A stretch of 57,295 nt of DNA from Opitutus sp. GAS368. Lineage in GTDB: Bacteria > Verrucomicrobiota > Verrucomicrobiia > Opitutales > Opitutaceae. Location of the stretch: contig CAMBRG010000008.1 of the NCBI GenBank assembly GCA_945869845.1, forward strand, positions 1 to 57,295. Reading direction: 5' to 3'. The notes beneath the pieces were generated by a model. That model searched no databases. It had not been told where the DNA came from and worked only from the letters and a program-made list of their open reading frames with translations. This document shows, piece after piece, positions 1-57,295 of the stretch; the stretch's first letter is position 1, and each line of letters begins with the position of its first letter. The translations under genes were made by a program, and so were the position numbers.

Positions 1-49
1 GCGCCGCTGGCCGGTCAGGCGGACTTGAGTCTTGGGAAACTACCGGGAG

Positions 50-128
50 CCGACTCCGTTTCCACCCGGCGTCCTCCCCTTAAACCCCTCGCGGATTTGA
101 TCCCCCTGCAAATCCAGTTTCCCATCAG
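50..128 (+). promoter_or_regulatory. Repeated 5' leader element, copy 1
   Basis: About 79 nt upstream of the first gene resemble the leader of the TonB receptor gene at 5360. The first 19 bases (CCGACTCCGTTTCCACCCG) are identical to 5263-5281 and the C-rich stretch after them aligns with small gaps. A shared non-coding leader ahead of two otherwise unrelated genes argues that translation of the first gene begins downstream at 184. Its role (RNA element, promoter-proximal site or old duplication) is unknown. Confidence 0.5.
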
Positions 129-183
129 GAATTCGGCGATCCTCCCGCATTCGCCAGAGAGGACCGCGTTGGGCAGGGAAACG

Positions 184-3100
184 GTGGATGCAACTGCGAT
201 CACGCACCGGTCGCGCTGGTTCCGCGTTCCGCCACCTGCCGGCCGGTTTCTCTTCCGGTCGGTTGGTATCGGCTTGGCGCTCATCGGTCAGGGTACCTCG
301 GCGCCTGCGGCCGAGCCAACCGAGCTGGAACACCAGTTCGTCAACGAAGTACTGCCGATCCTTCAGCAGCGCTGTTTTGAGTGCCACGCTCATGAGACCA
401 AAATCAAGGCCGGTCTCGCCTTGGACTCACGGACAGGTTGGGAGTTGGGTGGAGACACCGGACCGGCCATCCACGCGGGCAAGCCCGACGAGAGTCTGCT
501 GATTCAGGCGATCCGTTATGATGATGCGGATCTCCAAATGCCGCCCAAGGGGCGCCTGCCCGAGAATGAAATTCGCGTGCTGGAAAAATGGGTGCGCGAC
601 GGGGCGTTTGATCCCCGTCGTACCTTGGCGGTCGGGAAGCAGGGGGGAATCGACTTCAAGGCAGGCGCCAAGCAGTGGGCTTTCCAACCGCTGCAACGCG
701 TGGCCCCGCCCCCCACCAAGAACAAAGTCTGGCCGCAAACCGACCTTGATCGCTTCGTCCTCGCGAAACTCGAAGCCCACTCGTTGGTCCCGGCCGGCGA
801 AGCGGACCGCCGGGTCCTGATCCGGCGGCTGTGGTTTGCGCTGCTCGGTCTTCCGCCTTCGCCCGAGGACGTGCGCCAGTTCCTCGCCGACGTGCGACCG
901 GACGCGTTTGAACGGCTGGTGGATCGGGCCCTCAGCTCGGTTCACTTCGGTGAGCGGTGGGCCCGCCGCTGGATGGATGTCGTGCACTACAGCGAGACGC
1001 ACGGACTGGAGCGCGACTCCCTCCTGCCGTTCGCGTGGAGGTACCGCGACTACCTGGTGCGCGCGTTCAACCAAGACGTTCCCATCGATCGCTTTCTCCG
1101 CGAGCACATTGCGGGCGACTTGCTCGCCCCGCGCTGGAACGAGGGCAAAAACGAGGCCCTGATCGCCACCGGTTTTTGGCGGTTTGTGGAGTTCTTTCAG
1201 ACTCCCGTGGATGTAAAACGCGAGGAGGTGGCGGTGATCGACAGCCAGATCGATACGTTTTCCCGGGGATTTCAGGCCATGACGGTGTCCTGTGCGCGCT
1301 GCCACGATCACAAATTCGACCCGATCTCGGAACGGGACTTCTACGCACTCTATGGCATTCTACGCAGTGCGCGCGTGGCGACCCACGTACTCGAGACGGC
1401 GACGGCATTCACCCGTGAGAATGCAGCATTGGAACGAATCAAGGCCGGCGCACCCGCGCTCCTTGCGAACCATTGGGGCGCGCAGTTCGATAAGTGGCCC
1501 CAGAAATTGCAGGAGGCGGCTGACTTCATCGCCGCACGTTCCACGGTGCTGGAAAGCGAGCGCCCGGTTTACGATCAGTTGCCCGTCGAACCGTGGAAAC
1601 GCGCCTTCGCTTTGGCCACTTGGGCGAAGAAGGATGTCCTGTTCAAAACGTTCCTGCCGTTGGTCAAGGCCTGCGACGAGGACGAGTTTGTCACGACGTG
1701 GCAGCAGCTGGCCGCTGCCGCTCGTGACCGCCGGAAGCCGCGTCCGGAGACCGCCCGCGTCTACGCCGACTTCAGGCAAGGATTTCCCGCGGGCTGGCGC
1801 GTTACCGGGGCGGGCCTTCCTGAGCAGACTCAAGGCGGCGGAGATATGGTCCTGGCGACCGGTGGCGAGCAAGCGATCCGGTCGATCCGGCCCGCCGGCT
1901 ACTTTTCGGATACGATCTCGGATCGTCACGGCGGCATGCTCCGTTCGCCTGATTTCACGATCGAGACGGACTCCATCAGCATCCTAGCCAGCGGCCACCA
2001 TGGAGCCCGCGCGCGTTTGGTGATCGAGAACTTTCAGGGAGATAGCACGTTGTTTGCCCGCATCAATCCCACCCTCGATGATTCGAATCTCCAATGGTAT
2101 ACTTGGAAGATGCGCGACCAGTGGCGCGGGAGACGGGCGTATGTCGAGCTGTTCACCCGAGACGACCGGCCGTATGTTCAGATCGCACCGCTCCGGGAGG
2201 TGTTTGAAAGCACCGATGGCCGGTCGGGATTCGGGGTGGTCGAGGTGGTCTTCCATCCGGATGCTTGGCAACCGGTGCTGGACCTCCTTCCTCCGGCGTT
2301 TTGGGAGGGTGACGCGCGTTCTTGGCGGCAGGTCGGCGAGCGACTGGTCGCGGCAGGCACCGACGCCCTGGCTACTTGGAAGACTGGAACGGCCACGGAG
2401 CAGCAACTGATCCTGCTTTGCGAAGTCACCGCCCTTGGGCTGCTCGATTCGCGGCTCGATCGATCCACCCCGGCACTGGCGGAGCTCATCGAACGGTACC
2501 GGTTTCTGGAGGACCGCATTCCCATTGCGACCCGCACCCCGGGACTTCGAGACGACGGAGATGGCCTCGACTCGGAACTCTTCCCACGCGGGAATCACCT
2601 CAAACCCGGACGGAGCGTACCTCGCCGTTACCTCGAGGTCTTGGCGTCACCAGAAGTGCACTACCAGTCCGCCGGCAGCGGTCGACTCGCGCTGGCCGGG
2701 GAGGTGGTCAGTCCCTCGAATCCGCTGACCTCGCGGGTGATGGTCAATCGGGTGTGGCATTGGCTTTTCTCGCAGGGATTGGTGGCGAGTGTGGACAATT
2801 TCGGGAAGCTCGGAGCCGCACCGACCCATCCGGAGCTGCTCGATTTTCTTGCGGCGGAGTTTGTCCGTGATGGCTGGTCGCTGAAACGCTTGGTCCGGAG
2901 CATTATTTTGTCGCGAACCTGGCGGATGTCTAGTGAGCCTTCGGCCGCAGCCACGGAGCGAGATCCCGGAAATCAGCTCCTGCAGCACTTTTCACTGCGC
3001 CGACTTGAGGCCGAGGAGATCCGGGATTCGATGCTGGTGGTCGCGGGCAATTTCAATCCCGAGGTCGGCGGCACACCGGTGCGCAACCACTACCGCATCT

Positions 3101-3519
3101 CGGTGGACGCGTCGCAACCGCCCAGCGGGCCGATCGATGGGCACGGCCGCCGGAGCCTGTATTTGGAGATGAGACGCAACTCGCGGAGCGAATTCCTGCG
3201 GGCGTTCGATCAACCGAGCCCAACCGTGACCACAGGTGAACGCAGCGTTTCGAATGTGCCGGCGCAGAGCCTCGCGCTGCTCAACGATCCCTTCATTCTG
3301 CATCAGGCGCGCCTATGGGCCGACCGGATCGTGCGTGATGTTCCGACCGACTCGGGACGTTTCGTCCGGATGTTCGAGGAAGCGTTTGGCCGGCCGCCGG
3401 GCGAGACGGATCTGGCTCGATTGCGCCCCCTCCTGTCGTCGGCGTCGTCCGCTGGGGAAGGTTGGCAGGTCGTTGCTCATGTGCTCTTGAATCACAAGGA
3501 GTTCATTTACCTCCCATGA
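184..3519 (+). CDS. Secreted cytochrome c (PSD1-type)/DUF1549/DUF1553 protein
   Basis: Large exported protein (about 1111 aa) of the planctomycete/verrucomicrobial PSD1 family. I chose GTG 184, with AGGGA a few bases before it; it gives a basic n-region, a hydrophobic SVGIGLALIG core and an APAA cleavage site. The frame stays open to TTG 25, but the intervening DNA is the repeated leader. A haem motif CFECH lies near residue 64, followed by the PSD1 cytochrome-like segment; DUF1549 spans roughly residues 180-390 and ends in a second CxxCH (CARCH); DUF1553 fills the last 270 residues. The middle 450 residues are less conserved and may include a carbohydrate-binding-like fold. These proteins are nearly always paired with DUF1501 proteins, as here (ATGA overlap). 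The biochemical role is not established; a periplasmic redox role in polymer or sugar breakdown is inference. Confidence 0.9.
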   Translation: MDATAITHRSRWFRVPPPAGRFLFRSVGIGLALIGQGTSAPAAEPTELEHQFVNEVLPILQQRCFECHAHETKIKAGLALDSRTGWELGGDTGPAIHAGKPDESLLIQAIRYDDADLQMPPKGRLPENEIRVLEKWVRDGAFDPRRTLAVGKQGGIDFKAGAKQWAFQPLQRVAPPPTKNKVWPQTDLDRFVLAKLEAHSLVPAGEADRRVLIRRLWFALLGLPPSPEDVRQFLADVRPDAFERLVDRALSSVHFGERWARRWMDVVHYSETHGLERDSLLPFAWRYRDYLVRAFNQDVPIDRFLREHIAGDLLAPRWNEGKNEALIATGFWRFVEFFQTPVDVKREEVAVIDSQIDTFSRGFQAMTVSCARCHDHKFDPISERDFYALYGILRSARVATHVLETATAFTRENAALERIKAGAPALLANHWGAQFDKWPQKLQEAADFIAARSTVLESERPVYDQLPVEPWKRAFALATWAKKDVLFKTFLPLVKACDEDEFVTTWQQLAAAARDRRKPRPETARVYADFRQGFPAGWRVTGAGLPEQTQGGGDMVLATGGEQAIRSIRPAGYFSDTISDRHGGMLRSPDFTIETDSISILASGHHGARARLVIENFQGDSTLFARINPTLDDSNLQWYTWKMRDQWRGRRAYVELFTRDDRPYVQIAPLREVFESTDGRSGFGVVEVVFHPDAWQPVLDLLPPAFWEGDARSWRQVGERLVAAGTDALATWKTGTATEQQLILLCEVTALGLLDSRLDRSTPALAELIERYRFLEDRIPIATRTPGLRDDGDGLDSELFPRGNHLKPGRSVPRRYLEVLASPEVHYQSAGSGRLALAGEVVSPSNPLTSRVMVNRVWHWLFSQGLVASVDNFGKLGAAPTHPELLDFLAAEFVRDGWSLKRLVRSIILSRTWRMSSEPSAAATERDPGNQLLQHFSLRRLEAEEIRDSMLVVAGNFNPEVGGTPVRNHYRISVDASQPPSGPIDGHGRRSLYLEMRRNSRSEFLRAFDQPSPTVTTGERSVSNVPAQSLALLNDPFILHQARLWADRIVRDVPTDSGRFVRMFEEAFGRPPGETDLARLRPLLSSASSAGEGWQVVAHVLLNHKEFIYLP

Positions 3520-4919
3520 TTCCGGCGCGGCCCAATCTCCTTTCCCGGCGGGAAATGCTCCGTCGTGCAGCCAACGGTTTCGGCTGGCTCGCCCTCGCGG
3601 GGCTGACGGGACAGCAGGGCCGGTCGGAGGTCCGCCCGCAGCTGCCGGCGCGGGCGAAAAATGTCATCCTCCTTTTCATGGACGGCGGTGTTTCCCACGT
3701 CGATAGCTTCGATCCGAAGCCGCGACTGGCGGAGGAACACGGCAAGGCCTTCCGGTTAAAGATGGATGCCACGCAGTTCGATAACAACGGTACGGTTTTC
3801 GGCAGCCCCTGGGCGTTCCAGCGGTCAAAGGGAGCAGGAATCCCGGTCAGCGATCTCTTTCCGCACATCCGCACGGTTGCCGATGAGCTCTGCATCGTTC
3901 GTTCGATGAAGGCGGAATTCCCCGAACATGCGCAGGCATGTTACTACCTTCACACCGGCCATTCGATCGTCGGCCGCCCCAGCATGGGATCGTGGATATC
4001 GTACGGATTGGGCACCGAGAACCAGAACTTCCCAGGATTTGTGGTGCTTAATGGCGGGATGATTCCGATGGGCGGGACGGGCAACTACAGCAATGGTTTT
4101 CTACCGGCGGTTCACCAAGGATCGATCTTCGATCTGCACAGCGGTGGGGAGGTCGTGGCATCGAGCACGCCGTCGGATAGCGCCGGGGGGCAGCGCGCAA
4201 AACTCGCGGCGATCGCTGGTGCGGACCGGGATTTTCTCCAGAGAAATCCCGGCGGACAGCAACCCCTGGAGGCGGCGATCCGAAACTACGAGACCGCCTT
4301 CGCGATGCAGGCGGCGTTGCCTGAACTCACCGATCTGCGCGGGGAGTCCGAGGCGACCCGCCGACTCTATGGCCTGGATTCTCCGGATCCCCTGCTCTCA
4401 GTGTACGCGCGGGAGTGCCTGTTGGCGCGACGGCTCGTGGAGCGGGGCGTGCGCTTTGTCGAAGTCACCTGCGTCAAAGGGGTATTGCCGGTGGCGCCCT
4501 GGGATGCTCACGACGATCTGGTGAAGAATCACACGCGCAACGCGCTCGCGGTTGACCAGCCGATCGCGGCCCTGATTCAGGACCTGAAGGCGCGTGGACT
4601 GCTGGATTCGACGCTGGTGATCTTCGCCGGTGAGTTCGGCAGGACTCCGTTTGCCCAAGGCACGAAAGGGCGGGACCACAACCCGCAGGGATTTTCCGTC
4701 TGGATGGCGGGGGGCGGCCTTAAAAAGGGGGTGGTTCACGGCGCGACCGACGACTATGGCTACCGCGCCATCGAAAATGTCGTCGATGTGCACGATCTCC
4801 ATGCCACGATTCTGCACCTTCTGGGGATTGAGCACGAGAAATTGACGTTCCGATACAGTGGACGCGACTACCGGCTGACGGACGTTTTCGGGAATGTCAT
4901 TCAGGAGATTATTGCGTGA
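3516..4919 (+). CDS. DUF1501 family protein with Tat signal
   Basis: 467-residue exported protein of the DUF1501 family, related to the alkaline-phosphatase/sulfatase superfamily. Start ATG 3516 overlaps the TGA of the upstream PSD1 gene (ATGA), so the two are translationally coupled. The N-terminus has a twin-arginine-like stretch (SRREMLRRAANGF) before a hydrophobic segment. The family signature FMDGGVSHVDSFDPKP follows near residue 55, and the conserved C-terminal GEFGRTP and KGRDHNP segments are present, matching the superfamily's metal-site positions. Length is normal for the family. No enzymatic activity is proven for DUF1501 proteins; co-export with the cytochrome partner is the likely functional unit. 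Confidence 0.92.
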   Translation: MIPARPNLLSRREMLRRAANGFGWLALAGLTGQQGRSEVRPQLPARAKNVILLFMDGGVSHVDSFDPKPRLAEEHGKAFRLKMDATQFDNNGTVFGSPWAFQRSKGAGIPVSDLFPHIRTVADELCIVRSMKAEFPEHAQACYYLHTGHSIVGRPSMGSWISYGLGTENQNFPGFVVLNGGMIPMGGTGNYSNGFLPAVHQGSIFDLHSGGEVVASSTPSDSAGGQRAKLAAIAGADRDFLQRNPGGQQPLEAAIRNYETAFAMQAALPELTDLRGESEATRRLYGLDSPDPLLSVYARECLLARRLVERGVRFVEVTCVKGVLPVAPWDAHDDLVKNHTRNALAVDQPIAALIQDLKARGLLDSTLVIFAGEFGRTPFAQGTKGRDHNPQGFSVWMAGGGLKKGVVHGATDDYGYRAIENVVDVHDLHATILHLLGIEHEKLTFRYSGRDYRLTDVFGNVIQEIIA

Positions 4920-4972
4920 ACTTCGGTCGGATCGCCCTCTCTCGCAGATCAACTCGACCCAAGACTAACAAA

Positions 4973-5010
4973 AAACGGCAGACACCCTCGGCGCGGCCGT
5001 CGTGCCGTTT
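4973..5010 (+). terminator. Possible hairpin terminator after DUF1501 gene
   Basis: AAACGGCA at 4973-4980 pairs perfectly with TGCCGTTT at 5003-5010 across a GC-rich 22-nt loop, some 50 bases after the stop codon. The trailing T-run is only three bases, so intrinsic termination would be weak. Confidence 0.35.
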
Positions 5011-5056
5011 CCGCCACCGTCTCACAGACGTTCCGTTCGTGAATACGCGCTGAAGA

Positions 5057-5224
5057 TTACCCCGCAGGCAAAATCGCTGCTTGACGGTGGGCGCCCGACA
5101 ACCCTCATCTCGCGTCGTGATTGTTACGATTAGATTACGAGCCTTTACTCGCTCAAGGCAATCATTGGACGAGTTGTCGAGTTTCTGTCGGGGTAAATTC
5201 TTGAGCCGTCTGCGGTTCGCAGAC
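5057..5224 (+). promoter_or_regulatory. Potentially structured leader upstream of TonB receptor
   Basis: TTACCCCG at 5057-5064 is the exact complement of CGGGGTAA at 5189-5196, which could close a domain of about 140 nt. Immediately after it lies a perfect hairpin, GTCTGCG-gtt-CGCAGAC (5208-5224). The interval also holds AT-rich short repeats (GTTACGATTAGATTACGA). I recognise no known riboswitch consensus and no B12 box. Together with the repeated leader at 5263 this gap (4920-5359) probably carries the receptor gene's control region. Confidence 0.35.
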
Positions 5225-5262
5225 CACGCAGCTCTACTCGAGCATTAGGGAACAAGAGGTGT

Positions 5263-5337
5263 CCGACTCCGTTTCCACCCGTTACCCTCCCCCAAAAACC
5301 TCCCGGACCCGATCCGCCCAACCCCGTTTTCTGTCAG
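5263..5337 (+). promoter_or_regulatory. Repeated 5' leader element, copy 2
   Basis: Counterpart of the element at 50-128, with 19 identical leading bases and a C-rich continuation, ending about 22 bases before the ATG of the receptor gene. Confidence 0.5.
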
Positions 5338-5359
5338 TCAACTTACCCCCCCCACTCGT

Positions 5360-7906
5360 ATGAGCGTAAAAAAAATCCTGCCCCTATGCCGCGGCTTTGG
5401 CCGCGTTTGTTTATTTATCAATGTCGTTGTAGCCGGCGCTTTCGGCCAGGCGATTACCGTCGCGGAAACTTCCGGCGCCAGTGACACGGCCTCCACTCGG
5501 CTCTCACCCTTCGAGGTGAAGGCCGAGCGTGACTACGGTTATCGCAAGACCAGTTCGGTCACCACCTCGCGCATCGCGCTGAAGGTGGTCGAGAATCCGC
5601 AGACGGTAGAAATCATCTCCGGCGAGCTCCTGCGGGACATGCAGGTCGCGCTGCCGAAAGAGGTCTTTCGCTACACCAGCACCGTGATGGTCGGCGAGGC
5701 TGAGATCGGTCAAGCCGGCCTCTACACGCTTCGCAGCTTCCAGCTACCGATTTTCTATAACGGCGTAGCGCTCGCCAGCTCGTTTTCGCTCACGCCCACC
5801 ATTCCGGTGGACAACATCGAGCGCGTCGAGGTCGCGAAGGGTCCGGTCGCGCTGTATTACACGAACTCCACGCCGAACGGCGTGGCTAACTACGTGACCA
5901 AAAAGCCGCAGTTCATCAACGCCACGGAGTTCCGTTTCACCGTTGGCAGCTTCGAGTTTTACAAGGCGCTCATAGACACGCAGTATGTGATCAGCAAAAA
6001 GCACGGGTTGGCCCTCCGTCTGATCGGCTCCAACCAGATTTCGAACGGTCGCGTGGACGGTCAGCAGCATTCGACGCTCACCTTCGTGGATCCTTCGATT
6101 ACGTGGCGCCCCAACGATAAGTTCTCGGTAACCGCAGAATTCGCGGCGACCAAGCAGAACATCCCCTACGCGACCTTCGAGTGGAATCTCGCGATGAACC
6201 CCCAGTATTGGCAGGATGTCACGAGTCCATCGCAGCAACTGGTCACCTACATGCGCAACGCCTACCGGTTGACGGATGACGCGGCAGCGCGCGCGAAGAT
6301 CAACGAGCGCTGGGGCTACACCACAGGCAACCCGAACGGCTCGACCCAGGGCATCGTGCAGAACAGCTACATGACCAACTGGTCAAACGACATCATGGGC
6401 ATGACCGGCACCGCACCGTATTACTTCACCGGCTCGACCATCGACTGGTGGCGCTTCTCCACCCGCGGCGACAAGTTCCAATCAAAGGGACCGGACTCCA
6501 ACTACGACGGCGACTCCCAACTGGCCGACGTGGCCATGGACTTCACACCCTTCGAAAACTTCACCGTCCGCTACCACTGGCTGCATATGGTCAATAATAC
6601 CGCTTTCACCCGCCAGCTGTTGCAGCCCGTCGCCGGTCTGCGTCAGGACGGCCGCGTGAACGCTCTCAATGCCGCAGCCGCCATCTCGTGGACGCCACAC
6701 CGCTTCGCCACCTCGGATTCGCAGCAGATCGACGCCTCCTACGAGAAGGAAGCGTTCAACATGAAGCACTTCTTCTCGCTGGGCTACGCCCGTGACCGCG
6801 CGAAGGGCACGATCGACAATGTGACCATCGACCTGAGCAAAGCCGCGCCTGGCGGCGTGAGCGCCGGCGGCTTCGCGCTCACCGGCGCCTCGGCCTACCA
6901 GCATTACGATCCGTTCGGCAGCAAGCCCTACCAAGGCATCTACCAGGTGGTCGCCTCCGGCCCCCGCCAGACCAACCTCTCGATCACCAACTTCGAGGGC
7001 AGGACCTTCAGTTACCGCGGTTCCGCCATGGACAACCGCCTGAACGTCGTGGCCGGCGTCCGTCGTTCCGAGCTGATTAACACCGGCCGTTCCGACTACA
7101 GCCCGACTTACGGGGCGATCTTCACGGTCAAGAAAGGCTTCCATGTCTTCGCCTCGGCGAGCGAAATGGTGACCTTTACCAACAACCAAAGTGCCCAGGG
7201 CGGCGGTGTGCTGCCCTCAGACAATGCCAAGCTGCTGGATAACGTCACCGAGCGTGGCCAGGAGTGGGGTATCAAGACCGACCTGAACGATGGCGAGTGG
7301 TCCGGCACCCTCTCGATGTATCGCAACGAACGTGATGGCATCGTACAGGCTGACTTCGCCAAGATCATAGCGGATCCCCGCAACCTCAGCGGCAGCGCCG
7401 CCGACCAGGTGCAGTTCTTCACCAACGGCGGCATCGTCCGCGCCGAGGGCATCGAAGTCGACCTCGCTTGGACGCCGAGCCGGAAGTTCCAGCTCATCAC
7501 GAACTATGCCTGGCAATACACGGCCAAGACGGTGTCAGATAAAACGCTGAATTCGGCAACGCCGGGTGCGCTGGCCAACCAGCATGCTCGCCGCCGCCTG
7601 CAGAAGTCGCCCGAACATCGCGCCAACCTGATCGCAAAGTATAACTTCACGGAAGGTACGTTCAAAAACGTCAGCCTCGGCGGCGCCCTCCGCTATTCGG
7701 AGGAATACCTGGTCAACAACAACATCTCGCTCAACATCCAGGCCCCGTCCGAAGTGATCGTGGACCTGTTCGCGACCTATAAAACGAAGATCGCGGCTAT
7801 TCCCACGGACTTCCAGTTGAACGTGATCAACGCGACTAACGAGATCAATGATATCACCCGCAGCAACGGGCTCGAGGTGCGCCTGACCACGGGCATCCGG
7901 TTCTAA
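5360..7906 (+). CDS. TonB-dependent receptor
   Basis: 848-residue outer-membrane receptor that would import a ligand using TonB energy. It has a signal peptide (basic MSVKK, hydrophobic FINVVVAGAFGQA), a TonB-box-like LSPFEVKAERDYGY segment near residue 50, a plug domain to about residue 190 (NIERVEVAKGPVALYY, NGVANYVTKKP), and a beta-barrel ending in the terminal aromatic GIRF. No carboxypeptidase-like N-terminal domain and no SusD partner are present, as is usual in Opitutaceae. It follows the PSD1/DUF1501 pair on the same strand, 440 bases downstream, and shares a leader element with the PSD1 gene, so joint control is likely. The ligand cannot be told from sequence. Confidence 0.93.
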   Translation: MSVKKILPLCRGFGRVCLFINVVVAGAFGQAITVAETSGASDTASTRLSPFEVKAERDYGYRKTSSVTTSRIALKVVENPQTVEIISGELLRDMQVALPKEVFRYTSTVMVGEAEIGQAGLYTLRSFQLPIFYNGVALASSFSLTPTIPVDNIERVEVAKGPVALYYTNSTPNGVANYVTKKPQFINATEFRFTVGSFEFYKALIDTQYVISKKHGLALRLIGSNQISNGRVDGQQHSTLTFVDPSITWRPNDKFSVTAEFAATKQNIPYATFEWNLAMNPQYWQDVTSPSQQLVTYMRNAYRLTDDAAARAKINERWGYTTGNPNGSTQGIVQNSYMTNWSNDIMGMTGTAPYYFTGSTIDWWRFSTRGDKFQSKGPDSNYDGDSQLADVAMDFTPFENFTVRYHWLHMVNNTAFTRQLLQPVAGLRQDGRVNALNAAAAISWTPHRFATSDSQQIDASYEKEAFNMKHFFSLGYARDRAKGTIDNVTIDLSKAAPGGVSAGGFALTGASAYQHYDPFGSKPYQGIYQVVASGPRQTNLSITNFEGRTFSYRGSAMDNRLNVVAGVRRSELINTGRSDYSPTYGAIFTVKKGFHVFASASEMVTFTNNQSAQGGGVLPSDNAKLLDNVTERGQEWGIKTDLNDGEWSGTLSMYRNERDGIVQADFAKIIADPRNLSGSAADQVQFFTNGGIVRAEGIEVDLAWTPSRKFQLITNYAWQYTAKTVSDKTLNSATPGALANQHARRRLQKSPEHRANLIAKYNFTEGTFKNVSLGGALRYSEEYLVNNNISLNIQAPSEVIVDLFATYKTKIAAIPTDFQLNVINATNEINDITRSNGLEVRLTTGIRF

Positions 7907-7954
7907 TTTGAGTGGTTTGTAGTTTACCGGTCACACGGTTTGTTGCGCAGAGAT

Positions 7955-7987
7955 GCCGAGTTGCTTCGCGTGCGGGAGCAACTCGGC
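7955..7987 (+). terminator. Hairpin downstream of TonB receptor
   Basis: GCCGAGTTGC (7955-7964) pairs with GCAACTCGGC (7978-7987) around a 13-nt loop, about 50 bases after the receptor stop codon. No T-run follows, so it may be a 3'-end stabilising hairpin rather than a classical terminator. Confidence 0.4.
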
Positions 7988-8070
7988 TAGGCCGGTCATG
8001 CCCGGCCGGCTGCGTCACCGCGTGAATTTCGGCTCCGGTTGGTCGTCGCCTGTTTTTGGTTTCGGCGTGG

Positions 8071-8178
8071 ACGGCCATTATTTCCACTCGCGTACAGGTG
8101 CGCGAAGCGCGCCGTGGCAATCCAGGATTGCTTCGTCGCTGCGCATCTCGCCATGACCGCCTGTTTATCCAGGAACGC
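8071..8178. repeat. Short copy of palindromic intergenic element (copy C)
   Basis: About 108 bp that resemble both ends of the larger elements at 11586 and 41911: an ACGGCCATTATTT start, the internal GTGCGCGAAGCGCGCCGTGGCAATCC arm and GATTGCTTCGTCGCTGCGC arm, and an ATGACCGCCTGTTTATCCAGG end. It lacks the central half. It sits between two convergent receptor genes. No reading frame in 7907-8272 looks like a real gene. Confidence 0.6.
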
Positions 8179-8214
8179 TGGTATTACCACGAATGCGCGG
8201 CGGGCGGCACAAAA

Positions 8215-8243
8215 AAGGCGGAGTCCAATGCGGACTCCGCCTT
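8215..8243 (-). terminator. Intrinsic terminator for leftward TonB receptor gene
   Basis: AAGGCGGAGTCC (8215-8226) and GGACTCCGCCTT (8232-8243) form a perfect 12-bp stem with a 5-nt loop. Read on the minus strand the stem is followed by TTTTTT, about 30 bases after the stop codon of the receptor gene. Confidence 0.85.
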
Positions 8244-8272
8244 GCCAGCGCCTCCGGGCAGACCGGATTAGC

Positions 8273-11200
8273 TTAGAATTCCAGCGTGTTGCTCAGGAGC
8301 CAGTTTCGCGCCGGCGAAAGCGCAAACGAGCCCTCTGAATAAACTGCATCGGTCACGTTGTAGACGCCAAGGGACGTGCGGAATTTGAAATCCGAGATGC
8401 TCCACGGATAATTAACCGTGAGATCGTACACTAGGTAGTCGCCTGCTTGGTAGCCGCCTTTGAGCGGATTCCAGTCAACACTGCGGCTAACCACCGTTTC
8501 CGAAGAATAACGCAGACCGGCCCCAAGCGAAAGCCCGCGCACTTTACCATCGGTGAAGGTGTATTTGCCAAAAGCATTGAAGCGATACTCAGGCACATTT
8601 TCGATGCGCGCACCATAGTAGATGTCGGAGGCAACCTTGGCCGCAGCACCCAGCGTCGCGTAAGCGGAGGACCCGGGCTGAGCGCGGGATTTGTCATAAA
8701 CCGTCTTGGCGGTCCACAGCCACGAACCGTTGATGACCGCCTGGAAATTCGGGAGCGGGGTCCAGATCACTTCGGCTTCGGAACCCTCGATGCGGTTCTT
8801 CAAATTGGTCGTGCGCCAACGGAACACCCGAGTATTGTAACCCAAGGTGCCCGGGGCGAACAAGGTGGTGCTGAAGTTGAGCGGCTCCTCAAGATTGGAC
8901 TGGGCTGCGGGGTCATCCAACATCTGGTTGGTGCGCTCTCCGCGAAAGAAAGAGAGCGTGCCGACAACCTTACTCTCTTTGGAGCTCATCTTGGCGCCAA
9001 ATTCCCAATTCATCCCCGACTCGTCCTTAAGCGGGTTATAGGCGCCGCGGGCTGTCTGAATCTCGATGAATTTTTGAGCGGAAGTGACGGTCTGACCGAG
9101 ATATTGAAACGAACCACGGTTCTGGTCGAGCGCGCTTTGCACGACCGGGAGTTCATTGCCGACGAAGACTCCGCCGACGTTGCCCACGTTAAATTGAAAG
9201 GTCTTAGAGACAGAGGCATAGACACTCAGCTCTTTATTAACGGCAAAAGAGGCGCCGGCCATCCATGCATCCGCTTCCTTTTTATACACGCGCAGGGTCT
9301 TTATGTAGTTCGCACCGTAACCCCATTCGCTGGGCGGATACTTTACGGGGTCCTTCCACGCGTCGACCGGGACGATGTACCAAGGATAATTAGCCATCAA
9401 ATACTGCCCCTGTTCCTCCAGCGACTGCCGCCGGAAACCACCGATCAGATTGAGCCGGTCATCGAGCAGCGCCGCTTGGTAGTTTAAGTAGCCCGCGAGG
9501 TTGATCGGTTTGTAACCGTCGAGCCAAGCGCGACCGTTCGGGAACAATTTGTCGATCGTCGGATAGGTTTCGAAACCAGGGTCGAAGTTGCTGTAGACCG
9601 CCTTAACCAATTTGATGTTACCGTTGCGATCGCGCACGACTTGATTGACCGTCGGCACCCCGGTGTCGTGGCTTCGGCCCTCGCCCACCATATTGTCGGG
9701 AACTTGGGTACCTCCGGTTGTGCCGTAGCCGGGATTGGCGATCGGGTTGGTTGAGCCGGGGACATGGCCGTAAAAAGGATTAAGGCGGATGTCGTGGCCG
9801 AAGAAATTCTGGGTGTATTTGGACGAGTTAAAACCAGCCAGCAGCTTGTGCTTGATCCCGCCAGTCTCGAATTTGGTGATCAGGTCAAGCTGGTGCAAAT
9901 TGGTGTCGCGGTAATAGCCCGACGTCCCGCCTGCCCCCACGTTCCAGTGCACTCCGTCGGCGTAGGGAGTGGTGATGCCCTCGATGCTGTCAAAACGGCT
10001 GTTGTCGTGCTGAAAAACGTAGCGGCCTTCCAACCAATTGAACGGGGCGAACTCCGTCGTGGCCGTGAAGACCTTGACTTCGTTCATCGTGCGGGCACCG
10101 CGACTCGTGTAATTAAAAGCCTCATCATGGATGAGCTTGCCACCCTTGTCCGTGTAATAAGCCCCGCGCTCTACGCTGGTGTAGGCGGGCAAACTTAAAT
10201 CGCCGGTCGCATTGCGCTTATTATTAATATAGGTCGCGTAGGCTAGGCTCGGAGTTTTTACCGAGTTAACCACTATGGCCGAAGTGGCAGCAGCCGCGGT
10301 CCGCCAGCCGGCGAAATCGCTCCAGATCCAGTCATAGTCGTTTTGATTAAAGCTCTCGACGAGATACTCCATCTCAACATTGACCTTCACTTTGCCGCTG
10401 TCGAAAGGAACGACGGTCAGGCTAGGCGTAAGGTTGATGTTGCGGCGAAATTCAAAGCGCCGCTCCCCTTGGGTATCGTCCCATGCGCCCACCATGCGGA
10501 AGGCGGCTTTCTTGCTCAGCAACACGTTGATATCGGCAACGACCTTGTGGCCACTGCTATCGTTAATGGAGTATCTGAAAGTGCTCGGAGTCTTGGCGAA
10601 TACAGGCTGTTTCGTAATGTAATTAACGACGCCGCCGGGAAAGCCCTGGCCGTAGAAAACAGCGGCAGGCCCTTTGACCACTTCGACGCGATCGACGTTA
10701 TCCAAGTTGTAGGAAATGTAGCGGAAGACGCCGTTGCGCATCAAAGTGTTTACCGCGAAGCCACGCATGGTAAAGCCACCCTGCGGCGTGGACTCGTTAC
10801 CGGGGCGGCGCATCGCATAGCGGGTGTCGCCCGCGGCAGCCGCCGTGTAACGCAGCAAATCCATCAACGTGCGCGTGTTCGTATCATCGAGGAAGTCGCG
10901 CGAGATGACCGAAATGTTCATCGGCACTTTCTGAATCTCCATACCAATACGAGTCGCCGTGGCTGCGTTGGTCTTGAGGTAGCCGTAATCCTTATCGCTG
11001 GAAACCTCGAAGGTGCTGAGTACCACCACATCTGGGTTGGCTTTGGCCGCCGCCACCGGGGCCGCTGCCGCCGCTACGAGACCCGGCTTGACCGCAGCTT
11101 GGCTAGCAGGCGCCGCGGCGGGAGGAATGGCCAAACGGGCCTCGAGTTCAGCGAAACGCCGGCGCAGCTCAGCGTTCTCGCTGCGAAGACTTTCGTTTTC

Positions 11201-11329
11201 GCTCGCGAGCTTTTTAACGCTATCGTCTGCGGCGATTACTGTCGTGCAGGTCAACGCAAAGATAAGCGCAAAATAAGCTGCAAAGCTTAATTTTGCCCGG
11301 TTCGGTGGGGTGGATTGAGTTAGTTTCAT
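8273..11329 (-). CDS. TonB-dependent receptor with N-terminal coiled coil
   Basis: 1018-residue outer-membrane receptor. After the signal peptide (core FAAYFALIFALTCTTVIAA) there is an insert not typical of TonB receptors: about 30 residues of heptad-patterned sequence (LASENESLRSENAELRRRF...) predicted to be a coiled coil, then an Ala/Pro-rich linker of about 40 residues. The TonB-box-like LSTFEVSSDKDYGY motif follows near residue 105, then the plug (VDRVEVVKGPAAVFYGQGFPGG, GVVNYITKQP) and a barrel ending in NTLEF. It is a single leftward gene ending in a strong terminator. Divergently placed SulP and sulfatase genes upstream hint at a sulfated substrate, which is inference only. Confidence 0.93.
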   Translation of the reverse strand: MKLTQSTPPNRAKLSFAAYFALIFALTCTTVIAADDSVKKLASENESLRSENAELRRRFAELEARLAIPPAAAPASQAAVKPGLVAAAAAPVAAAKANPDVVVLSTFEVSSDKDYGYLKTNAATATRIGMEIQKVPMNISVISRDFLDDTNTRTLMDLLRYTAAAAGDTRYAMRRPGNESTPQGGFTMRGFAVNTLMRNGVFRYISYNLDNVDRVEVVKGPAAVFYGQGFPGGVVNYITKQPVFAKTPSTFRYSINDSSGHKVVADINVLLSKKAAFRMVGAWDDTQGERRFEFRRNINLTPSLTVVPFDSGKVKVNVEMEYLVESFNQNDYDWIWSDFAGWRTAAAATSAIVVNSVKTPSLAYATYINNKRNATGDLSLPAYTSVERGAYYTDKGGKLIHDEAFNYTSRGARTMNEVKVFTATTEFAPFNWLEGRYVFQHDNSRFDSIEGITTPYADGVHWNVGAGGTSGYYRDTNLHQLDLITKFETGGIKHKLLAGFNSSKYTQNFFGHDIRLNPFYGHVPGSTNPIANPGYGTTGGTQVPDNMVGEGRSHDTGVPTVNQVVRDRNGNIKLVKAVYSNFDPGFETYPTIDKLFPNGRAWLDGYKPINLAGYLNYQAALLDDRLNLIGGFRRQSLEEQGQYLMANYPWYIVPVDAWKDPVKYPPSEWGYGANYIKTLRVYKKEADAWMAGASFAVNKELSVYASVSKTFQFNVGNVGGVFVGNELPVVQSALDQNRGSFQYLGQTVTSAQKFIEIQTARGAYNPLKDESGMNWEFGAKMSSKESKVVGTLSFFRGERTNQMLDDPAAQSNLEEPLNFSTTLFAPGTLGYNTRVFRWRTTNLKNRIEGSEAEVIWTPLPNFQAVINGSWLWTAKTVYDKSRAQPGSSAYATLGAAAKVASDIYYGARIENVPEYRFNAFGKYTFTDGKVRGLSLGAGLRYSSETVVSRSVDWNPLKGGYQAGDYLVYDLTVNYPWSISDFKFRTSLGVYNVTDAVYSEGSFALSPARNWLLSNTLEF

Positions 11330-11517
11330 AATTTTGGGATAAAAATTCTATAGAGCTTGGCGAAGATTAGGATCTGCGCCTCGATAAGGTTGATTGAAAA
11401 TGACATAAAAAGCACTTAAGCGTTCACGCCGTGCGGTTCTAGGAGCTGAGGGGGTTGGGGGATAACGACCGAGCTTCTGCTCCAATCGAAACGGGGTAAG
11501 AAATTAACGAACGCTGA

Positions 11518-11562
11518 AAGCACGTGTGCTTCAAGCGCAAAGTGCATATATCGCAAAGTGCA
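11518..11562 (-). promoter_or_regulatory. Palindrome and direct repeats upstream of TonB receptor
   Basis: AAGCAC-GT-GTGCTT (11518-11531) is an inverted repeat. Next to it CGCAAAGTGCA occurs twice (11536-11546 and 11552-11562), 16 bp apart. They lie about 190-230 bp upstream of the leftward receptor start and could be operator sites. No sigma-70 promoter could be assigned with confidence. Confidence 0.3.
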
Positions 11563-11585
11563 GCGGTGCGCGGCGCATTATACTA

Positions 11586-11862
11586 ACGTCCCTTAATTTC
11601 TAGACGTCTGTCATTGCGAGGTGCGCGAAGGGCGCCGTGGCAATCCAGCTGGGTTGCTTCGTCGCTGCGCTTCTCCTAATGAACTCACCGGGTTTGTTAT
11701 TGCGAGCCCGGCTTGGCGGGCGCGGCCATCCCGCTAAAATGCCAGCTAGGTGGCCACGTCGCTGCGCTCCTTGCCATGACAAACCACGTTCATCGGCTCC
11801 TTCACCCAACGGCCCGACATTGGTCCTGCTCTCGCAATCACAGTCTCTTGATTAAGGGACGT
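11586..11862. repeat. Palindromic MITE-like element (copy A)
   Basis: 277-bp element bounded by perfect 12-bp inverted termini ACGTCCCTTAAT (11586-11597) and ATTAAGGGACGT (11851-11862); terminal similarity reaches about 35 bp including TTGCGAG. The interior contains further palindromic arms of the widespread type GCAATCC.../...TTGCTTCGTCGCTGCGC and encodes no protein. It matches the reverse complement of copy B at 41911-42158 over most of its length. It occupies most of the gap 11330-11981. Confidence 0.75.
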
Positions 11863-11981
11863 CGGCATTACCCCGCTCAGTAAAAAATCGCACGGTACAC
11901 CTACAATTTCTCCATCAGTCGCTTCTTGTCCTCGGATTTGATCGCCCTCAGTTTTCGTTCTTTCGCCCAGAGTGCGAGTGT

Positions 11982-13808
11982 ATGAACGAACTGAACGACC
12001 TGACGGACCTCGCCGAGCAACGCTTCACCAGCGTCCGGGATAAGCTGCGGGCAAATCTCATCCCGCCTCTCTTTAAATCACTGCGCAACTACGACCGCGC
12101 ACTCCTCCGCGCCGATCTCTGGGCGGGCTTGACCATCGCCGCCGTCGCCATTCCGCAATGTATCGCCTTTGCCTTGCTCATCGGCGTCCCCGTGCCCGCC
12201 GTGGTCGCCAGCGCCATCGTCGGCACCGTCCTCTGCTCGCTCTTTTGTTCATCCCGGCACCTCGTCGTCGGCCCGACCAACACCATCAGCATCATCCTCG
12301 CGAGCGCCTTGCTCACGCTCGCCGCCGAGCCCCTGGCCCCGCTGCAAAAAGTCCTGCTCATCGGTTTCCTGATGGGTGCGATCCAACTCGCCGCCGGGCT
12401 CTCGGGCCTTGGTAAGATCACCCAGTTCGTCTCCCGCTCCGTCATCGTCGGCTACACCACCGCCGTCGGTATCCTCATCGCCGTCGGCCAACTGGGCAGC
12501 CTGCTCGGGGTCGCCCGCGCGCCCGATGTCAGCCTCCCCGGCACCCTCCGCCATCTCATCACGAGTTTCTTCACGCTCAACTTGAACCAAGTCACCGCGA
12601 TCACCGGTCTCGTCGCGCTTTTCCTGATTCTTACGCTCCGCCGTTGGCGTCCCCGCTGGCCCGACGGCTTGCCGGTCCTGCTGCTCGCGGGCGCAGCCTC
12701 CTACATTTTCAACCTTCAAAACTATGGGGTCGCCGTCGTCGGCGACTTGGGTGCGATCTCCGGCGGCATTCCGTTGTTCAGCGGTTTTCCGCTCAACGCC
12801 GATACCGCCCGCCTGATTCCCGAGATCACCAGCATCGCGGTGGCCGCTGCCATTCTCGGCATGCTGGAATCCGTCACCGTCGCCAAAAGTCTCGCCGCCA
12901 AGACCGGCCAGCCCATCGACCCGAACCAAGAGCTCATCGGCATGGGCGTCGGCAACCTCGTCGGCTCCGGCTTCGGCGCGACGCCCGGCTCCGCCTCGTT
13001 CCTGCGCAGCGCCGCCAATCTCCAAAGCGGCGGCCGCACCCAGTGGTCCGTCGTCGCCAGCGGCGTCTTCGTTTTGCTCATCGTCGTGGCGATCTCGCCG
13101 GTGCTCGCCTACATCCCCATCGCCGCGATCGCCGCTTATTTGGTGGTGATCGCCGTCCGGCTTTTTCAGCCATCGCAGATTTTTCTCGTGCGTCACTCGA
13201 CCTCCGCCGACGCCGCCGTGTTCTGGATTTCCCTCATCGCCGCGCTCTTCCTCAAACTCGATACCGCGATCTTCGTCGGCATCGGCGTCTCCTTGGTTTT
13301 CTTCCTGCAAAAAGCCAGCGCCCCCGCCCTCACCGAACACGCGTTCAACGACGTCGGCCAACTCGCCGAGATCGACTCCCCCGCCGAGCGCAACAACGCC
13401 CAGATCTCCATCGTCCACGTCGAGGGCGACCTCTTCTTCGGGGCCGCCGACATCTTTCAAGACGGCGTCCGCCGCCTCGCCGCCGACCCCAACATCCGCG
13501 TCTTCATTTTGCGCATGAAAAACGCCCGCCACCTCGACGCCACCACCGTCATGGCCCTCGACCAATTGCACGACTACCTGAAATCCGAGAACCGCCATCT
13601 CCTGATCTCCGGCGTCCACGGCGATGTCGCCCTCGTGCTCAAGCGCAGCGGACTCGCCGCCCGCATCGGCTTGGAAAACATGTTTCCCGCCGAGGAGAAT
13701 CCCACGCTCGCGACGAAAAAGGCCCTGCAACGCGCCCAGCAACTCTTGCCCAACCAAAAACCCGCCGTCCGCATTTTTTACTCCAAACCCCAAAAAGGGA
13801 GCACCTGA
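11982..13808 (+). CDS. SulP (SLC26) family anion transporter with STAS domain
   Basis: 608-residue inner-membrane permease of the SulP family, which moves sulfate, bicarbonate or other anions. The N-terminal 70 residues are cytosolic; roughly 10-14 hydrophobic segments follow ([21 protein letters not shown] opens the first, with the family's AIPQ motif). The [20 protein letters not shown] stretch matches the SulP core near residue 340. A STAS domain fills residues about 470-590 ([16 protein letters not shown]... [15 protein letters not shown]). Length is typical. The next gene, 109 bases on, encodes a sulfatase, so sulfate handling is a reasonable but unproven guess. Confidence 0.93.
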
Positions 13809-13917
13809 AAAATTCACCGTCGTCACCCACGCTCAAGCCCGCCGCCTCGCCAAGGTGGCCAAGGTGGTAGTCCAGCGTGACCGTCAGTGGACTCAACCTG
13901 CACCCCGAAGCCGCCCC

Positions 13918-15276
13918 ATGAAATCGTTCTACTTACTCCTCTCCGTTTTCGCCGCATGCGTTCCGCTCATCGCGGCCGCGGACGCCAAGCCGCTTAACAT
14001 CCTTGTCCTTTACGCCGACGACTGGCGTCACGACACGCTCGGTGTAGCCGGCCATCCGATCGTCCAGACTCCTCACCTCGACCGACTCGCCGCCGAGGGC
14101 GTCCGCTTCACCCGCAACGCCGTCACCACCTCCATCTGCGGCGTGAGCCGCGCCACCCTCTTCACCGGCCAATGGATGTCCCGCCACGGCAATCCTGCCT
14201 TTGAAATGTTCAAGACCCCGTGGGCCGAGACCTATCCCGGGCTCCTACGGGCCCACGGTTTTTACACCGGTCACATCGGCAAATGGCACAACGGAAAATT
14301 CCCCGCCGAGAACTTCGATTTCGGCCGCTCCTACGCCGGGGTGCATTGGACAAAAAACGCCGACGGCACCCAGATTCACGTCACGCAGAAAAACGAAAAC
14401 GACGCCCTCGAATTCCTCCGCACGCGCCCGGCGGACAAGCCCTTCGTCCTCACCCTCGCGTTCTTCGCGACGCACGCCGAGGACCGCAACCCCCTCCAAT
14501 TTCTCCCCCAGCCCGGCAGCCTGGAACTCTACAAAGACTCCGTCATCCCTCCACCGGCGACCGGCGGCGACGATTTTTTCAAACGGCTCCCGCCCTTCAT
14601 CGCCAACGATCAGAACGAGGGCCGCAACCGCTGGCGCTGGCGCTTCGACACGCCGGAAAAATACCAGACGATGATGAAAAACTACTACCGTCTCGCGACC
14701 GAGGTGGACCGCACCTGCGGCCGCGTGATCGACGAACTGCGCAAACAAGGCGCCTTGGAAAACACGCTCGTCATCTTCACCACCGACAACGGCTTCTTCC
14801 ACGGCGAGCACGGGCTCGCCGACAAATGGTATCCGTACGAAGAAAGCATCCGCGTCCCCCTCATCGTGCGCGACCCCCGCCTGCCCGCCGCCCGGCGCGG
14901 CCGCACCAACGCCGATTTCACGCTCAACGTCGACCTCGCCCCCACCTTCCTCGCCGCTGCCGGCGTCGCCACTCCGGCCCGGATGCAGGGCCGCGACCTC
15001 GCACCGCTCTACCTCGCCCCCACCCCGCCCGCGTGGCGCACCGAGTTCTTCTACGAGCACGCCACGATCCGGAGCATCAACTTCATCCCCTCGTCACAGG
15101 CCCTGGTGCGCAAGGACCTGAAGTATTTTCTCTGGCCTGACTTCAAGCACGAGGAGCTCTTCGACCTCGCCGCCGACCCAGGCGAAACGAACAACGTCGT
15201 CGCGGCCCCGGCCTACGCCTCCCGCCTCGCCGAGATGCGGACCCGCTTCGCCGAGCTCAAAGCCGAGGCCCGGTAG
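13918..15276 (+). CDS. Exported sulfatase
   Basis: 452-residue type I sulfatase that would hydrolyse a sulfate ester in the periplasm. I placed the start at ATG 13918 because it is followed directly by a signal peptide ([23 protein letters not shown]); the frame is open further upstream but would overlap the SulP gene. Visible motifs: metal aspartates in LYADDWRHD (residue about 32), the formylglycine site [12 protein letters not shown] with Cys74, GKWHNG, and the second metal/active-site block [27 protein letters not shown]. The core C-x-P-x-R is C-G-V-S-R here, so the usual proline is valine. Linked to SulP upstream, which could import released sulfate. Substrate unknown, probably a sulfated glycan. 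Confidence 0.92.
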
Positions 15277-15336
15277 CCCGAGCCCCCGCGCTCGACCGCC
15301 GCCACGCGCGCAGCGCCGGCCGGTGCCCAGGGGAGC

Positions 15337-16563
15337 TTATGAAGAGGGCCCCCGCGAATTCCCATCGCGTTGCCACCACCAGCCCAAAATTCCTTGCGCG
15401 AAGCCGTTGATCGCGGACTGGCCCACCGCAACTCCGGAGACGCTCAAGTCCTTTAACGTCTGCGAGACCGTCGGTGGAAGATCCCCGGGAAACCAATGAA
15501 ACCAACTGCCAAAAATCTCCGCTTCGTTCCTAAACTGGGCCGCGACCAAAGGTAACGCCCCGTCAATGACGAAGGTATCCAGCCGGGTCCCGCTTAATGC
15601 CGAGCCGCAACAGGTCTCGGCCAAACGCGCGCGCAGTGCGCCGAAACCGTGCTCAGCCCGAAGCGCCCGAGTGCCCTGCTCTGCGGAAACCTGCGGCCAA
15701 CTCCCGGCCAACTCCGACAGTCGTTGCGGCCAATCCGCATCCGCCTGAACCCAACGGCGATATTGATCGAGGCGGCTCCTCGGATGATTGGCCGGCCGCA
15801 CCCCTTGCACCTGCCAGTGCCCGTGCTCCGACGCCAAAATCTCGTCCGCCGAAAGGTCTTTTTCCGTCCAAGTTTCCAGCGGGAATTTTCCCGCTACCCG
15901 CAGCATCGCGGCGCGGTTGAATCGATAGCCCAATATCTCCAGCGCCGAAGTATGACAGGCCTCGGCCCAGCCCAGCCGCTCGATCCGCAGCCGCGCATAG
16001 TGAACTTTTTGACGCCACCTCAACCCGGCGGCCGACCGCAAACAGGCGTCCAAGGCCGCCGGGGACATCATGCTCAACGTCTCAAAAATCAACCCGCTCG
16101 GTCGGGCGGCCATCCGCTCGATCGCCTCGTCGGCGGCGAATTCCTCCAAATCATGCTGCAGCAAAGCCAGCAGCGCCAACACGGGGATGCGCCGCATGTT
16201 TTTAACTTTGGCGGCCGCGCTTTCACCCCGTGGAAACAACACCACGTGCAGCACTACCCGGTCGTAAGCCGGGTCCACCTCATGCTTGTGCGCCGCCCAA
16301 TCTTCCTCGTGCAGATGCAGCTCCACATCGCCCGTCACCTCCGGGTTGGCCCCAAAGCGAAGTCTCGCGCCCAAAAAATCCGGACCACCCAGCTTGTTCC
16401 AACGCCCGGGATGGACGATTTCAATCCGCTCGCCCTCCGCGGTCAGCGCCCGAGTCCGATCAAAGTCACCCCGGAGCCAAATCTTCTGCAGCAGATATTC
16501 GGAGAACGAGTAGCTGCCATACAACCCCTGCAGCTCAGCGACGCTACCGACGGCTTGATTCAT
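15337..16563 (-). CDS. DUF2851 family protein
   Basis: 408-residue cytosolic protein of the DUF2851 family (function unknown), found widely in Bacteroidota and Verrucomicrobiota. Family features seen: SEYLLQKIWLRGDF at the N-terminus, HPGRWNKLGGPDFLGARLRF, GDVELHLHEEDWAAHKHEVDPAYDRVVLHVVLF, an acidic/His-rich core suggestive of a nuclease-like fold, and the C-terminal GILGWWWQRDG zinc-less tail. Its ATG overlaps the TGA of the NYN-domain gene (ATGA), so the two are co-translated. The partner's nuclease-like fold hints at nucleic-acid metabolism, but no activity is known. Confidence 0.85.
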   Translation of the reverse strand: MNQAVGSVAELQGLYGSYSFSEYLLQKIWLRGDFDRTRALTAEGERIEIVHPGRWNKLGGPDFLGARLRFGANPEVTGDVELHLHEEDWAAHKHEVDPAYDRVVLHVVLFPRGESAAAKVKNMRRIPVLALLALLQHDLEEFAADEAIERMAARPSGLIFETLSMMSPAALDACLRSAAGLRWRQKVHYARLRIERLGWAEACHTSALEILGYRFNRAAMLRVAGKFPLETWTEKDLSADEILASEHGHWQVQGVRPANHPRSRLDQYRRWVQADADWPQRLSELAGSWPQVSAEQGTRALRAEHGFGALRARLAETCCGSALSGTRLDTFVIDGALPLVAAQFRNEAEIFGSWFHWFPGDLPPTVSQTLKDLSVSGVAVGQSAINGFAQGILGWWWQRDGNSRGPSS

Positions 16564-17033
16564 GGTCGACGCTTCCAGTTCCGGTCATTGGCTTGGACCC
16601 GTCCAGCCAAGTTCGAACCCAGCATCGCTTCGGATCGACGCACCCAGGCCGCCAAATCGTCCGGCGAAATCCAGTGCGCGCCCAATCCCTCGATCGTTCG
16701 ACCCTCCGCCGTGTCTCCGGTTGCAACCCAGCAATCCGAGGCCGACACGCTGCGCCCGACCCAACCTTCAATGAAAGCATCCGCCGTCATTCCGGTTGGC
16801 GTGCGCACCACCGAGAACGTCTGCGATGCACCGGGACAACGCAGGTCCAACTCTTTGCCACTACCGTCAAAAACCAAGGTCACCCGCACGCCTTCGTGGT
16901 CATGGATCGTCGACAACGCCCGTTCCAACCTCGCGTGCGCGGCCGGCCTGCTGCGCGCCAGCATCGTTCGAAGTTCCGGCCATGCATGTGCGATGTTGGA
17001 TCCATCGACCATAAGATGCCGTCCGCTCGCCAT
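16560..17033 (-). CDS. NYN-domain (YacP-like) RNA-processing protein
   Basis: 157-residue protein of the YacP/Rae1-type NYN group (PIN-like fold), which in Firmicutes includes a ribosome-associated mRNA endonuclease. The opening HLMVDGSNIAHAWPEL holds the first catalytic Asp of NYN domains; VTLVFDGSGKE gives the second, TADAFIEGWV and the CWVATGD segment the remaining acidic positions. No signal peptide. First gene of a leftward two-gene operon with DUF2851. The assignment to the fold is firm; the RNA target is unknown. Confidence 0.8.
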   Translation of the reverse strand: MASGRHLMVDGSNIAHAWPELRTMLARSRPAAHARLERALSTIHDHEGVRVTLVFDGSGKELDLRCPGASQTFSVVRTPTGMTADAFIEGWVGRSVSASDCWVATGDTAEGRTIEGLGAHWISPDDLAAWVRRSEAMLGSNLAGRVQANDRNWKRRP

Positions 17034-17147
17034 CCCAAAGCCCTAGACCCGCTGCAGTGTGGCGCAAACCCGGATTGGAAAGAGGCAGAAAGAATCCCAC
17101 CACATTCACCTTGCTGACCCTCCGCCCGCTTCATCTCCTCCGGGTCC

Positions 17148-17972
17148 ATGTCCTCCTACGCCCTCGCCAAACTTATCGGCTTTGCCCTCATCGTCCTCGT
17201 CCTGATCACCGCGGCCGCCCAATCCACCTATGTCGTCCAACCCGGTTTCCGCGGCGTTCAGGTCACGCTCGGGAAAGTGAGCGAACAGTTTAAACCCGAA
17301 GGCTTCGGCACCAAAGTTCCCTTCGTTTCAACCATCCTCCCGATTCCGATCCGCCAGCTCACCCGCGAACTGAATGCGGAGTGTTACTCCTCCGATCTGC
17401 AACAGGTCACCGTCCGGCTGCGGGTCCTTTACCGGATCCCGGAGGCGGCCGTCGTAAAAATTTTTCAAGACTACGCCGGCGACCCGTTCGACAGCTTGAT
17501 CGCCCCCCGCATCCAAGAGGCCCTCAAGGAAGTCACCGCCTTGCAGAGTGCGGAGCAAATTGTGAAGAAGCGGGAAGAAATCAAAACGCGCTCGCTGGCG
17601 TCCGTGAAACAAAAGATCGGCGACATCCTTTATGTCGAAGACCTAGTCCTCGAGAACATCACTTTGTCCAAAGAACTCGAAGCCGCGATCGAGTCCAAGA
17701 TGGTCCAAGAGCAAGAGGCCGCCAAAGCGCGCTTCACCCAACAGAAATCGCAGATCGAAGCCGACACCGTCATCATCAAGGCCAAAGGCGAAGCTGAAGC
17801 CATCCGCATCCGCGGTGAAGCGCTCCGCGATACTCCCGGCCTGATCCAGCTCCAGATCGTTGAAAAGTGGGATGGAAAATCGCCCCTCGTGATCGGCGGC
17901 GGCGAAAACACGGGGACCAATTTTATTCTTCCACTCGGCACCCCAGCCTCTTCCCCGCCGCTTAAGAAATGA
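17148..17972 (+). CDS. SPFH/prohibitin domain protein (HflC-like)
   Basis: 274-residue membrane-anchored SPFH (Band 7) protein. One N-terminal transmembrane segment (ALAKLIGFALIVLVLITAAA) precedes the SPFH domain (QSTYVVQPGFRGVQVTLGKVSEQ... residues about 25-190), then an Ala/Glu/Lys-rich coiled coil (EAAIESKMVQEQEAAKARFTQQKSQIEADT) and a short Pro-rich tail. Resembles HflC/prohibitins that form large rings around membrane proteases such as FtsH; no HflK partner is next to it. The 64-codon membrane protein gene downstream overlaps by ATGA. Confidence 0.88.
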   Translation: MSSYALAKLIGFALIVLVLITAAAQSTYVVQPGFRGVQVTLGKVSEQFKPEGFGTKVPFVSTILPIPIRQLTRELNAECYSSDLQQVTVRLRVLYRIPEAAVVKIFQDYAGDPFDSLIAPRIQEALKEVTALQSAEQIVKKREEIKTRSLASVKQKIGDILYVEDLVLENITLSKELEAAIESKMVQEQEAAKARFTQQKSQIEADTVIIKAKGEAEAIRIRGEALRDTPGLIQLQIVEKWDGKSPLVIGGGENTGTNFILPLGTPASSPPLKK

Positions 17973-18163
17973 GCCCGGCCGCCCGGCGTAATCTAGGCCT
18001 GATGGTGGGCGTGGGTGCGATCATTGCACTGTGTGTGATTTTCCCCCGGGTTTTGGCGTTCGTCGAGCTTGCCGCCAGAGAGATGAGATATCTCTGGTGG
18101 CTGGTGGTGATTCTGGCGCTCGGCATCTGGTTGGCATTTTTCCTCGGAAAAAATCGCGATTGA
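17969..18163 (+). CDS. Small two-helix membrane protein
   Basis: 64-residue protein with two hydrophobic segments ([20 protein letters not shown] and [19 protein letters not shown]) separated by a charged loop (ELAAREMR). Its ATG overlaps the stop of the SPFH gene, which supports it as a real gene translated together with that protein; possibly a partner or accessory subunit. I recognise no family. Confidence 0.65.
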
Positions 18164-18203
18164 AAGCGGCCGGGGCGGCGTAAAGCTCCCCCCGTCGGTA
18201 AAC

Positions 18204-18291
18204 GGAGAGGTGGCAGAGTGGTCTATCGCGATGGTCTTGAAAACCATTAGGCCGAAAGGTCTCGGGGGTTCGAATCCCTCCCTCTCCGCCA
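18204..18291 (+). tRNA. tRNA-Ser (anticodon UGA)
   Basis: Complete cloverleaf: acceptor GGAGAGG/CCTCTCC, D-arm with GTGGCAGAGTGG, anticodon loop CTTGAAA (UGA), a long class II variable arm, T-loop GTTCGAATC, discriminator G and encoded CCA (18289-18291). Confidence 0.97.
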
Positions 18292-18328
18292 TTTTCTTCC
18301 CTAATTTCCTAGACAGAAATTAGCCCCT

Positions 18329-19186
18329 TTACGTCTCGCGACGTCCGCCACGGGCCACGAGGGTGCGAAGTTGACCACAGGTCTCTAGGCTCGCCCCGTT
18401 CGTGATCCACGCCGCGCCGACGGTCGGAAGCTCCAAGCACACCCGCTCGATCTCCGCGGATGAGCTAACAAAAAAAGCGGTCGACAGGGCGTCGGAAAGA
18501 GCCGCCGTCGGCGCCAATGCCCACGTGCGATTCGCTCTCCCTGCGATCGTCCCCGTGCGTGGGTCGGCGATATGAGCCCCTTGCACCGCGAGGCCGGAGC
18601 CGCTCAGCGCCCATCGCGTCAAATCAAGCGTGCAATAAGACGCTTCTTCGCCGAGTCCGATACGCCAGCCCTCGCCATCAAGGGGAGCCCTGGTCGTAAG
18701 GACACTGCTGCCGCCCGCGCTCAAGCAAGCACTCGCGATCGACCATTCATCGAGGACGCGTTCAAGCTGGTCGAGCGCGTAGCCTTTGCCAATCGCTCCC
18801 AAATCCAGCTGGAGGCGCGGCACGCGCGAAGTTAAGGTATGGGCGGCGGGATCGAGCGTAAACGGCACGGGATCCAGCGGGACATCCGGTCCGTAGTCGG
18901 AGGCATACGCCGCATCGAAAGCTCGGCCCGTGATCAAGGAAACTTCGGCGGCCAGCAGCAAACACTGGAGAGCGTCGTCGCCGATCGAAATCGTTTCGCC
19001 CCATTGCATCCGGTTGGCCCGGGCGATGTCACTGGATTCGACGTAGAGACTGAGCTCGTTCTCCAAGCGATCGAGTTCGCGAAAAGCTGCGCTGGTGGCC
19101 TGGCGGGCATAGTCGCGCAGCTGGTCGGCGATCACGATCGTGAAAGTCGTGGCCATCGCCTCGTGCGTGAAGGGGTGACGCATCAT
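18329..19186 (-). CDS. ApbE-like FAD:protein FMN transferase
   Basis: 285-residue flavin transferase of the ApbE family, which attaches FMN to Thr/Ser of target proteins. I chose ATG 19186 because ATGA overlaps the stop of the glycosyltransferase gene; it starts MMRHPFTHEAMATTFT, the usual MGT-type opening. The FAD-binding/metal core LQLDLGAIGKGYALD and the metal-binding segment ALSDALSTAFF are present, with an AGGSS motif between them. No lipobox or signal peptide is seen, unlike many ApbE proteins, so it may act in the cytosol. Last gene of a leftward operon with two glycosyltransferases, an unusual context; no RnfG/NqrC-type target is nearby. Confidence 0.88.
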   Translation of the reverse strand: MMRHPFTHEAMATTFTIVIADQLRDYARQATSAAFRELDRLENELSLYVESSDIARANRMQWGETISIGDDALQCLLLAAEVSLITGRAFDAAYASDYGPDVPLDPVPFTLDPAAHTLTSRVPRLQLDLGAIGKGYALDQLERVLDEWSIASACLSAGGSSVLTTRAPLDGEGWRIGLGEEASYCTLDLTRWALSGSGLAVQGAHIADPRTGTIAGRANRTWALAPTAALSDALSTAFFVSSSAEIERVCLELPTVGAAWITNGASLETCGQLRTLVARGGRRET

Positions 19187-19878
19187 CGACGAAGCCGGCG
19201 ACGGAGCCGGAACATCGCCAACATGGGGCGGAGCCACAGCTGGCGGAGGCCATACTTTGCTTCACCCCGGGTGCGGGGGTGATGGCGAACGCGAAACTCA
19301 CCGACCTTAAAGCCGGCCGCCAGTACCACCGCGGGGATAAAGGACTGCAGCAACTCGAACGGGAAAAGCGCCGCAACAACCTCCCGGCGCATGACCCGGA
19401 GCTGGCAGCCGCTGTCGTGGAAATGGTCGCCAAGCAGGCGACCGCGGACGAAGTTCGCCAAGCGAGACATGGCCAAACGGAGCCACGCGTCGTGCCGGTT
19501 GTGGCGCCAACCGCAGGCCAGATCGAGCCGCTCCGTCTCCAAGTGGGCCAAGAGAGCAGGCAAATCGCGGGGATCATTTTGACCGTCGCCATCCATAGTG
19601 AAAATGAATTCGCCCCGCGCGGCCCGCAGGCCATCGAGCAGTGCCGCAGCCTGCCCGCGGTTTTGGGGTTGGTTCAAGACGCGACATTGAGGCCACCGGG
19701 CAATGCATAACTCGATCTCGTCGGCCGTAGCATCGGTGCTGCCGTCGTTGACGAGGATCGCTTCCCAATCGCCGTGCATCGACGCCAAAACCTCGGCCGC
19801 GTTGGCGATCAAGGGCAGGATGTTACCCGCTTCGTTGAAAAAAGGGACCACGAGCGAATAGCGCGGGGACGGGTTCAT
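19183..19878 (-). CDS. Family 2 glycosyltransferase (dolichyl-phosphate-sugar synthase-like)
   Basis: 231-residue GT-A fold enzyme. Start ATG 19878 overlaps the stop of the upstream gene (ATGA) and directly precedes SLVVPFFNEAGNILPLI. Motifs include ILVNDGSTDAT, NRGQAAALLDGLR, and the DxD-type TMDGDGQNDPRDLP, followed by DSGCQLRVMRREV and FPVR-like acceptor region. It resembles dolichol/undecaprenyl-phosphate mannosyl- or glucosyltransferases but lacks C-terminal transmembrane helices. It could charge a polyprenyl phosphate with sugar used by the adjacent GT39-like membrane enzyme; this is inference from adjacency. Confidence 0.9.
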   Translation of the reverse strand: MNPSPRYSLVVPFFNEAGNILPLIANAAEVLASMHGDWEAILVNDGSTDATADEIELCIARWPQCRVLNQPQNRGQAAALLDGLRAARGEFIFTMDGDGQNDPRDLPALLAHLETERLDLACGWRHNRHDAWLRLAMSRLANFVRGRLLGDHFHDSGCQLRVMRREVVAALFPFELLQSFIPAVVLAAGFKVGEFRVRHHPRTRGEAKYGLRQLWLRPMLAMFRLRRRLRR

Positions 19879-21347
19879 GGGGCTTCCTCGATGAACACAG
19901 TGCAAATGAAGCCCGGGCGCAACCCGAGGTAAGACTCTCGATATCGTCCCCTCAGGCGCGAGCGCACGGCTGCTGTATTCGCAGCCGAGGCGAGGATCAT
20001 TGCGGCGTCGCAATCATCCGGGGGAAGCGACCAATAGCCCACCCGATCAAGCCCCCGGAAATACCAAGGGAGAGGCCAATACTCTTCGCTGATGACTCGG
20101 ATCGCACCTTGCGGCGAATGGGCCAAGGCCGACTCGGCGAGCCCTCGGACCTTGCGAACATCGGGTGAGCTATGGACGTAAGCGTAAGGATTTCGGGCGT
20201 CGGCCGGCCGGAGGAAAACAGCGAGATTGGTTTGGCGCCACTGGGAGAAAAACACAAAAGCCGCCAGCACGATGGCGACGCTACGAAATGGAATCGCGGC
20301 GAGTGCACCGGCGGCCAGCACTGCGAGTCCGGGTATCAGGTGAATGACGTGCCACGGGGTTTTGTAAGGAGTAACCGAAAGCGCGACCGCCACCACGGTC
20401 GTATAGATCAGGGCGCCCCGCAGGAAGAGCTGCGAGTGCCGCAGCGCAACGAGCGCACCGACGATTGCGAAGCCCGAGAAGAGGAGTTGTTGCCAAAGAA
20501 GCCCACCCGAGCGTTGCCAACCGAAGAGCGACAGAAAGTAAAACCAAGGCTTCTCGTGGCCCGAGCCCTCGGTCACCCGCCCCGCAGCCGGTGCATACGT
20601 TGAAAGCGCGTCGGAGAGACCGCCAAAATGGGTGCCGAACGATGAATAAAAAAGCCCCGCGCTCAGAAAAAAGGCCCCGAGGAAGACGGCGAGATCACGT
20701 TTTGGCCGTGTCGTCTTGAATGCATGGGTTCGAACGAACCAGAGTGCGATCACAGCCGCGAAAATGAACAGCGGCGCACTCGCCTTGGTCGCCTGCATCA
20801 AGCCGGCGCAGACGCCGGCACCGAGCGCCCAGCGCCAGTTCCCAGAGCGCCACCAGCGCTGGGTGCAAACGAAGGCGGCCAGGAAGAACGCCAGCAGCAA
20901 CGACTCCTGAATGAAGTAACGGCTGTAATAAACCGACGCCGGAGCGATCGCCAAGAACGCCGCCGCGGTAATCGCCGCCCATCGACCGAACGCCGCAGCA
21001 AAAAAATACAGCAACAGCACGCTTAACGTGCCGCTCAGCGCTGGCACCAACCGAACCGTGGTTTCCGAAAGGGCCGCGAGATTCCGTTCGCCCCGGATCC
21101 AAGCGATCGGAAGCGCGGCGTAATAGAGCGTGGGACCGTGGTGATCGGCAGGATCGAACTCGTAATGGCCGCGCTCGAGCAAGGCGCCCACTTTCACCGC
21201 TTGATTGGCCTCGTCGGCGTGCATCGGGCGCACGGCGAGATCGTGGGTGCGTAGCCACAGGGCGGTGACTGCGACCAACGCGATGGGCAGCCAGCGGCGC
21301 ACGTTAGCAAGCATGAGGGGGATGAAAGCGGGTAGAAACCCAGACAC
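19875..21347 (-). CDS. GT39-like membrane glycosyltransferase (TIGR03663/Agl23-like)
   Basis: Up to 490 residues, polytopic, of the ArnT/PMT-like GT-C superfamily, closest by eye to the TIGR03663 (flippase activity-associated Agl23-like) group. The first external loop holds RPMHADEANQAVK with the catalytic-type Asp-Glu pair, then HHGPTLYY; about ten hydrophobic segments follow, and a soluble C-terminal part starts near residue 395. The N-terminus may be at an internal ATG (MLANVRRW...). First gene of the GT-C/GT2/apbE operon, all joined by 4-bp overlaps, which suggests a single pathway for transferring lipid-linked sugar outside the membrane. Confidence 0.85.
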   Translation of the reverse strand: MSGFLPAFIPLMLANVRRWLPIALVAVTALWLRTHDLAVRPMHADEANQAVKVGALLERGHYEFDPADHHGPTLYYAALPIAWIRGERNLAALSETTVRLVPALSGTLSVLLLYFFAAAFGRWAAITAAAFLAIAPASVYYSRYFIQESLLLAFFLAAFVCTQRWWRSGNWRWALGAGVCAGLMQATKASAPLFIFAAVIALWFVRTHAFKTTRPKRDLAVFLGAFFLSAGLFYSSFGTHFGGLSDALSTYAPAAGRVTEGSGHEKPWFYFLSLFGWQRSGGLLWQQLLFSGFAIVGALVALRHSQLFLRGALIYTTVVAVALSVTPYKTPWHVIHLIPGLAVLAAGALAAIPFRSVAIVLAAFVFFSQWRQTNLAVFLRPADARNPYAYVHSSPDVRKVRGLAESALAHSPQGAIRVISEEYWPLPWYFRGLDRVGYWSLPPDDCDAAMILASAANTAAVRSRLRGRYRESYLGLRPGFICTVFIEEAP

Positions 21348-21350
21348 AAG

Positions 21351-21376
21351 AAAGGGCGGACCGTGGTCCGCCCTTT
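21351..21376 (-). terminator. Intrinsic terminator after discoidin-like gene
   Basis: AAAGGGCGGAC (21351-21361) pairs with GTCCGCCCTTT (21366-21376) around a 4-nt loop. It lies about 25 bases after the stop of the leftward gene at 21401 and is followed on the minus strand by a modest T-rich run. Confidence 0.75.
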
Positions 21377-21400
21377 CGCCTTAAAATTTTCCCGCAGGCG

Positions 21401-22063
21401 CTACTTCACCAGCGCACCGTGCACTTCGACCTCGCAGTAATGATTGAGCTCATCCGAGGTGTTCCCGTTGCTGGAGAGCCGGACATAGCGTCCCGCAGCC
21501 CCTTTGGCATCGAGCAGACGGCCTTCAAAGTTTTCGATGTAGGCGAGATCTTTGCCTTTGCCGAGCTTCGACGAATTGTCGTCATCGTTGTTGTAGACCG
21601 TGATCACTCCGGTCTTGAAGTCTTTGTCGTCCGAAACCTGAACCACGACGTCGTGATAGACGCGGGCTTGGGAGTGGAAATGCCAGAGGGCGATCGCGGC
21701 TACCTTGGCTTTCGTTCCGAGGTCGATTTGGATCCATTGGGGCGTCGGCCCGAGCTCGACGTAAGTGCCATCCGTGCCCGACTTGTCACCGTCCGTGATG
21801 TAGGAAAGTTCGCCGATGACCGGCAGAGAGTCGCTGCTGGTGACTGCTTTGCCTTTGGATAGATTCGCCGTGCCCGCCGGAACCATAAGATCGGGGCGTT
21901 TTCCGGCTCGCGGGGCTTCAAGATTGGGCAATGAAATTGGACGGGGCGTGCCGGCGAAGAGCGGTTTGGGCAATTCCAACTGCAGTGGAACCGGGGCTTG
22001 CGCTTGGGCGCCGGCGGTCAGCACAGCAACGGCGAGGACGAGAGACAGCTTTTTGAGGATCAT
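21401..22063 (-). CDS. Secreted discoidin (F5/8 type C)-like protein
   Basis: 220-residue exported protein. Signal peptide MILKKLSLVLAVAVLTAGAQAQA is clear. After a Pro-rich linker (residues 25-65) the rest matches the shape of a discoidin/F5-8C carbohydrate-binding domain: ITDGDKSGTDGTYVELG, QWIQIDLGTKAKVAAIALWHF, VVVQVSDDKDFKTG, and AGRYVRLSSNGNTSDELNHYCEVEVHG. No catalytic domain is attached, so it probably binds sugar or surface polymer. Last gene of a leftward run with a DoxX-like protein and a Gfo/Idh/MocA oxidoreductase. Confidence 0.75.
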   Translation of the reverse strand: MILKKLSLVLAVAVLTAGAQAQAPVPLQLELPKPLFAGTPRPISLPNLEAPRAGKRPDLMVPAGTANLSKGKAVTSSDSLPVIGELSYITDGDKSGTDGTYVELGPTPQWIQIDLGTKAKVAAIALWHFHSQARVYHDVVVQVSDDKDFKTGVITVYNNDDDNSSKLGKGKDLAYIENFEGRLLDAKGAAGRYVRLSSNGNTSDELNHYCEVEVHGALVK

Positions 22064-22090
22064 AGGTAGAATGAAAATTAAGGAGTAAAA

Positions 22091-23482
22091 TTAAGCTATG
22101 AAATCTTCCGGCTTAAACCTGAGGGTCTTTTGAGCGGCGATTGCTTCATTGATTTTCAACACGGTAACCGCAGTGGCGAAGGCCGACTCTCCCGGACAGG
22201 AGAGCGGAGTGCCTTTGCGCACCGCGTCCACGAAATTCTCGAGGTGAGGTTGGTGAATGGCTTTGTCCAGAGTCACGGGAATATCCCAAGCCGAAAGAGC
22301 CGCCGTTTCACGGACATCGACTCCGGCCGATTTAGAGGGACCAGCGAGTTTTTTGACTCCGACCTTTTCCCAAGGTTTCACCGCGGCAGGGGCGCCCTCA
22401 CCCGACAACGGGCTGGCCACGATCCCTTTCGCCACCCATTGATCCCACTCTGGGGCGCGGGCCTCCCGGTAGAGTTTGGTGTATTTCGGGTTCTCGGAAA
22501 GTTTGAGTGCCCCCTCGTCTCCCATGAAATATTCATGGTAACCGCCGCCGGCACTTGTCGTGGTCAGAACTTGATAGGAGGCTCGGACCATCCCGTTTTT
22601 GGTGGGAAACTCGAAAATAGCGATGGCGTTGTCGAACCACTCGTGGGTCTTGTAATAATCGGTCCCGCCACTGGCCATACAAGAACTGGGGTTAGAGCCG
22701 AGCATCCAATTATACATGTCGATCTGGTGGGCACCAAGGTCGGACATCGGTCCACCTGCATAGCGTTTAAACCACCGCCAATTGCGGAACTCGTGCATAT
22801 TGGCGTAGCCATATTTGCCGAGTTTAGCCTCAACGATGGCTTGGTTGGCGGGATAACCGTAGTCATCGCTCACCGCGCGGTGCCACTGGCCGGAAATGTT
22901 CGTGACCCGGCCCAGCAGGCGGTCGCCGTTGAGAATCCGATCACGCGCGTGCTGATAACGCGGATTGCTGCGGCGTTGGTGGCCGAGTTGGAGCAGTTTT
23001 TTGGTTTCCCGGGCCGTGACCACCATCGAGCGAGCACCTTCGACGGTATTGGACATCAACTTCTCGCAATACACGTGTTTTCCCGCTCGCAGCGCCGCAT
23101 TGGTGTGCTCCGCATGCAGGAAATCCGGAGTCGCGATGATGACCGCATCGATGTCGCCGACCGATGAGAGCATCTCGCGATAGTCCTCAAACGGCCGGGC
23201 TTCGTGGCCAAATTTTTTCAAGAGGCGCTCCGTGCGCGTGAGGTTGTAGGGCCAGATGTCGCAGACGGCCTTGAAACGCACTCCGGGGATCGGCAGGGCG
23301 GCGTTGGTGAGGATCCGGCCTTGTTCGCCACAGCCGATCAGAGCGACATTCAGCTGATCAGCTTTGGCGGCACCGTCTGCACCGCGCGCCACGTACGGCG
23401 CCGCAGCCAGAAAAGCACCGAGCTTGGCTCCGGTGCTAATAAAATTACGACGAGAAACAGGAGAGGAATTTACGTCAGACAT
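22091..23482 (-). CDS. Tat-exported Gfo/Idh/MocA oxidoreductase
   Basis: 463-residue NAD(P)-dependent sugar or cyclitol dehydrogenase-like protein with a twin-arginine leader (SRRNFISTGAKLGAFLAAAP). Start ATG 23482 is preferred over ATG 23512 because it puts the RR pair near residue 11. Rossmann motif NVALIGCGEQGR is near residue 47; the cofactor/active-site block is YCEKLMSNT, with Leu where most members have Pro (EKP); catalytic-region GAHQIDMYNWMLG follows. The long C-terminal part is typical for PVC-phylum exported members. The cofactor is presumably bound before export. Sits 30 bases from the DoxX gene and 27 bases before the discoidin-like gene, so all three are probably one transcript. 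Confidence 0.9.
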   Translation of the reverse strand: MSDVNSSPVSRRNFISTGAKLGAFLAAAPYVARGADGAAKADQLNVALIGCGEQGRILTNAALPIPGVRFKAVCDIWPYNLTRTERLLKKFGHEARPFEDYREMLSSVGDIDAVIIATPDFLHAEHTNAALRAGKHVYCEKLMSNTVEGARSMVVTARETKKLLQLGHQRRSNPRYQHARDRILNGDRLLGRVTNISGQWHRAVSDDYGYPANQAIVEAKLGKYGYANMHEFRNWRWFKRYAGGPMSDLGAHQIDMYNWMLGSNPSSCMASGGTDYYKTHEWFDNAIAIFEFPTKNGMVRASYQVLTTTSAGGGYHEYFMGDEGALKLSENPKYTKLYREARAPEWDQWVAKGIVASPLSGEGAPAAVKPWEKVGVKKLAGPSKSAGVDVRETAALSAWDIPVTLDKAIHQPHLENFVDAVRKGTPLSCPGESAFATAVTVLKINEAIAAQKTLRFKPEDFIA

Positions 23483-23512
23483 GGCGGAGGGTGGTAAAAA
23501 AACGGGTGGCAA

Positions 23513-23953
23513 TTAATCGCGGGTCACCGCGAACCGGTTGTATTGAACAAGCAGCAAGGCCCCGACGGTCAGGACGACGTGCATGCCAAGCCAAGCGACG
23601 CCTTCCGCTTCTTGCACGACCATCAGGCCAAAAGAAAGGGCGACGTAGAGCAATCCGTGCGCAGCAAGGGTGAGACGTGTTTTGATTCCGAGCAGCAAGG
23701 TTAGTCCGAGGACGAGCAGAAGATAACCGATACTGAACGCAAAGAGCTTGGTCGACCAAAGGGGCAAGAAGGAAGCGCCCGCGATGCCGGTCGCCATCCG
23801 CCCCATATTTTCGTAATAACCGGAAAAAGAGTACGAACCCTTGCTTTCAAATTTCTCCAAACCGGCGAAAAGTGCGCGGAGGCCTAGCCAAAGGCGCAAG
23901 ATAAGAAAAGCGTAGCCGTATTCGGTGCGTGGGGAGGACGATTGTTCGTTCAT
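23513..23953 (-). CDS. DoxX-like membrane protein
   Basis: 146-residue protein with four hydrophobic segments. ATG 23953 (MNEQSSSPRTEYGYAFLILRLWLGLRALFAGLEKF) is the credible start; a longer frame would run through tRNA-Ser. The RLWLGLRALFAGLEKF first helix and the GIASFLP-like loop, together with the last helices, fit the DoxX/DUF417-like family, whose members are often linked to quinone or redox proteins. First gene of the run with the exported oxidoreductase, so it might supply electrons or membrane anchoring; the exact function is unknown. Confidence 0.7.
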   Translation of the reverse strand: MNEQSSSPRTEYGYAFLILRLWLGLRALFAGLEKFESKGSYSFSGYYENMGRMATGIAGASFLPLWSTKLFAFSIGYLLLVLGLTLLLGIKTRLTLAAHGLLYVALSFGLMVVQEAEGVAWLGMHVVLTVGALLLVQYNRFAVTRD

Positions 23954-24110
23954 GAGAGGTAAGTGAAAAGTAACAGGAACACGTTTGAGTCGGAAAAAAG
24001 ATTTGGCAAGTCGCGGCGATTCGATGCCGAAAGAAAGACCAAAAACGAGGCGGCAGAATCGCAACAATCGATCCGCTTCCTGGGTGAGCCCGGAACTCAC
24101 CCCGAAAAAC

Positions 24111-24200
24111 TGGCGGAGAGGGAGGGATTCGAACCCCCGGTTCCCTTTCGAGAACACCTGATTTCGAGTCAGGCGCGTTAGACCACTCTGCCACCTCTCC
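24111..24200 (-). tRNA. tRNA-Ser (anticodon CGA)
   Basis: On the minus strand: acceptor GGAGAGG/CCTCTCC, D-arm GTGGCAGAGTGG, anticodon loop CTCGAAA (CGA), an extended class II variable arm (GTTCTCGAAAGGGAAC region), T-loop GTTCGAATC, discriminator G and encoded CCA. Confidence 0.96.
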
Positions 24201-24268
24201 GGCGCAAGAATTCGAAAACGTAGGTCGTGACGCTGAAAACGGAAGCCGAAAATACGCCCCTTGCCCGA

Positions 24269-24682
24269 CTATATATTTTCGTCCTGCTGCGCTTCCAGCG
24301 GCGGCCGATTGGCCGGTAGGTGATGAGGCAAAACCAGATAATAATTCATCAACCACCAACTCCGTGACGACCGATAAAACAGCGCGGGAAAAAGAATAGA
24401 TCCGACGCCGGCCAACACGATGGCCGCCGTCAGCCCGATCACGTCGAAATAGGCGAGCAGCATGACGGGGACCAAGAATAGCACCAGGGTCACTCCGTAA
24501 TTTAACGACATGGAACCAAGGAAAAAACCCTCGTCGTTCGCCCGCTCGATTTTCAAGCCGCAGGCAGGGCAGTCTTGGTTCACTTCAAAAAATTTTCCGG
24601 CCTTGAACAGCGTGCGTCCGCCACAGTTGGGGCAGCAGTTGGTGAGACCTCGGACGACGATCTGGGATCGGGAGACGTGCAT
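24269..24682 (-). CDS. DUF983 family membrane protein
   Basis: 137-residue protein. Start ATG 24682 (MHVSRSQIVVRGLTNCCPNC) fits the family better than the in-frame upstream codon. Two CxxC pairs (CCPNCGG and CPACGLK) form a zinc ribbon near the N-terminus, then the conserved ERANDEGFFLGSMSLNYG segment, two transmembrane helices and YYLVLPHH. DUF983 proteins occur widely in alphaproteobacteria and Verrucomicrobiota; function unknown. It lies downstream of tsf beyond a terminator and upstream of tRNA-Ser. Confidence 0.8.
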   Translation of the reverse strand: MHVSRSQIVVRGLTNCCPNCGGRTLFKAGKFFEVNQDCPACGLKIERANDEGFFLGSMSLNYGVTLVLFLVPVMLLAYFDVIGLTAAIVLAGVGSILFPALFYRSSRSWWLMNYYLVLPHHLPANRPPLEAQQDENI

Positions 24683-24788
24683 TCGACCATCGTTGCTTCG
24701 GTTTGCCCAAGTTGCAATCGCCCACATGGCGCCGAGCACACACGGCCACGATACCTTCGGCCGACTCCGTCCTGATCGGCCACAAAAA

Positions 24789-24812
24789 AGCCGCTCCCGG
24801 CAGGGAGCGGCT
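24789..24812 (-). terminator. Intrinsic terminator of the rpsB-tsf operon
   Basis: AGCCGCTCCC (24789-24798) pairs with GGGAGCGGCT (24803-24812) around a 4-nt loop. On the minus strand it is followed by TTTTTT, about 20 bases after the tsf stop codon. Confidence 0.9.
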
Positions 24813-24832
24813 CAAATTATGACGCAGCGAAC

Positions 24833-25426
24833 TCAGGCGCCGAGTTGGTAACGCGTAAAACGCCGCACTACGATATTCTCTCCCGTTTTGGCGATTTGAG
24901 CGGTCAAGAGCTCCTTGATGGATTTGTCGTTTTGTTTTACGAACGGCTGATCGAGCAGGCAAATGGTCGAATAAAAACTCTCCAGTTTTCCTTCCACGAT
25001 TTTTTGCACCACGGCCGGTGGTTTGCCAGCAACCGCCGCGCTTGCGATCTCACGCTCCTTGGCCAAATCAGCCTCCGGAACCTGGTCTCGCGAAACGTAA
25101 AGCGGATTTGCCGCCGCGATCTGCAAACACAAATCGCGCACGAACGATTTGAAGTCATCGTTCCGGGCCACGAAGTCTGTTTCGCAATTGATCTCGATCA
25201 ATACACCGACTTTTCCACCGAGGTGGATGTAGCTCTCAATCAGACCTTCCTTCGTTGTGCGCGAAGACAACTTGTCCAGTTTACTGCCGAGCTTCTTGCG
25301 AAGAATTGTCGTTGCATCGGCCACATTGCCGTTGGCTTCGGTGAGGGCTTTCTTGCAATCAAGGAGACCGGCGCCGGTGGCGCCGCGGAGCTCGTTGACC
25401 ATTTGGGCTGTGATAATGGTGCTCAT
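24833..25426 (-). CDS. tsf: Elongation factor Ts
   Basis: 197-residue guanine-nucleotide exchange factor for EF-Tu. The N-terminal UBA-like domain (VNELRGATGAGLLDCKKALTEANG) and the EF-Tu contact motif NCETDFVARNDDF near residue 80 are intact. It is the short form, with a single core subdomain (E. coli has 283 residues), common in Thermus-like and many other bacteria. Lies 25 bases after rpsB in the classical rpsB-tsf order and is followed by a strong terminator. Confidence 0.97.
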   Translation of the reverse strand: MSTIITAQMVNELRGATGAGLLDCKKALTEANGNVADATTILRKKLGSKLDKLSSRTTKEGLIESYIHLGGKVGVLIEINCETDFVARNDDFKSFVRDLCLQIAAANPLYVSRDQVPEADLAKEREIASAAVAGKPPAVVQKIVEGKLESFYSTICLLDQPFVKQNDKSIKELLTAQIAKTGENIVVRRFTRYQLGA

Positions 25427-25451
25427 TTCTTAAAAGTTTGAAGGCTGAAAA

Positions 25452-26330
25452 TTATTCGGCTTTCACGGCGACCTTTTTCACCCGGACAATCTTCTTGGCC
25501 ACGGTCGGCTCAGCTTCGCCTTCGACGGCCGCCGCAACCCCCGGAGGCAACTCGATCTTCGCGAGATCGATTTGGTCGGCGGTGATCGCCGCCGCTTGGG
25601 CGGCAGCCTGAGCGGCTGCACCGCGATCGGCGCGGCGGGAGTCACGCTGGGCCAAACCGCTCTGAATCGCAGCGACGACGGCGTCCACGATGATCCGAAT
25701 GGACTTAACCGCATCGTCGTTACCGGGGATCGGGTGCGAAACCGTCGCAGGATCGGAATTTGTGTCGACCAACCCGATGCAGGGGATACCGGCGCGTTCA
25801 GCTTCCGCGACCGCGATCGCCTCATGATTCACATCGATGACGAACATCGAGGTCGGCAGGCCGGGCATATCAACGATACCGCTGAAATTTTTCTGCATGC
25901 GGACCATCTCGCGTTTGATCGCGGACTCTTCCTTGCGGGAGAATTTGGACAACTCGCCATTCGTCTCCATCGCTTGGTATTTCTTAAACTTTGCGATGGA
26001 TTTTTTAACCGTCTCGTAATTCGTCAGCGTCCCACCAAGCCAGCGATCGACGCAAAAAGGCATGTTGGTTGCAGCGGCTGCCTCGCGGATGATTTCCTTC
26101 GCTTGGCGCTTGGTGCCCACCAGGAGCACATTGCCGCCGTTGGCCACGGTGTTTTCTAAAAACGCGACCGCATTTTCGAGAGCCGCGTGAGTTTTAGCTA
26201 AATCGATGATGCTGATACCTTGACGATGATCGAAGACGAACGGCTTCGAACGCGGATTCCAGCGTTTAGTTTGGTGTCCGAAGTGGACGCCAGCGTCTAG
26301 GAGGTCTTTGGGTGTGATGCTGATGCTCAT
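25452..26330 (-). CDS. rpsB: 30S ribosomal protein S2
   Basis: 292-residue ribosomal protein. Signatures DLLDAGVHFGHQTKRWNPRSKPFVF at the N-terminus and PGLPTSMFVIDVNHEAIAVAEAERAGIPCIGLVDTNSDP in the middle are clear. It is about 50 residues longer than E. coli S2 because of an Ala/Glu/Lys-rich C-terminal tail. The upstream gap (26331-26816) probably holds the rpsB promoter, but I could not fix a site, and no gene is evident there apart from the Fur-side operators. Confidence 0.98.
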   Translation of the reverse strand: MSISITPKDLLDAGVHFGHQTKRWNPRSKPFVFDHRQGISIIDLAKTHAALENAVAFLENTVANGGNVLLVGTKRQAKEIIREAAAATNMPFCVDRWLGGTLTNYETVKKSIAKFKKYQAMETNGELSKFSRKEESAIKREMVRMQKNFSGIVDMPGLPTSMFVIDVNHEAIAVAEAERAGIPCIGLVDTNSDPATVSHPIPGNDDAVKSIRIIVDAVVAAIQSGLAQRDSRRADRGAAAQAAAQAAAITADQIDLAKIELPPGVAAAVEGEAEPTVAKKIVRVKKVAVKAE

Positions 26331-26750
26331 ATGATCGATGTATCTACGTTACACAGGTCGACCGATGGGCCGCCTTGCGATCGTTGGATGGTTATTGGAT
26401 TGTTTTTTGAACGGGTTGTGAACTGACAGAATGTGGAAAACAGCGAACCCCGTTTGCTCTGGCAAGTGCGAATTACGGGATGAATCGCCCGCATCGGCCG
26501 CATCTTGAACATATCTCGAACGCAGCCGACAAGCCGGGATCCAGCCGGTAACCTCGACCCAGTTTGCTTTTATCAGCGTGGGGCGACGCGGTGCGTATCT
26601 TCCTGGGAAAAACCGATTGATAAAGTGGTAGATTGGCCCGGTTGCGCGGCCACTCCGTTCGCTCCGTGGTCCTGCCCCGGTGTTCCCGGCTGCAATCCGC
26701 GGAATTTAGCCCATCGCCGATGACGTCTGTTGCCGCCGCCGTCTCGCAAT

Positions 26751-26794
26751 CTGGAATAGTTCTAATTATTGGTTGCGCCTTAGAATCATTCCAA
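26751..26794 (+). promoter_or_regulatory. Twin Fur/PerR-box-like operators
   Basis: TTAGAATCATTCCAA (26780-26794) is a 7-1-7 imperfect palindrome that matches the PerR/Fur-type box TTATAATnATTATAA at 12 of 15 positions. A second copy in the opposite orientation, TGGAATAGTTCTAA, lies at 26752-26765; centres are about 29 bp apart, close to three helix turns. TAGAAT within the second site could serve as a -10 hexamer. They end 22 bases before the Fur-family gene, so autoregulation and control of the suf genes are likely. Confidence 0.6.
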
Positions 26795-26816
26795 TTCGTT
26801 GTGCTTCCTCAAAAAA

Positions 26817-27257
26817 ATGTCCACCCACGCCCAACACGCCCCCCACCCCACCGGGCTCGCGCAAAAACTTGCGGACAGCGGTCTGCGCTCCACTCCGCAA
26901 CGTGAACTGGTTTATGATGTGCTGCTCACTAAGCGCGACCACCCCACCGCCGATGAGGTCTTTGCCCGAGTGAAACCCGAGCTCCCCGGGATCTCGCTCG
27001 CGACCGTCTACAACTGCCTCGAAACCCTCGTGCAGTGCGACCTCGTTCGAGCCGTCAATTTCGAGCGGGGACCGACCCGGTATTGCCCGAATTTGTGCCC
27101 GCACGCCCATTTTCACGACGAAGCAACCGGCCAAACCCACGACATCGACCTGCCGCCCGTTCTGTTTGCCAAGCTGAGAGCCGAACTTCCGGCCGGCTTC
27201 GACGCCAACGCTGTTGAGATCACTTTCCGCGGGAAGGCCAAGACCTCCTCAAACTAA
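26817..27257 (+). CDS. Fur-family transcriptional regulator
   Basis: 146-residue metal-responsive DNA-binding protein (Fur/PerR/Irr superfamily). Start ATG 26817. The winged helix spans residues about 12-85 ([12 protein letters not shown], recognition helix [19 protein letters not shown]). A metal site is suggested by [15 protein letters not shown] and the HDI histidine. The two CxxC pairs that hold structural zinc in Fur and PerR are absent; only a C-x3-C (CPNLC) is present. Two operator-like palindromes lie just upstream and sufC starts 49 bases downstream, so it probably controls Fe-S assembly in response to iron or peroxide. Which subfamily it belongs to cannot be settled by eye. Confidence 0.88.
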
Positions 27258-27306
27258 TTTCCCTCACCGTTTTTCCACCTTTTTCGTCCTCTATTCTTCT
27301 CTTTCC

Positions 27307-28068
27307 ATGAGCCAACTCGACATCATAGACCTCCATGTTTCCATCGGTGAAAAACCAATCGTTAAGGGCCTGACCCTCACGATTCACAGTGGCGAAGTTC
27401 ACGCCATCATGGGACCCAACGGCACCGGCAAGTCCACGCTCTCAAAAGCCATCGCCGGGCATCCCGACTACGGCATCACGTCCGGCGACGTGCTCATCAA
27501 CGGTGCCTCAATCCTCAGCCAGGAAGCCGACGAACGCGCCCGCGCCGGCATCTTCCTCGCCTTCCAATACCCCAGCGAAATTCCCGGCGTCTCCATCGCC
27601 AATTTCCTCCGCGCCGCGCAGCAAGCCCGGATGGCCGAGGGAGAAGAACTCGACGCCTCAGCTTATTACAAACGCCTCTACTCAAAAATGGACCTACTTA
27701 AGATCGACCGGAAGTTCACCTCCCGCTCGGTCAACGACGGCTTCTCCGGCGGCGAAAAGAAGCGCTGCGAGATTCTACAAATGGCCATGCTCGAACCCAA
27801 ATTCGCGCTGATGGACGAGACCGATTCCGGTCTCGATATCGACGCCCTCCGTATCGTCGCTGATGGCGTGAACACAATGCGCGGCCCCAATCTCGGCGTT
27901 CTCCTGATCACCCACTACCAACGTCTCCTCGACTACATCGTCCCCGACCACGTCCACGTCATGTATGACGGCCGCATCGTGAAATCCGGCGACAAATCGC
28001 TCGCCTTGGAACTCGAGGCCAAGGGCTACGATTGGATCAAAAAAGAACTAGCGGCCTCCGCCGCCTAA
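27307..28068 (+). CDS. sufC: Fe-S assembly ATPase SufC
   Basis: 253-residue ABC-type ATPase of the SUF scaffold. ATG 27307 follows the Fur gene and begins [22 protein letters not shown]. Walker [10 protein letters not shown], signature [15 protein letters not shown], Walker [17 protein letters not shown], and the H-loop [10 protein letters not shown] are all intact. Encoded directly before sufB, with which and SufD it forms the SufBC2D scaffold in the cytosol. Confidence 0.97.
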
Positions 28069-28096
28069 GCACCGCACCGTTTCAAGCCTTCCGCCC

Positions 28097-29560
28097 ATGA
28101 GCTCACTTTCCGAATCCACCACGCTTGCTCCGCCCGTCCCTGACGAGGCAACGACCGTCGAAAATCCCGCCGTGGGCATCGATCAAACCGCCGGCAATTT
28201 TTCCTACAAGGTCGACTATGCTTTCGACGCGGGCACCGGCCTCAGCGAAGACACGATCCGCTACATCAGCTCGGTCAAAAAGGAAGCACCGTGGATCCTC
28301 GAGTTTCGTCTCGCCGCCCTGAAGAAGTTCCTCGCGATGCCCATGCCGACGCACTGGGCCACCAAGGACCTCGAGAACATCGATTTTCAAAAAATCCGTT
28401 ATTACCTCTCGCAGGGCCAAAAGCCGAAACGCACTTGGGACGAGGTTCCCGACGACATCAAAAAGACGTTTGAACGCCTCGGTATTCCCGAGCAGGAGCG
28501 GAAGTTCCTCGCTGGCGTCGAGGCCCAATTCGACAGCGAGGCCGCTTACTCCAACATCAAAGACGTCGTCGCCAAGCAGGGCGTGATTTTCGTCAACTCC
28601 ACCGAAGGCCTCCGCGAGCACCCCGAGCTGTTTAAGAAATTTTTCAGCAAGGTCATCCCCACCGGTGACAACAAATTCTCCGCCCTGAACAGCGCCGTGT
28701 TCTCCGGCGGCTCCTTCATTTACGTGCCCAAAGGCGTGAAAGTCGCCCAGCCCCTCCAAGCGTATTTTCGCATCAACGCCGAAAACTTCGGCCAATTCGA
28801 GCGCACTCTCATTATTGCCGACGAGGGCGCCGAGGTGACCTACATGGAGGGTTGCACGGCGCCAAAGTTCTCCACCTCGACGCTGCACAGCGCCGTCGTC
28901 GAACTCGTCGCCCTCAAAGGCGCCAAGATCCAATATATCACCGTCCAAAATTGGGCCAACAACGTCTTCAATCTCGTCACCAAGCGCGGCGTCGCCCACG
29001 AGGACGCCGAGATCAAGTGGATCGATTGCAACATCGGCAGCCGGCTCACGATGAAGTATCCCGGCGTGGTCCTCAAGGGTGAGCGGGCCCGCGGCGAGGT
29101 CATCTCCATCGCCCTCGCCAACGACGGCCAACATCAAGACACCGGCGCAAAAATGATCCACGCGGCCAACAACACGACGTCAAACATCGTCGCCAAATCC
29201 ATCTCCGTCGGCCAAGGCCGCAGCACCTATCGCGGGGTCGTCCACATCCCCAAGCACCTCAAGGGCTGTAAAAACAACACCGAGTGCGACGCCCTCCTGA
29301 TTAACACCAACAGTCGCACCGACACGTATCCCGCCATCACCGTGCGCGGCGACAAAAACTCCACGCAGCACGAGGCCTCAGTTTCCAAAGTCTCGGCAGA
29401 CATGATTTTCTACATGCAGCAACGCGGCCTCACCGAAGCGCAGGCGATGAGCCTCGCCGTGAACGGCTTCATCAACGATCTCGCCCGCCAGTTCCCCATG
29501 GAATACAGCGTCGAACTCAAACGCCTCATCGACCTCGAAATGGAAGGCTCGGTGGGCTAA
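28097..29560 (+). CDS. sufB: Fe-S cluster scaffold SufB
   Basis: 487-residue SufB of normal length. Diagnostic stretches include [71 protein letters not shown], the conserved core [30 protein letters not shown] and [18 protein letters not shown] with the cluster-site cysteine. Starts 28 bases after sufC. Binds nascent clusters with SufC and SufD. Confidence 0.98.
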
Positions 29561-29653
29561 GCCCGCCGAATTCTCGATTCCAGACCGGTAATTTTCGACT
29601 CCGAGAAAATCTGGTCCCATCGAAATTCAAGAATCCAAAATCGAAATCCTGTC

Positions 29654-30976
29654 ATGTCCGTATCCACGCTCTCCGCTCCCGCTGCCCTCGTCGGCTCCTT
29701 CACCCCCGACGTTTTCGCCGCCCACCTCGCGTCACTCCCACCCTCCCTCCCTGGTTGGTGGGTCGCGCGCAAGCGTGCCGCTTACGCCCGCTTCGCCTCG
29801 CTCCCGATGCCGACCCGCACCGACGAGATGTGGCGCTTCAGCAGCATCGGCACCCTCACGCTTGATGGCTTCACGCTCGCCGCCGCCGCCGCTGCCGGCC
29901 CTCTGGCCCCCAGCGGTATCCCGGAGGCTGCGCGGCTCGTCTTTGCCAACGGTCGTCTCGTTTCCCGCGAACTCCTCTCGACCGATCTCATCGCCCGCGG
30001 CGTGATCGTCGATACCCTGCACCACGCCCTCGTGCACCACGATGCGCTCGTGCGCGAACACTTGCTCGCCCAACCGCTAAAACTCGGCTCGCCGAAGTTC
30101 GCCGCGCTTCACGAAGCTTTCCTCGCCGATGGCGCTTTCATTTATGTCCCCCGCGATGTGCAGGTTGATCTGCCCATCGGCGTTTGCTCCCACGCGATCG
30201 GCGCCACCGCTGCCGTTTTCCCCCACACCCTTGTGGTTCTCGCTGAAAACGCCCGGGCCACCGTGATCGAATACTTCGGCTCGGACGACGACACTTCCGC
30301 CCAATTCGCCGCCGGCGCCAACGATCTCTACGCCGGACACGGCGCGCAGCTCACCTACATCGGCAAACAGGACTGGAGCCACCGCGCCCTCTCCATCCAG
30401 TCAAACTCCACGGTAGTCCGGCGCGATGCTCGCGTGCAGTCGCTCAATCTCCACCTCGGTGCTCGTCAAGCCCGACACGAATCCCTCTCCCGCCTCGCCG
30501 CCCCCGGTGCGTTCTCGGAGATGCTCGCCCTCACCGTCGCCGAGGCCGGTCAGGAATTCGACCAACGCACGCTCCAAATTCACGAGGCCCCGAACACCAA
30601 GTCCGACCTGCTTTACAAAAACGCACTGCGCGGCACGGCGAGGACCATTTTCTCCGGCCTCATCGTCGTCGATCCCGACGCCCAAAAAACCGACGCCTAT
30701 CAATCGAACCGCAACCTCATGCTGAGCGACGAAGCCGAAGCCTGCTCGCTTCCCGGCCTCGAAATCCAAGCCAACGATGTCCGCTGCACCCACGGCGCGA
30801 CCTCATCGCGCATCGACCCCGAGCAAGAGTTCTATCTGCAATCCCGCGGAATCGCCAAAGTACAGGCCGACGAACTCCTCACCTTCGGATTCTTCGAAGA
30901 GGTTCTCGCCCGCCTGATCGACCCCGACCTCCACGAGGCCCTCCGCCTCCTGATCCAAACCAAATTTACAAAGTAA
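29654..30976 (+). CDS. sufD: Fe-S assembly protein SufD
   Basis: 440-residue SufD. The N-terminal helix-rich part contains WWVARKRAAYARFASLPMPTRTDEMWRFS; the beta-helix core carries the FIYVPRDVQVDLPIG equivalent of SufB and the C-terminal segment has AYQSNRNLMLSDEAEACSLPGLEIQANDVRCTHGATSSRIDPEQEFYLQSRGI, whose Cys and His residues are the SufD cluster-interface positions. Separated from sufB by 93 bases with no gene, then 46 bases before sufT. Confidence 0.96.
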   Translation: MSVSTLSAPAALVGSFTPDVFAAHLASLPPSLPGWWVARKRAAYARFASLPMPTRTDEMWRFSSIGTLTLDGFTLAAAAAAGPLAPSGIPEAARLVFANGRLVSRELLSTDLIARGVIVDTLHHALVHHDALVREHLLAQPLKLGSPKFAALHEAFLADGAFIYVPRDVQVDLPIGVCSHAIGATAAVFPHTLVVLAENARATVIEYFGSDDDTSAQFAAGANDLYAGHGAQLTYIGKQDWSHRALSIQSNSTVVRRDARVQSLNLHLGARQARHESLSRLAAPGAFSEMLALTVAEAGQEFDQRTLQIHEAPNTKSDLLYKNALRGTARTIFSGLIVVDPDAQKTDAYQSNRNLMLSDEAEACSLPGLEIQANDVRCTHGATSSRIDPEQEFYLQSRGIAKVQADELLTFGFFEEVLARLIDPDLHEALRLLIQTKFTK

Positions 30977-31022
30977 TCGGCAAGGATGGCTCATGGCCAT
31001 CCCTCACCTCAGCCGCCTGCCT

Positions 31023-31574
31023 ATGAACACTGACCGTACCCTTTCCCGCGAGATCGTCGCCACCCAAATTCCCAGCGGCGACAAACACACCCTCGCTTCC
31101 GGCACCAAGCTCTTCATCCATCAAACCCTCGGCGGCAGCTACACCGTGCAGACCGATTTCGGCCTCTTCCGCCTCGACGGCAAAGACGCCGACGCCATCG
31201 GGGAAAAAGCCGTCGACCACTCCGTTCATGCCGCCACCCTCGACGGCGGCGCCCCCGACCCCGCCGCGATCTGGGAACAATTGAAGCGGGTCTACGACCC
31301 GGAAATCCCCGTCAACATCGTGGATCTCGGTCTCGTTTACTCGATGGATGTTGAGGAAACTCCCGACGTCACCCCGACCGCTTACCGCGTTAACGTGGCC
31401 ATGACTCTGACCGCCCCCGGCTGTGGGATGGGTCCCGCCATCGCCGAAGACGCCAAAACCAAAATCCTTCTCGTCCCCGGTGTGACTGCCGCCGATGTCC
31501 GCATCACTTGGGAGCCCGCCTGGAACCAGTCCATGATCAGCGAAGAAGGCAAAATGAAGCTCGGGTTGATCTGA
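31023..31574 (+). CDS. sufT: SufT-like Fe-S maturation protein (DUF59/MIP18)
   Basis: 183-residue protein. ATG 31023 (MNTDRTLSREIVATQIPSG) is chosen over an earlier in-frame ATG because it fits the spacing after sufD. The N-terminal part is the SufT-specific extension (LASGTKLFIHQTLGGSYTVQ); the DUF59 domain starts at IWEQLKRVYDPEIPVNIVDLGLVY and includes the conserved TAPGCGMGPAI cysteine motif. SufT proteins aid Fe-S maturation of client proteins. Last gene of the fur-sufCBDT block; the cysteine desulfurase gene (sufS) and sufU/E are not in this window. Confidence 0.92.
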   Translation: MNTDRTLSREIVATQIPSGDKHTLASGTKLFIHQTLGGSYTVQTDFGLFRLDGKDADAIGEKAVDHSVHAATLDGGAPDPAAIWEQLKRVYDPEIPVNIVDLGLVYSMDVEETPDVTPTAYRVNVAMTLTAPGCGMGPAIAEDAKTKILLVPGVTAADVRITWEPAWNQSMISEEGKMKLGLI

Positions 31575-31621
31575 GCCAAAGCCGCGTTCCCCCGCGACCG
31601 AGTCGGGCCGGCCCACATCTA

Positions 31622-31741
31622 GCACGATGCCTCGCGCCCACTCGGTTCGTGGGAAAAATTCTGGCCCGAGCTTACCACGACCGCCGACGTGGCGCCGGCC
31701 TTGCAACGACTCGCGCGTGCCTACGCCGAGCCCCACGACCG
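31622..31741 (+). pseudogene. Possible truncated HD-type phosphohydrolase remnant
   Basis: After a stop at about 31621 one frame reads LGSWEKFWPELTTTADVAP... then LQRLARAYAEPHDRTTR, reminiscent of the N-terminus of the predicted HD metal phosphohydrolases (COG4339), in which the ..L...Y.EPHRxYH motif precedes the HD site. It breaks off where YH would come and has no start codon. The rest of the gap 31575-31906 holds only the hairpin at 31797. Confidence 0.3.
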
Positions 31742-31796
31742 CACGACACGTCTCATACCAATGCTGTTGATTTTTAGACTGCAGATTCCGCGGTGG

Positions 31797-31815
31797 CACG
31801 GGCATCTTGCCCGTG
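31797..31815. repeat. CACGGGCA-tct-TGCCCGTG hairpin
   Basis: Perfect 8-bp inverted repeat with a 3-nt loop (31797-31804, 31808-31815). Hairpins of this kind are dispersed in many Verrucomicrobiota genomes and give false peptides ending TGKMPVPP. It could also end the leftward or rightward transcripts, but lacks a T-run. Confidence 0.5.
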
Positions 31816-31906
31816 GGTTTGAGGATAAAACTCAACCGCGATTGGTCTTAAACCTCCGTGAGATCACCCATCGGCTTTGCCGCATCTTGCGGCGATTGCT
31901 TCGAAA

Positions 31907-33265
31907 CTAAGAGAGACCACCCGTCCGCGCTGCACGCAGGATTTCTACAAAACGAGTCAGTTCCTCTGCCGTCGTATATAAATTGGGCGTCACCCGAATA
32001 CCGCGAAACTCCTTGTGCACAACCGGTCGCACTAAGGTGCGGTGACGTTCCCAGAGCCAGCCGGCCAACTTCGCCGGCGCTAATCCTGCAAAATCAATCG
32101 TCACCAACGCCGCAGAAAACTCGACCGAGCGCGGCGTGTGCACCGTAACGGTCGGGTCATCAATAAACGCCGCCAGCCAGCGATCGCGGAGCCAACGGAG
32201 CCGAGCCAGCTTCCGCTCCGCACCAATCGCCAACCAAAAATCCAGCGCGGGGCGGATCCCCAGATAAGGTGCGGCTGCCACGCTGCCGATACTTTCAAAT
32301 TTCCGGATGTTTTCGCGCAGTTCGAACGGCGCAGGGTAAAGCGGCCAGATTTCTCCGATACGTTCCCGCCGCACATATAAAAACCCCGTGCCGTGCGGCG
32401 CACCCAGCCATTTATGCAGCGACGTCGCGTAGACATCGCAATCCAACGACTCGCGCGTGCACGGCAACTGGGCAAAGCCATGCGCGCCGTCTACCACCAC
32501 GAGCACCCCGCGCGCACGCGCCATGCGCACGACCTCACGCACCGGCAATACTTGTCCAGTGAGATTAATGATGTGACTCAACAAAATGACCCGCGTGCGC
32601 GGCGTAATGGCGGCGGCGAAGCGGTCGACAATTTCATCGGTGCTTTCCACGGGCACCGGCAGCGTGATCGAGCGCAGGACGATGCCCTCGCGCTCGCTGC
32701 GTTGGCGTAACGTATTTTGAAACCGCCAGTAATCCTGCGTCGTGGTCACCACCTCATCGCCGGAGCGCAAGGCGAGACCAAGCAGCACCGTTTCGATGCC
32801 CTCCGTGGTGTTGCGCGTCAGCGCGAGTTCCTCGCGATCGCAGCCAAAGGCGCTCGCGAGACGCGTCCGCACCTCGTCCAACTGCGGCATAAGCACCCGA
32901 TTTAGGGTATAGGCGGGCGCTTCATGCCCTTGCTGCCAAGCCTCGATAAAGGCGTGATTCACCAGCGCCGGGGAGGGCTGGATTCCGCCATTTTCCAAAT
33001 TGAGAATCGAGCGATCCACCGCCCAAGACGCCTGCACGTCGCGCCAAAAGCCTTCGTCCGCCGCCAGGACTGCCGCTTCGCCTCGACGCAGCGGCAACGT
33101 GGCCTGGACGCGGGCTCCGGCGGCACGCGCCGCCGCAAAACCCGCGACCGCAGGCGCGACCGCCACCGACGCCGCAGCCTGCGCCGTGGACAAGAGCCAA
33201 GTTGGGGCGACGACACCAGCCGCCGCCAATTGCGTGAGAAAACCGCGTCGCGAGTGCGGGATCAC
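31907..33265 (-). CDS. Tat-exported class V aminotransferase (SufS/isopenicillin-N-epimerase-like)
   Basis: PLP enzyme of about 453 residues with a twin-arginine leader (HSRRGFLTQLAAAG). GTG 33265 is the most economical start; the frame is open to ATG 33304, which overlaps the receptor gene's 3' end. PLP features are intact: TRNTTEGIETVLLGL (phosphate binding), LLSHIINLTGQVLP, VVVDGAHGFAQ (Asp) and the Schiff-base lysine in YATSLHKWLGAPHGTGFLYV. Closest to exported isopenicillin N epimerase/cysteine-desulfurase-like proteins, not to SufS, because it lacks the active-site Cys loop and is exported. Its gene abuts a TonB receptor on the same strand, which suggests periplasmic processing of the imported ligand. 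Confidence 0.85.
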   Translation of the reverse strand: MIPHSRRGFLTQLAAAGVVAPTWLLSTAQAAASVAVAPAVAGFAAARAAGARVQATLPLRRGEAAVLAADEGFWRDVQASWAVDRSILNLENGGIQPSPALVNHAFIEAWQQGHEAPAYTLNRVLMPQLDEVRTRLASAFGCDREELALTRNTTEGIETVLLGLALRSGDEVVTTTQDYWRFQNTLRQRSEREGIVLRSITLPVPVESTDEIVDRFAAAITPRTRVILLSHIINLTGQVLPVREVVRMARARGVLVVVDGAHGFAQLPCTRESLDCDVYATSLHKWLGAPHGTGFLYVRRERIGEIWPLYPAPFELRENIRKFESIGSVAAAPYLGIRPALDFWLAIGAERKLARLRWLRDRWLAAFIDDPTVTVHTPRSVEFSAALVTIDFAGLAPAKLAGWLWERHRTLVRPVVHKEFRGIRVTPNLYTTAEELTRFVEILRAARTGGLS

Positions 33266-33273
33266 CGTTGAAA

Positions 33274-35721
33274 TCAATACGCGGCGTTGACGCGCAGGTA
33301 CCAACGGCCGCCATCGGCATCGTAGGGCGCATTGCGAGAATAGAGCAAACCGTTGGCGGCGTTGAACGTCGCCTTATCCGGATAGCGATTGAACGCGTTC
33401 TCCACGCCCGCCGTGGCACTGATCTGGCGAGTGAATTTCCACGAAGTAGAAAAATCAGCGAGGATTTGCCGGCCAAAATCTTGCACGATCGTCGAATTAG
33501 ATTGGGCGTCGGTCCACTCGCCGAAATAACGCGCGCGGGCCATTAAGCCCAAACGACCGAGCGTGTAATTCAGCGTGACGTTGCCCGCGTTCTGCGGGAT
33601 GCGATTCTCTAAATTAATGCGCGCATCTCTGGAGGTCACGCGAGCATCGTACCGGGTGACGCGGGTGGCGTTGTAATTATATGCCGCCGTGAGCGCCACC
33701 GTCTCTTGCTTGGCGATCGTCCAGCGCTTCGAGGCCACGAGATCGAGACCCTCCGTGCGAGTATCAAACGCATTGGTGAGAAAACTCAGAGAGTTAAGAT
33801 TTTTGGCATCCGTCACCCCCGAAGCCACCAACTGGCTGCGCTGGGCCGCCGTGAGCGTGAAACCTTGGGAGAGACTGAGGCGGTCTTGCACCGCGATCCG
33901 GTAACAATCAACCGAGACCGTGACCTCAGCGCCGGGCGTGAAAACCAAACCGAGACTTACGTTATCAGAATTTTCCGGCTTGAGTGCCTTCGCGCCGAAA
34001 AACACGGCCACGGGATTCGTCACACTGACTTGGCCGGAAGTGAAGAGCGTGGAAGTTCCCGGCAATAAACCTTGGCTGGTCCGCGTGTAATAGGACAGCC
34101 CAGGCGTCGGCGCGTGAAAGCCTGTGCTCACCGCACCTCGCACCGCCAAAGTCGACAGCGCCTGAAAGCGCGAAGAAAGTTTCCCGTTGGTCGTGGCCCC
34201 GAAATCGGAATAATCCTCCGCGCGACCCGCGATCGCAAAACTCAAGCGCTCCAGCGGCTGCAGGTCGAAATCGACATACGCAGCGTTGCTGTCGCGGTCG
34301 GCATCGACGATCTGCGATGGGCTCCAGCCTGGAAATCCGTTCGCCCCAACGGCGAGATCGGCAAACGGTCCGACGTCCCACGAATAACGATCACCCCCGC
34401 GGATTTTAAAATGCTCGCGGCGGTTTTCCGCGCCAAAAGCGATGTTGATGGGTTTCGGAAAAAATCCGCTGTTCCAGTTGTAAACAAAATCCGCGTTCAG
34501 GTTGCGCTCAGCCTGGTTCAAACCGCCGACATCAAACACCGTCGGCGACTCCGGACCGAATGAAGCGTTCACGGCATTGGTCAGTTTATAATCGATGCGA
34601 TTTCGACCCATCGCGGCACTGAAATCATAATTCAGGCCCATCGCCGTGCTCCCCTTCAAGCCGCCCACGAAGTGGTAATCCTCATCCTTCGAAGCGAAGT
34701 ACGGGGCAAAACCACCCGGGAAACGCTCCACCAAGGAATAATTAGGATAAAGCGACGTCGGCGCATTTTGATAAATTGAGCGCCTAAAAGCCGCGTTGGT
34801 GTCAGGATTGCGCCAGTTGAAATCGTCCAATCCATCACCCGAGCCGAAGATCATAAAGCCGTAGGCCTTGATCGCAGTCGTCAAAGGCAACGCTCCATTC
34901 AGCATCAGGCGCTGGGATTCGCGTTCGGGCTGACCCCAACGTTGGACCGGCTGACGCACGGCCGCCGCGCGCTCGGGATGAGCTGCGATGTAGGCCAACG
35001 CATCGGCGCGCTGGATCGAGCGCGAGGTACGATCAGCCTTCATGTATTCCAAAGCGACATTGATGAACCCGCCGGCCGGTAGTTTGAAACCCGCATCGAA
35101 GCCGACTTGGCGATTAAATCCGTCGCCGCCGAAATATTGGCTCACTTGGCCAAACCCTTCGTAACCGATGCGATCTTTGAGCACGAGGTTGATCACGCCG
35201 GCAATGGCGTCGGAGCCATATTGCGCCGAAGCGCCATCCCGCAATACTTCCACCCGCTGCAACCCGAAGGCCGGAATCTGACCCAAATCCGCGGCTTGCG
35301 AAAAACCACCGGTAATCAAGGCGGAACGATGCTGCCGTTTGCCGTTGATCAAAACCAAGGTGTGATCCGGCGAGAGACCGCGCAAGCGCGCCGGACGCAC
35401 AAACGCCGCACCTTCACCGATCGTGAGGCGCTGCACATTAAAAGAAGGCACCGCTTGGACGAGCTTGTCGGTGAGTTCCCCGGAGACCGAGGACTGCAAC
35501 GTCTCCGAGCTCACCACATCGACCGGCACCATGGATTCCACCAAGGTGCGATCTAAGCGCCGCGTACCCGTCACAGTAAGCGCCTCGAGTTTCAAGGGCT
35601 CCGAAGCCGCGATCTGCGCCGCCGCCGCACTTTGGCCGTACCCTGACGCCACAGACGACAGAGCGATCACGGTGCCTAGCGTGCGGCAAGAAAAACGTAT
35701 CAGTGTAAACAGACGATTCAT
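33274..35721 (-). CDS. TonB-dependent receptor
   Basis: 815-residue outer-membrane receptor. ATG 35721 begins MNRLFTLIRFSCRTLG and gives a signal peptide ending around SGYGQSAA. The TonB box is LEALTVTGTRR near residue 40; the plug holds LVLINGKRQHRSAL, GLQRVEVLRDGASAQYGSDAIAGVINL, and the barrel ends in VNAAY. Unlike the other three receptors it belongs to the class with the VLINGKRxHRSA motif, seen in iron- and nutrient-uptake receptors. The stop lies 8 bases upstream of the chosen start of the exported aminotransferase gene; a transport/processing pair is plausible. Upstream 35722-35896 shows no recognisable operator. Confidence 0.93.
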   Translation of the reverse strand: MNRLFTLIRFSCRTLGTVIALSSVASGYGQSAAAAQIAASEPLKLEALTVTGTRRLDRTLVESMVPVDVVSSETLQSSVSGELTDKLVQAVPSFNVQRLTIGEGAAFVRPARLRGLSPDHTLVLINGKRQHRSALITGGFSQAADLGQIPAFGLQRVEVLRDGASAQYGSDAIAGVINLVLKDRIGYEGFGQVSQYFGGDGFNRQVGFDAGFKLPAGGFINVALEYMKADRTSRSIQRADALAYIAAHPERAAAVRQPVQRWGQPERESQRLMLNGALPLTTAIKAYGFMIFGSGDGLDDFNWRNPDTNAAFRRSIYQNAPTSLYPNYSLVERFPGGFAPYFASKDEDYHFVGGLKGSTAMGLNYDFSAAMGRNRIDYKLTNAVNASFGPESPTVFDVGGLNQAERNLNADFVYNWNSGFFPKPINIAFGAENRREHFKIRGGDRYSWDVGPFADLAVGANGFPGWSPSQIVDADRDSNAAYVDFDLQPLERLSFAIAGRAEDYSDFGATTNGKLSSRFQALSTLAVRGAVSTGFHAPTPGLSYYTRTSQGLLPGTSTLFTSGQVSVTNPVAVFFGAKALKPENSDNVSLGLVFTPGAEVTVSVDCYRIAVQDRLSLSQGFTLTAAQRSQLVASGVTDAKNLNSLSFLTNAFDTRTEGLDLVASKRWTIAKQETVALTAAYNYNATRVTRYDARVTSRDARINLENRIPQNAGNVTLNYTLGRLGLMARARYFGEWTDAQSNSTIVQDFGRQILADFSTSWKFTRQISATAGVENAFNRYPDKATFNAANGLLYSRNAPYDADGGRWYLRVNAAY

Positions 35722-35896
35722 AGATGTTGGGTTTAAATATTCCCCTTGATGAAAGCCCACGTCTCCCCGGCGCCCAAAGCCTTAATGCTTTGCGTCACGC
35801 CAATATGACATCCGCGCTGAAATCGGCATGAAACCGTAACACAAAAGCCGTAATCCGATTCCCAGCCCCGCCTCACGCCCGGCTAGGAACGGACGC

Positions 35897-36817
35897 CTAC
35901 GCTTCTAAGCCAAACACCGCGCGCGCGTAATTCTCCGCACTGAAAGGTTGCAGGTCTTCCTTTTGTTCGCCGAGACCGACGAAATAAATCGGCAGCTTCA
36001 GTTCGCGCCAGATGCCCACGATCGCGCCACCGCGCGACGTGCCGTCGAGCTTCGTGATCACCAGCCCGGTGAGGCCAAAACTCCGGTGGAAAACTTTGGC
36101 CTGTTCGATCGAGTTGCTCCCGAGCGAGCCATCCACCACGAGCCATGATTCATGTGGTGCCGTCGGATCCTGTTTCTGCAACACGCGCTTAATCTTCGCC
36201 AACTCCTCCATCAGATTGCTCTTGGTGTGCAGCCGGCCGGCCGTGTCCACGATGAGGTAGTCGCGCCCGCGGCTCTTGGCCGCCTGCAAAGCGTCGAACG
36301 CCACCGCCGCCGAATCCGCGCCCGTGTGGCTGGCCACGATTTCAAGATCGAGCCGTTGCGCCCACGTCTTGAGTTGCTCCACCGCCGCCGCCCGAAACGT
36401 GTCGCACGCCGCCACCATCACCGACTTGCCTTCCTGTTTCAACTTCCACGCCAACTTGGCCGTCGTGGTCGTCTTACCCGAGCCATTGACCCCGATGAGC
36501 ACGATCACCGTCGGCGCGCTGGCCGCGGACTTGATGACCCCCTCGCTGCCGACCAGGACTCTTTTCAGAACCGCCGCACCGAGGTCCGCAGCCTGCTGCC
36601 CCGCGAGCGCCGCGTCTTTTTTGTAGGCCGCTTTAATCTCGCCGAGAATCTCCTCCGTGGTCGCAACCCCAAAGTCCGCCGTGTAAAGGGCCTCCTCGAG
36701 CTCGCCCAGCGCAGCCGCATCGATCCGCCGCCCGCCAAAAAGCCCGCGGGTCTGCGCACCAATCGAGGCAAATGTCTTGGCGAAGCCTTCTTTGAATTTC
36801 TTGAAAAGTCCGAACAT
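35897..36817 (-). CDS. ftsY: Signal recognition particle receptor FtsY
   Basis: 306-residue SRP GTPase that docks ribosome-nascent chain complexes at the membrane. Short A domain, then N domain (LGELEEALYTADFGV) and the G domain: P-loop GVNGSGKTTTTAKLAW, TFRAAAVEQL, DTAGR (G3), TKLDGTSRGG (G4) and a C-terminal GLGEQKEDLQPFSAE. The closing-loop usually read as DA(T/N)TGQN is VDGSLGSNS here, a small departure. Lies about 100 bases downstream of nusB on the same strand. Confidence 0.97.
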   Translation of the reverse strand: MFGLFKKFKEGFAKTFASIGAQTRGLFGGRRIDAAALGELEEALYTADFGVATTEEILGEIKAAYKKDAALAGQQAADLGAAVLKRVLVGSEGVIKSAASAPTVIVLIGVNGSGKTTTTAKLAWKLKQEGKSVMVAACDTFRAAAVEQLKTWAQRLDLEIVASHTGADSAAVAFDALQAAKSRGRDYLIVDTAGRLHTKSNLMEELAKIKRVLQKQDPTAPHESWLVVDGSLGSNSIEQAKVFHRSFGLTGLVITKLDGTSRGGAIVGIWRELKLPIYFVGLGEQKEDLQPFSAENYARAVFGLEA

Positions 36818-36920
36818 GGAATTTGAAACTGGTGGATCGCCGGGAGCGGTGGCGAGGCCCTTTCATTTTACCGCGGCGAGCCCCGGAGTTGCTCGCGCCC
36901 CTCTCCCCGCCCCTGCCCGA

Positions 36921-37370
36921 TTACGCCGTTTCCACTTTCCGCGAATCGCGGCCGACTTGGCCTTTGTAGCGGTCCAAGATTCCGTTGATGAAACGTTTCG
37001 AATCGAGATTGGAGAACTGCTTTGAAAGATCGATGGCCTCGTTGATCGACACCACGGGCGGGATATCCTTCCGGTGCTTCATCTCGTAGATCGCCAAACG
37101 CAGAATCCCCAAATCGATCTTCGCGATACGGTCGAAATCCCAATTTTGGGCCAGCCCTTTGATGATACCGTCAATCTCAGCTTGGTTCAGGATGATGCCC
37201 TGAATAAGTTCTTCGGCATAGGCATAGTGCGCCCTCGGTTGCTCCATATTTTCGAAGAAAACAATGAGGTCTTCCGCGAGATTCTTAGGCTCGTTGATGC
37301 TCCAGGCATAAATGTATTGCAGGGCGGCGACGCGACTGTCGCGGCGTTGGGTAAAGAGGGCTTTGCTCAT
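36921..37370 (-). CDS. nusB: Transcription antitermination factor NusB
   Basis: 149-residue all-helical RNA-binding protein. Key stretches: SRVAALQYIYAW, the central helices, LRLAIYEMKHRKDIPPVVSINEAIDLSKQF and FINGILDRY. Acts with NusE/S10 on boxA of rRNA operons. Its ATG overlaps the ribH stop (ATGA), the common ribH-nusB arrangement. Confidence 0.96.
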   Translation of the reverse strand: MSKALFTQRRDSRVAALQYIYAWSINEPKNLAEDLIVFFENMEQPRAHYAYAEELIQGIILNQAEIDGIIKGLAQNWDFDRIAKIDLGILRLAIYEMKHRKDIPPVVSINEAIDLSKQFSNLDSKRFINGILDRYKGQVGRDSRKVETA

Positions 37371-37840
37371 CGGGAAAATTTTGACTGCAACTCGGCCATC
37401 GCCAGCGCCGCGCGGGCAAACTCAGCCCCGCGATTGATTGCCCCCAGACAACGCGCCTCGGCTTGAGACCGCGTGTTGGCCACAATCACGCCGTTGATCA
37501 CGGGCAATCGCACCGCGAGGCTCAACTGCTGCAACGCCTGCGAGACGCTGTTGCCGACCATCTCGTGGTGATTGGTATCGCCGCCGATTAGAACCCCGAG
37601 CGCGATCACACAATTATGCCGACCTGAAACGGCCAAAAGCTGCGCCGCGTAAGGCACCTCGTGCGACCCCGGCACCCGCAGCAACTCGATCCGCTCAGGC
37701 TTAACCCCACCGGCAGCCAGCGTTGTTTTCAAGCTAGCCAACAAGCCTTCCACCAGCTCGGCATTGAAACACGCCGCCACCACCCCAAAGGAAAAAGGGG
37801 CACCGTCAATCGGACCAAGCGCAGGCGCATCGAGACTCAT
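37367..37840 (-). CDS. ribH: 6,7-dimethyl-8-ribityllumazine synthase
   Basis: 157-residue lumazine synthase, the penultimate step of riboflavin synthesis. ATG 37840 (MSLDAPALGPID) replaces an upstream frame extension with no family similarity. Motifs FGVVAACFNAELVEGLL, VPGSHEVPYAAQ, ALGVLIGGDTNHHEMVGNSVSQAL (catalytic His pair), and PVINGVIVANTRSQAEAR are intact. First gene of the ribH-nusB(-ftsY) run. Confidence 0.96.
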   Translation of the reverse strand: MSLDAPALGPIDGAPFSFGVVAACFNAELVEGLLASLKTTLAAGGVKPERIELLRVPGSHEVPYAAQLLAVSGRHNCVIALGVLIGGDTNHHEMVGNSVSQALQQLSLAVRLPVINGVIVANTRSQAEARCLGAINRGAEFARAALAMAELQSKFSR

Positions 37841-37987
37841 GGGAGAGTCAGACAACGGCCCGCCCTTCCGCTCCGCAACCTGAATTCCAAGCCCGATCGG
37901 ATTCACCCGCGCGACGCTCCGCAGCCACCCACCCACTCCTCGCCGCGCCTGCGATCCGGCAGTTTTTGCGTTGAACCCTTCGCTCGG

Positions 37988-38240
37988 ATGACGCGCGTTC
38001 CTTACCCGGCTCGACGAGACCGCCCTGCCCCGGGTTGCGCCGTGCTCCTCGTCGAGGACGACGCCCTTTTGCGGCGCCGCCTCGCCGCCTACCTCGGGGT
38101 CTAAAAGCCGGCGTGACCGAGGCCGCAGACCTTGCCGGCGCCCGATGTCACCTCGCCGTCCACCGTTTCGATTATGCGCTCATGGACCCCTCTTGCCCGA
38201 CGCTGAGGCGCTCGCGCTCGTGCGCGACCGCGTGTACCCT
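37988..38240 (+). pseudogene. Frameshifted response-regulator receiver remnant
   Basis: Three frames in series make up a receiver domain. From ATG 37988: CAVLLVEDDALLRRRLAAYLG, ending TAA 38104. A second frame continues with AGVTEAADLAGARCHLAVHRFDYALMD, which holds the phospho-acceptor Asp (about 38183). A third continues as LLPDAEALALVRDR. Two frameshifts and the loss of the output domain show a decayed gene, in the style of two-domain RegA/ActR-type or OmpR-like regulators. No partner histidine kinase is nearby. Confidence 0.65.
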
Positions 38241-38345
38241 CCTCCGGTCAGCAATGTGTCCGGTTCCCCGACCCGCGGGCATCTCACTACATCTTACTCG
38301 CATTCACTTTCTCCACGTCTGAGCCTCGTTCACCCCGTCCACCCA

Positions 38346-40013
38346 ATGAAACACTTCCGTTCCCCCGTCCGCCCGCTTGGCGCCCTCGTCTTCATCACCC
38401 TACCCCTGCTCGGCCTCTTCGCCGCGCCCACTACGCCGACGACCGAGAGCCCTCCGGCTACCGCCGCCTACACCAATCAGCCGCAGAACGTTCCCGACCA
38501 TTCGCCGAATGTTCCTTACCAGCCGTTTTACGAACGCTCGGGCTCCTTCCCGTCCGCCTTCCACAATGATGTCCGTTACTCGGCCCCCATTTGGCGCTCG
38601 GTCTTTTTCTTCCCGCCGGTCCCGCCTCAACTCGGCGGTCCGCTGGTGCTTTTTAGAAACTACCAATTGGGCCAGCCCGAGAGCGTGCTCCCGCAACTGA
38701 AGTCTCACGTCGGTGAGCCGTTCTATGCCCCCCTGAGCGCACACCTGCACCGAGAGGATCTCTCCAAAAAACGTCTCCAGCGCCTCGACGCCTACACCGC
38801 GTCCCGCACCACCCTACTCGCCGAGCTTCGCGTGCAACTTGTCGCCACTCGCGACGCTGATCCGAGCACCCGCCGCCAGGCTTTGACGGCCTTTGCCGCC
38901 CAACAAGCCCCCCGCCTCATCGCCCACGAGGCCGAGGCCGAGGCCATCCGGGAGAATCTCGTCAACGGCAGCTTTTTTCACGCCGGCGCCGACTGGAACG
39001 ACAACCGCACTTGGGCGCTCGGCGACGACCTCCGCTACGAATCACGGGCCGATGAGTTCAAAGTCTTCCGCGCTTCGGCGTTTTTCACGGCCGGTCTCTC
39101 CCCTGCCCAACGCCGGTTGCTCCGCGAATTGGCCATCGAACTTGACGATCCGCTCGGCGATCCCACCGCCTCCGTCGATCTTGATGCGCCCCGGCCCGTC
39201 GTCTTCTTCTCACCGGAGACGGCCCGTTTCGAGCGTCCCGCCAATCTCTCACCGGAAATCGCGGCCCGCCTCGACGCTTACCGCGACGCTAAATCGGCGC
39301 TCAAAACCGAGCTCCGCGCGGTGATCTATCGCCAGGACCGCGCCTACTTCGGCTTCACCCGGACCAACGCCCTTCGCGCCCTCGCGGAGAAACAAGCTCC
39401 CGCCCTCGCCGCGCTGGAAACGCAGGCGGAAGAAATCCGGGGGCTCCTCGCCCCACTCCCGCGGCCCTCCCGCCCGACCACCCCGGCAGTTCCCCTCGAA
39501 CTAAACCGGCGCATCGGCGTGTACCTCCGGGAAAAACAAGATCTCCAACGCACGCTGATCGACAAACTCGCCGCCATCAAAAGCGACTTCCCCACCCACC
39601 GCGTCGAATTCATCCGCCAACGCGGCGGCTACGCCATCGAGATCATCACCAACCGCCGCGCGAGCCGCGGCGAGATCGCCAAGGTCGATGCACTCAAGAC
39701 CCAGCTCGTCACCTTCAACGCCGAGCAAGCGCGGCGCCTCACCGCCCTCGCGTCCGAAAAGGACCGCATCCAAAGCGACCTCACCGCCGCGGTGAAAGCC
39801 CGGCTTGGTCCCGCCGATCACTCCCTTGATCTCGATCTGCTGCTCAAGAGTTTTGCCGATCAATTCTCCCGGCAAGAAGCGTGGCAACGCTTTCGCGATT
39901 ACGACACCGCGCTCTTCGAACCCGGTCTCAGCCCGGAGCAACGCCGACTCCTCTTTGCCGACGCCATCGCGCAGCTTGACCTTCCGCTGCCCCGCGGCTC
40001 GCGCGATCCCTGA
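38346..40013 (+). CDS. Secreted protein with internal coiled-coil repeats, function unknown
   Basis: 555-residue exported protein of no recognised family. ATG 38346 gives a signal peptide with a hydrophobic core ([18 protein letters not shown]). The body has internal homology: [19 protein letters not shown]... and [19 protein letters not shown]..., and a third related block [19 protein letters not shown].... Each ends in an A(L/F)A.(K/Q)QAP...L...E.E.IR segment or similar. A second motif, GLSP-x-QRRLL...AI-x-LD-x-PL, occurs near residues 255 and 535. The repeats are long, helical and charged, so an extended coiled coil is likely. It follows the decayed response regulator and is separated from trxB by 360 bases. 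Role unknown, perhaps envelope structure. Confidence 0.7.
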
Positions 40014-40371
40014 TCGTTGCCCGCGGCCGCATCGCTCCGGCCAAGAACCCCCGCCTCCCTTGGGTCGCGAGCGCCGCCGCCCTCGCGCTCCTCACGATTT
40101 TCGGCGCGTTGCTTTTTCGCGGCCGCGCCGAGCTCCGCACCGATATCCGCGTCGCGTCGCCCGTGGTCGCGGATCTCGACGCCGCCCCCGGGACCGCGCC
40201 CGAGAGCCTGCCCCTGCGCCGGCGCAGCGGCGGCGGTGGTGCAGGGTCGAGGTTGGTGCTGAACAGACCCGCCGCTTTAGCATCGCTCGGGCCCCCGGTC
40301 TGTTACCGAGCAGTTGGGAAAATCCCTTGTCGCGCTCGCGGATTTGTCGCTCTCTGCCAGTTTACCCACTC
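40014..40371 (+). other. Gap with possible decayed membrane-protein fragment
   Basis: One frame from about 40013 reads [16 protein letters not shown] then a hydrophobic stretch [18 protein letters not shown] followed by a polar stretch, while a second frame near 40243 reads [18 protein letters not shown]. Neither has a credible start or a family match. It may be a frameshifted remnant or just GC-rich open frame. No terminator was seen. Confidence 0.25.
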
Positions 40372-41319
40372 ATGAGTTCTCCCATTGTCGAAAACGTCGT
40401 CATCATCGGCACCGGATGCGCCGGCCTCACTGCGGCCATCTACACGGGCCGTGCCAGCCTTAGCCCGCTCGTGCTCGAGGGCCCACTCCCCGGCGGTCAA
40501 CTCACGACGACCAGCGAAGTCGAAAACTTCCCCGGTTTCCCGCACGGCGTCGATGGTTTCCAGCTCACCCAAAATATGCGCGAGCAAGCCACGCGCTTCG
40601 GCACCCGCTTCGAACAAGCACTCGTCGACCGGATCGATTTCACCACGATGCCGCGCAAACTTTTCTGCGGCGACCGGGTGATTCTCGCCAAAACGGTCAT
40701 CATCGCGACCGGGGCATCCCCTCGCCTCACGGGAATTCCGGGTGAAAAAGAACTCTACGGCGGCAAAGGCGTAACCACCTGCGCGACGTGCGATGGGGCC
40801 TTTTACCGCAAAATGGAAGTCGCGGTCCTCGGCGGCGGTGACAGTGCCGCTGAAGAAGCTCTTTTCCTCACCCGGTTTGCCAGCAAAGTTTACCTCGTCC
40901 ACCGGCGCGACAGTCTCCGCGCTTCGAAGATCATGGCGGATCGCGCGACCTCGCACGAGAAGATCCAAATGGTCTGGGACACCGTCCCGGTCGAGGTCCT
41001 CGGCGTGCCAGAAGGCGCGGTCAGCGGCCTGAAGGTCAAAAATTTAAAGACCGGCGCCGAGTCGGTGCTCCCCGTCAAAGGCGTCTTCGTTGCCATCGGC
41101 CACATCCCCAACACCGGCCCTTTTACTCCGGCACTGGAAGTGGACGAGGGCGGTTACTTCAAGCCCGCGGCCGGCTCTCAAGTGCAGACCAACGTCCCGG
41201 GCATTTACGTCGCAGGCGATTGCTCCGACCACGTCTATCGCCAAGCCATCACCGCCGCCGGTATGGGCTGCGCGGCCGCCATCGAGGCCGAACGCTGGCT
41301 CGCCGAGCACCACGCTTAA
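40372..41319 (+). CDS. trxB: Thioredoxin-disulfide reductase
   Basis: 315-residue NADPH-dependent flavoenzyme that reduces thioredoxin in the cytosol. ATG 40372; the open frame upstream has no homology. FAD motif [16 protein letters not shown] near residue 13 (Cys in place of the usual Pro of GxGPAG), [17 protein letters not shown], redox site CATCDG near residue 138, NADPH motif [29 protein letters not shown] and C-terminal [23 protein letters not shown] are intact. The gene 15 bases downstream is a carboxypeptidase-like enzyme. Confidence 0.96.
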
Positions 41320-41334
41320 GCGGGCACGGTTCGC

Positions 41335-41850
41335 ATGGCACTCGCCCCGCTCTGGGCTGAGCTCGAAATCCCGTCCGACTACGCCACCTTTCGCAACCTC
41401 ACCCTCCAAGTCGAAGCCGGCGTGGGGGAATTGGTTTCGGTCGCACCCGATGGGGATTTTCCGCCCATCCTTTTGACCGTGCCGGCAGCCGCAGCGTGGG
41501 CGTCAATGCACCACGCGGCGGCGGGCGCCGGCATCACGTTAATCCCCGTTTCCGGCTTTCGCAGCGTGGCCCGCCAGGGCGAAATTATCCGCGAGAAACT
41601 TGCCCGCGGTTTAAACCTGCCCGACATCCTTCGCCTCGTCGCCGCCCCGGGTTACAGCGAGCATCATACCGGACGGGCCATCGACATCACCGCCCCCGAC
41701 GATCCGCCGCTCGAAGCAGGTTTCGCCCAGACCTCGGCGTTCGAATGGCTCCAAGCCCATGCGCGCGATTTTGGATTCACTCTTTCGTTTCCGCCGGGGA
41801 ACCCTCACGGGATTGCCTACGAACCTTGGCACTGGCTTTGGCAGCCCTGA
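41335..41850 (+). CDS. VanY-like D-alanyl-D-alanine carboxypeptidase
   Basis: 171-residue zinc peptidase of the LAS/VanY (M15B) family. The metal ligands are readable: SGFRSVARQ (Arg), SEHHTGRAIDITAP with the first His and Asp, and YEPWHWLW with the last His. No signal peptide or membrane anchor is seen, so a cytosolic peptidoglycan-recycling role or a misannotated start are both possible. It lies 15 bases after trxB on the same strand and might be cotranscribed with it. Confidence 0.85.
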   Translation: MALAPLWAELEIPSDYATFRNLTLQVEAGVGELVSVAPDGDFPPILLTVPAAAAWASMHHAAAGAGITLIPVSGFRSVARQGEIIREKLARGLNLPDILRLVAAPGYSEHHTGRAIDITAPDDPPLEAGFAQTSAFEWLQAHARDFGFTLSFPPGNPHGIAYEPWHWLWQP

Positions 41851-41910
41851 CTAACAGCAGGCAATCCGACGTGATGCAGCGGAATTGAGATCCGGCGGAG
41901 GTTCAGACCA

Positions 41911-42158
41911 ACGGCCCTTAATTTCTAGACGTTTGTCATGGCGAGAGCAGGACCAACGTCGGGCCGTTGGGTGAAGGAGCCGATGAACGCGGTTTGTCAT
42001 GGCGAGGAGCGCAGCGACGTGGCCATCCATCTGGAATTTTAGCTGGATTGCCGCGCCCGCCAAGCCGGGCTCGCAATGACAAACCTGATGAGTTCATTGG
42101 CAGGTGCGCGAAGCGCGCCGGCGCTTCTCACCATGACCGTCTGTTGATCAAGGGACGT
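41911..42158. repeat. Palindromic MITE-like element (copy B)
   Basis: 248-bp element with near-perfect inverted termini ACGGCCCTTAAT (41911-41922) and ATCAAGGGACGT (42147-42158). It is largely the reverse complement of copy A at 11586-11862, including ACCAACGTCGGGCCGTTGGG, GGAGCCGATGAACG and CGCGCCCGCCAAGCCGGGCTCGCAATGACAAACC blocks. It carries no gene. Confidence 0.75.
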
Positions 42159-42307
42159 TGGTGTCAGACTACTTTTGACGGACATAAAAAGCACCTTGCA
42201 AGAGGGCGCTCGCAACTGCGGCCTCAGGGCGTCTCGCCCTTTTGGCGGTCGCCAACTGCGGCGCAGCCGGTGCCGGCACCGCTGCCCGGGGTGATTTACC
42301 CAATTTG

Positions 42308-42503
42308 GCTTTGGCCCTCTTGCCATGAATCGCAGAACGTCCATCCGCGGGTAGCTTCGAAGCCTTTGCCCGCGACGATGATCTGCGGGTTGCCCACCCA
42401 CGCGAACCGCAGGGCGAGCTCGCGGCAGGGCTGCATCGCTTCGAAAAAAGCGGGATCACAACCATGGCAGAGAGCGCAGCTGTTGAATGTCGGTGACGAC
42501 CTG
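42308..42503 (-). pseudogene. Possible decayed C-terminal gene fragment
   Basis: On the minus strand a frame reads FNSCALCHGCDPAFFEAMQPC then RELALRFAWVGNPQIIVAGKGFE and ATRGWTFCDSWQEGQSQIG before a stop. It is cysteine-rich, with no start codon, and looks like the end of a real protein. I recognise no family. The remaining gap 41851-42509 holds only the palindromic element. Confidence 0.25.
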
Positions 42504-42509
42504 GTTGGT

Positions 42510-43100
42510 TCAATTGATCGCGGTTCGTCTCTCGAGTGCCCGCGCCTCGCGCACGAGGCGTCGCAGCCGCCAACGTTGCCAGCCGCTCACGATGTAGCCC
42601 GCGCACTTTGGACTCCCGCAACGACACGGATGCAAACGCCATTCCTTCAGAGCAAAACCGTAGTCAAAGGTCAGTTCCTCCCCCGGCGGAATCTCCCGCC
42701 GGGCAATGATCCAAATTCGGCCCCGGATCGTCTCCGCCCGACAATTCGGCGCGCACGAATGGTTGATCAACCGCGCGACATTGCGCCGGGTCCGGCCGTC
42801 CAAATCGTGCCGTGCATTCAATTCGAAAATATAGACGCAGTCATCCCCGCCGCGCCGCCCCCGCGCCAATCTGAGTTTCTCCCGCCGCTCCGCTTCGGCC
42901 TTCGTGATGCGTTCACCCGTGTATTCGACCACGCGCGTGCCGGCGGGAATCAAGACCCGCGCCCTCACCCCACGGCCGTGAATTGATGAAGCGCCGTGAC
43001 TGATCCAGCGGGACAGCGCGGCCCGCAGCGGTTTCTTGATGGCGCGTTTCGTTTTCAGCCGGACAACGCAGCCCACCCCCGCCCGACAATCAACGCTCAA
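42510..43100 (-). CDS. SET-domain protein lysine methyltransferase
   Basis: 196-residue SAM-dependent methyltransferase of the SET family, scarce in bacteria but known in Verrucomicrobiota and Chlamydiota. Domain order: SIHGRGVRARVLIPAGTRVVEYTGERI (N-SET), YIFELNARHDLDGR, then the pseudoknot RLINHSCAPNCRAETI, ELTFDYGFALKEW with the catalytic Tyr, and a post-SET cluster CRCGSPKC (C-x-C-x4-C) followed by a basic tail. NHSCxPNC supplies the fourth zinc cysteine. The start may be internal (about residue 25). The substrate lysine is unknown; a histone-like or ribosomal protein is possible. It lies 79 bases downstream of rlmF on the same strand. Confidence 0.9.
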   Translation of the reverse strand: MSVDCRAGVGCVVRLKTKRAIKKPLRAALSRWISHGASSIHGRGVRARVLIPAGTRVVEYTGERITKAEAERREKLRLARGRRGGDDCVYIFELNARHDLDGRTRRNVARLINHSCAPNCRAETIRGRIWIIARREIPPGEELTFDYGFALKEWRLHPCRCGSPKCAGYIVSGWQRWRLRRLVREARALERRTAIN

Positions 43101-43178
43101 CTCGCCGCCGGCTCTTCGTCTCCGAGTTTTCCGTGTCCTCCGTGGGTTCCGTGGGCCAATCGCCCGTCTCTCCCCCTT

Positions 43179-44069
43179 TCAAAAACGCCACGCCACGATC
43201 CGACTTTGCTTTTGCCCCTGAGCCATCGGCACCACGCGCCGCTCCGTCACCCCAGCCTGCGCCAACGCCCGCTCAATCAGCGGCAAATGTTCGCCTTTCG
43301 AAAGCAGCGTCGTGAACCACCCGCACACCCCCGGACTCTCCACGCTCTCCGCAATCATGCGGCGGATAAAATCAACTTCACCACCCGGGCACCAGAGCTC
43401 GGTGTTTTTCCCGCCGAAATTCAAAATGACCGCCGTCGCCCGGCCTCCGTTCAGGTTGCGCACCTTGCGCCTCGCCCCGGCCATCGCCTCCTCCGCCGAG
43501 GCGTGAAACGGCGGATTACAGATCGAAGCCGCAAATTTCTCCCCCGCCTCCACCACGCCCCGAAACGCCGCCAACGCCGAACGTTGCCGACGAAACTGCA
43601 CTCGCCCCGCCAACGCCGCGTTGCCTGCCACAATCTGCTGAGCGTGGGCCAATGCGACCGGGTCGGTGTCCGTCCCCACAAAATTCCAGCCGTAATCATA
43701 ACCGCCGATGATCGGGTAAACGCAGTTCGCGCCGATTCCGACATCAAGAATCCTGACCTCCCGCCCCCGCGGGATCTTCGCCTCAACCCCGTCGCTCAAC
43801 AAATCCGCCAAGTGATGCACATAGTCCGCCCGACCGGGAATCGGCGGACACAGATAACCCGCAGGCACGTCCCAAACGTCGATCCCATAGTCCGCTTTCA
43901 GCAGCGCCTGGTTGAGCGCCTTGACCGCCGCCGGATCGGCGAAATCGATCGAGACCGTGCCGTGCGAATTCAACCCCACGAAGGGCGCTAATGCGGGTGA
44001 GACGTCCGCCAAGCGCTCGAAATCATAGCCGGTCCGATGGCGGTTGCGCGGGTGGAGCCCCGCTTTGAT
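43179..44069 (-). CDS. rlmF: 23S rRNA (adenine-1618-N6)-methyltransferase
   Basis: Adenine-N6 methyltransferase acting on A1618 of 23S rRNA. Motifs: SAM-binding ILDVGIGANCVYPII, NPPF tetrad (SICNPPFHAS), and FGGKNTELWCPGGE, which match RlmF. The first canonical start in this frame is TTG 44012, yet the conserved N-terminal block GLHPRNRHRTGYDFERL is encoded upstream of it (44060-44010) with no ATG/GTG/TTG before an upstream stop. I therefore give ATC 44069 as a tentative boundary; a non-canonical start or a sequence error is needed. Predicted length is about 296 residues against 308 in E. coli. Confidence 0.85.
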   Translation of the reverse strand: MKAGLHPRNRHRTGYDFERLADVSPALAPFVGLNSHGTVSIDFADPAAVKALNQALLKADYGIDVWDVPAGYLCPPIPGRADYVHHLADLLSDGVEAKIPRGREVRILDVGIGANCVYPIIGGYDYGWNFVGTDTDPVALAHAQQIVAGNAALAGRVQFRRQRSALAAFRGVVEAGEKFAASICNPPFHASAEEAMAGARRKVRNLNGGRATAVILNFGGKNTELWCPGGEVDFIRRMIAESVESPGVCGWFTTLLSKGEHLPLIERALAQAGVTERRVVPMAQGQKQSRIVAWRF

Positions 44070-44242
44070 CGAAGGTGTGGGCGACGTGCTGATCCCGGAT
44101 AGGAAACAGAACCGCGCAGCTTGGAAACCTGATTCTCGCGCCCGCGCTCGCCCTCAAAATTCTGTTTTTTGGCTCTCGCCGCGCGGCCCGTGCCTCCGTA
44201 ACGAGAAAGCCCTCCGGCTTCCTCCTCCTCCCCCCTGCCCCT

Positions 44243-46489
44243 ATGCTTCCTTTCGCGCTCTCCATCTTCACGGGAGCTTTTCTACTGTTCCAAGTTCAAC
44301 CGCTGATCGGGAAATTCATCCTTCCTTGGTTTGGCGGCAGCCCGGGCGTATGGACGACCTGTCTGCTTTTTTTCCAAACGTTGCTGCTCGGCGGCTACGC
44401 TTACGCTCATTTTTCTTCGACCTACCTCAAGCCGCGCCATCAGGCCGTGCTTCATCTTGCGCTGTTGCTCCTGGCGTTGGTGTTCCTGCCGATCACTCCG
44501 GCGGACAGCTGGAAAACTCAAATCGCCGGCGAGCCCACGTGGCACATTCTACTGCTGTTGGTCGCGACCATCGGCCTGCCCTACTTCGTTTTGTCGGCGA
44601 CCGGCCCCTTGATGCAGCAATGGTTCGGCACCACCCATCCCGGCGCTTCGCCGTATCGGCTCTACGCGCTCTCCAACATCGGCTCGCTCCTCGCGCTGCT
44701 GAGTTATCCGATTTTTTTTGAGGTCCGGTTCTCTCGCCTTGAACAGGCCGGACTATGGTCCATCGGCCTGAGCGCGTTTGTCCTCTTGTGCGGCTGGTGC
44801 GCGTGGCGAGTGTGGCGCCAGCTGCCGGCCCCCGCGACCGCACGCACCGCCGACGATGCGCCTGAAGCGGCCACTCCTTGGATTCACCGTCTCTTCTGGG
44901 TCGCCTTGCCCGCTATCGCCTCCGTCCTCCTCCTCGCGACCACCAACAAGCTCTGCCAAGAGGTCGCCGTGATCCCGTTCCTTTGGGTGCTGCCGCTCGC
45001 ACTCTATTTGTTGTCCTTCGTCCTCTGCTTCGATCACGCGCGTTGGTATCACCGCCCGACCTTCGCCGCGTTGCTGGTGCTCAGTCTCGCCGCGGTCTGC
45101 CTCATGCTTGGGGCCGGCACCGAGGCGCCGATGAAACTTCAAATCGCCGGCTACAACCTCGCGCTCTTCGTCGCCTGCATGGTGTGTCACGGCGAACTCT
45201 ACCAACTCAAACCGCCACCCCGTCGGCTGACCGGTTATTTTCTCTTCATCTCGGCCGGCGGCGCCCTCGGCGGCCTGCTCGTCGCGATCGTCGCGCCCGC
45301 GCTGCTGCAAGAGTTTCACGAGTTCGAAATCGGTCTCGTCGCTCTCGCCGTGGCGTTTGCCGCGCTGGGTTTTGTCCGCCGCAGCCGGGCCTTGGCGCTC
45401 GGTGCCATCATCGGCGCTTTGGCCGCCACCTTTGCGATTCCGGGCCTGTTGGCCTCCTTCGACGGCGGCCTTGGTTTCTGGACTGAATTTGTGCTCTTTT
45501 TCCAGCTCCAAAAATGGACCGTTATCTTCGGGATCATCGGCGTGCTGGGTTGCTCGTTTGACTTCACCATCGGCCGCTTCGCCAAGGAGTGGCGCTGGCC
45601 GCTCGGGCTTCCGGCTATTCTCCTCGCGGGCATCTTGAGCCACGTGCTCTTTCAACATGCCACTCGCGCCGAGACGGCCACGGTGCTCGCCGCCTCGCGT
45701 AATTTCTACGGCACGCTCAAGGTCTACGACCACTCCGTCGACGAGCCCGATCAGCACTACCGACTGCTCATGCACGGCGCGACCACCCATGGCCTGCAAT
45801 TCACCGCGCCCGCCCGCGCCATGCTGCCCTCCACCTACTACGGTCCGACCAGCGGCGTGGGCCTCGCGGTCAAGCACCTCGACCGCCCCGCCGGCATGAA
45901 AGTCGGAGTCGTCGGTCTCGGCACCGGGACCATCGCCGCTTACGGCCGCGCCGGGGACACCTACCGCTTTTACGAAATCAACCCCGCCGTCGAGCGGCTC
46001 GCCCGCGCCCCGTTCACTTACCTCGCCCAAACCCCGGCCAAGGTCGACGTCATCATGGGCGATGCTCGCCTCGAGCTGGAGCATGAGCTCGACCGCCAGG
46101 AGCCGCAAAATTTCGATCTCCTCGCCCTCGACGCCTTCAGCAGCGACGCGATCCCCGTCCATCTCCTCACCGCCGAGGCGCTCGCCCTCTACCTGCGCCA
46201 CCTCAAGCCCGATGGCGTCATCGCGATCCACATTTCCAACCGTTACCTCGACCTCCAGCCCGTCGTCGAGCGTCTCGCCGACCACCATGGCCTCGCTGTC
46301 GCCTGCATCTCCGACGATCCGACCGACGACTGGTGGCAATATTCCACTACGTGGATGCTGCTCACGAAGAGCCTCCCGTTCCTCGCAAAGTCCGAGATCT
46401 TGGGCGTCACCGAGGCACCGCCGCTCGATCGCCGCCCGGCCCCGCTCTGGACCGACGATCAAGCGAATCTTTACAGCATTCTGAAGTAG
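44243..46489 (+). CDS. Fused MFS transporter / spermidine synthase-like protein
   Basis: 748-residue membrane protein. The first 480 residues form many hydrophobic helices (MLPFALSIFTGAFLLFQVQPLIGKFILPWFGG opens it; SATGPLMQQWFGTTHP and SNIGSLLALL follow the MFS-like pattern). The C-terminal 250 residues are a spermidine-synthase-like Rossmann domain: GVVGLGTGTIAAYGRAGDTYRFYEINPAVERLA, IMGDARLELE and FDLLALDAFSSDAIPVHLLT. Fusions of this kind are common in Verrucomicrobiota and Planctomycetota; the reaction and transported compound are unknown. Divergent from rlmF, with the shared 230-base promoter region between them. Confidence 0.85.
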   Translation: MLPFALSIFTGAFLLFQVQPLIGKFILPWFGGSPGVWTTCLLFFQTLLLGGYAYAHFSSTYLKPRHQAVLHLALLLLALVFLPITPADSWKTQIAGEPTWHILLLLVATIGLPYFVLSATGPLMQQWFGTTHPGASPYRLYALSNIGSLLALLSYPIFFEVRFSRLEQAGLWSIGLSAFVLLCGWCAWRVWRQLPAPATARTADDAPEAATPWIHRLFWVALPAIASVLLLATTNKLCQEVAVIPFLWVLPLALYLLSFVLCFDHARWYHRPTFAALLVLSLAAVCLMLGAGTEAPMKLQIAGYNLALFVACMVCHGELYQLKPPPRRLTGYFLFISAGGALGGLLVAIVAPALLQEFHEFEIGLVALAVAFAALGFVRRSRALALGAIIGALAATFAIPGLLASFDGGLGFWTEFVLFFQLQKWTVIFGIIGVLGCSFDFTIGRFAKEWRWPLGLPAILLAGILSHVLFQHATRAETATVLAASRNFYGTLKVYDHSVDEPDQHYRLLMHGATTHGLQFTAPARAMLPSTYYGPTSGVGLAVKHLDRPAGMKVGVVGLGTGTIAAYGRAGDTYRFYEINPAVERLARAPFTYLAQTPAKVDVIMGDARLELEHELDRQEPQNFDLLALDAFSSDAIPVHLLTAEALALYLRHLKPDGVIAIHISNRYLDLQPVVERLADHHGLAVACISDDPTDDWWQYSTTWMLLTKSLPFLAKSEILGVTEAPPLDRRPAPLWTDDQANLYSILK

Positions 46490-46633
46490 GCTCGGGGCGC
46501 GCCGACACGCGACCGCTCGTTCGCGTTTGAGCCCGAAAGAGCCTCGGCTCCCCGATCGCGCTTTGAGCTGCGCACCGACTTGAACGCCGGGCTTGCCGGG
46601 GGCGGCCGTTCCCACCAAAGCACTACCCACCCC

Positions 46634-47194
46634 GTGAAATCAGAGTTCTCCTCCGACACTTTCCCGTCCGCCGATCACCGCTGGTTCAACGACCATGTTC
46701 TGCCGCACGAACCTCTGCTGCGCGCGTGGTTGCGCAGCCGGTTCCCGCGCGGCGTCGATCTCGACGACCTCGTGCAAGAATCGTTCGCCCGCGTCCTCCG
46801 CGCCCGCGCCAACGGCGCGGCGATGCGCTCACCCAAGGCGTTTTTCTTCGCCACGGCCCGCAACCTCGCCCTCGACGTTCTGCGCCATCGCCACGTTTCC
46901 GGCCAAGATACCTTAGTGCCTTTCGATTCGTTGAACGTCCTAGATGATAGTGAAAGCATTCCCGAAACCGTCGACCGCACCGAAAAACTCGAACGCTTGA
47001 CCTTGGCCATCCAATCCCTGCCTGAACGCTGCCGCGAGGTCATGACCTTGCGCAAAGTCTACGGACTGCCCCAAAAGGAGATCGCGGCGCGCCTCGGCAT
47101 TTCAGAGTGCACCGTCTCTGCACAGCTCACCATCGGCGTGCGCAAGTGCACAGAATCGTTCGCCCGCGACCGCCGCGAAGAGGGGCTGCGGTGA
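46634..47194 (+). CDS. ECF sigma factor (FecI-like)
   Basis: 186-residue sigma-70 family regulator of the extracytoplasmic function type. GTG 46634 (VKSEFSSDTFPSADHRWFND) is the likely start; an ATG 54 bases upstream is possible. Region 2: LLRAWLRSRFPRGVDLDDLVQESFARVLRARA; region 4: EVMTLRKVYGLPQKEIAARLGISECTVSAQLTIGVRKC. Its 3' end overlaps the FecR start (GTGA), so sigma and anti-sigma are translated in step. It should direct transcription of the receptor-phosphatase genes downstream. Confidence 0.92.
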   Translation: MKSEFSSDTFPSADHRWFNDHVLPHEPLLRAWLRSRFPRGVDLDDLVQESFARVLRARANGAAMRSPKAFFFATARNLALDVLRHRHVSGQDTLVPFDSLNVLDDSESIPETVDRTEKLERLTLAIQSLPERCREVMTLRKVYGLPQKEIAARLGISECTVSAQLTIGVRKCTESFARDRREEGLR

Positions 47195-48207
47195 GCATTC
47201 CCACGCCCGATGAACAAGCCGCCGAGTGGCTCGTCCGGCGCGACCGCGGTCTCACGCCGGCCGAGCAAGACGATTTTTTCCAGTGGCTGGCCGCCGCCCC
47301 GCACCACGGTGATGCCCTTGCCCGTCAACAGGCGACGTGGCGCGAACTCGATCTCCTCTCCGACTGGCGTCCGGAGCACGCACCCGAGCCAAATCCTGCG
47401 CTCCTCGCTCCACCGCGCCGCGCTGCACGCCGCCCTTTCCGCTGGCTTGTCCCCGTTGCGCTCGCCTCCGCTGCGGCCGTTGTGACCGTCTTCTTCTTCC
47501 GCGACGCCCGGTCACATTCGCTGATGGTGGCGGAAAGAATCGCCGTCGCTGTCGGCTACGAACAACGGCTCCTAAACGATGGTTCCCTGCTCGAACTCAA
47601 CCGGGGCGCCTCCGTCGTCGTCGCCTACACCGCCGCCGAGCGCCGCGTGCTCCTGTTGACCGGTGAGGCGCGCTTCACCGTCGCGAAGAATCCCACCCGC
47701 CCGTTTATCGTCAGCGCCGCCGGCGTCGAGACGCGGGCCCTCGGCACCGCCTTCAATGTTCGGCTTGCTGCCGGGTCCGTGGAGGTCCTCGTCACCGAGG
47801 GCCGCGTGCAAGTCGCGCCATCAGCACCGACCCCGGCGCCTCTGCCCATGTTGGGGGTCGGCGAAAAACTCACCGTTCCGCTGGTGAACAACCGGGGCCG
47901 GAACTCGGCTCCCGCCGCTCTGGTGCCCGTGGCCGTCGGGGCCGAAGAAATCGCCCGCGCCTTGGCGTGGCAGCCCCGCCTGCTTCAGTTTTCGTCCGCG
48001 CCCTTGGCCGAAGTCGTAGCCGAGTTCAACCGGCACAACACCCTCCAACTCGCCTTGGCCGATCCGGCGTTGGCCGCCCTCCCTGTGACGACGTCGTTTC
48101 GCTCCGATAATGCCGAAGGATTCGTGCGCCTCCTTGAGCTCACTGCGGGCGTCCAAGCCGAACGCCGGGGCGACACCATTTCGCTCAGACTCGCGAATTC
48201 ACGTTAG
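47191..48207 (+). CDS. FecR-type anti-sigma factor
   Basis: 338-residue inner-membrane regulator. GTG 47191 is preceded by GAGGGG and overlaps the sigma stop. The N-terminal cytoplasmic segment (residues 5-55, AAEWLVRRDRGLTPAEQDDFFQWL) binds sigma; one transmembrane helix (RWLVPVALASAAAVVTVFFF) follows; the periplasmic FecR domain contains LNRGASVVVAYTAAERRVLLLTGEARFTVAKN and ALGTAFNVRL. A C-terminal STN-like half (LAEVVAEFNRHNTLQLALAD, LLELTAGVQAERRGDTISLRL) probably contacts the receptor. Sits 34 bases before the receptor gene. Confidence 0.92.
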   Translation: MSIPTPDEQAAEWLVRRDRGLTPAEQDDFFQWLAAAPHHGDALARQQATWRELDLLSDWRPEHAPEPNPALLAPPRRAARRPFRWLVPVALASAAAVVTVFFFRDARSHSLMVAERIAVAVGYEQRLLNDGSLLELNRGASVVVAYTAAERRVLLLTGEARFTVAKNPTRPFIVSAAGVETRALGTAFNVRLAAGSVEVLVTEGRVQVAPSAPTPAPLPMLGVGEKLTVPLVNNRGRNSAPAALVPVAVGAEEIARALAWQPRLLQFSSAPLAEVVAEFNRHNTLQLALADPALAALPVTTSFRSDNAEGFVRLLELTAGVQAERRGDTISLRLANSR

Positions 48208-48241
48208 TGTCTCTCGGGTCGTGGGCCGTCTTGTTAAAACA

Positions 48242-51200
48242 ATGTTCCCACTTATGCCCCACCCCACCCGCTTCGCGCGTTGGCTCTTGGCCGCCGTCTT
48301 AATCTTGTCGCTCAGCGTTCGCTCGTCTCGCGCGAACCCGGCACCACAGCGCTTTGATATTCCAGCTGGAGATGCGGCCACCGCGCTTCGCCTCGCGGCC
48401 CAACAGGCCGGCCGCGAGATCATGTTTCCCGCCGCCATCGTGCAAGGCGTTCGCGTCGCCGCCGTCCGCGGCGAATTCACGGTTACTGAAGCCGTCACCC
48501 GCATGCTCGCCGGCACCGATTTGCAGCTCGTGAACGACGCCGGTTCCTCCGCCTTGGCCGTTGGCCGCGCCCCTTCGGCTGCGACCCCACGAAACCCTAG
48601 GCTCTTGCAGCCGACCTTAACCGCCGCGCTCGACGAGGAGGTCATCACGCTGACCCCGTTCCAAGTTGGCGCCGACGACAACACCGGCTGGGCTCCCTCC
48701 GAAACGCTGGCCGGCACGCGCTTCAAAACGAAACTCTCCGATTTGGCGTCCCAGATCGATGTCTTCACCCTCGATTTCATGGAGGAGTTTGGATTCACCA
48801 GCATCGAATCCGCCTCCGTTTACTCGCTCAACATTGAGAATAGCACCGAGTTTGTGAACAACGTGGAATCCAAGGGAGGCGGCGAAGGTGACCTGCGGGT
48901 ACGCGGCATTGGCCAAGCGCGAAGGACCCGAGAATTTTTCGCGGCCAACTCCCGTTCGGACAATTACAACTTGGAGCGCGTCACCCTCGCCTCCGGGCCG
49001 AACCCGATGATGTTCGGCATCGGGGCTCCGACCGGCGCCGTCGATTCGAGCTTGGCCCGGCCGATCATGAATCGAAACACCCGCCAGTTGAAGACGCAGT
49101 TCGATAGCTTCGGCGGCATTCGCGGCGAGCTGCACCTCAACCAAACTCTGGTCCAAAACAAATTGGCCTTCCGCGGAGCTCTCCTCGCCGACAACAAGAA
49201 ATTCTACCCGCGCCCCTCCATCGACCGGGAGCGCCGGGGCTACGCCGCGCTGCTCTACAAACCGTTTAAAAAAACCCAATTCAGCGTTCACTACGAAAAC
49301 GTGACCGGGCACGGCCGGACGCCCTCACGCGTTCCTCCGTTGGACCGGGTTCGCGTCTGGGACCAAGCCGGGAATCTGGGTTCCGCCCTCGGCAACCGCC
49401 CGATCTTTTCCAACACTCTCGCCTGGCAAACCGGGCGACCCGCCGGGGGCGGCTTGCCCGCGATCGGGGCGAAGGTGAATCCGGATGACCGGGTTTTCAG
49501 CACGTCGGGCGACGGCGCCATCAGCGTGGTCGGTGGCAACAATCCCGCCGGCGTCCGTCCCTTTGGTTCGTTTTACTCGGTCGGCGTCCAAAACATCGCC
49601 GACAACGGGCGATGGCCAGGGATCGTCGATCCGGTCAATGCCGGCACCACGCGCGGCGTTTCGCTGCTGAATGACGACTATTATCCCCGCGACGCCAGCT
49701 ACCATTACTTCACCGATTTCGGCGACCGCGACGCGTCGATTGTGAACCTATTTTTCAACCAGGAGATTTTAAAAGATCTTCATTTCGAGGCCGGCTATCA
49801 GCGCGAAGCTAACCAGAATTTTGGCGCCAGTTACATGGCCGGCGGCAACGGCGGCCTTAACTTGAACGTCGATCCCAACCGATTCCTCGCCGACGGCGTC
49901 ACCCCCAATCCCTATGCGGGAAAGCTCTACTTCGACGGACTGGCCGGGTTCGATCACGGCTGGGCCAAAAGCGACGAATGGCGCGCCGCGCTCTCGTATG
50001 AGCTCGATTTCAAGGAACGCTCCAAGCACCGGTTTTTGCGCAGCTTGGGCCGGCACCGCATCGCCGGCATCGTCTCCGCGATCGAGTCGAAGAACCTCAA
50101 TCAAGAATACCGCTACAACCTCCAGCCGAAGATCGAAAACGGACGGATGCGCGATCCGGTTTTCAGCGGAGTGAACTACAACATTGAGCCCGACGGACGC
50201 CGAGGGCTTGGGCCTTTGGGCAGCGGTTACACCGCCGCTTCCAACAACCGCGTGGTCAACTTCCGGTCCTATGTCGGGCAAGATTTGGGTTTCGTGCCCC
50301 GCGTCGATGGCTACCAGATCGGGGAAGCCTGGAACATTACCGACAACAACCGCGAGGTCTGGACCGTCGATCCGAGGAACGCGGGCGTCGGCACCCAGGG
50401 CGAGCGCCTCATCACTGGGCGGAACACGGGCGGCACCCACACCGAATTCGGCACCAAGCTTTTCTCATACCAAGGTTACCTGCTCGAAGACCGCGTGGTG
50501 CTGACCTACGGGCGGCGCGAGGATTCAAACAACACGGCGCGGTCGGCCGCTCCGGCGGTCCTGTGGCGAAACCCCGAAACCGGGCAAGTCATCTCAGCCG
50601 CCTCCGCCGGCTACCAAGCCCACATCGATCACTACGGCTTCGACAAAATGGACCCCGCGACTGAGGCCGTCGGAACCACCACGCTGAAGGGCATCGTGGT
50701 CCATCCGTTCCGCGACTGGCGCTGGAAGCTTCCCTTGGGCGCAGACCTCTCGCTCATGTTCACCGAGTCGAATACCTTCGCGCCGAACACCACCTCCCGA
50801 AATCCCGACGGCAGCTTCATGGCGAGCGAACGGGGCGAAGGCACCGACCAAGGCTTCCGCCTCGGCCTCTTCGAGGGTCGCTTCAATCTGCGGTATAACG
50901 AGTATGATGTCGCCTCGTCGCCGACCCGGCTTGGCGCACTCTTCGCCGGCATCCGGGGGGCGATGCGGAATGTGATGAAAGACATCACCCGGGCCATGGT
51001 GGCCAACGAGGCTGATTTCCGGGCAAAATTTCCTGCTTGGCCTCTGCAAGGCCAAGGCGAGCCCAAATTCGCCTACCCGTTTGCGGCCGCGAACAACGGC
51101 GGATTCGAAACGATGAATTTCTTCAATTACCTCGATCCTTACGCGGTCACCGCCGATACCGCCGCTAAGGGTCGAGAGATCACGATGCAGTGGAAGCCGA

Positions 51201-52003
51201 CCAGAAATCTGGATCTCCGCCTCACTTGGAATCAGCAGGAAGTCGTCCAGACCAAAATCGCCACGCAATGGATCCAGTTCGCCGACGAGTTCGAGCGCAT
51301 CATGGATAAAACCCTATTCACCGAGGGTTACGTCCCGGGGGACACGGAAGCCATTTACCGCAATCCCTCGGGCTTCGACATGGACGGAGACGGCGTCATC
51401 CGCCAATACACGTGGAACGCGATTCCGATCGGGGCCGGCGCCGGCCAGACCGTGCCCCAAAACATCGCCTCGGCCAACACCCCGTGGGGCCGGAATGACG
51501 ACCTCTTCGCGGGCGGTTGGACCGGTCAGACGATGAAAGAGAATTGGATCTCCAATGTGCGCAACGGCAACTCCGGCGTTCCCGTATTGCAGGCCTACAA
51601 CGGACGCCCCAACGAATTCACGCGCGACAATCGCGCCAACCTCAACGCCATGTATCGCTTCAGCGAAGGCGCGTTGAAGGGCTTGCGCGTCGGTGCCGGC
51701 TACCGGTGGCGGGCGCCTGCGGCCATCGGCTTCGGCGTCAAGCGGATCAACGGCGTGGCCGTGCCAGATGTGGACATCATCCAAAAAGGAAAAGCGGAGA
51801 CCGCCGTCGACTTGTCCTTTGGCTACACGGGCAAATCAAACTGGCTCGGAAATCGGCGATACAGTCTGGCGCTGAACGTCCGGAACGCGTTCCCGCAAGA
51901 TCGCTACGACACCCGAAATCGTGACTTCTTTAACGGGAATTCGCTCACCACGGTCCGCCTGATCCCGCGTCAGTTTATCCTCTCCTACGAAATCGACCTC
52001 TGA
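48242..52003 (+). CDS. FecA-like TonB receptor with STN signalling domain
   Basis: 1253-residue outer-membrane receptor, the largest of four in the window. ATG 48242 (or 48254) gives a signal peptide with [17 protein letters not shown] domain (residues about 32-110: [26 protein letters not shown]... [19 protein letters not shown]) is the transducer part that contacts FecR. The TonB-box-like [14 protein letters not shown] follows near residue 140, then a plug and an unusually long barrel; the C-terminus is ILSYEIDL rather than ending in an aromatic residue. Together with the two genes before it this is a complete surface-signalling unit. Eight bases separate it from the phosphatase gene. Confidence 0.94.
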
Positions 52004-52011
52004 GCCACCCG

Positions 52012-54387
52012 ATGAACGAACCCATCAACCGCCGCACCGCGCTCAAACTCATTGCCACCGCCACCGTCGTCGGTGCGACCTCCGGTCTCAGATCGAACGC
52101 TGCAACGACCGCGGCAAGTCCTTCGCCCGATCCCGGCAAGAGCGATCCTTGGCGCCGAACTCACGACCGCGTTTTTCTCGGGGGTGCGTTCTGGGCCAAT
52201 CCCATGGAGGATTGGCAAATCGCCGATGGCGGCGTGGAGTGCCGGAGTCTGGGCGGAAATCGCAGCATTCACTCGCTGACGCATCAAATCACGAGCCCGT
52301 TAAAGGGCTTCGCGATGTCGGTGCAGCTCTCGCAACTCGAGGTGCAAGGCATCGACGCCGGCGCCGGCTTCCGCCTCGGCGTGCGGAGCGAGCTCAACGA
52401 ATATCGCAGCAACTGTTTCGTCGCCCGCGGCCTCAACGCCGGGGTCGCCGACGGCCAGTTGCGGCTCGGATCGAAGTCGGCGCCGTTGCCCCCCGGAACC
52501 AGCCTCAAAAAAATCGATCTCTTGCTTAACGGCGTCGCCAGCGGAACGGACGTCGCCCTGACGCTCGAAGCGCGCGAGGTCGACACCGGCGCGAGCCTCG
52601 CCAAGCTCACCCACCTCACCCCAACCGACAGCCTGCTGGGCAACGTTGCCCTCGTCAGCAATTACGGCGCAGATGACTCGCAGAACGCGGGCAAGAAAGC
52701 GGTCAAAAACGCGAATCCGGGCCGCTCGCGTTACCGCTTCACCGCTTGGAAACTGGCCGGCGAGGCTTTCACCATTTCGGACCGCCAACGCTTTGGCCCG
52801 ATCCTGTGGTCCATGTATTCACTGAGTGATTCGCGGACTGCGGAAGGCTGGATCATGAAACTCAGCGCGCTCACCGGTCCCATGGGACGCGACGACAGCC
52901 AAGTCGTGGAACTGCACGTGCAGCGCAACGGTGCTTGGCAATCGCTGGGCGAGGCCAACCTCGATCCCGACGCCTGGGTCGCCACATTCCGCGTTCCAAA
53001 ATGGGACGAAAAAGCCGCCGTGCCCTACAAACTCGTCTACCGCGAAAAGCACCGCGATGGCACCGTCACGCCGGACGAGTGGACCGGCACGATCTTAGCC
53101 AATCCCGTCGGCCGACCGCTGCGCTTGGCCGCGATGACCTGCCAAAACGACTACGGATTCCCCTATGAACCCGTCGCCCGCAACGTCGCAAAACTGAAGC
53201 CCGATCTGGTGTTCTTTTCCGGCGACCAAATCTACGAGAGCCACGGCGGCTTCGGCATCATCCGCGAGCCGGCGGCACCCGCGATCCTCAACTACCTGCG
53301 GAAATTTTATCAATTCGGCTGGGCGTTTCGCGACGTGATGCGCCATGCGCCCACAATTTGCATCCCCGACGATCACGACGTTTTCCAAGGCAACATCTGG
53401 GGCGAGGGCGGCGCCAAGATGTCGATCACCGCTGCTGATCCCGGCGCCTCATCGAAGGGCGGCTACATCGAGCCCGCCCGCATGGTGAACGCCGTGCATC
53501 GGACCAACGTCTCGCACCACCCGGACCCGTTTGACCCGACGCCGAGCAAACAGGACATCAGCGTTTACTACGGAGACATGGTCTATGGTGGCGTGAGTTT
53601 CGCGATCCTCGCCGATCGCCAGTGGAAGAGCGGGCCCGAGCGCGTAAAGACCGGTGGTCCGCGAGCCGATCATGTGACCGATCCTAATTTCGACACCCGC
53701 ACCCTCGACCAACCGGGCTTGGTTCTGCTCGGCGAACGGCAGGAAGCGTTCTTGAAAGAATGGGCGCAGGACTGGCGCGGGCACTCGCTCAAAGCCGTGC
53801 TCAGCCAGACGGTGTTTGCCGCCGTCGCCACGCACCACGGGCGGTTGGATGGGTTTCTCAAAGGCGACCTCGACTCCGGCGCGTGGCCGCAAACCGCGCG
53901 CAATCGAGCCATCGACCTTCTCCGCCCGGCGATGGCCCTGCACATCAACGGCGACCAGCACCTCGCGACCCTCGCCCAATACGGCGTCGGCCAACAGCGC
54001 GACAGCATGTGGTCCTTCTGCACACCCGCGATCGCGGCCGGCTACCCGCGCTGGTGGCGCCCGGACGATGCGGGTATGCCACACACGAAACGCCCCAAGC
54101 ACGGCCTCGCCAACACGGGCGAATTCCTCGATGGCTTCGGCAACAAGGTATACGTCTACGCCGTCGGCAATCCTGAGGTCGGCCAAGCGACGAATCGTTA
54201 TGACCGCGCCCACGAGAAGGGCAGCGGGTTCGGCTTCGTCACCTTCGATCCGGCGAAAAAAACCTACACCGTCGAATCGTTCCGTTTCCTCATCGATCCC
54301 ACCGACGGGAAAGCTTCCAACCAGTTTCCCGGTTGGCCCGTGACGATTCACCAAACCGAAAACCGCGGTGAAAACCGCCTCGACTAA
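52012..54387 (+). CDS. Tat-exported PhoD-like phosphatase (alkaline phosphatase D family)
   Basis: 791-residue phosphoesterase. The N-terminus carries a twin-arginine-type leader ([20 protein letters not shown]). A beta-rich N-terminal domain of about 220 residues, not typical of PhoD, precedes the catalytic domain, where metal ligands are visible: [44 protein letters not shown], and [15 protein letters not shown]. Calcium- and iron-dependent PhoD enzymes act on phosphodiesters and monoesters in the periplasm. The gene is the fourth in a run with ECF sigma, FecR and the receptor, so the substrate may be the imported or sensed ligand. Confidence 0.88.
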
Positions 54388-54389
54388 CC

Positions 54390-55343
54390 ATGGATCGCCG
54401 CACCTTCCTGCGCACCGGCTCAACCCTCACCGCTGCATCGTTGTTGATGCCCACCACATCGCTCTTCGCCGCCACGCCGCCGAAATTTTCCCTGAATTAC
54501 GCGCCGCACCCAGGCACGTTCAAAAGCAAAGGAGGCGAAGACTATCTCGATCAAGTGCGCTTCGCCGCCGACCAAGGCTTCACCGCTTGGGAGGACAACG
54601 GCATCAAGCGACAGACTCCTGAAATGCAGGAGAAAATCGGCGCTGAGCTGGCCCGCCTCGGAATGACTATGGGCGTGTTTGTCGCCTACGGCAGCTTTGA
54701 TCGACCCACGTTTGTCCGAAAGGACAAGGCAGCGTGGGACGAAGTCACCCGAACCGTCAGCGATTCGGTCGCCGTTGCGAGACGCATCGGTGCGACTTGG
54801 ATGACCGTGGTGCCCGGGTCGGTTGACCAGCAGCACAAGGATGATCCCAAGTGGAACCAATTCGGCGGGCCGCGTCTCGCTGAGGGGTACCAATTTGCCA
54901 ACGCGATCGAGCTCTTGCGCGGGCTGAGCGCGCTGTTGGAACCGCACAAACTGGTCATGGTTCTGGAGCCACTGAACTGGCACGCCAACCACGGCGGCAC
55001 GTTCCTGACCCGCAGCGATCAGGCGTATGCGATCTGCAAGGCCGTCAACAGTCCGTCCTGCAAGATCCTGTTCGACCTCTACCACCAGCAAATCACTGAG
55101 GGTAACCTCATCCCCAACCTTGATGCCTGCTGGGACGAGATCGCCTACCTGCAATCAGGCGACAATCCCGGCCGTAAAGAGCCCGGTACCGGCGAAATCA
55201 ATTACCGCAACGTCTTCCAGCACGTTTACAAAAAAGGCTTCAAGGGCGTCATCGGCATGGAGCACGGCAACGCCAAACCGGGAGCCGAAGGCGAACAAGC
55301 CGTGATTGATGCCTACCGCGCGGCCGACGCTTTTGCCCGTTAG
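54390..55343 (+). CDS. Tat-exported hydroxypyruvate isomerase-like TIM-barrel protein
   Basis: 317-residue protein with a twin-arginine leader (MDRRTFLRTGSTLTAASLLMP). It matches the sugar-phosphate isomerase/epimerase (AP endonuclease 2) fold closest to hydroxypyruvate isomerase: FSLNYAPHPGTF, the metal-site Glu in MVLEPLNWHANHGG, ILFDLYHQQITEGNL, LQSGDNPGRKEPGTGEINY and GMEHG. Tat export with this fold is common in PVC bacteria, so the true substrate is probably a sugar rather than hydroxypyruvate. It starts 2 bases after the phosphatase stop, consistent with one transcript. Confidence 0.88.
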   Translation: MDRRTFLRTGSTLTAASLLMPTTSLFAATPPKFSLNYAPHPGTFKSKGGEDYLDQVRFAADQGFTAWEDNGIKRQTPEMQEKIGAELARLGMTMGVFVAYGSFDRPTFVRKDKAAWDEVTRTVSDSVAVARRIGATWMTVVPGSVDQQHKDDPKWNQFGGPRLAEGYQFANAIELLRGLSALLEPHKLVMVLEPLNWHANHGGTFLTRSDQAYAICKAVNSPSCKILFDLYHQQITEGNLIPNLDACWDEIAYLQSGDNPGRKEPGTGEINYRNVFQHVYKKGFKGVIGMEHGNAKPGAEGEQAVIDAYRAADAFAR

Positions 55344-55539
55344 CTCACCCGCTCTTTTCCAACCCCGCTGAGCGAGTTCTCTGATGATCTCCCGGATCGA
55401 ACACGCCGGGACTAACCGCCTGCGCGTCGTCGCCCGCCTCTCCACCAGCCTCGGCGGTGCTATCAACATCTTTCCCTTCGGCTCCCCAGCCTAAGCCCTG
55501 CACCGAGCCCTTGCATAAACTGCCGCCGAGACTCCTCGC

Positions 55540-55785
55540 ATGCCGAAATTCGCCGCCAACCTCACCCTGCTCTCCACCGAGGCGCCCTTCATGGCACGCT
55601 TCGCTTTGGCTCGCGCGTCCGGTTCCGCCCACGTCGAGGATCTGTTTCCCGCTGCTTTCAAAGCCGGGGAACTGAAAACCGACCTGACAAAGCACAGTCT
55701 GCAGGAAGTCCTCTTCAATTTGCCCGCCGGCGATTGGGCGGCTGACGACGGCCCGAACGATCACTTCACTTGTAACCGATTTTGA
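55540..55785 (+). pseudogene. hyi: Truncated hydroxypyruvate isomerase N-terminus
   Basis: 81 codons, MPKFAANLTLLSTEAPFMARFALARASGSAHVEDLFPAAFKAGELKTDLTKHSLQEVLFNLPAGDWAADDG, are the clear N-terminal third of a cytosolic hydroxypyruvate isomerase (about 260 residues); the NLPAGDWAA motif is diagnostic. It then stops, with no trace of the C-terminal two thirds before the next gene at 55851. The start is intact, so a truncated peptide could still be made. The rest of gap 55344-55850 has no other recognisable gene. Confidence 0.75.
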
Positions 55786-55850
55786 GTAGGTGCGTCTGAG
55801 CACCGCTAGGCGCTCACGTCGCCCGAATCCTCACTGTTCAACCACGCATC

Positions 55851-57164
55851 ATGAATTCCGACCTTACCGCCTTCGCGCCCAGCCGCCGCCATTTCCTGCG
55901 GGCCACCGGCATCAGTCTTGCCCTTCCCTTGCTGGAATCTCTCAGCGGACGCGTCTTCGCCCAAAACTCAGCCGTCGGCGCCCTGCCCGGCAAAGCGGCC
56001 GGCACGACCCGGCCCAAGCGCATGGTGTGCGTCGGCAACATGCTCGGGTTTCACCCGCCGACGTTTTTTCCCACCCAGACCGGCCGCGACTACGAACTGC
56101 CCACCGTTCTCGAATTTCTCCAACCGCTTAAGCCAGAGGTCTCCATTTTCTCCGGCCTCGATCATGGCGTAAAAGGCGGGCACTTCGCGATCAGCTCATT
56201 TCTGAGCGGCGTGCGCACGGCCGATGCGAAAGGGATGCCCGAGGGCAACCTCACCCTCGACCAACGCGCGGCAGAGACGATGGGCGGCGCCACGCGGTTC
56301 TCATCGCTCGCGCTGGGTTCCGAGAGCGGGATTCATGGCGGTTGCATGATGTCGTGGACGCGCAGTGGCACCCGCGTGCCGCCCATCAGCACACCACGCG
56401 AACTTTTCCGAAAACTGTTTGTGTCAGACGGTGCCGCGCAAATCGCGAGCTCGACGGACCGCCTCAATCTCAAGGGCTCCATCCTCGACGCGGTGCAAGG
56501 CGACGCAAAATCCCTCGAACGTCACCTCGGCCAGCGCGACAAAGAGAAGCTCGAAGAGTATTTCACGTCGGTGCGCGACGTGGAGAAGCAGATCGAACTG
56601 CGCCGCCAGTGGGCGCACGTCCCGAAGCCCGATCCAAAAATGAAAGAGCCCAACAACAAGGGCTTCGTCTCCGACCTCCCGCTCATGTATGACCTGATTG
56701 CGCTCGCGCTGCAGACCGACTCGACCCGCATCGCGACGTTCGAGATCGGCGGCGACTTCGAGGCCAATGCCTTCGGACTGAACGGCGGGTATCATGCCTT
56801 TTCCCATCACGGCCAACGTCCAGAAGCGATCGCCGCTCTCATCAAGATGGAGCGTTATCAAGTCGAACAGTTCGCCCGCTTCCTCACCAAACTTCGGAGC
56901 ACCGCAGACGGACCCGGCAGCCTCTTGGATCATTCTATGGTTCTTTTCGGCAGCGGCATGGGCAACGCCAACTCCCACACCAACGGGAATCTCCCGGTCA
57001 TTTTTGCCGGCGGCGGCTTTAAGCACGGCGAGCACAAAGCCTATCCGGAAAAAGGCCTCGGCCGGCAGCCGCTGTGCAATCTTTATTTGTCCATGCTTCA
57101 GCGCTTCGGTCTCGAGGTGAACAAATTTGGCACCAGCACCGGCCCCCTCACTGGCCTCACATAA
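55851..57164 (+). CDS. DUF1552 family protein with Tat signal
   Basis: 437-residue exported protein of the DUF1552 family (PVC bacteria). The Tat leader is SRRHFLRATGISLALPLLES; family features include RMVCVGNMLGFHPPTFFP, ELPTVLEFLQPLKPEVSIFSGLDHG, LDQRAAETMG and FGSGMGNANSHTNGNLPVIFAGGG. Members are usually next to cytochrome-bearing DUF1592/DUF1588 proteins, so the gene that starts at 57200 may be such a partner. The function is unknown; by analogy with DUF1501 it belongs to the alkaline-phosphatase-like group. Confidence 0.92.
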   Translation: MNSDLTAFAPSRRHFLRATGISLALPLLESLSGRVFAQNSAVGALPGKAAGTTRPKRMVCVGNMLGFHPPTFFPTQTGRDYELPTVLEFLQPLKPEVSIFSGLDHGVKGGHFAISSFLSGVRTADAKGMPEGNLTLDQRAAETMGGATRFSSLALGSESGIHGGCMMSWTRSGTRVPPISTPRELFRKLFVSDGAAQIASSTDRLNLKGSILDAVQGDAKSLERHLGQRDKEKLEEYFTSVRDVEKQIELRRQWAHVPKPDPKMKEPNNKGFVSDLPLMYDLIALALQTDSTRIATFEIGGDFEANAFGLNGGYHAFSHHGQRPEAIAALIKMERYQVEQFARFLTKLRSTADGPGSLLDHSMVLFGSGMGNANSHTNGNLPVIFAGGGFKHGEHKAYPEKGLGRQPLCNLYLSMLQRFGLEVNKFGTSTGPLTGLT

Positions 57165-57199
57165 ACGTTTTCGGACCTCCTGATTCCCGCTCAAGACCT

Positions 57200-57295
57200 A
57201 TGCTTCGTTGCTCGCTCCTCTTCTCCGTCGTGCTGCTCGCGACGACGGCAACCCCGGTAGCTGCCGCGTCCAGCGACGCGGTCGTAAAAAGCTTC
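57200..57295 (+). CDS. Start of a secreted protein gene (truncated by window end)
   Basis: 32 codons from ATG 57200 encode MLRCSLLFSVVLLATTATPV and then AAASSDAVVKSF, a classic signal peptide with an AxA-type cleavage site. The window ends here. From its position after DUF1552, a cytochrome c/DUF1592-type partner is expected, but no domain is visible yet. Confidence 0.6.
   Translation, partial: MLRCSLLFSVVLLATTATPVAAASSDAVVKSF

What the first reader, a model, noticed from the sequence alone, without database searches (positions are those of the whole stretch)
46634..55343. Surface-signalling operon that ends in a phosphatase and a Tat isomerase
Sigma factor, FecR, STN-bearing TonB receptor, PhoD-like phosphatase and exported Hyi-like isomerase are packed with GTGA overlap and gaps of 34, 8 and 2 bases. 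Fec-type systems are known for iron, but here no siderophore or iron transporter is present and the effector genes are a phosphoesterase with an extra 220-residue N-terminal domain and a sugar-isomerase fold. This would make a substrate-induced unit for taking up and processing a phosphorylated sugar or phospholipid head group. Seen: gene order and domains. Inferred: the substrate and regulation.
Basis: partly seen in the sequence, partly recalled or inferred. Interest (0 to 1): 0.72.

Follow-up and report, generated by a model that had tools for sequence, protein, structure and literature searches.

The report
Surface-sensing operon for sulfated sugar polymers
A bacterium related to Opitutus carries five tightly packed genes for a surface receptor with its own switch proteins and for two enzymes with predicted export signals, and the gene neighbours of its relatives suggest that the unit likely senses and trims a sulfated sugar polymer rather than a phosphate compound.

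Summary
The five genes are as described: sigma 46634-47194, FecR 47191-48207, STN-bearing TonB receptor 48242-52003, PhoD-like enzyme 52012-54387, Hyi-like TIM barrel 54390-55343. A FecIRA-type head is well supported: all 8 FecR hits of the genome have an STN hit within 1 kb, and receptor orthologues without STN show no sigma or FecR in the fetched stretches. The PhoD-like protein has a lectin/CBM66-like domain (residues 43-252) and an all-beta domain before a purple-acid-phosphatase fold; this build is conserved in Verrucomicrobiota and Planctomycetota. The unit does not end at the isomerase: DUF1552 and the start of a further gene follow, and in L036, the closest relative whose contig spans the locus, a PSCyt/DUF1592 gene and two sulfatases come next. 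PhoD relatives have a sulfatase within 5 kb in 38 of 80 named loci, and no phosphate-regulon family is among the 25 commonest neighbour families. A sulfated-glycan unit thus fits better than phosphorylated-sugar or phospholipid uptake. The five-gene order was seen only in the window and L036. Substrate, regulation and enzyme activity are inferred. New variant of known FecIRA-type nutrient loci; moderate interest.

The parts
46634..47194 (+). ECF sigma factor (FecI-like)
   Evidence: Sigma70 r4_2 51 bits, r2 46 bits; TIGR02937 93 bits
47191..48207 (+). FecR anti-sigma factor (DUF4880 + FecR domain), GTGA overlap with the sigma gene
   Evidence: FecR PF04773 61.9 bits, DUF4880 30.3 bits; overlap read from sequence
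48242..52003 (+). TonB-dependent receptor, 1253 aa, transducer type
   Evidence: STN 48425-48544, plug 48734-49039; FecA profile matches the N-terminus; relatives aligned
48425..48544 (+). STN signalling domain of the receptor
   Evidence: 29.4 bits over a cut-off of 28.4; 24.1 bits, under it, with the long ORF
52012..54387 (+). Lectin-domain PhoD/purple-acid-phosphatase-fold enzyme, 791 aa, twin-arginine motif at residues 7-8
   Evidence: PF09423 50.9 bits; model pLDDT 80.5, pTM 0.84; fold matches
52138..52767 (+). Legume-lectin / CBM66-like domain (residues 43-252)
53107..54384 (+). PhoD / purple acid phosphatase catalytic domain (residues 366-791); C377, D405, Y408, D454, H455, D648, H650 invariant in 57 sequences
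54390..55343 (+). Hyi-family TIM barrel, 317 aa, twin-arginine motif at residues 3-4 (predicted exported)
   Evidence: AP_endonuc_2 102 bits; R3, R4, E193, D229, H232 invariant in 20 sequences
55540..55785 (+). Remnant (81 codons) of a second Hyi gene without twin-arginine motif, cut after the N-terminus
   Evidence: matches 3ngf_A, E 2.9e-16, residues 1-70 only; frame read
55851..57164 (+). DUF1552 / HXXSHH protein with twin-arginine motif; likely continuation of the locus
   Evidence: PF07586 283.7 bits; 95% identical gene in the same order in L036
57200..57295 (+). First 32 codons of a gene cut by the contig end, likely PSCyt/DUF1592-type
   Evidence: read from sequence; L036 has a PSCyt1/PSD2-5 protein here

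Best explanation
An ECF sigma factor, a FecR anti-sigma factor and an STN-bearing TonB receptor are packed head to tail with a lectin-domain PhoD-fold enzyme and a Hyi-family TIM barrel that both carry twin-arginine motifs, and the unit likely works as the substrate-induced front end of a locus for a sulfated sugar polymer. Inferred working: a fragment of the glycan binds the receptor; the STN domain signals to FecR; the sigma factor is released and transcribes the receptor and the downstream genes. The lectin-PhoD enzyme would be exported, bind the glycan through its lectin domain and remove ester groups (most simply phosphate), while sulfatases, the DUF1552/PSCyt pair and the TIM barrel process the rest. 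Shown here: gene order, domains, predicted folds, co-occurrence of STN with sigma/FecR in the loci examined, and the neighbour genes of relatives. Inferred: substrate, induction, export and chemistry.
For: STN and FecR pair one to one: 8 FecR hits and 8 STN hits of 22.8 bits or more (5 of them over the cut-off), 731-999 bases apart. Receptor orthologues without STN (L042, L111, L152) have no sigma or FecR in the fetched stretch; those with STN (L036, L043, and L038 as a separate 150-aa ORF) have both. L036 continues PhoD-TIM barrel-second PhoD-DUF1552-PSCyt/DUF1592-sulfatase-sulfatase. Of the 80 named PhoD loci kept (best of 198 found), 38 have a sulfatase within 5 kb, 12 DUF1552, 13 DUF1592; at most 11.8% of this genome lies that near a sulfatase. 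Two same-genus genomes put the PhoD orthologue (81-82%) beside sulfatases, a Melibiase-type protein, galactokinase and DUF1552/DUF1592. Immediate neighbours: 15 of 106 scanned are sulfatases, with carbohydrate families next. Lectin-like domain. 84 sulfatase matches in the genome, 82 over the cut-off.
Against: No sulfatase is seen beside this copy itself: the nearest hit over the cut-off on this contig (C8:13996-14967) lies about 32 kb before the operon and the contig ends after DUF1552, so the link rests on L036 and other relatives. 33 of 103 plug-bearing receptors in this genome lie within 10 kb of a sulfatase, so proximity alone is weak evidence; two receptor-relative loci (L152, L156) have none. 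31 of 80 PhoD loci have no sulfatase in the fetched stretch, some of them short. The catalytic domain has a phosphatase, not a sulfatase, fold. The receptor-PhoD gap is 8 bases here and in L043 but 163 in L036, 105 in L111 and 103 in L038, so one transcript is not assured in all. The five-gene order was seen in no third locus.
Confidence: 0.6

Rival explanations
1. Organophosphate scavenging: a FecIRA-type unit that takes up phosphorylated sugars or head groups, like the phosphate utilisation systems (PUS) of Flavobacterium johnsoniae. The PhoD-like enzyme frees phosphate outside the inner membrane and the TIM barrel converts the sugar.
For: PUS clusters combine ECF sigma, FecR, a TonB-dependent transporter and phosphodiesterases and are induced by phosphate depletion (PMC8115612, passages). 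The catalytic domain has the PhoD/purple-acid-phosphatase fold. Another FecR locus of this genome (C116) also has a PhoD-type gene after the receptor, and the C27 locus has a glycerophosphodiesterase-family gene there.
Against: No phosphate-transport or PhoBR family is among the 25 commonest families of 106 neighbours; 51 rarer families were not shown. The one Pho-box-like match in the window is not near the operon and is at chance level. Sulfatases and DUF1552/PSCyt genes are the recurrent neighbours.
Confidence: 0.22
2. Iron or metal-chelate uptake by a FecIRA system whose two downstream enzymes are unrelated passengers.
For: Sigma, FecR and STN receptor are the classical iron-type set. Other TonB receptors of unknown substrate lie on the contig.
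Against: No match to the E. coli Fur box in 57,295 bases at up to 3 mismatches, a weak test since Fur boxes of other groups differ. The receptor stands directly before PhoD in 5 of 80 named loci, in 3 of them without STN and sigma/FecR or with a split STN. No iron-transport family apart from generic TonB receptors among the 28 window ORFs scanned.
Confidence: 0.06
3. Loose neighbourhood: the signalling head controls only the receptor; the PhoD-like and TIM-barrel genes are commonly shuffled genes of this group that happen to follow it.
For: The five-gene order was seen only in the window and L036; the receptor-PhoD gap varies from 8 to 163 bases; the TIM barrel family is very common (8000 of 8000 scored candidates matched).
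Against: Gaps of 8 and 2 bases on one strand here; receptor directly before PhoD in L036, L038, L042, L043 and L111; PhoD and TIM-barrel clusters share the contig lengths 31831 and 68414 in two further cases, which suggests linkage elsewhere but shows no adjacency.
Confidence: 0.12

Closest known systems
FecIRA-type cell-surface signalling (E. coli ferric citrate system)
   Same: ECF sigma, FecR and STN-bearing TonB receptor in that order
   Different: No iron genes seen beyond generic TonB receptors; two enzymes with twin-arginine motifs follow directly; E. coli-type Fur box not found
ECF sigma/anti-sigma controlled polysaccharide utilisation loci of Bacteroides
   Same: Anti-sigma factors interact with SusC-like porins and glycans release the sigma factor (PMC3878776, passages)
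   Different: No SusD partner and no glycoside hydrolase among the locus proteins scanned; sulfatases and PSCyt/DUF1552 genes in relatives instead
Phosphate utilisation systems (PUS) of Flavobacterium johnsoniae
   Same: Sigma, FecR, TonB transporter and phosphoesterase together (PMC8115612, passages)
   Different: Here neighbours of relatives are sulfatases and carbohydrate genes; induction unknown
Sulfatase-PSCyt gene neighbourhoods of freshwater Verrucomicrobia
   Same: Sulfatases beside PSCyt-encoding genes, proposed to act on sulfated polysaccharides (PMC5615132, passages)
   Different: The main text holds no occurrence of FecR or sigma or PhoD
Bacillus subtilis PhoD (2yeq) and plant purple acid phosphatases
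   Different: N-terminal lectin-like domain; no PhoD_N (PF16655) match at E 0.001

Membership tests
FecIRA-type cell-surface signalling | ECF sigma next to a FecR anti-sigma factor | tested here: met
   spacing
FecIRA-type cell-surface signalling | TonB receptor with an STN domain | tested here: met
   29.4 bits over the cut-off; 24.1, under it, with the long ORF
FecIRA-type cell-surface signalling | Substrate-dependent activation of the sigma factor | not testable with these tools
   needs expression data
Iron-type FecIRA | Fur control | tested here: inconclusive
   no match to the E. coli Fur box; the Fur box of this group is not known to me
PhoD (PF09423) | Pfam score over the curated cut-off and PhoD fold | tested here: met
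PhoD (PF09423) | Phosphodiesterase/phosphatase activity | not testable with these tools
   no assay
Hydroxypyruvate isomerase (TIGR03234) | Score over the equivalog cut-off | tested here: not met
   100.2 bits against 353.45: a relative, not a member of the equivalog
Xylose isomerase-like TIM barrel (PF01261) | Pfam score and conserved acidic/His residues | tested here: met
   102.1 bits over 31.1; E193, D229, H232 invariant in 20 sequences
SusCD-type polysaccharide utilisation locus | SusD lipoprotein beside the TonB receptor | tested here: not met
   the receptor's neighbours are FecR and PhoD; no SusD-family match among the 8 proteins scanned
Flavobacterium-type phosphate utilisation system | Induction by phosphate depletion | not testable with these tools
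   only a Pho-box scan, no match near the operon

The most novel reading that the evidence does not exclude
Verrucomicrobiota have fastened a glycan-responsive FecIRA switch onto a nearly glycoside-hydrolase-free sulfated-glycan locus, in which a lectin-bearing purple-acid-phosphatase-type enzyme, conserved across Verrucomicrobiota and Planctomycetota, strips ester groups next to sulfatases, and backbone breaking is left to PSCyt/DUF1552 proteins and exported TIM barrels instead of hydrolases.
Probability: 0.3. Interest if true: 0.68.

Novelty: new variant of a known kind. Interest (0 to 1): 0.42.

Why it matters
Sulfatase- and PSCyt-rich lake Verrucomicrobia have been proposed to degrade sulfated polysaccharides, yet nothing is known of the functions of the PSCyt proteins and the unknown families beside them (PMC5615132, passages). 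A receptor with its own sigma switch offers a way in: whatever induces this operon is likely the substrate of the locus. It would also give the widespread lectin-PhoD proteins, often filed as alkaline phosphatase D (names), a testable role in glycan use rather than in phosphate supply.

Tried and rejected
Phosphorylated-sugar or phospholipid substrate: not excluded, but neighbour counts favour carbohydrates and sulfatases. Iron: no E. coli-type Fur-box match. Pho box: one match with 3 mismatches at 35655-35672, at chance level (2.09 expected). Contig C67 as the direct continuation of the window: rejected, because its end matches the window's end at only 85% over 379 bases; it is a second copy or another strain (contamination estimate 2.97%). 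Sequence search of the PDB with the PhoD-like protein, alone or as a profile of 57, gave nothing, so the fold rests on the predicted model. Promoter scan: 0 sigma-70-like sites in 46400-57295 (1.4 expected), 13 terminator-like sites (13.2 expected); ECF promoters are not covered by it. Phylum-wide search at E 1e-180: 2 of 288 genomes, too strict a cut-off to say more. Literature: nine searches listed, by title and start of abstract, no paper on this combination; only part of the papers found was listed. Read by passages only: PMC5615132, PMC8115612, PMC1790865, PMC8857213, PMC3878776, PMC2754498, PMC12872454.

Limits of the counts. The 80 named PhoD loci are the best 80 of 198 found. Gene calls in loci are my own ORF picks, not a gene finder's, so 'neighbour slots' include false ORFs, and sulfatases were called by similarity to four examples. 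The background assumed 3,300 genes, a number I did not count. The neighbour scan used 106 of 132 eligible proteins (those of L100-L115 dropped to fit the size limit; neighbours under 150 residues or of 1000 and more, such as the receptors, were left out). The sulfatase background used 82 of 84 hits, those over the cut-off. Of the 15 receptor places, I mapped 10 besides the window; L150 is L036 and is counted apart, which leaves the 9. Four weaker places (34-36%) were not fetched with flanks; one of them, G088:C385, has a sulfatase beside it. The 9 are partly related to each other (G012 and G057 share a genus and G057 counts twice), so the binomial value of 0.006 is optimistic. Several unnamed and named loci are the same contig (L150 and L036, L151 and L111, L160 and L037, L161 and L039). 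The STN-sigma/FecR agreement over 21 loci includes loci fetched because they hold FecR; the telling cases are the receptor orthologues.

Recalled, from no call: roles of STN and FecR in signal transfer beyond the cited passages, the metal-binding role of the conserved PhoD and Hyi residues, and twin-arginine signals, read by eye without a predictor.

Full report
Observation. The ORF list and the sequence confirm five codirectional genes between 46634 and 55343 with a GTGA overlap and gaps of 34, 8 and 2 bases. Pfam gives an ECF sigma factor, DUF4880-FecR, PhoD and a xylose-isomerase-like TIM barrel. The receptor has weak but consistent STN and plug matches, and the FecA profile matches its N-terminus. 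The PhoD-like, TIM-barrel and DUF1552 proteins start with twin-arginine motifs, read by eye; the arginines are invariant in the 20 aligned TIM-barrel sequences and kept in 90% or more of 57 PhoD sequences.

The unit is longer than reported. DUF1552 (55851-57164) follows, then 32 codons of a further gene cut by the contig end. Between the TIM barrel and DUF1552 lies an 81-codon remnant of a second Hyi gene without twin-arginine motif (55540-55785; 3ngf_A, E 2.9e-16). In L036 (Opitutia bacterium Tous-C4FEB, PhoD 91% identical), the closest relative whose contig spans the locus, the order is sigma-FecR-receptor-PhoD-TIM barrel-second PhoD-DUF1552-PSCyt/DUF1592-sulfatase-sulfatase. The second PhoD gene is missing from the window. 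L043 (Baikal-G3, 95% over 656 residues) is closer still, but its contig ends inside PhoD.

Signalling head. The genome has 103 plug matches, but only 8 FecR matches and 8 STN matches of 22.8 bits or more (5 over the cut-off), and these pair one to one at 731-999 bases. A ninth STN match (15.6 bits, C132) is not near FecR. Among receptor orthologues (77-98% identical), those of L036 and L043 have the STN region fused. L038 has it as a separate 150-residue ORF (37% identical over 97 residues; no Pfam match at E 0.01). L042, L111 and L152 lack it. In the fetched stretches, sigma and FecR are found only with the first three. G081/L153 is cut by its contig end and says nothing. The switch thus looks like an add-on to a receptor that elsewhere works without it; this evolutionary order is inferred.

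Neighbourhoods. In the 80 named loci kept (best of 198), 38 have a sulfatase within 5 kb and 49 in the fetched stretch; 13 have DUF1592 and 12 DUF1552 within 5 kb. A TonB receptor lies within 5 kb in 6 loci: the orthologue directly before PhoD in L036, L038, L042, L043 and L111, and another receptor in L068. FecR is within 5 kb in 3 and the TIM barrel in 2 (L036, and L111 where it is split over two ORFs). Sulfatases fill 33 of 296 neighbour slots (all). Of 106 immediate neighbours scanned, 15 are sulfatases, 6 GDSL/BNR, 5 3-keto-disaccharide hydrolases, 5 DUF1552, 4 PSCyt, 3 galactokinases, 3 rhamnose mutarotases, 3 acetyl xylan esterases. In L037, L039 and L046 (L037 and L039 are contigs of the same-genus genomes G018 and G088) PhoD sits with sulfatases, a Melibiase-type protein, galactokinase, DUF1552 and DUF1592; a SulP sulfate permease lies in L039 and L040. 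Nine receptor-relative loci of 34-88% identity were mapped; 7 hold a sulfatase within 5 kb of the receptor, L152 and L156 none.

Controls. At most 11.8% of this genome lies within 5 kb of a sulfatase and 17.9% within 10 kb, yet 25 and 33 of 103 plug-bearing receptors do. Sulfatase counts in nine relatives run from 42 to over 100. The enrichment is therefore clear for PhoD and modest for the receptor.

Interpretation. A sulfated-glycan unit with a surface switch explains the most. The PhoD-type enzyme most simply removes phosphate, so the glycan may carry both esters, or phosphate release may serve supply; the present data cannot decide. The phosphate-scavenging rival has a real precedent in Flavobacterium and keeps about a fifth of my belief.

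Novelty. FecIRA-type heads, sigma-controlled glycan loci and sulfatase-PSCyt neighbourhoods in freshwater Verrucomicrobia are each known. Their union with a lectin-bearing PhoD enzyme was not found in the searches named under Tried and rejected. I file it as a new variant of a known kind.

Noticed in passing
window 55540-55785: Remnant of a second Hyi gene, N-terminal third only, without twin-arginine motif; the same interval of L036 holds a second PhoD gene instead.
   Followed up: partly
window 1-4919 and 11982-15276: PSCyt2/PSD1 gene with DUF1501 at the contig start, and a SulP sulfate permease beside a sulfatase, on the same contig.
   Followed up: no
L036:9838-10000: Palindromic repeat (seen by eye) in the 163-base gap between receptor and PhoD; the gap is 8 bases in the window and L043.
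   Followed up: no
L149 (G000:C67): Contig with DUF1592, two sulfatases and another sigma-FecR-STN receptor, 85% like the window's end over 379 bases: second copy or second strain in the assembly.
   Followed up: partly
G000:C1:7717-94970: 34 sulfatase matches over the cut-off on one contig of this genome.
   Followed up: no
L038:6023-6475: STN-like region as a separate 150-residue ORF overlapping the start of its receptor gene.
   Followed up: partly
L164:13492-14427 and L162:1444-2880: Two other FecR-receptor units of this genome are followed by a glycerophosphodiesterase-family gene and by a PhoD-type gene.
   Followed up: no
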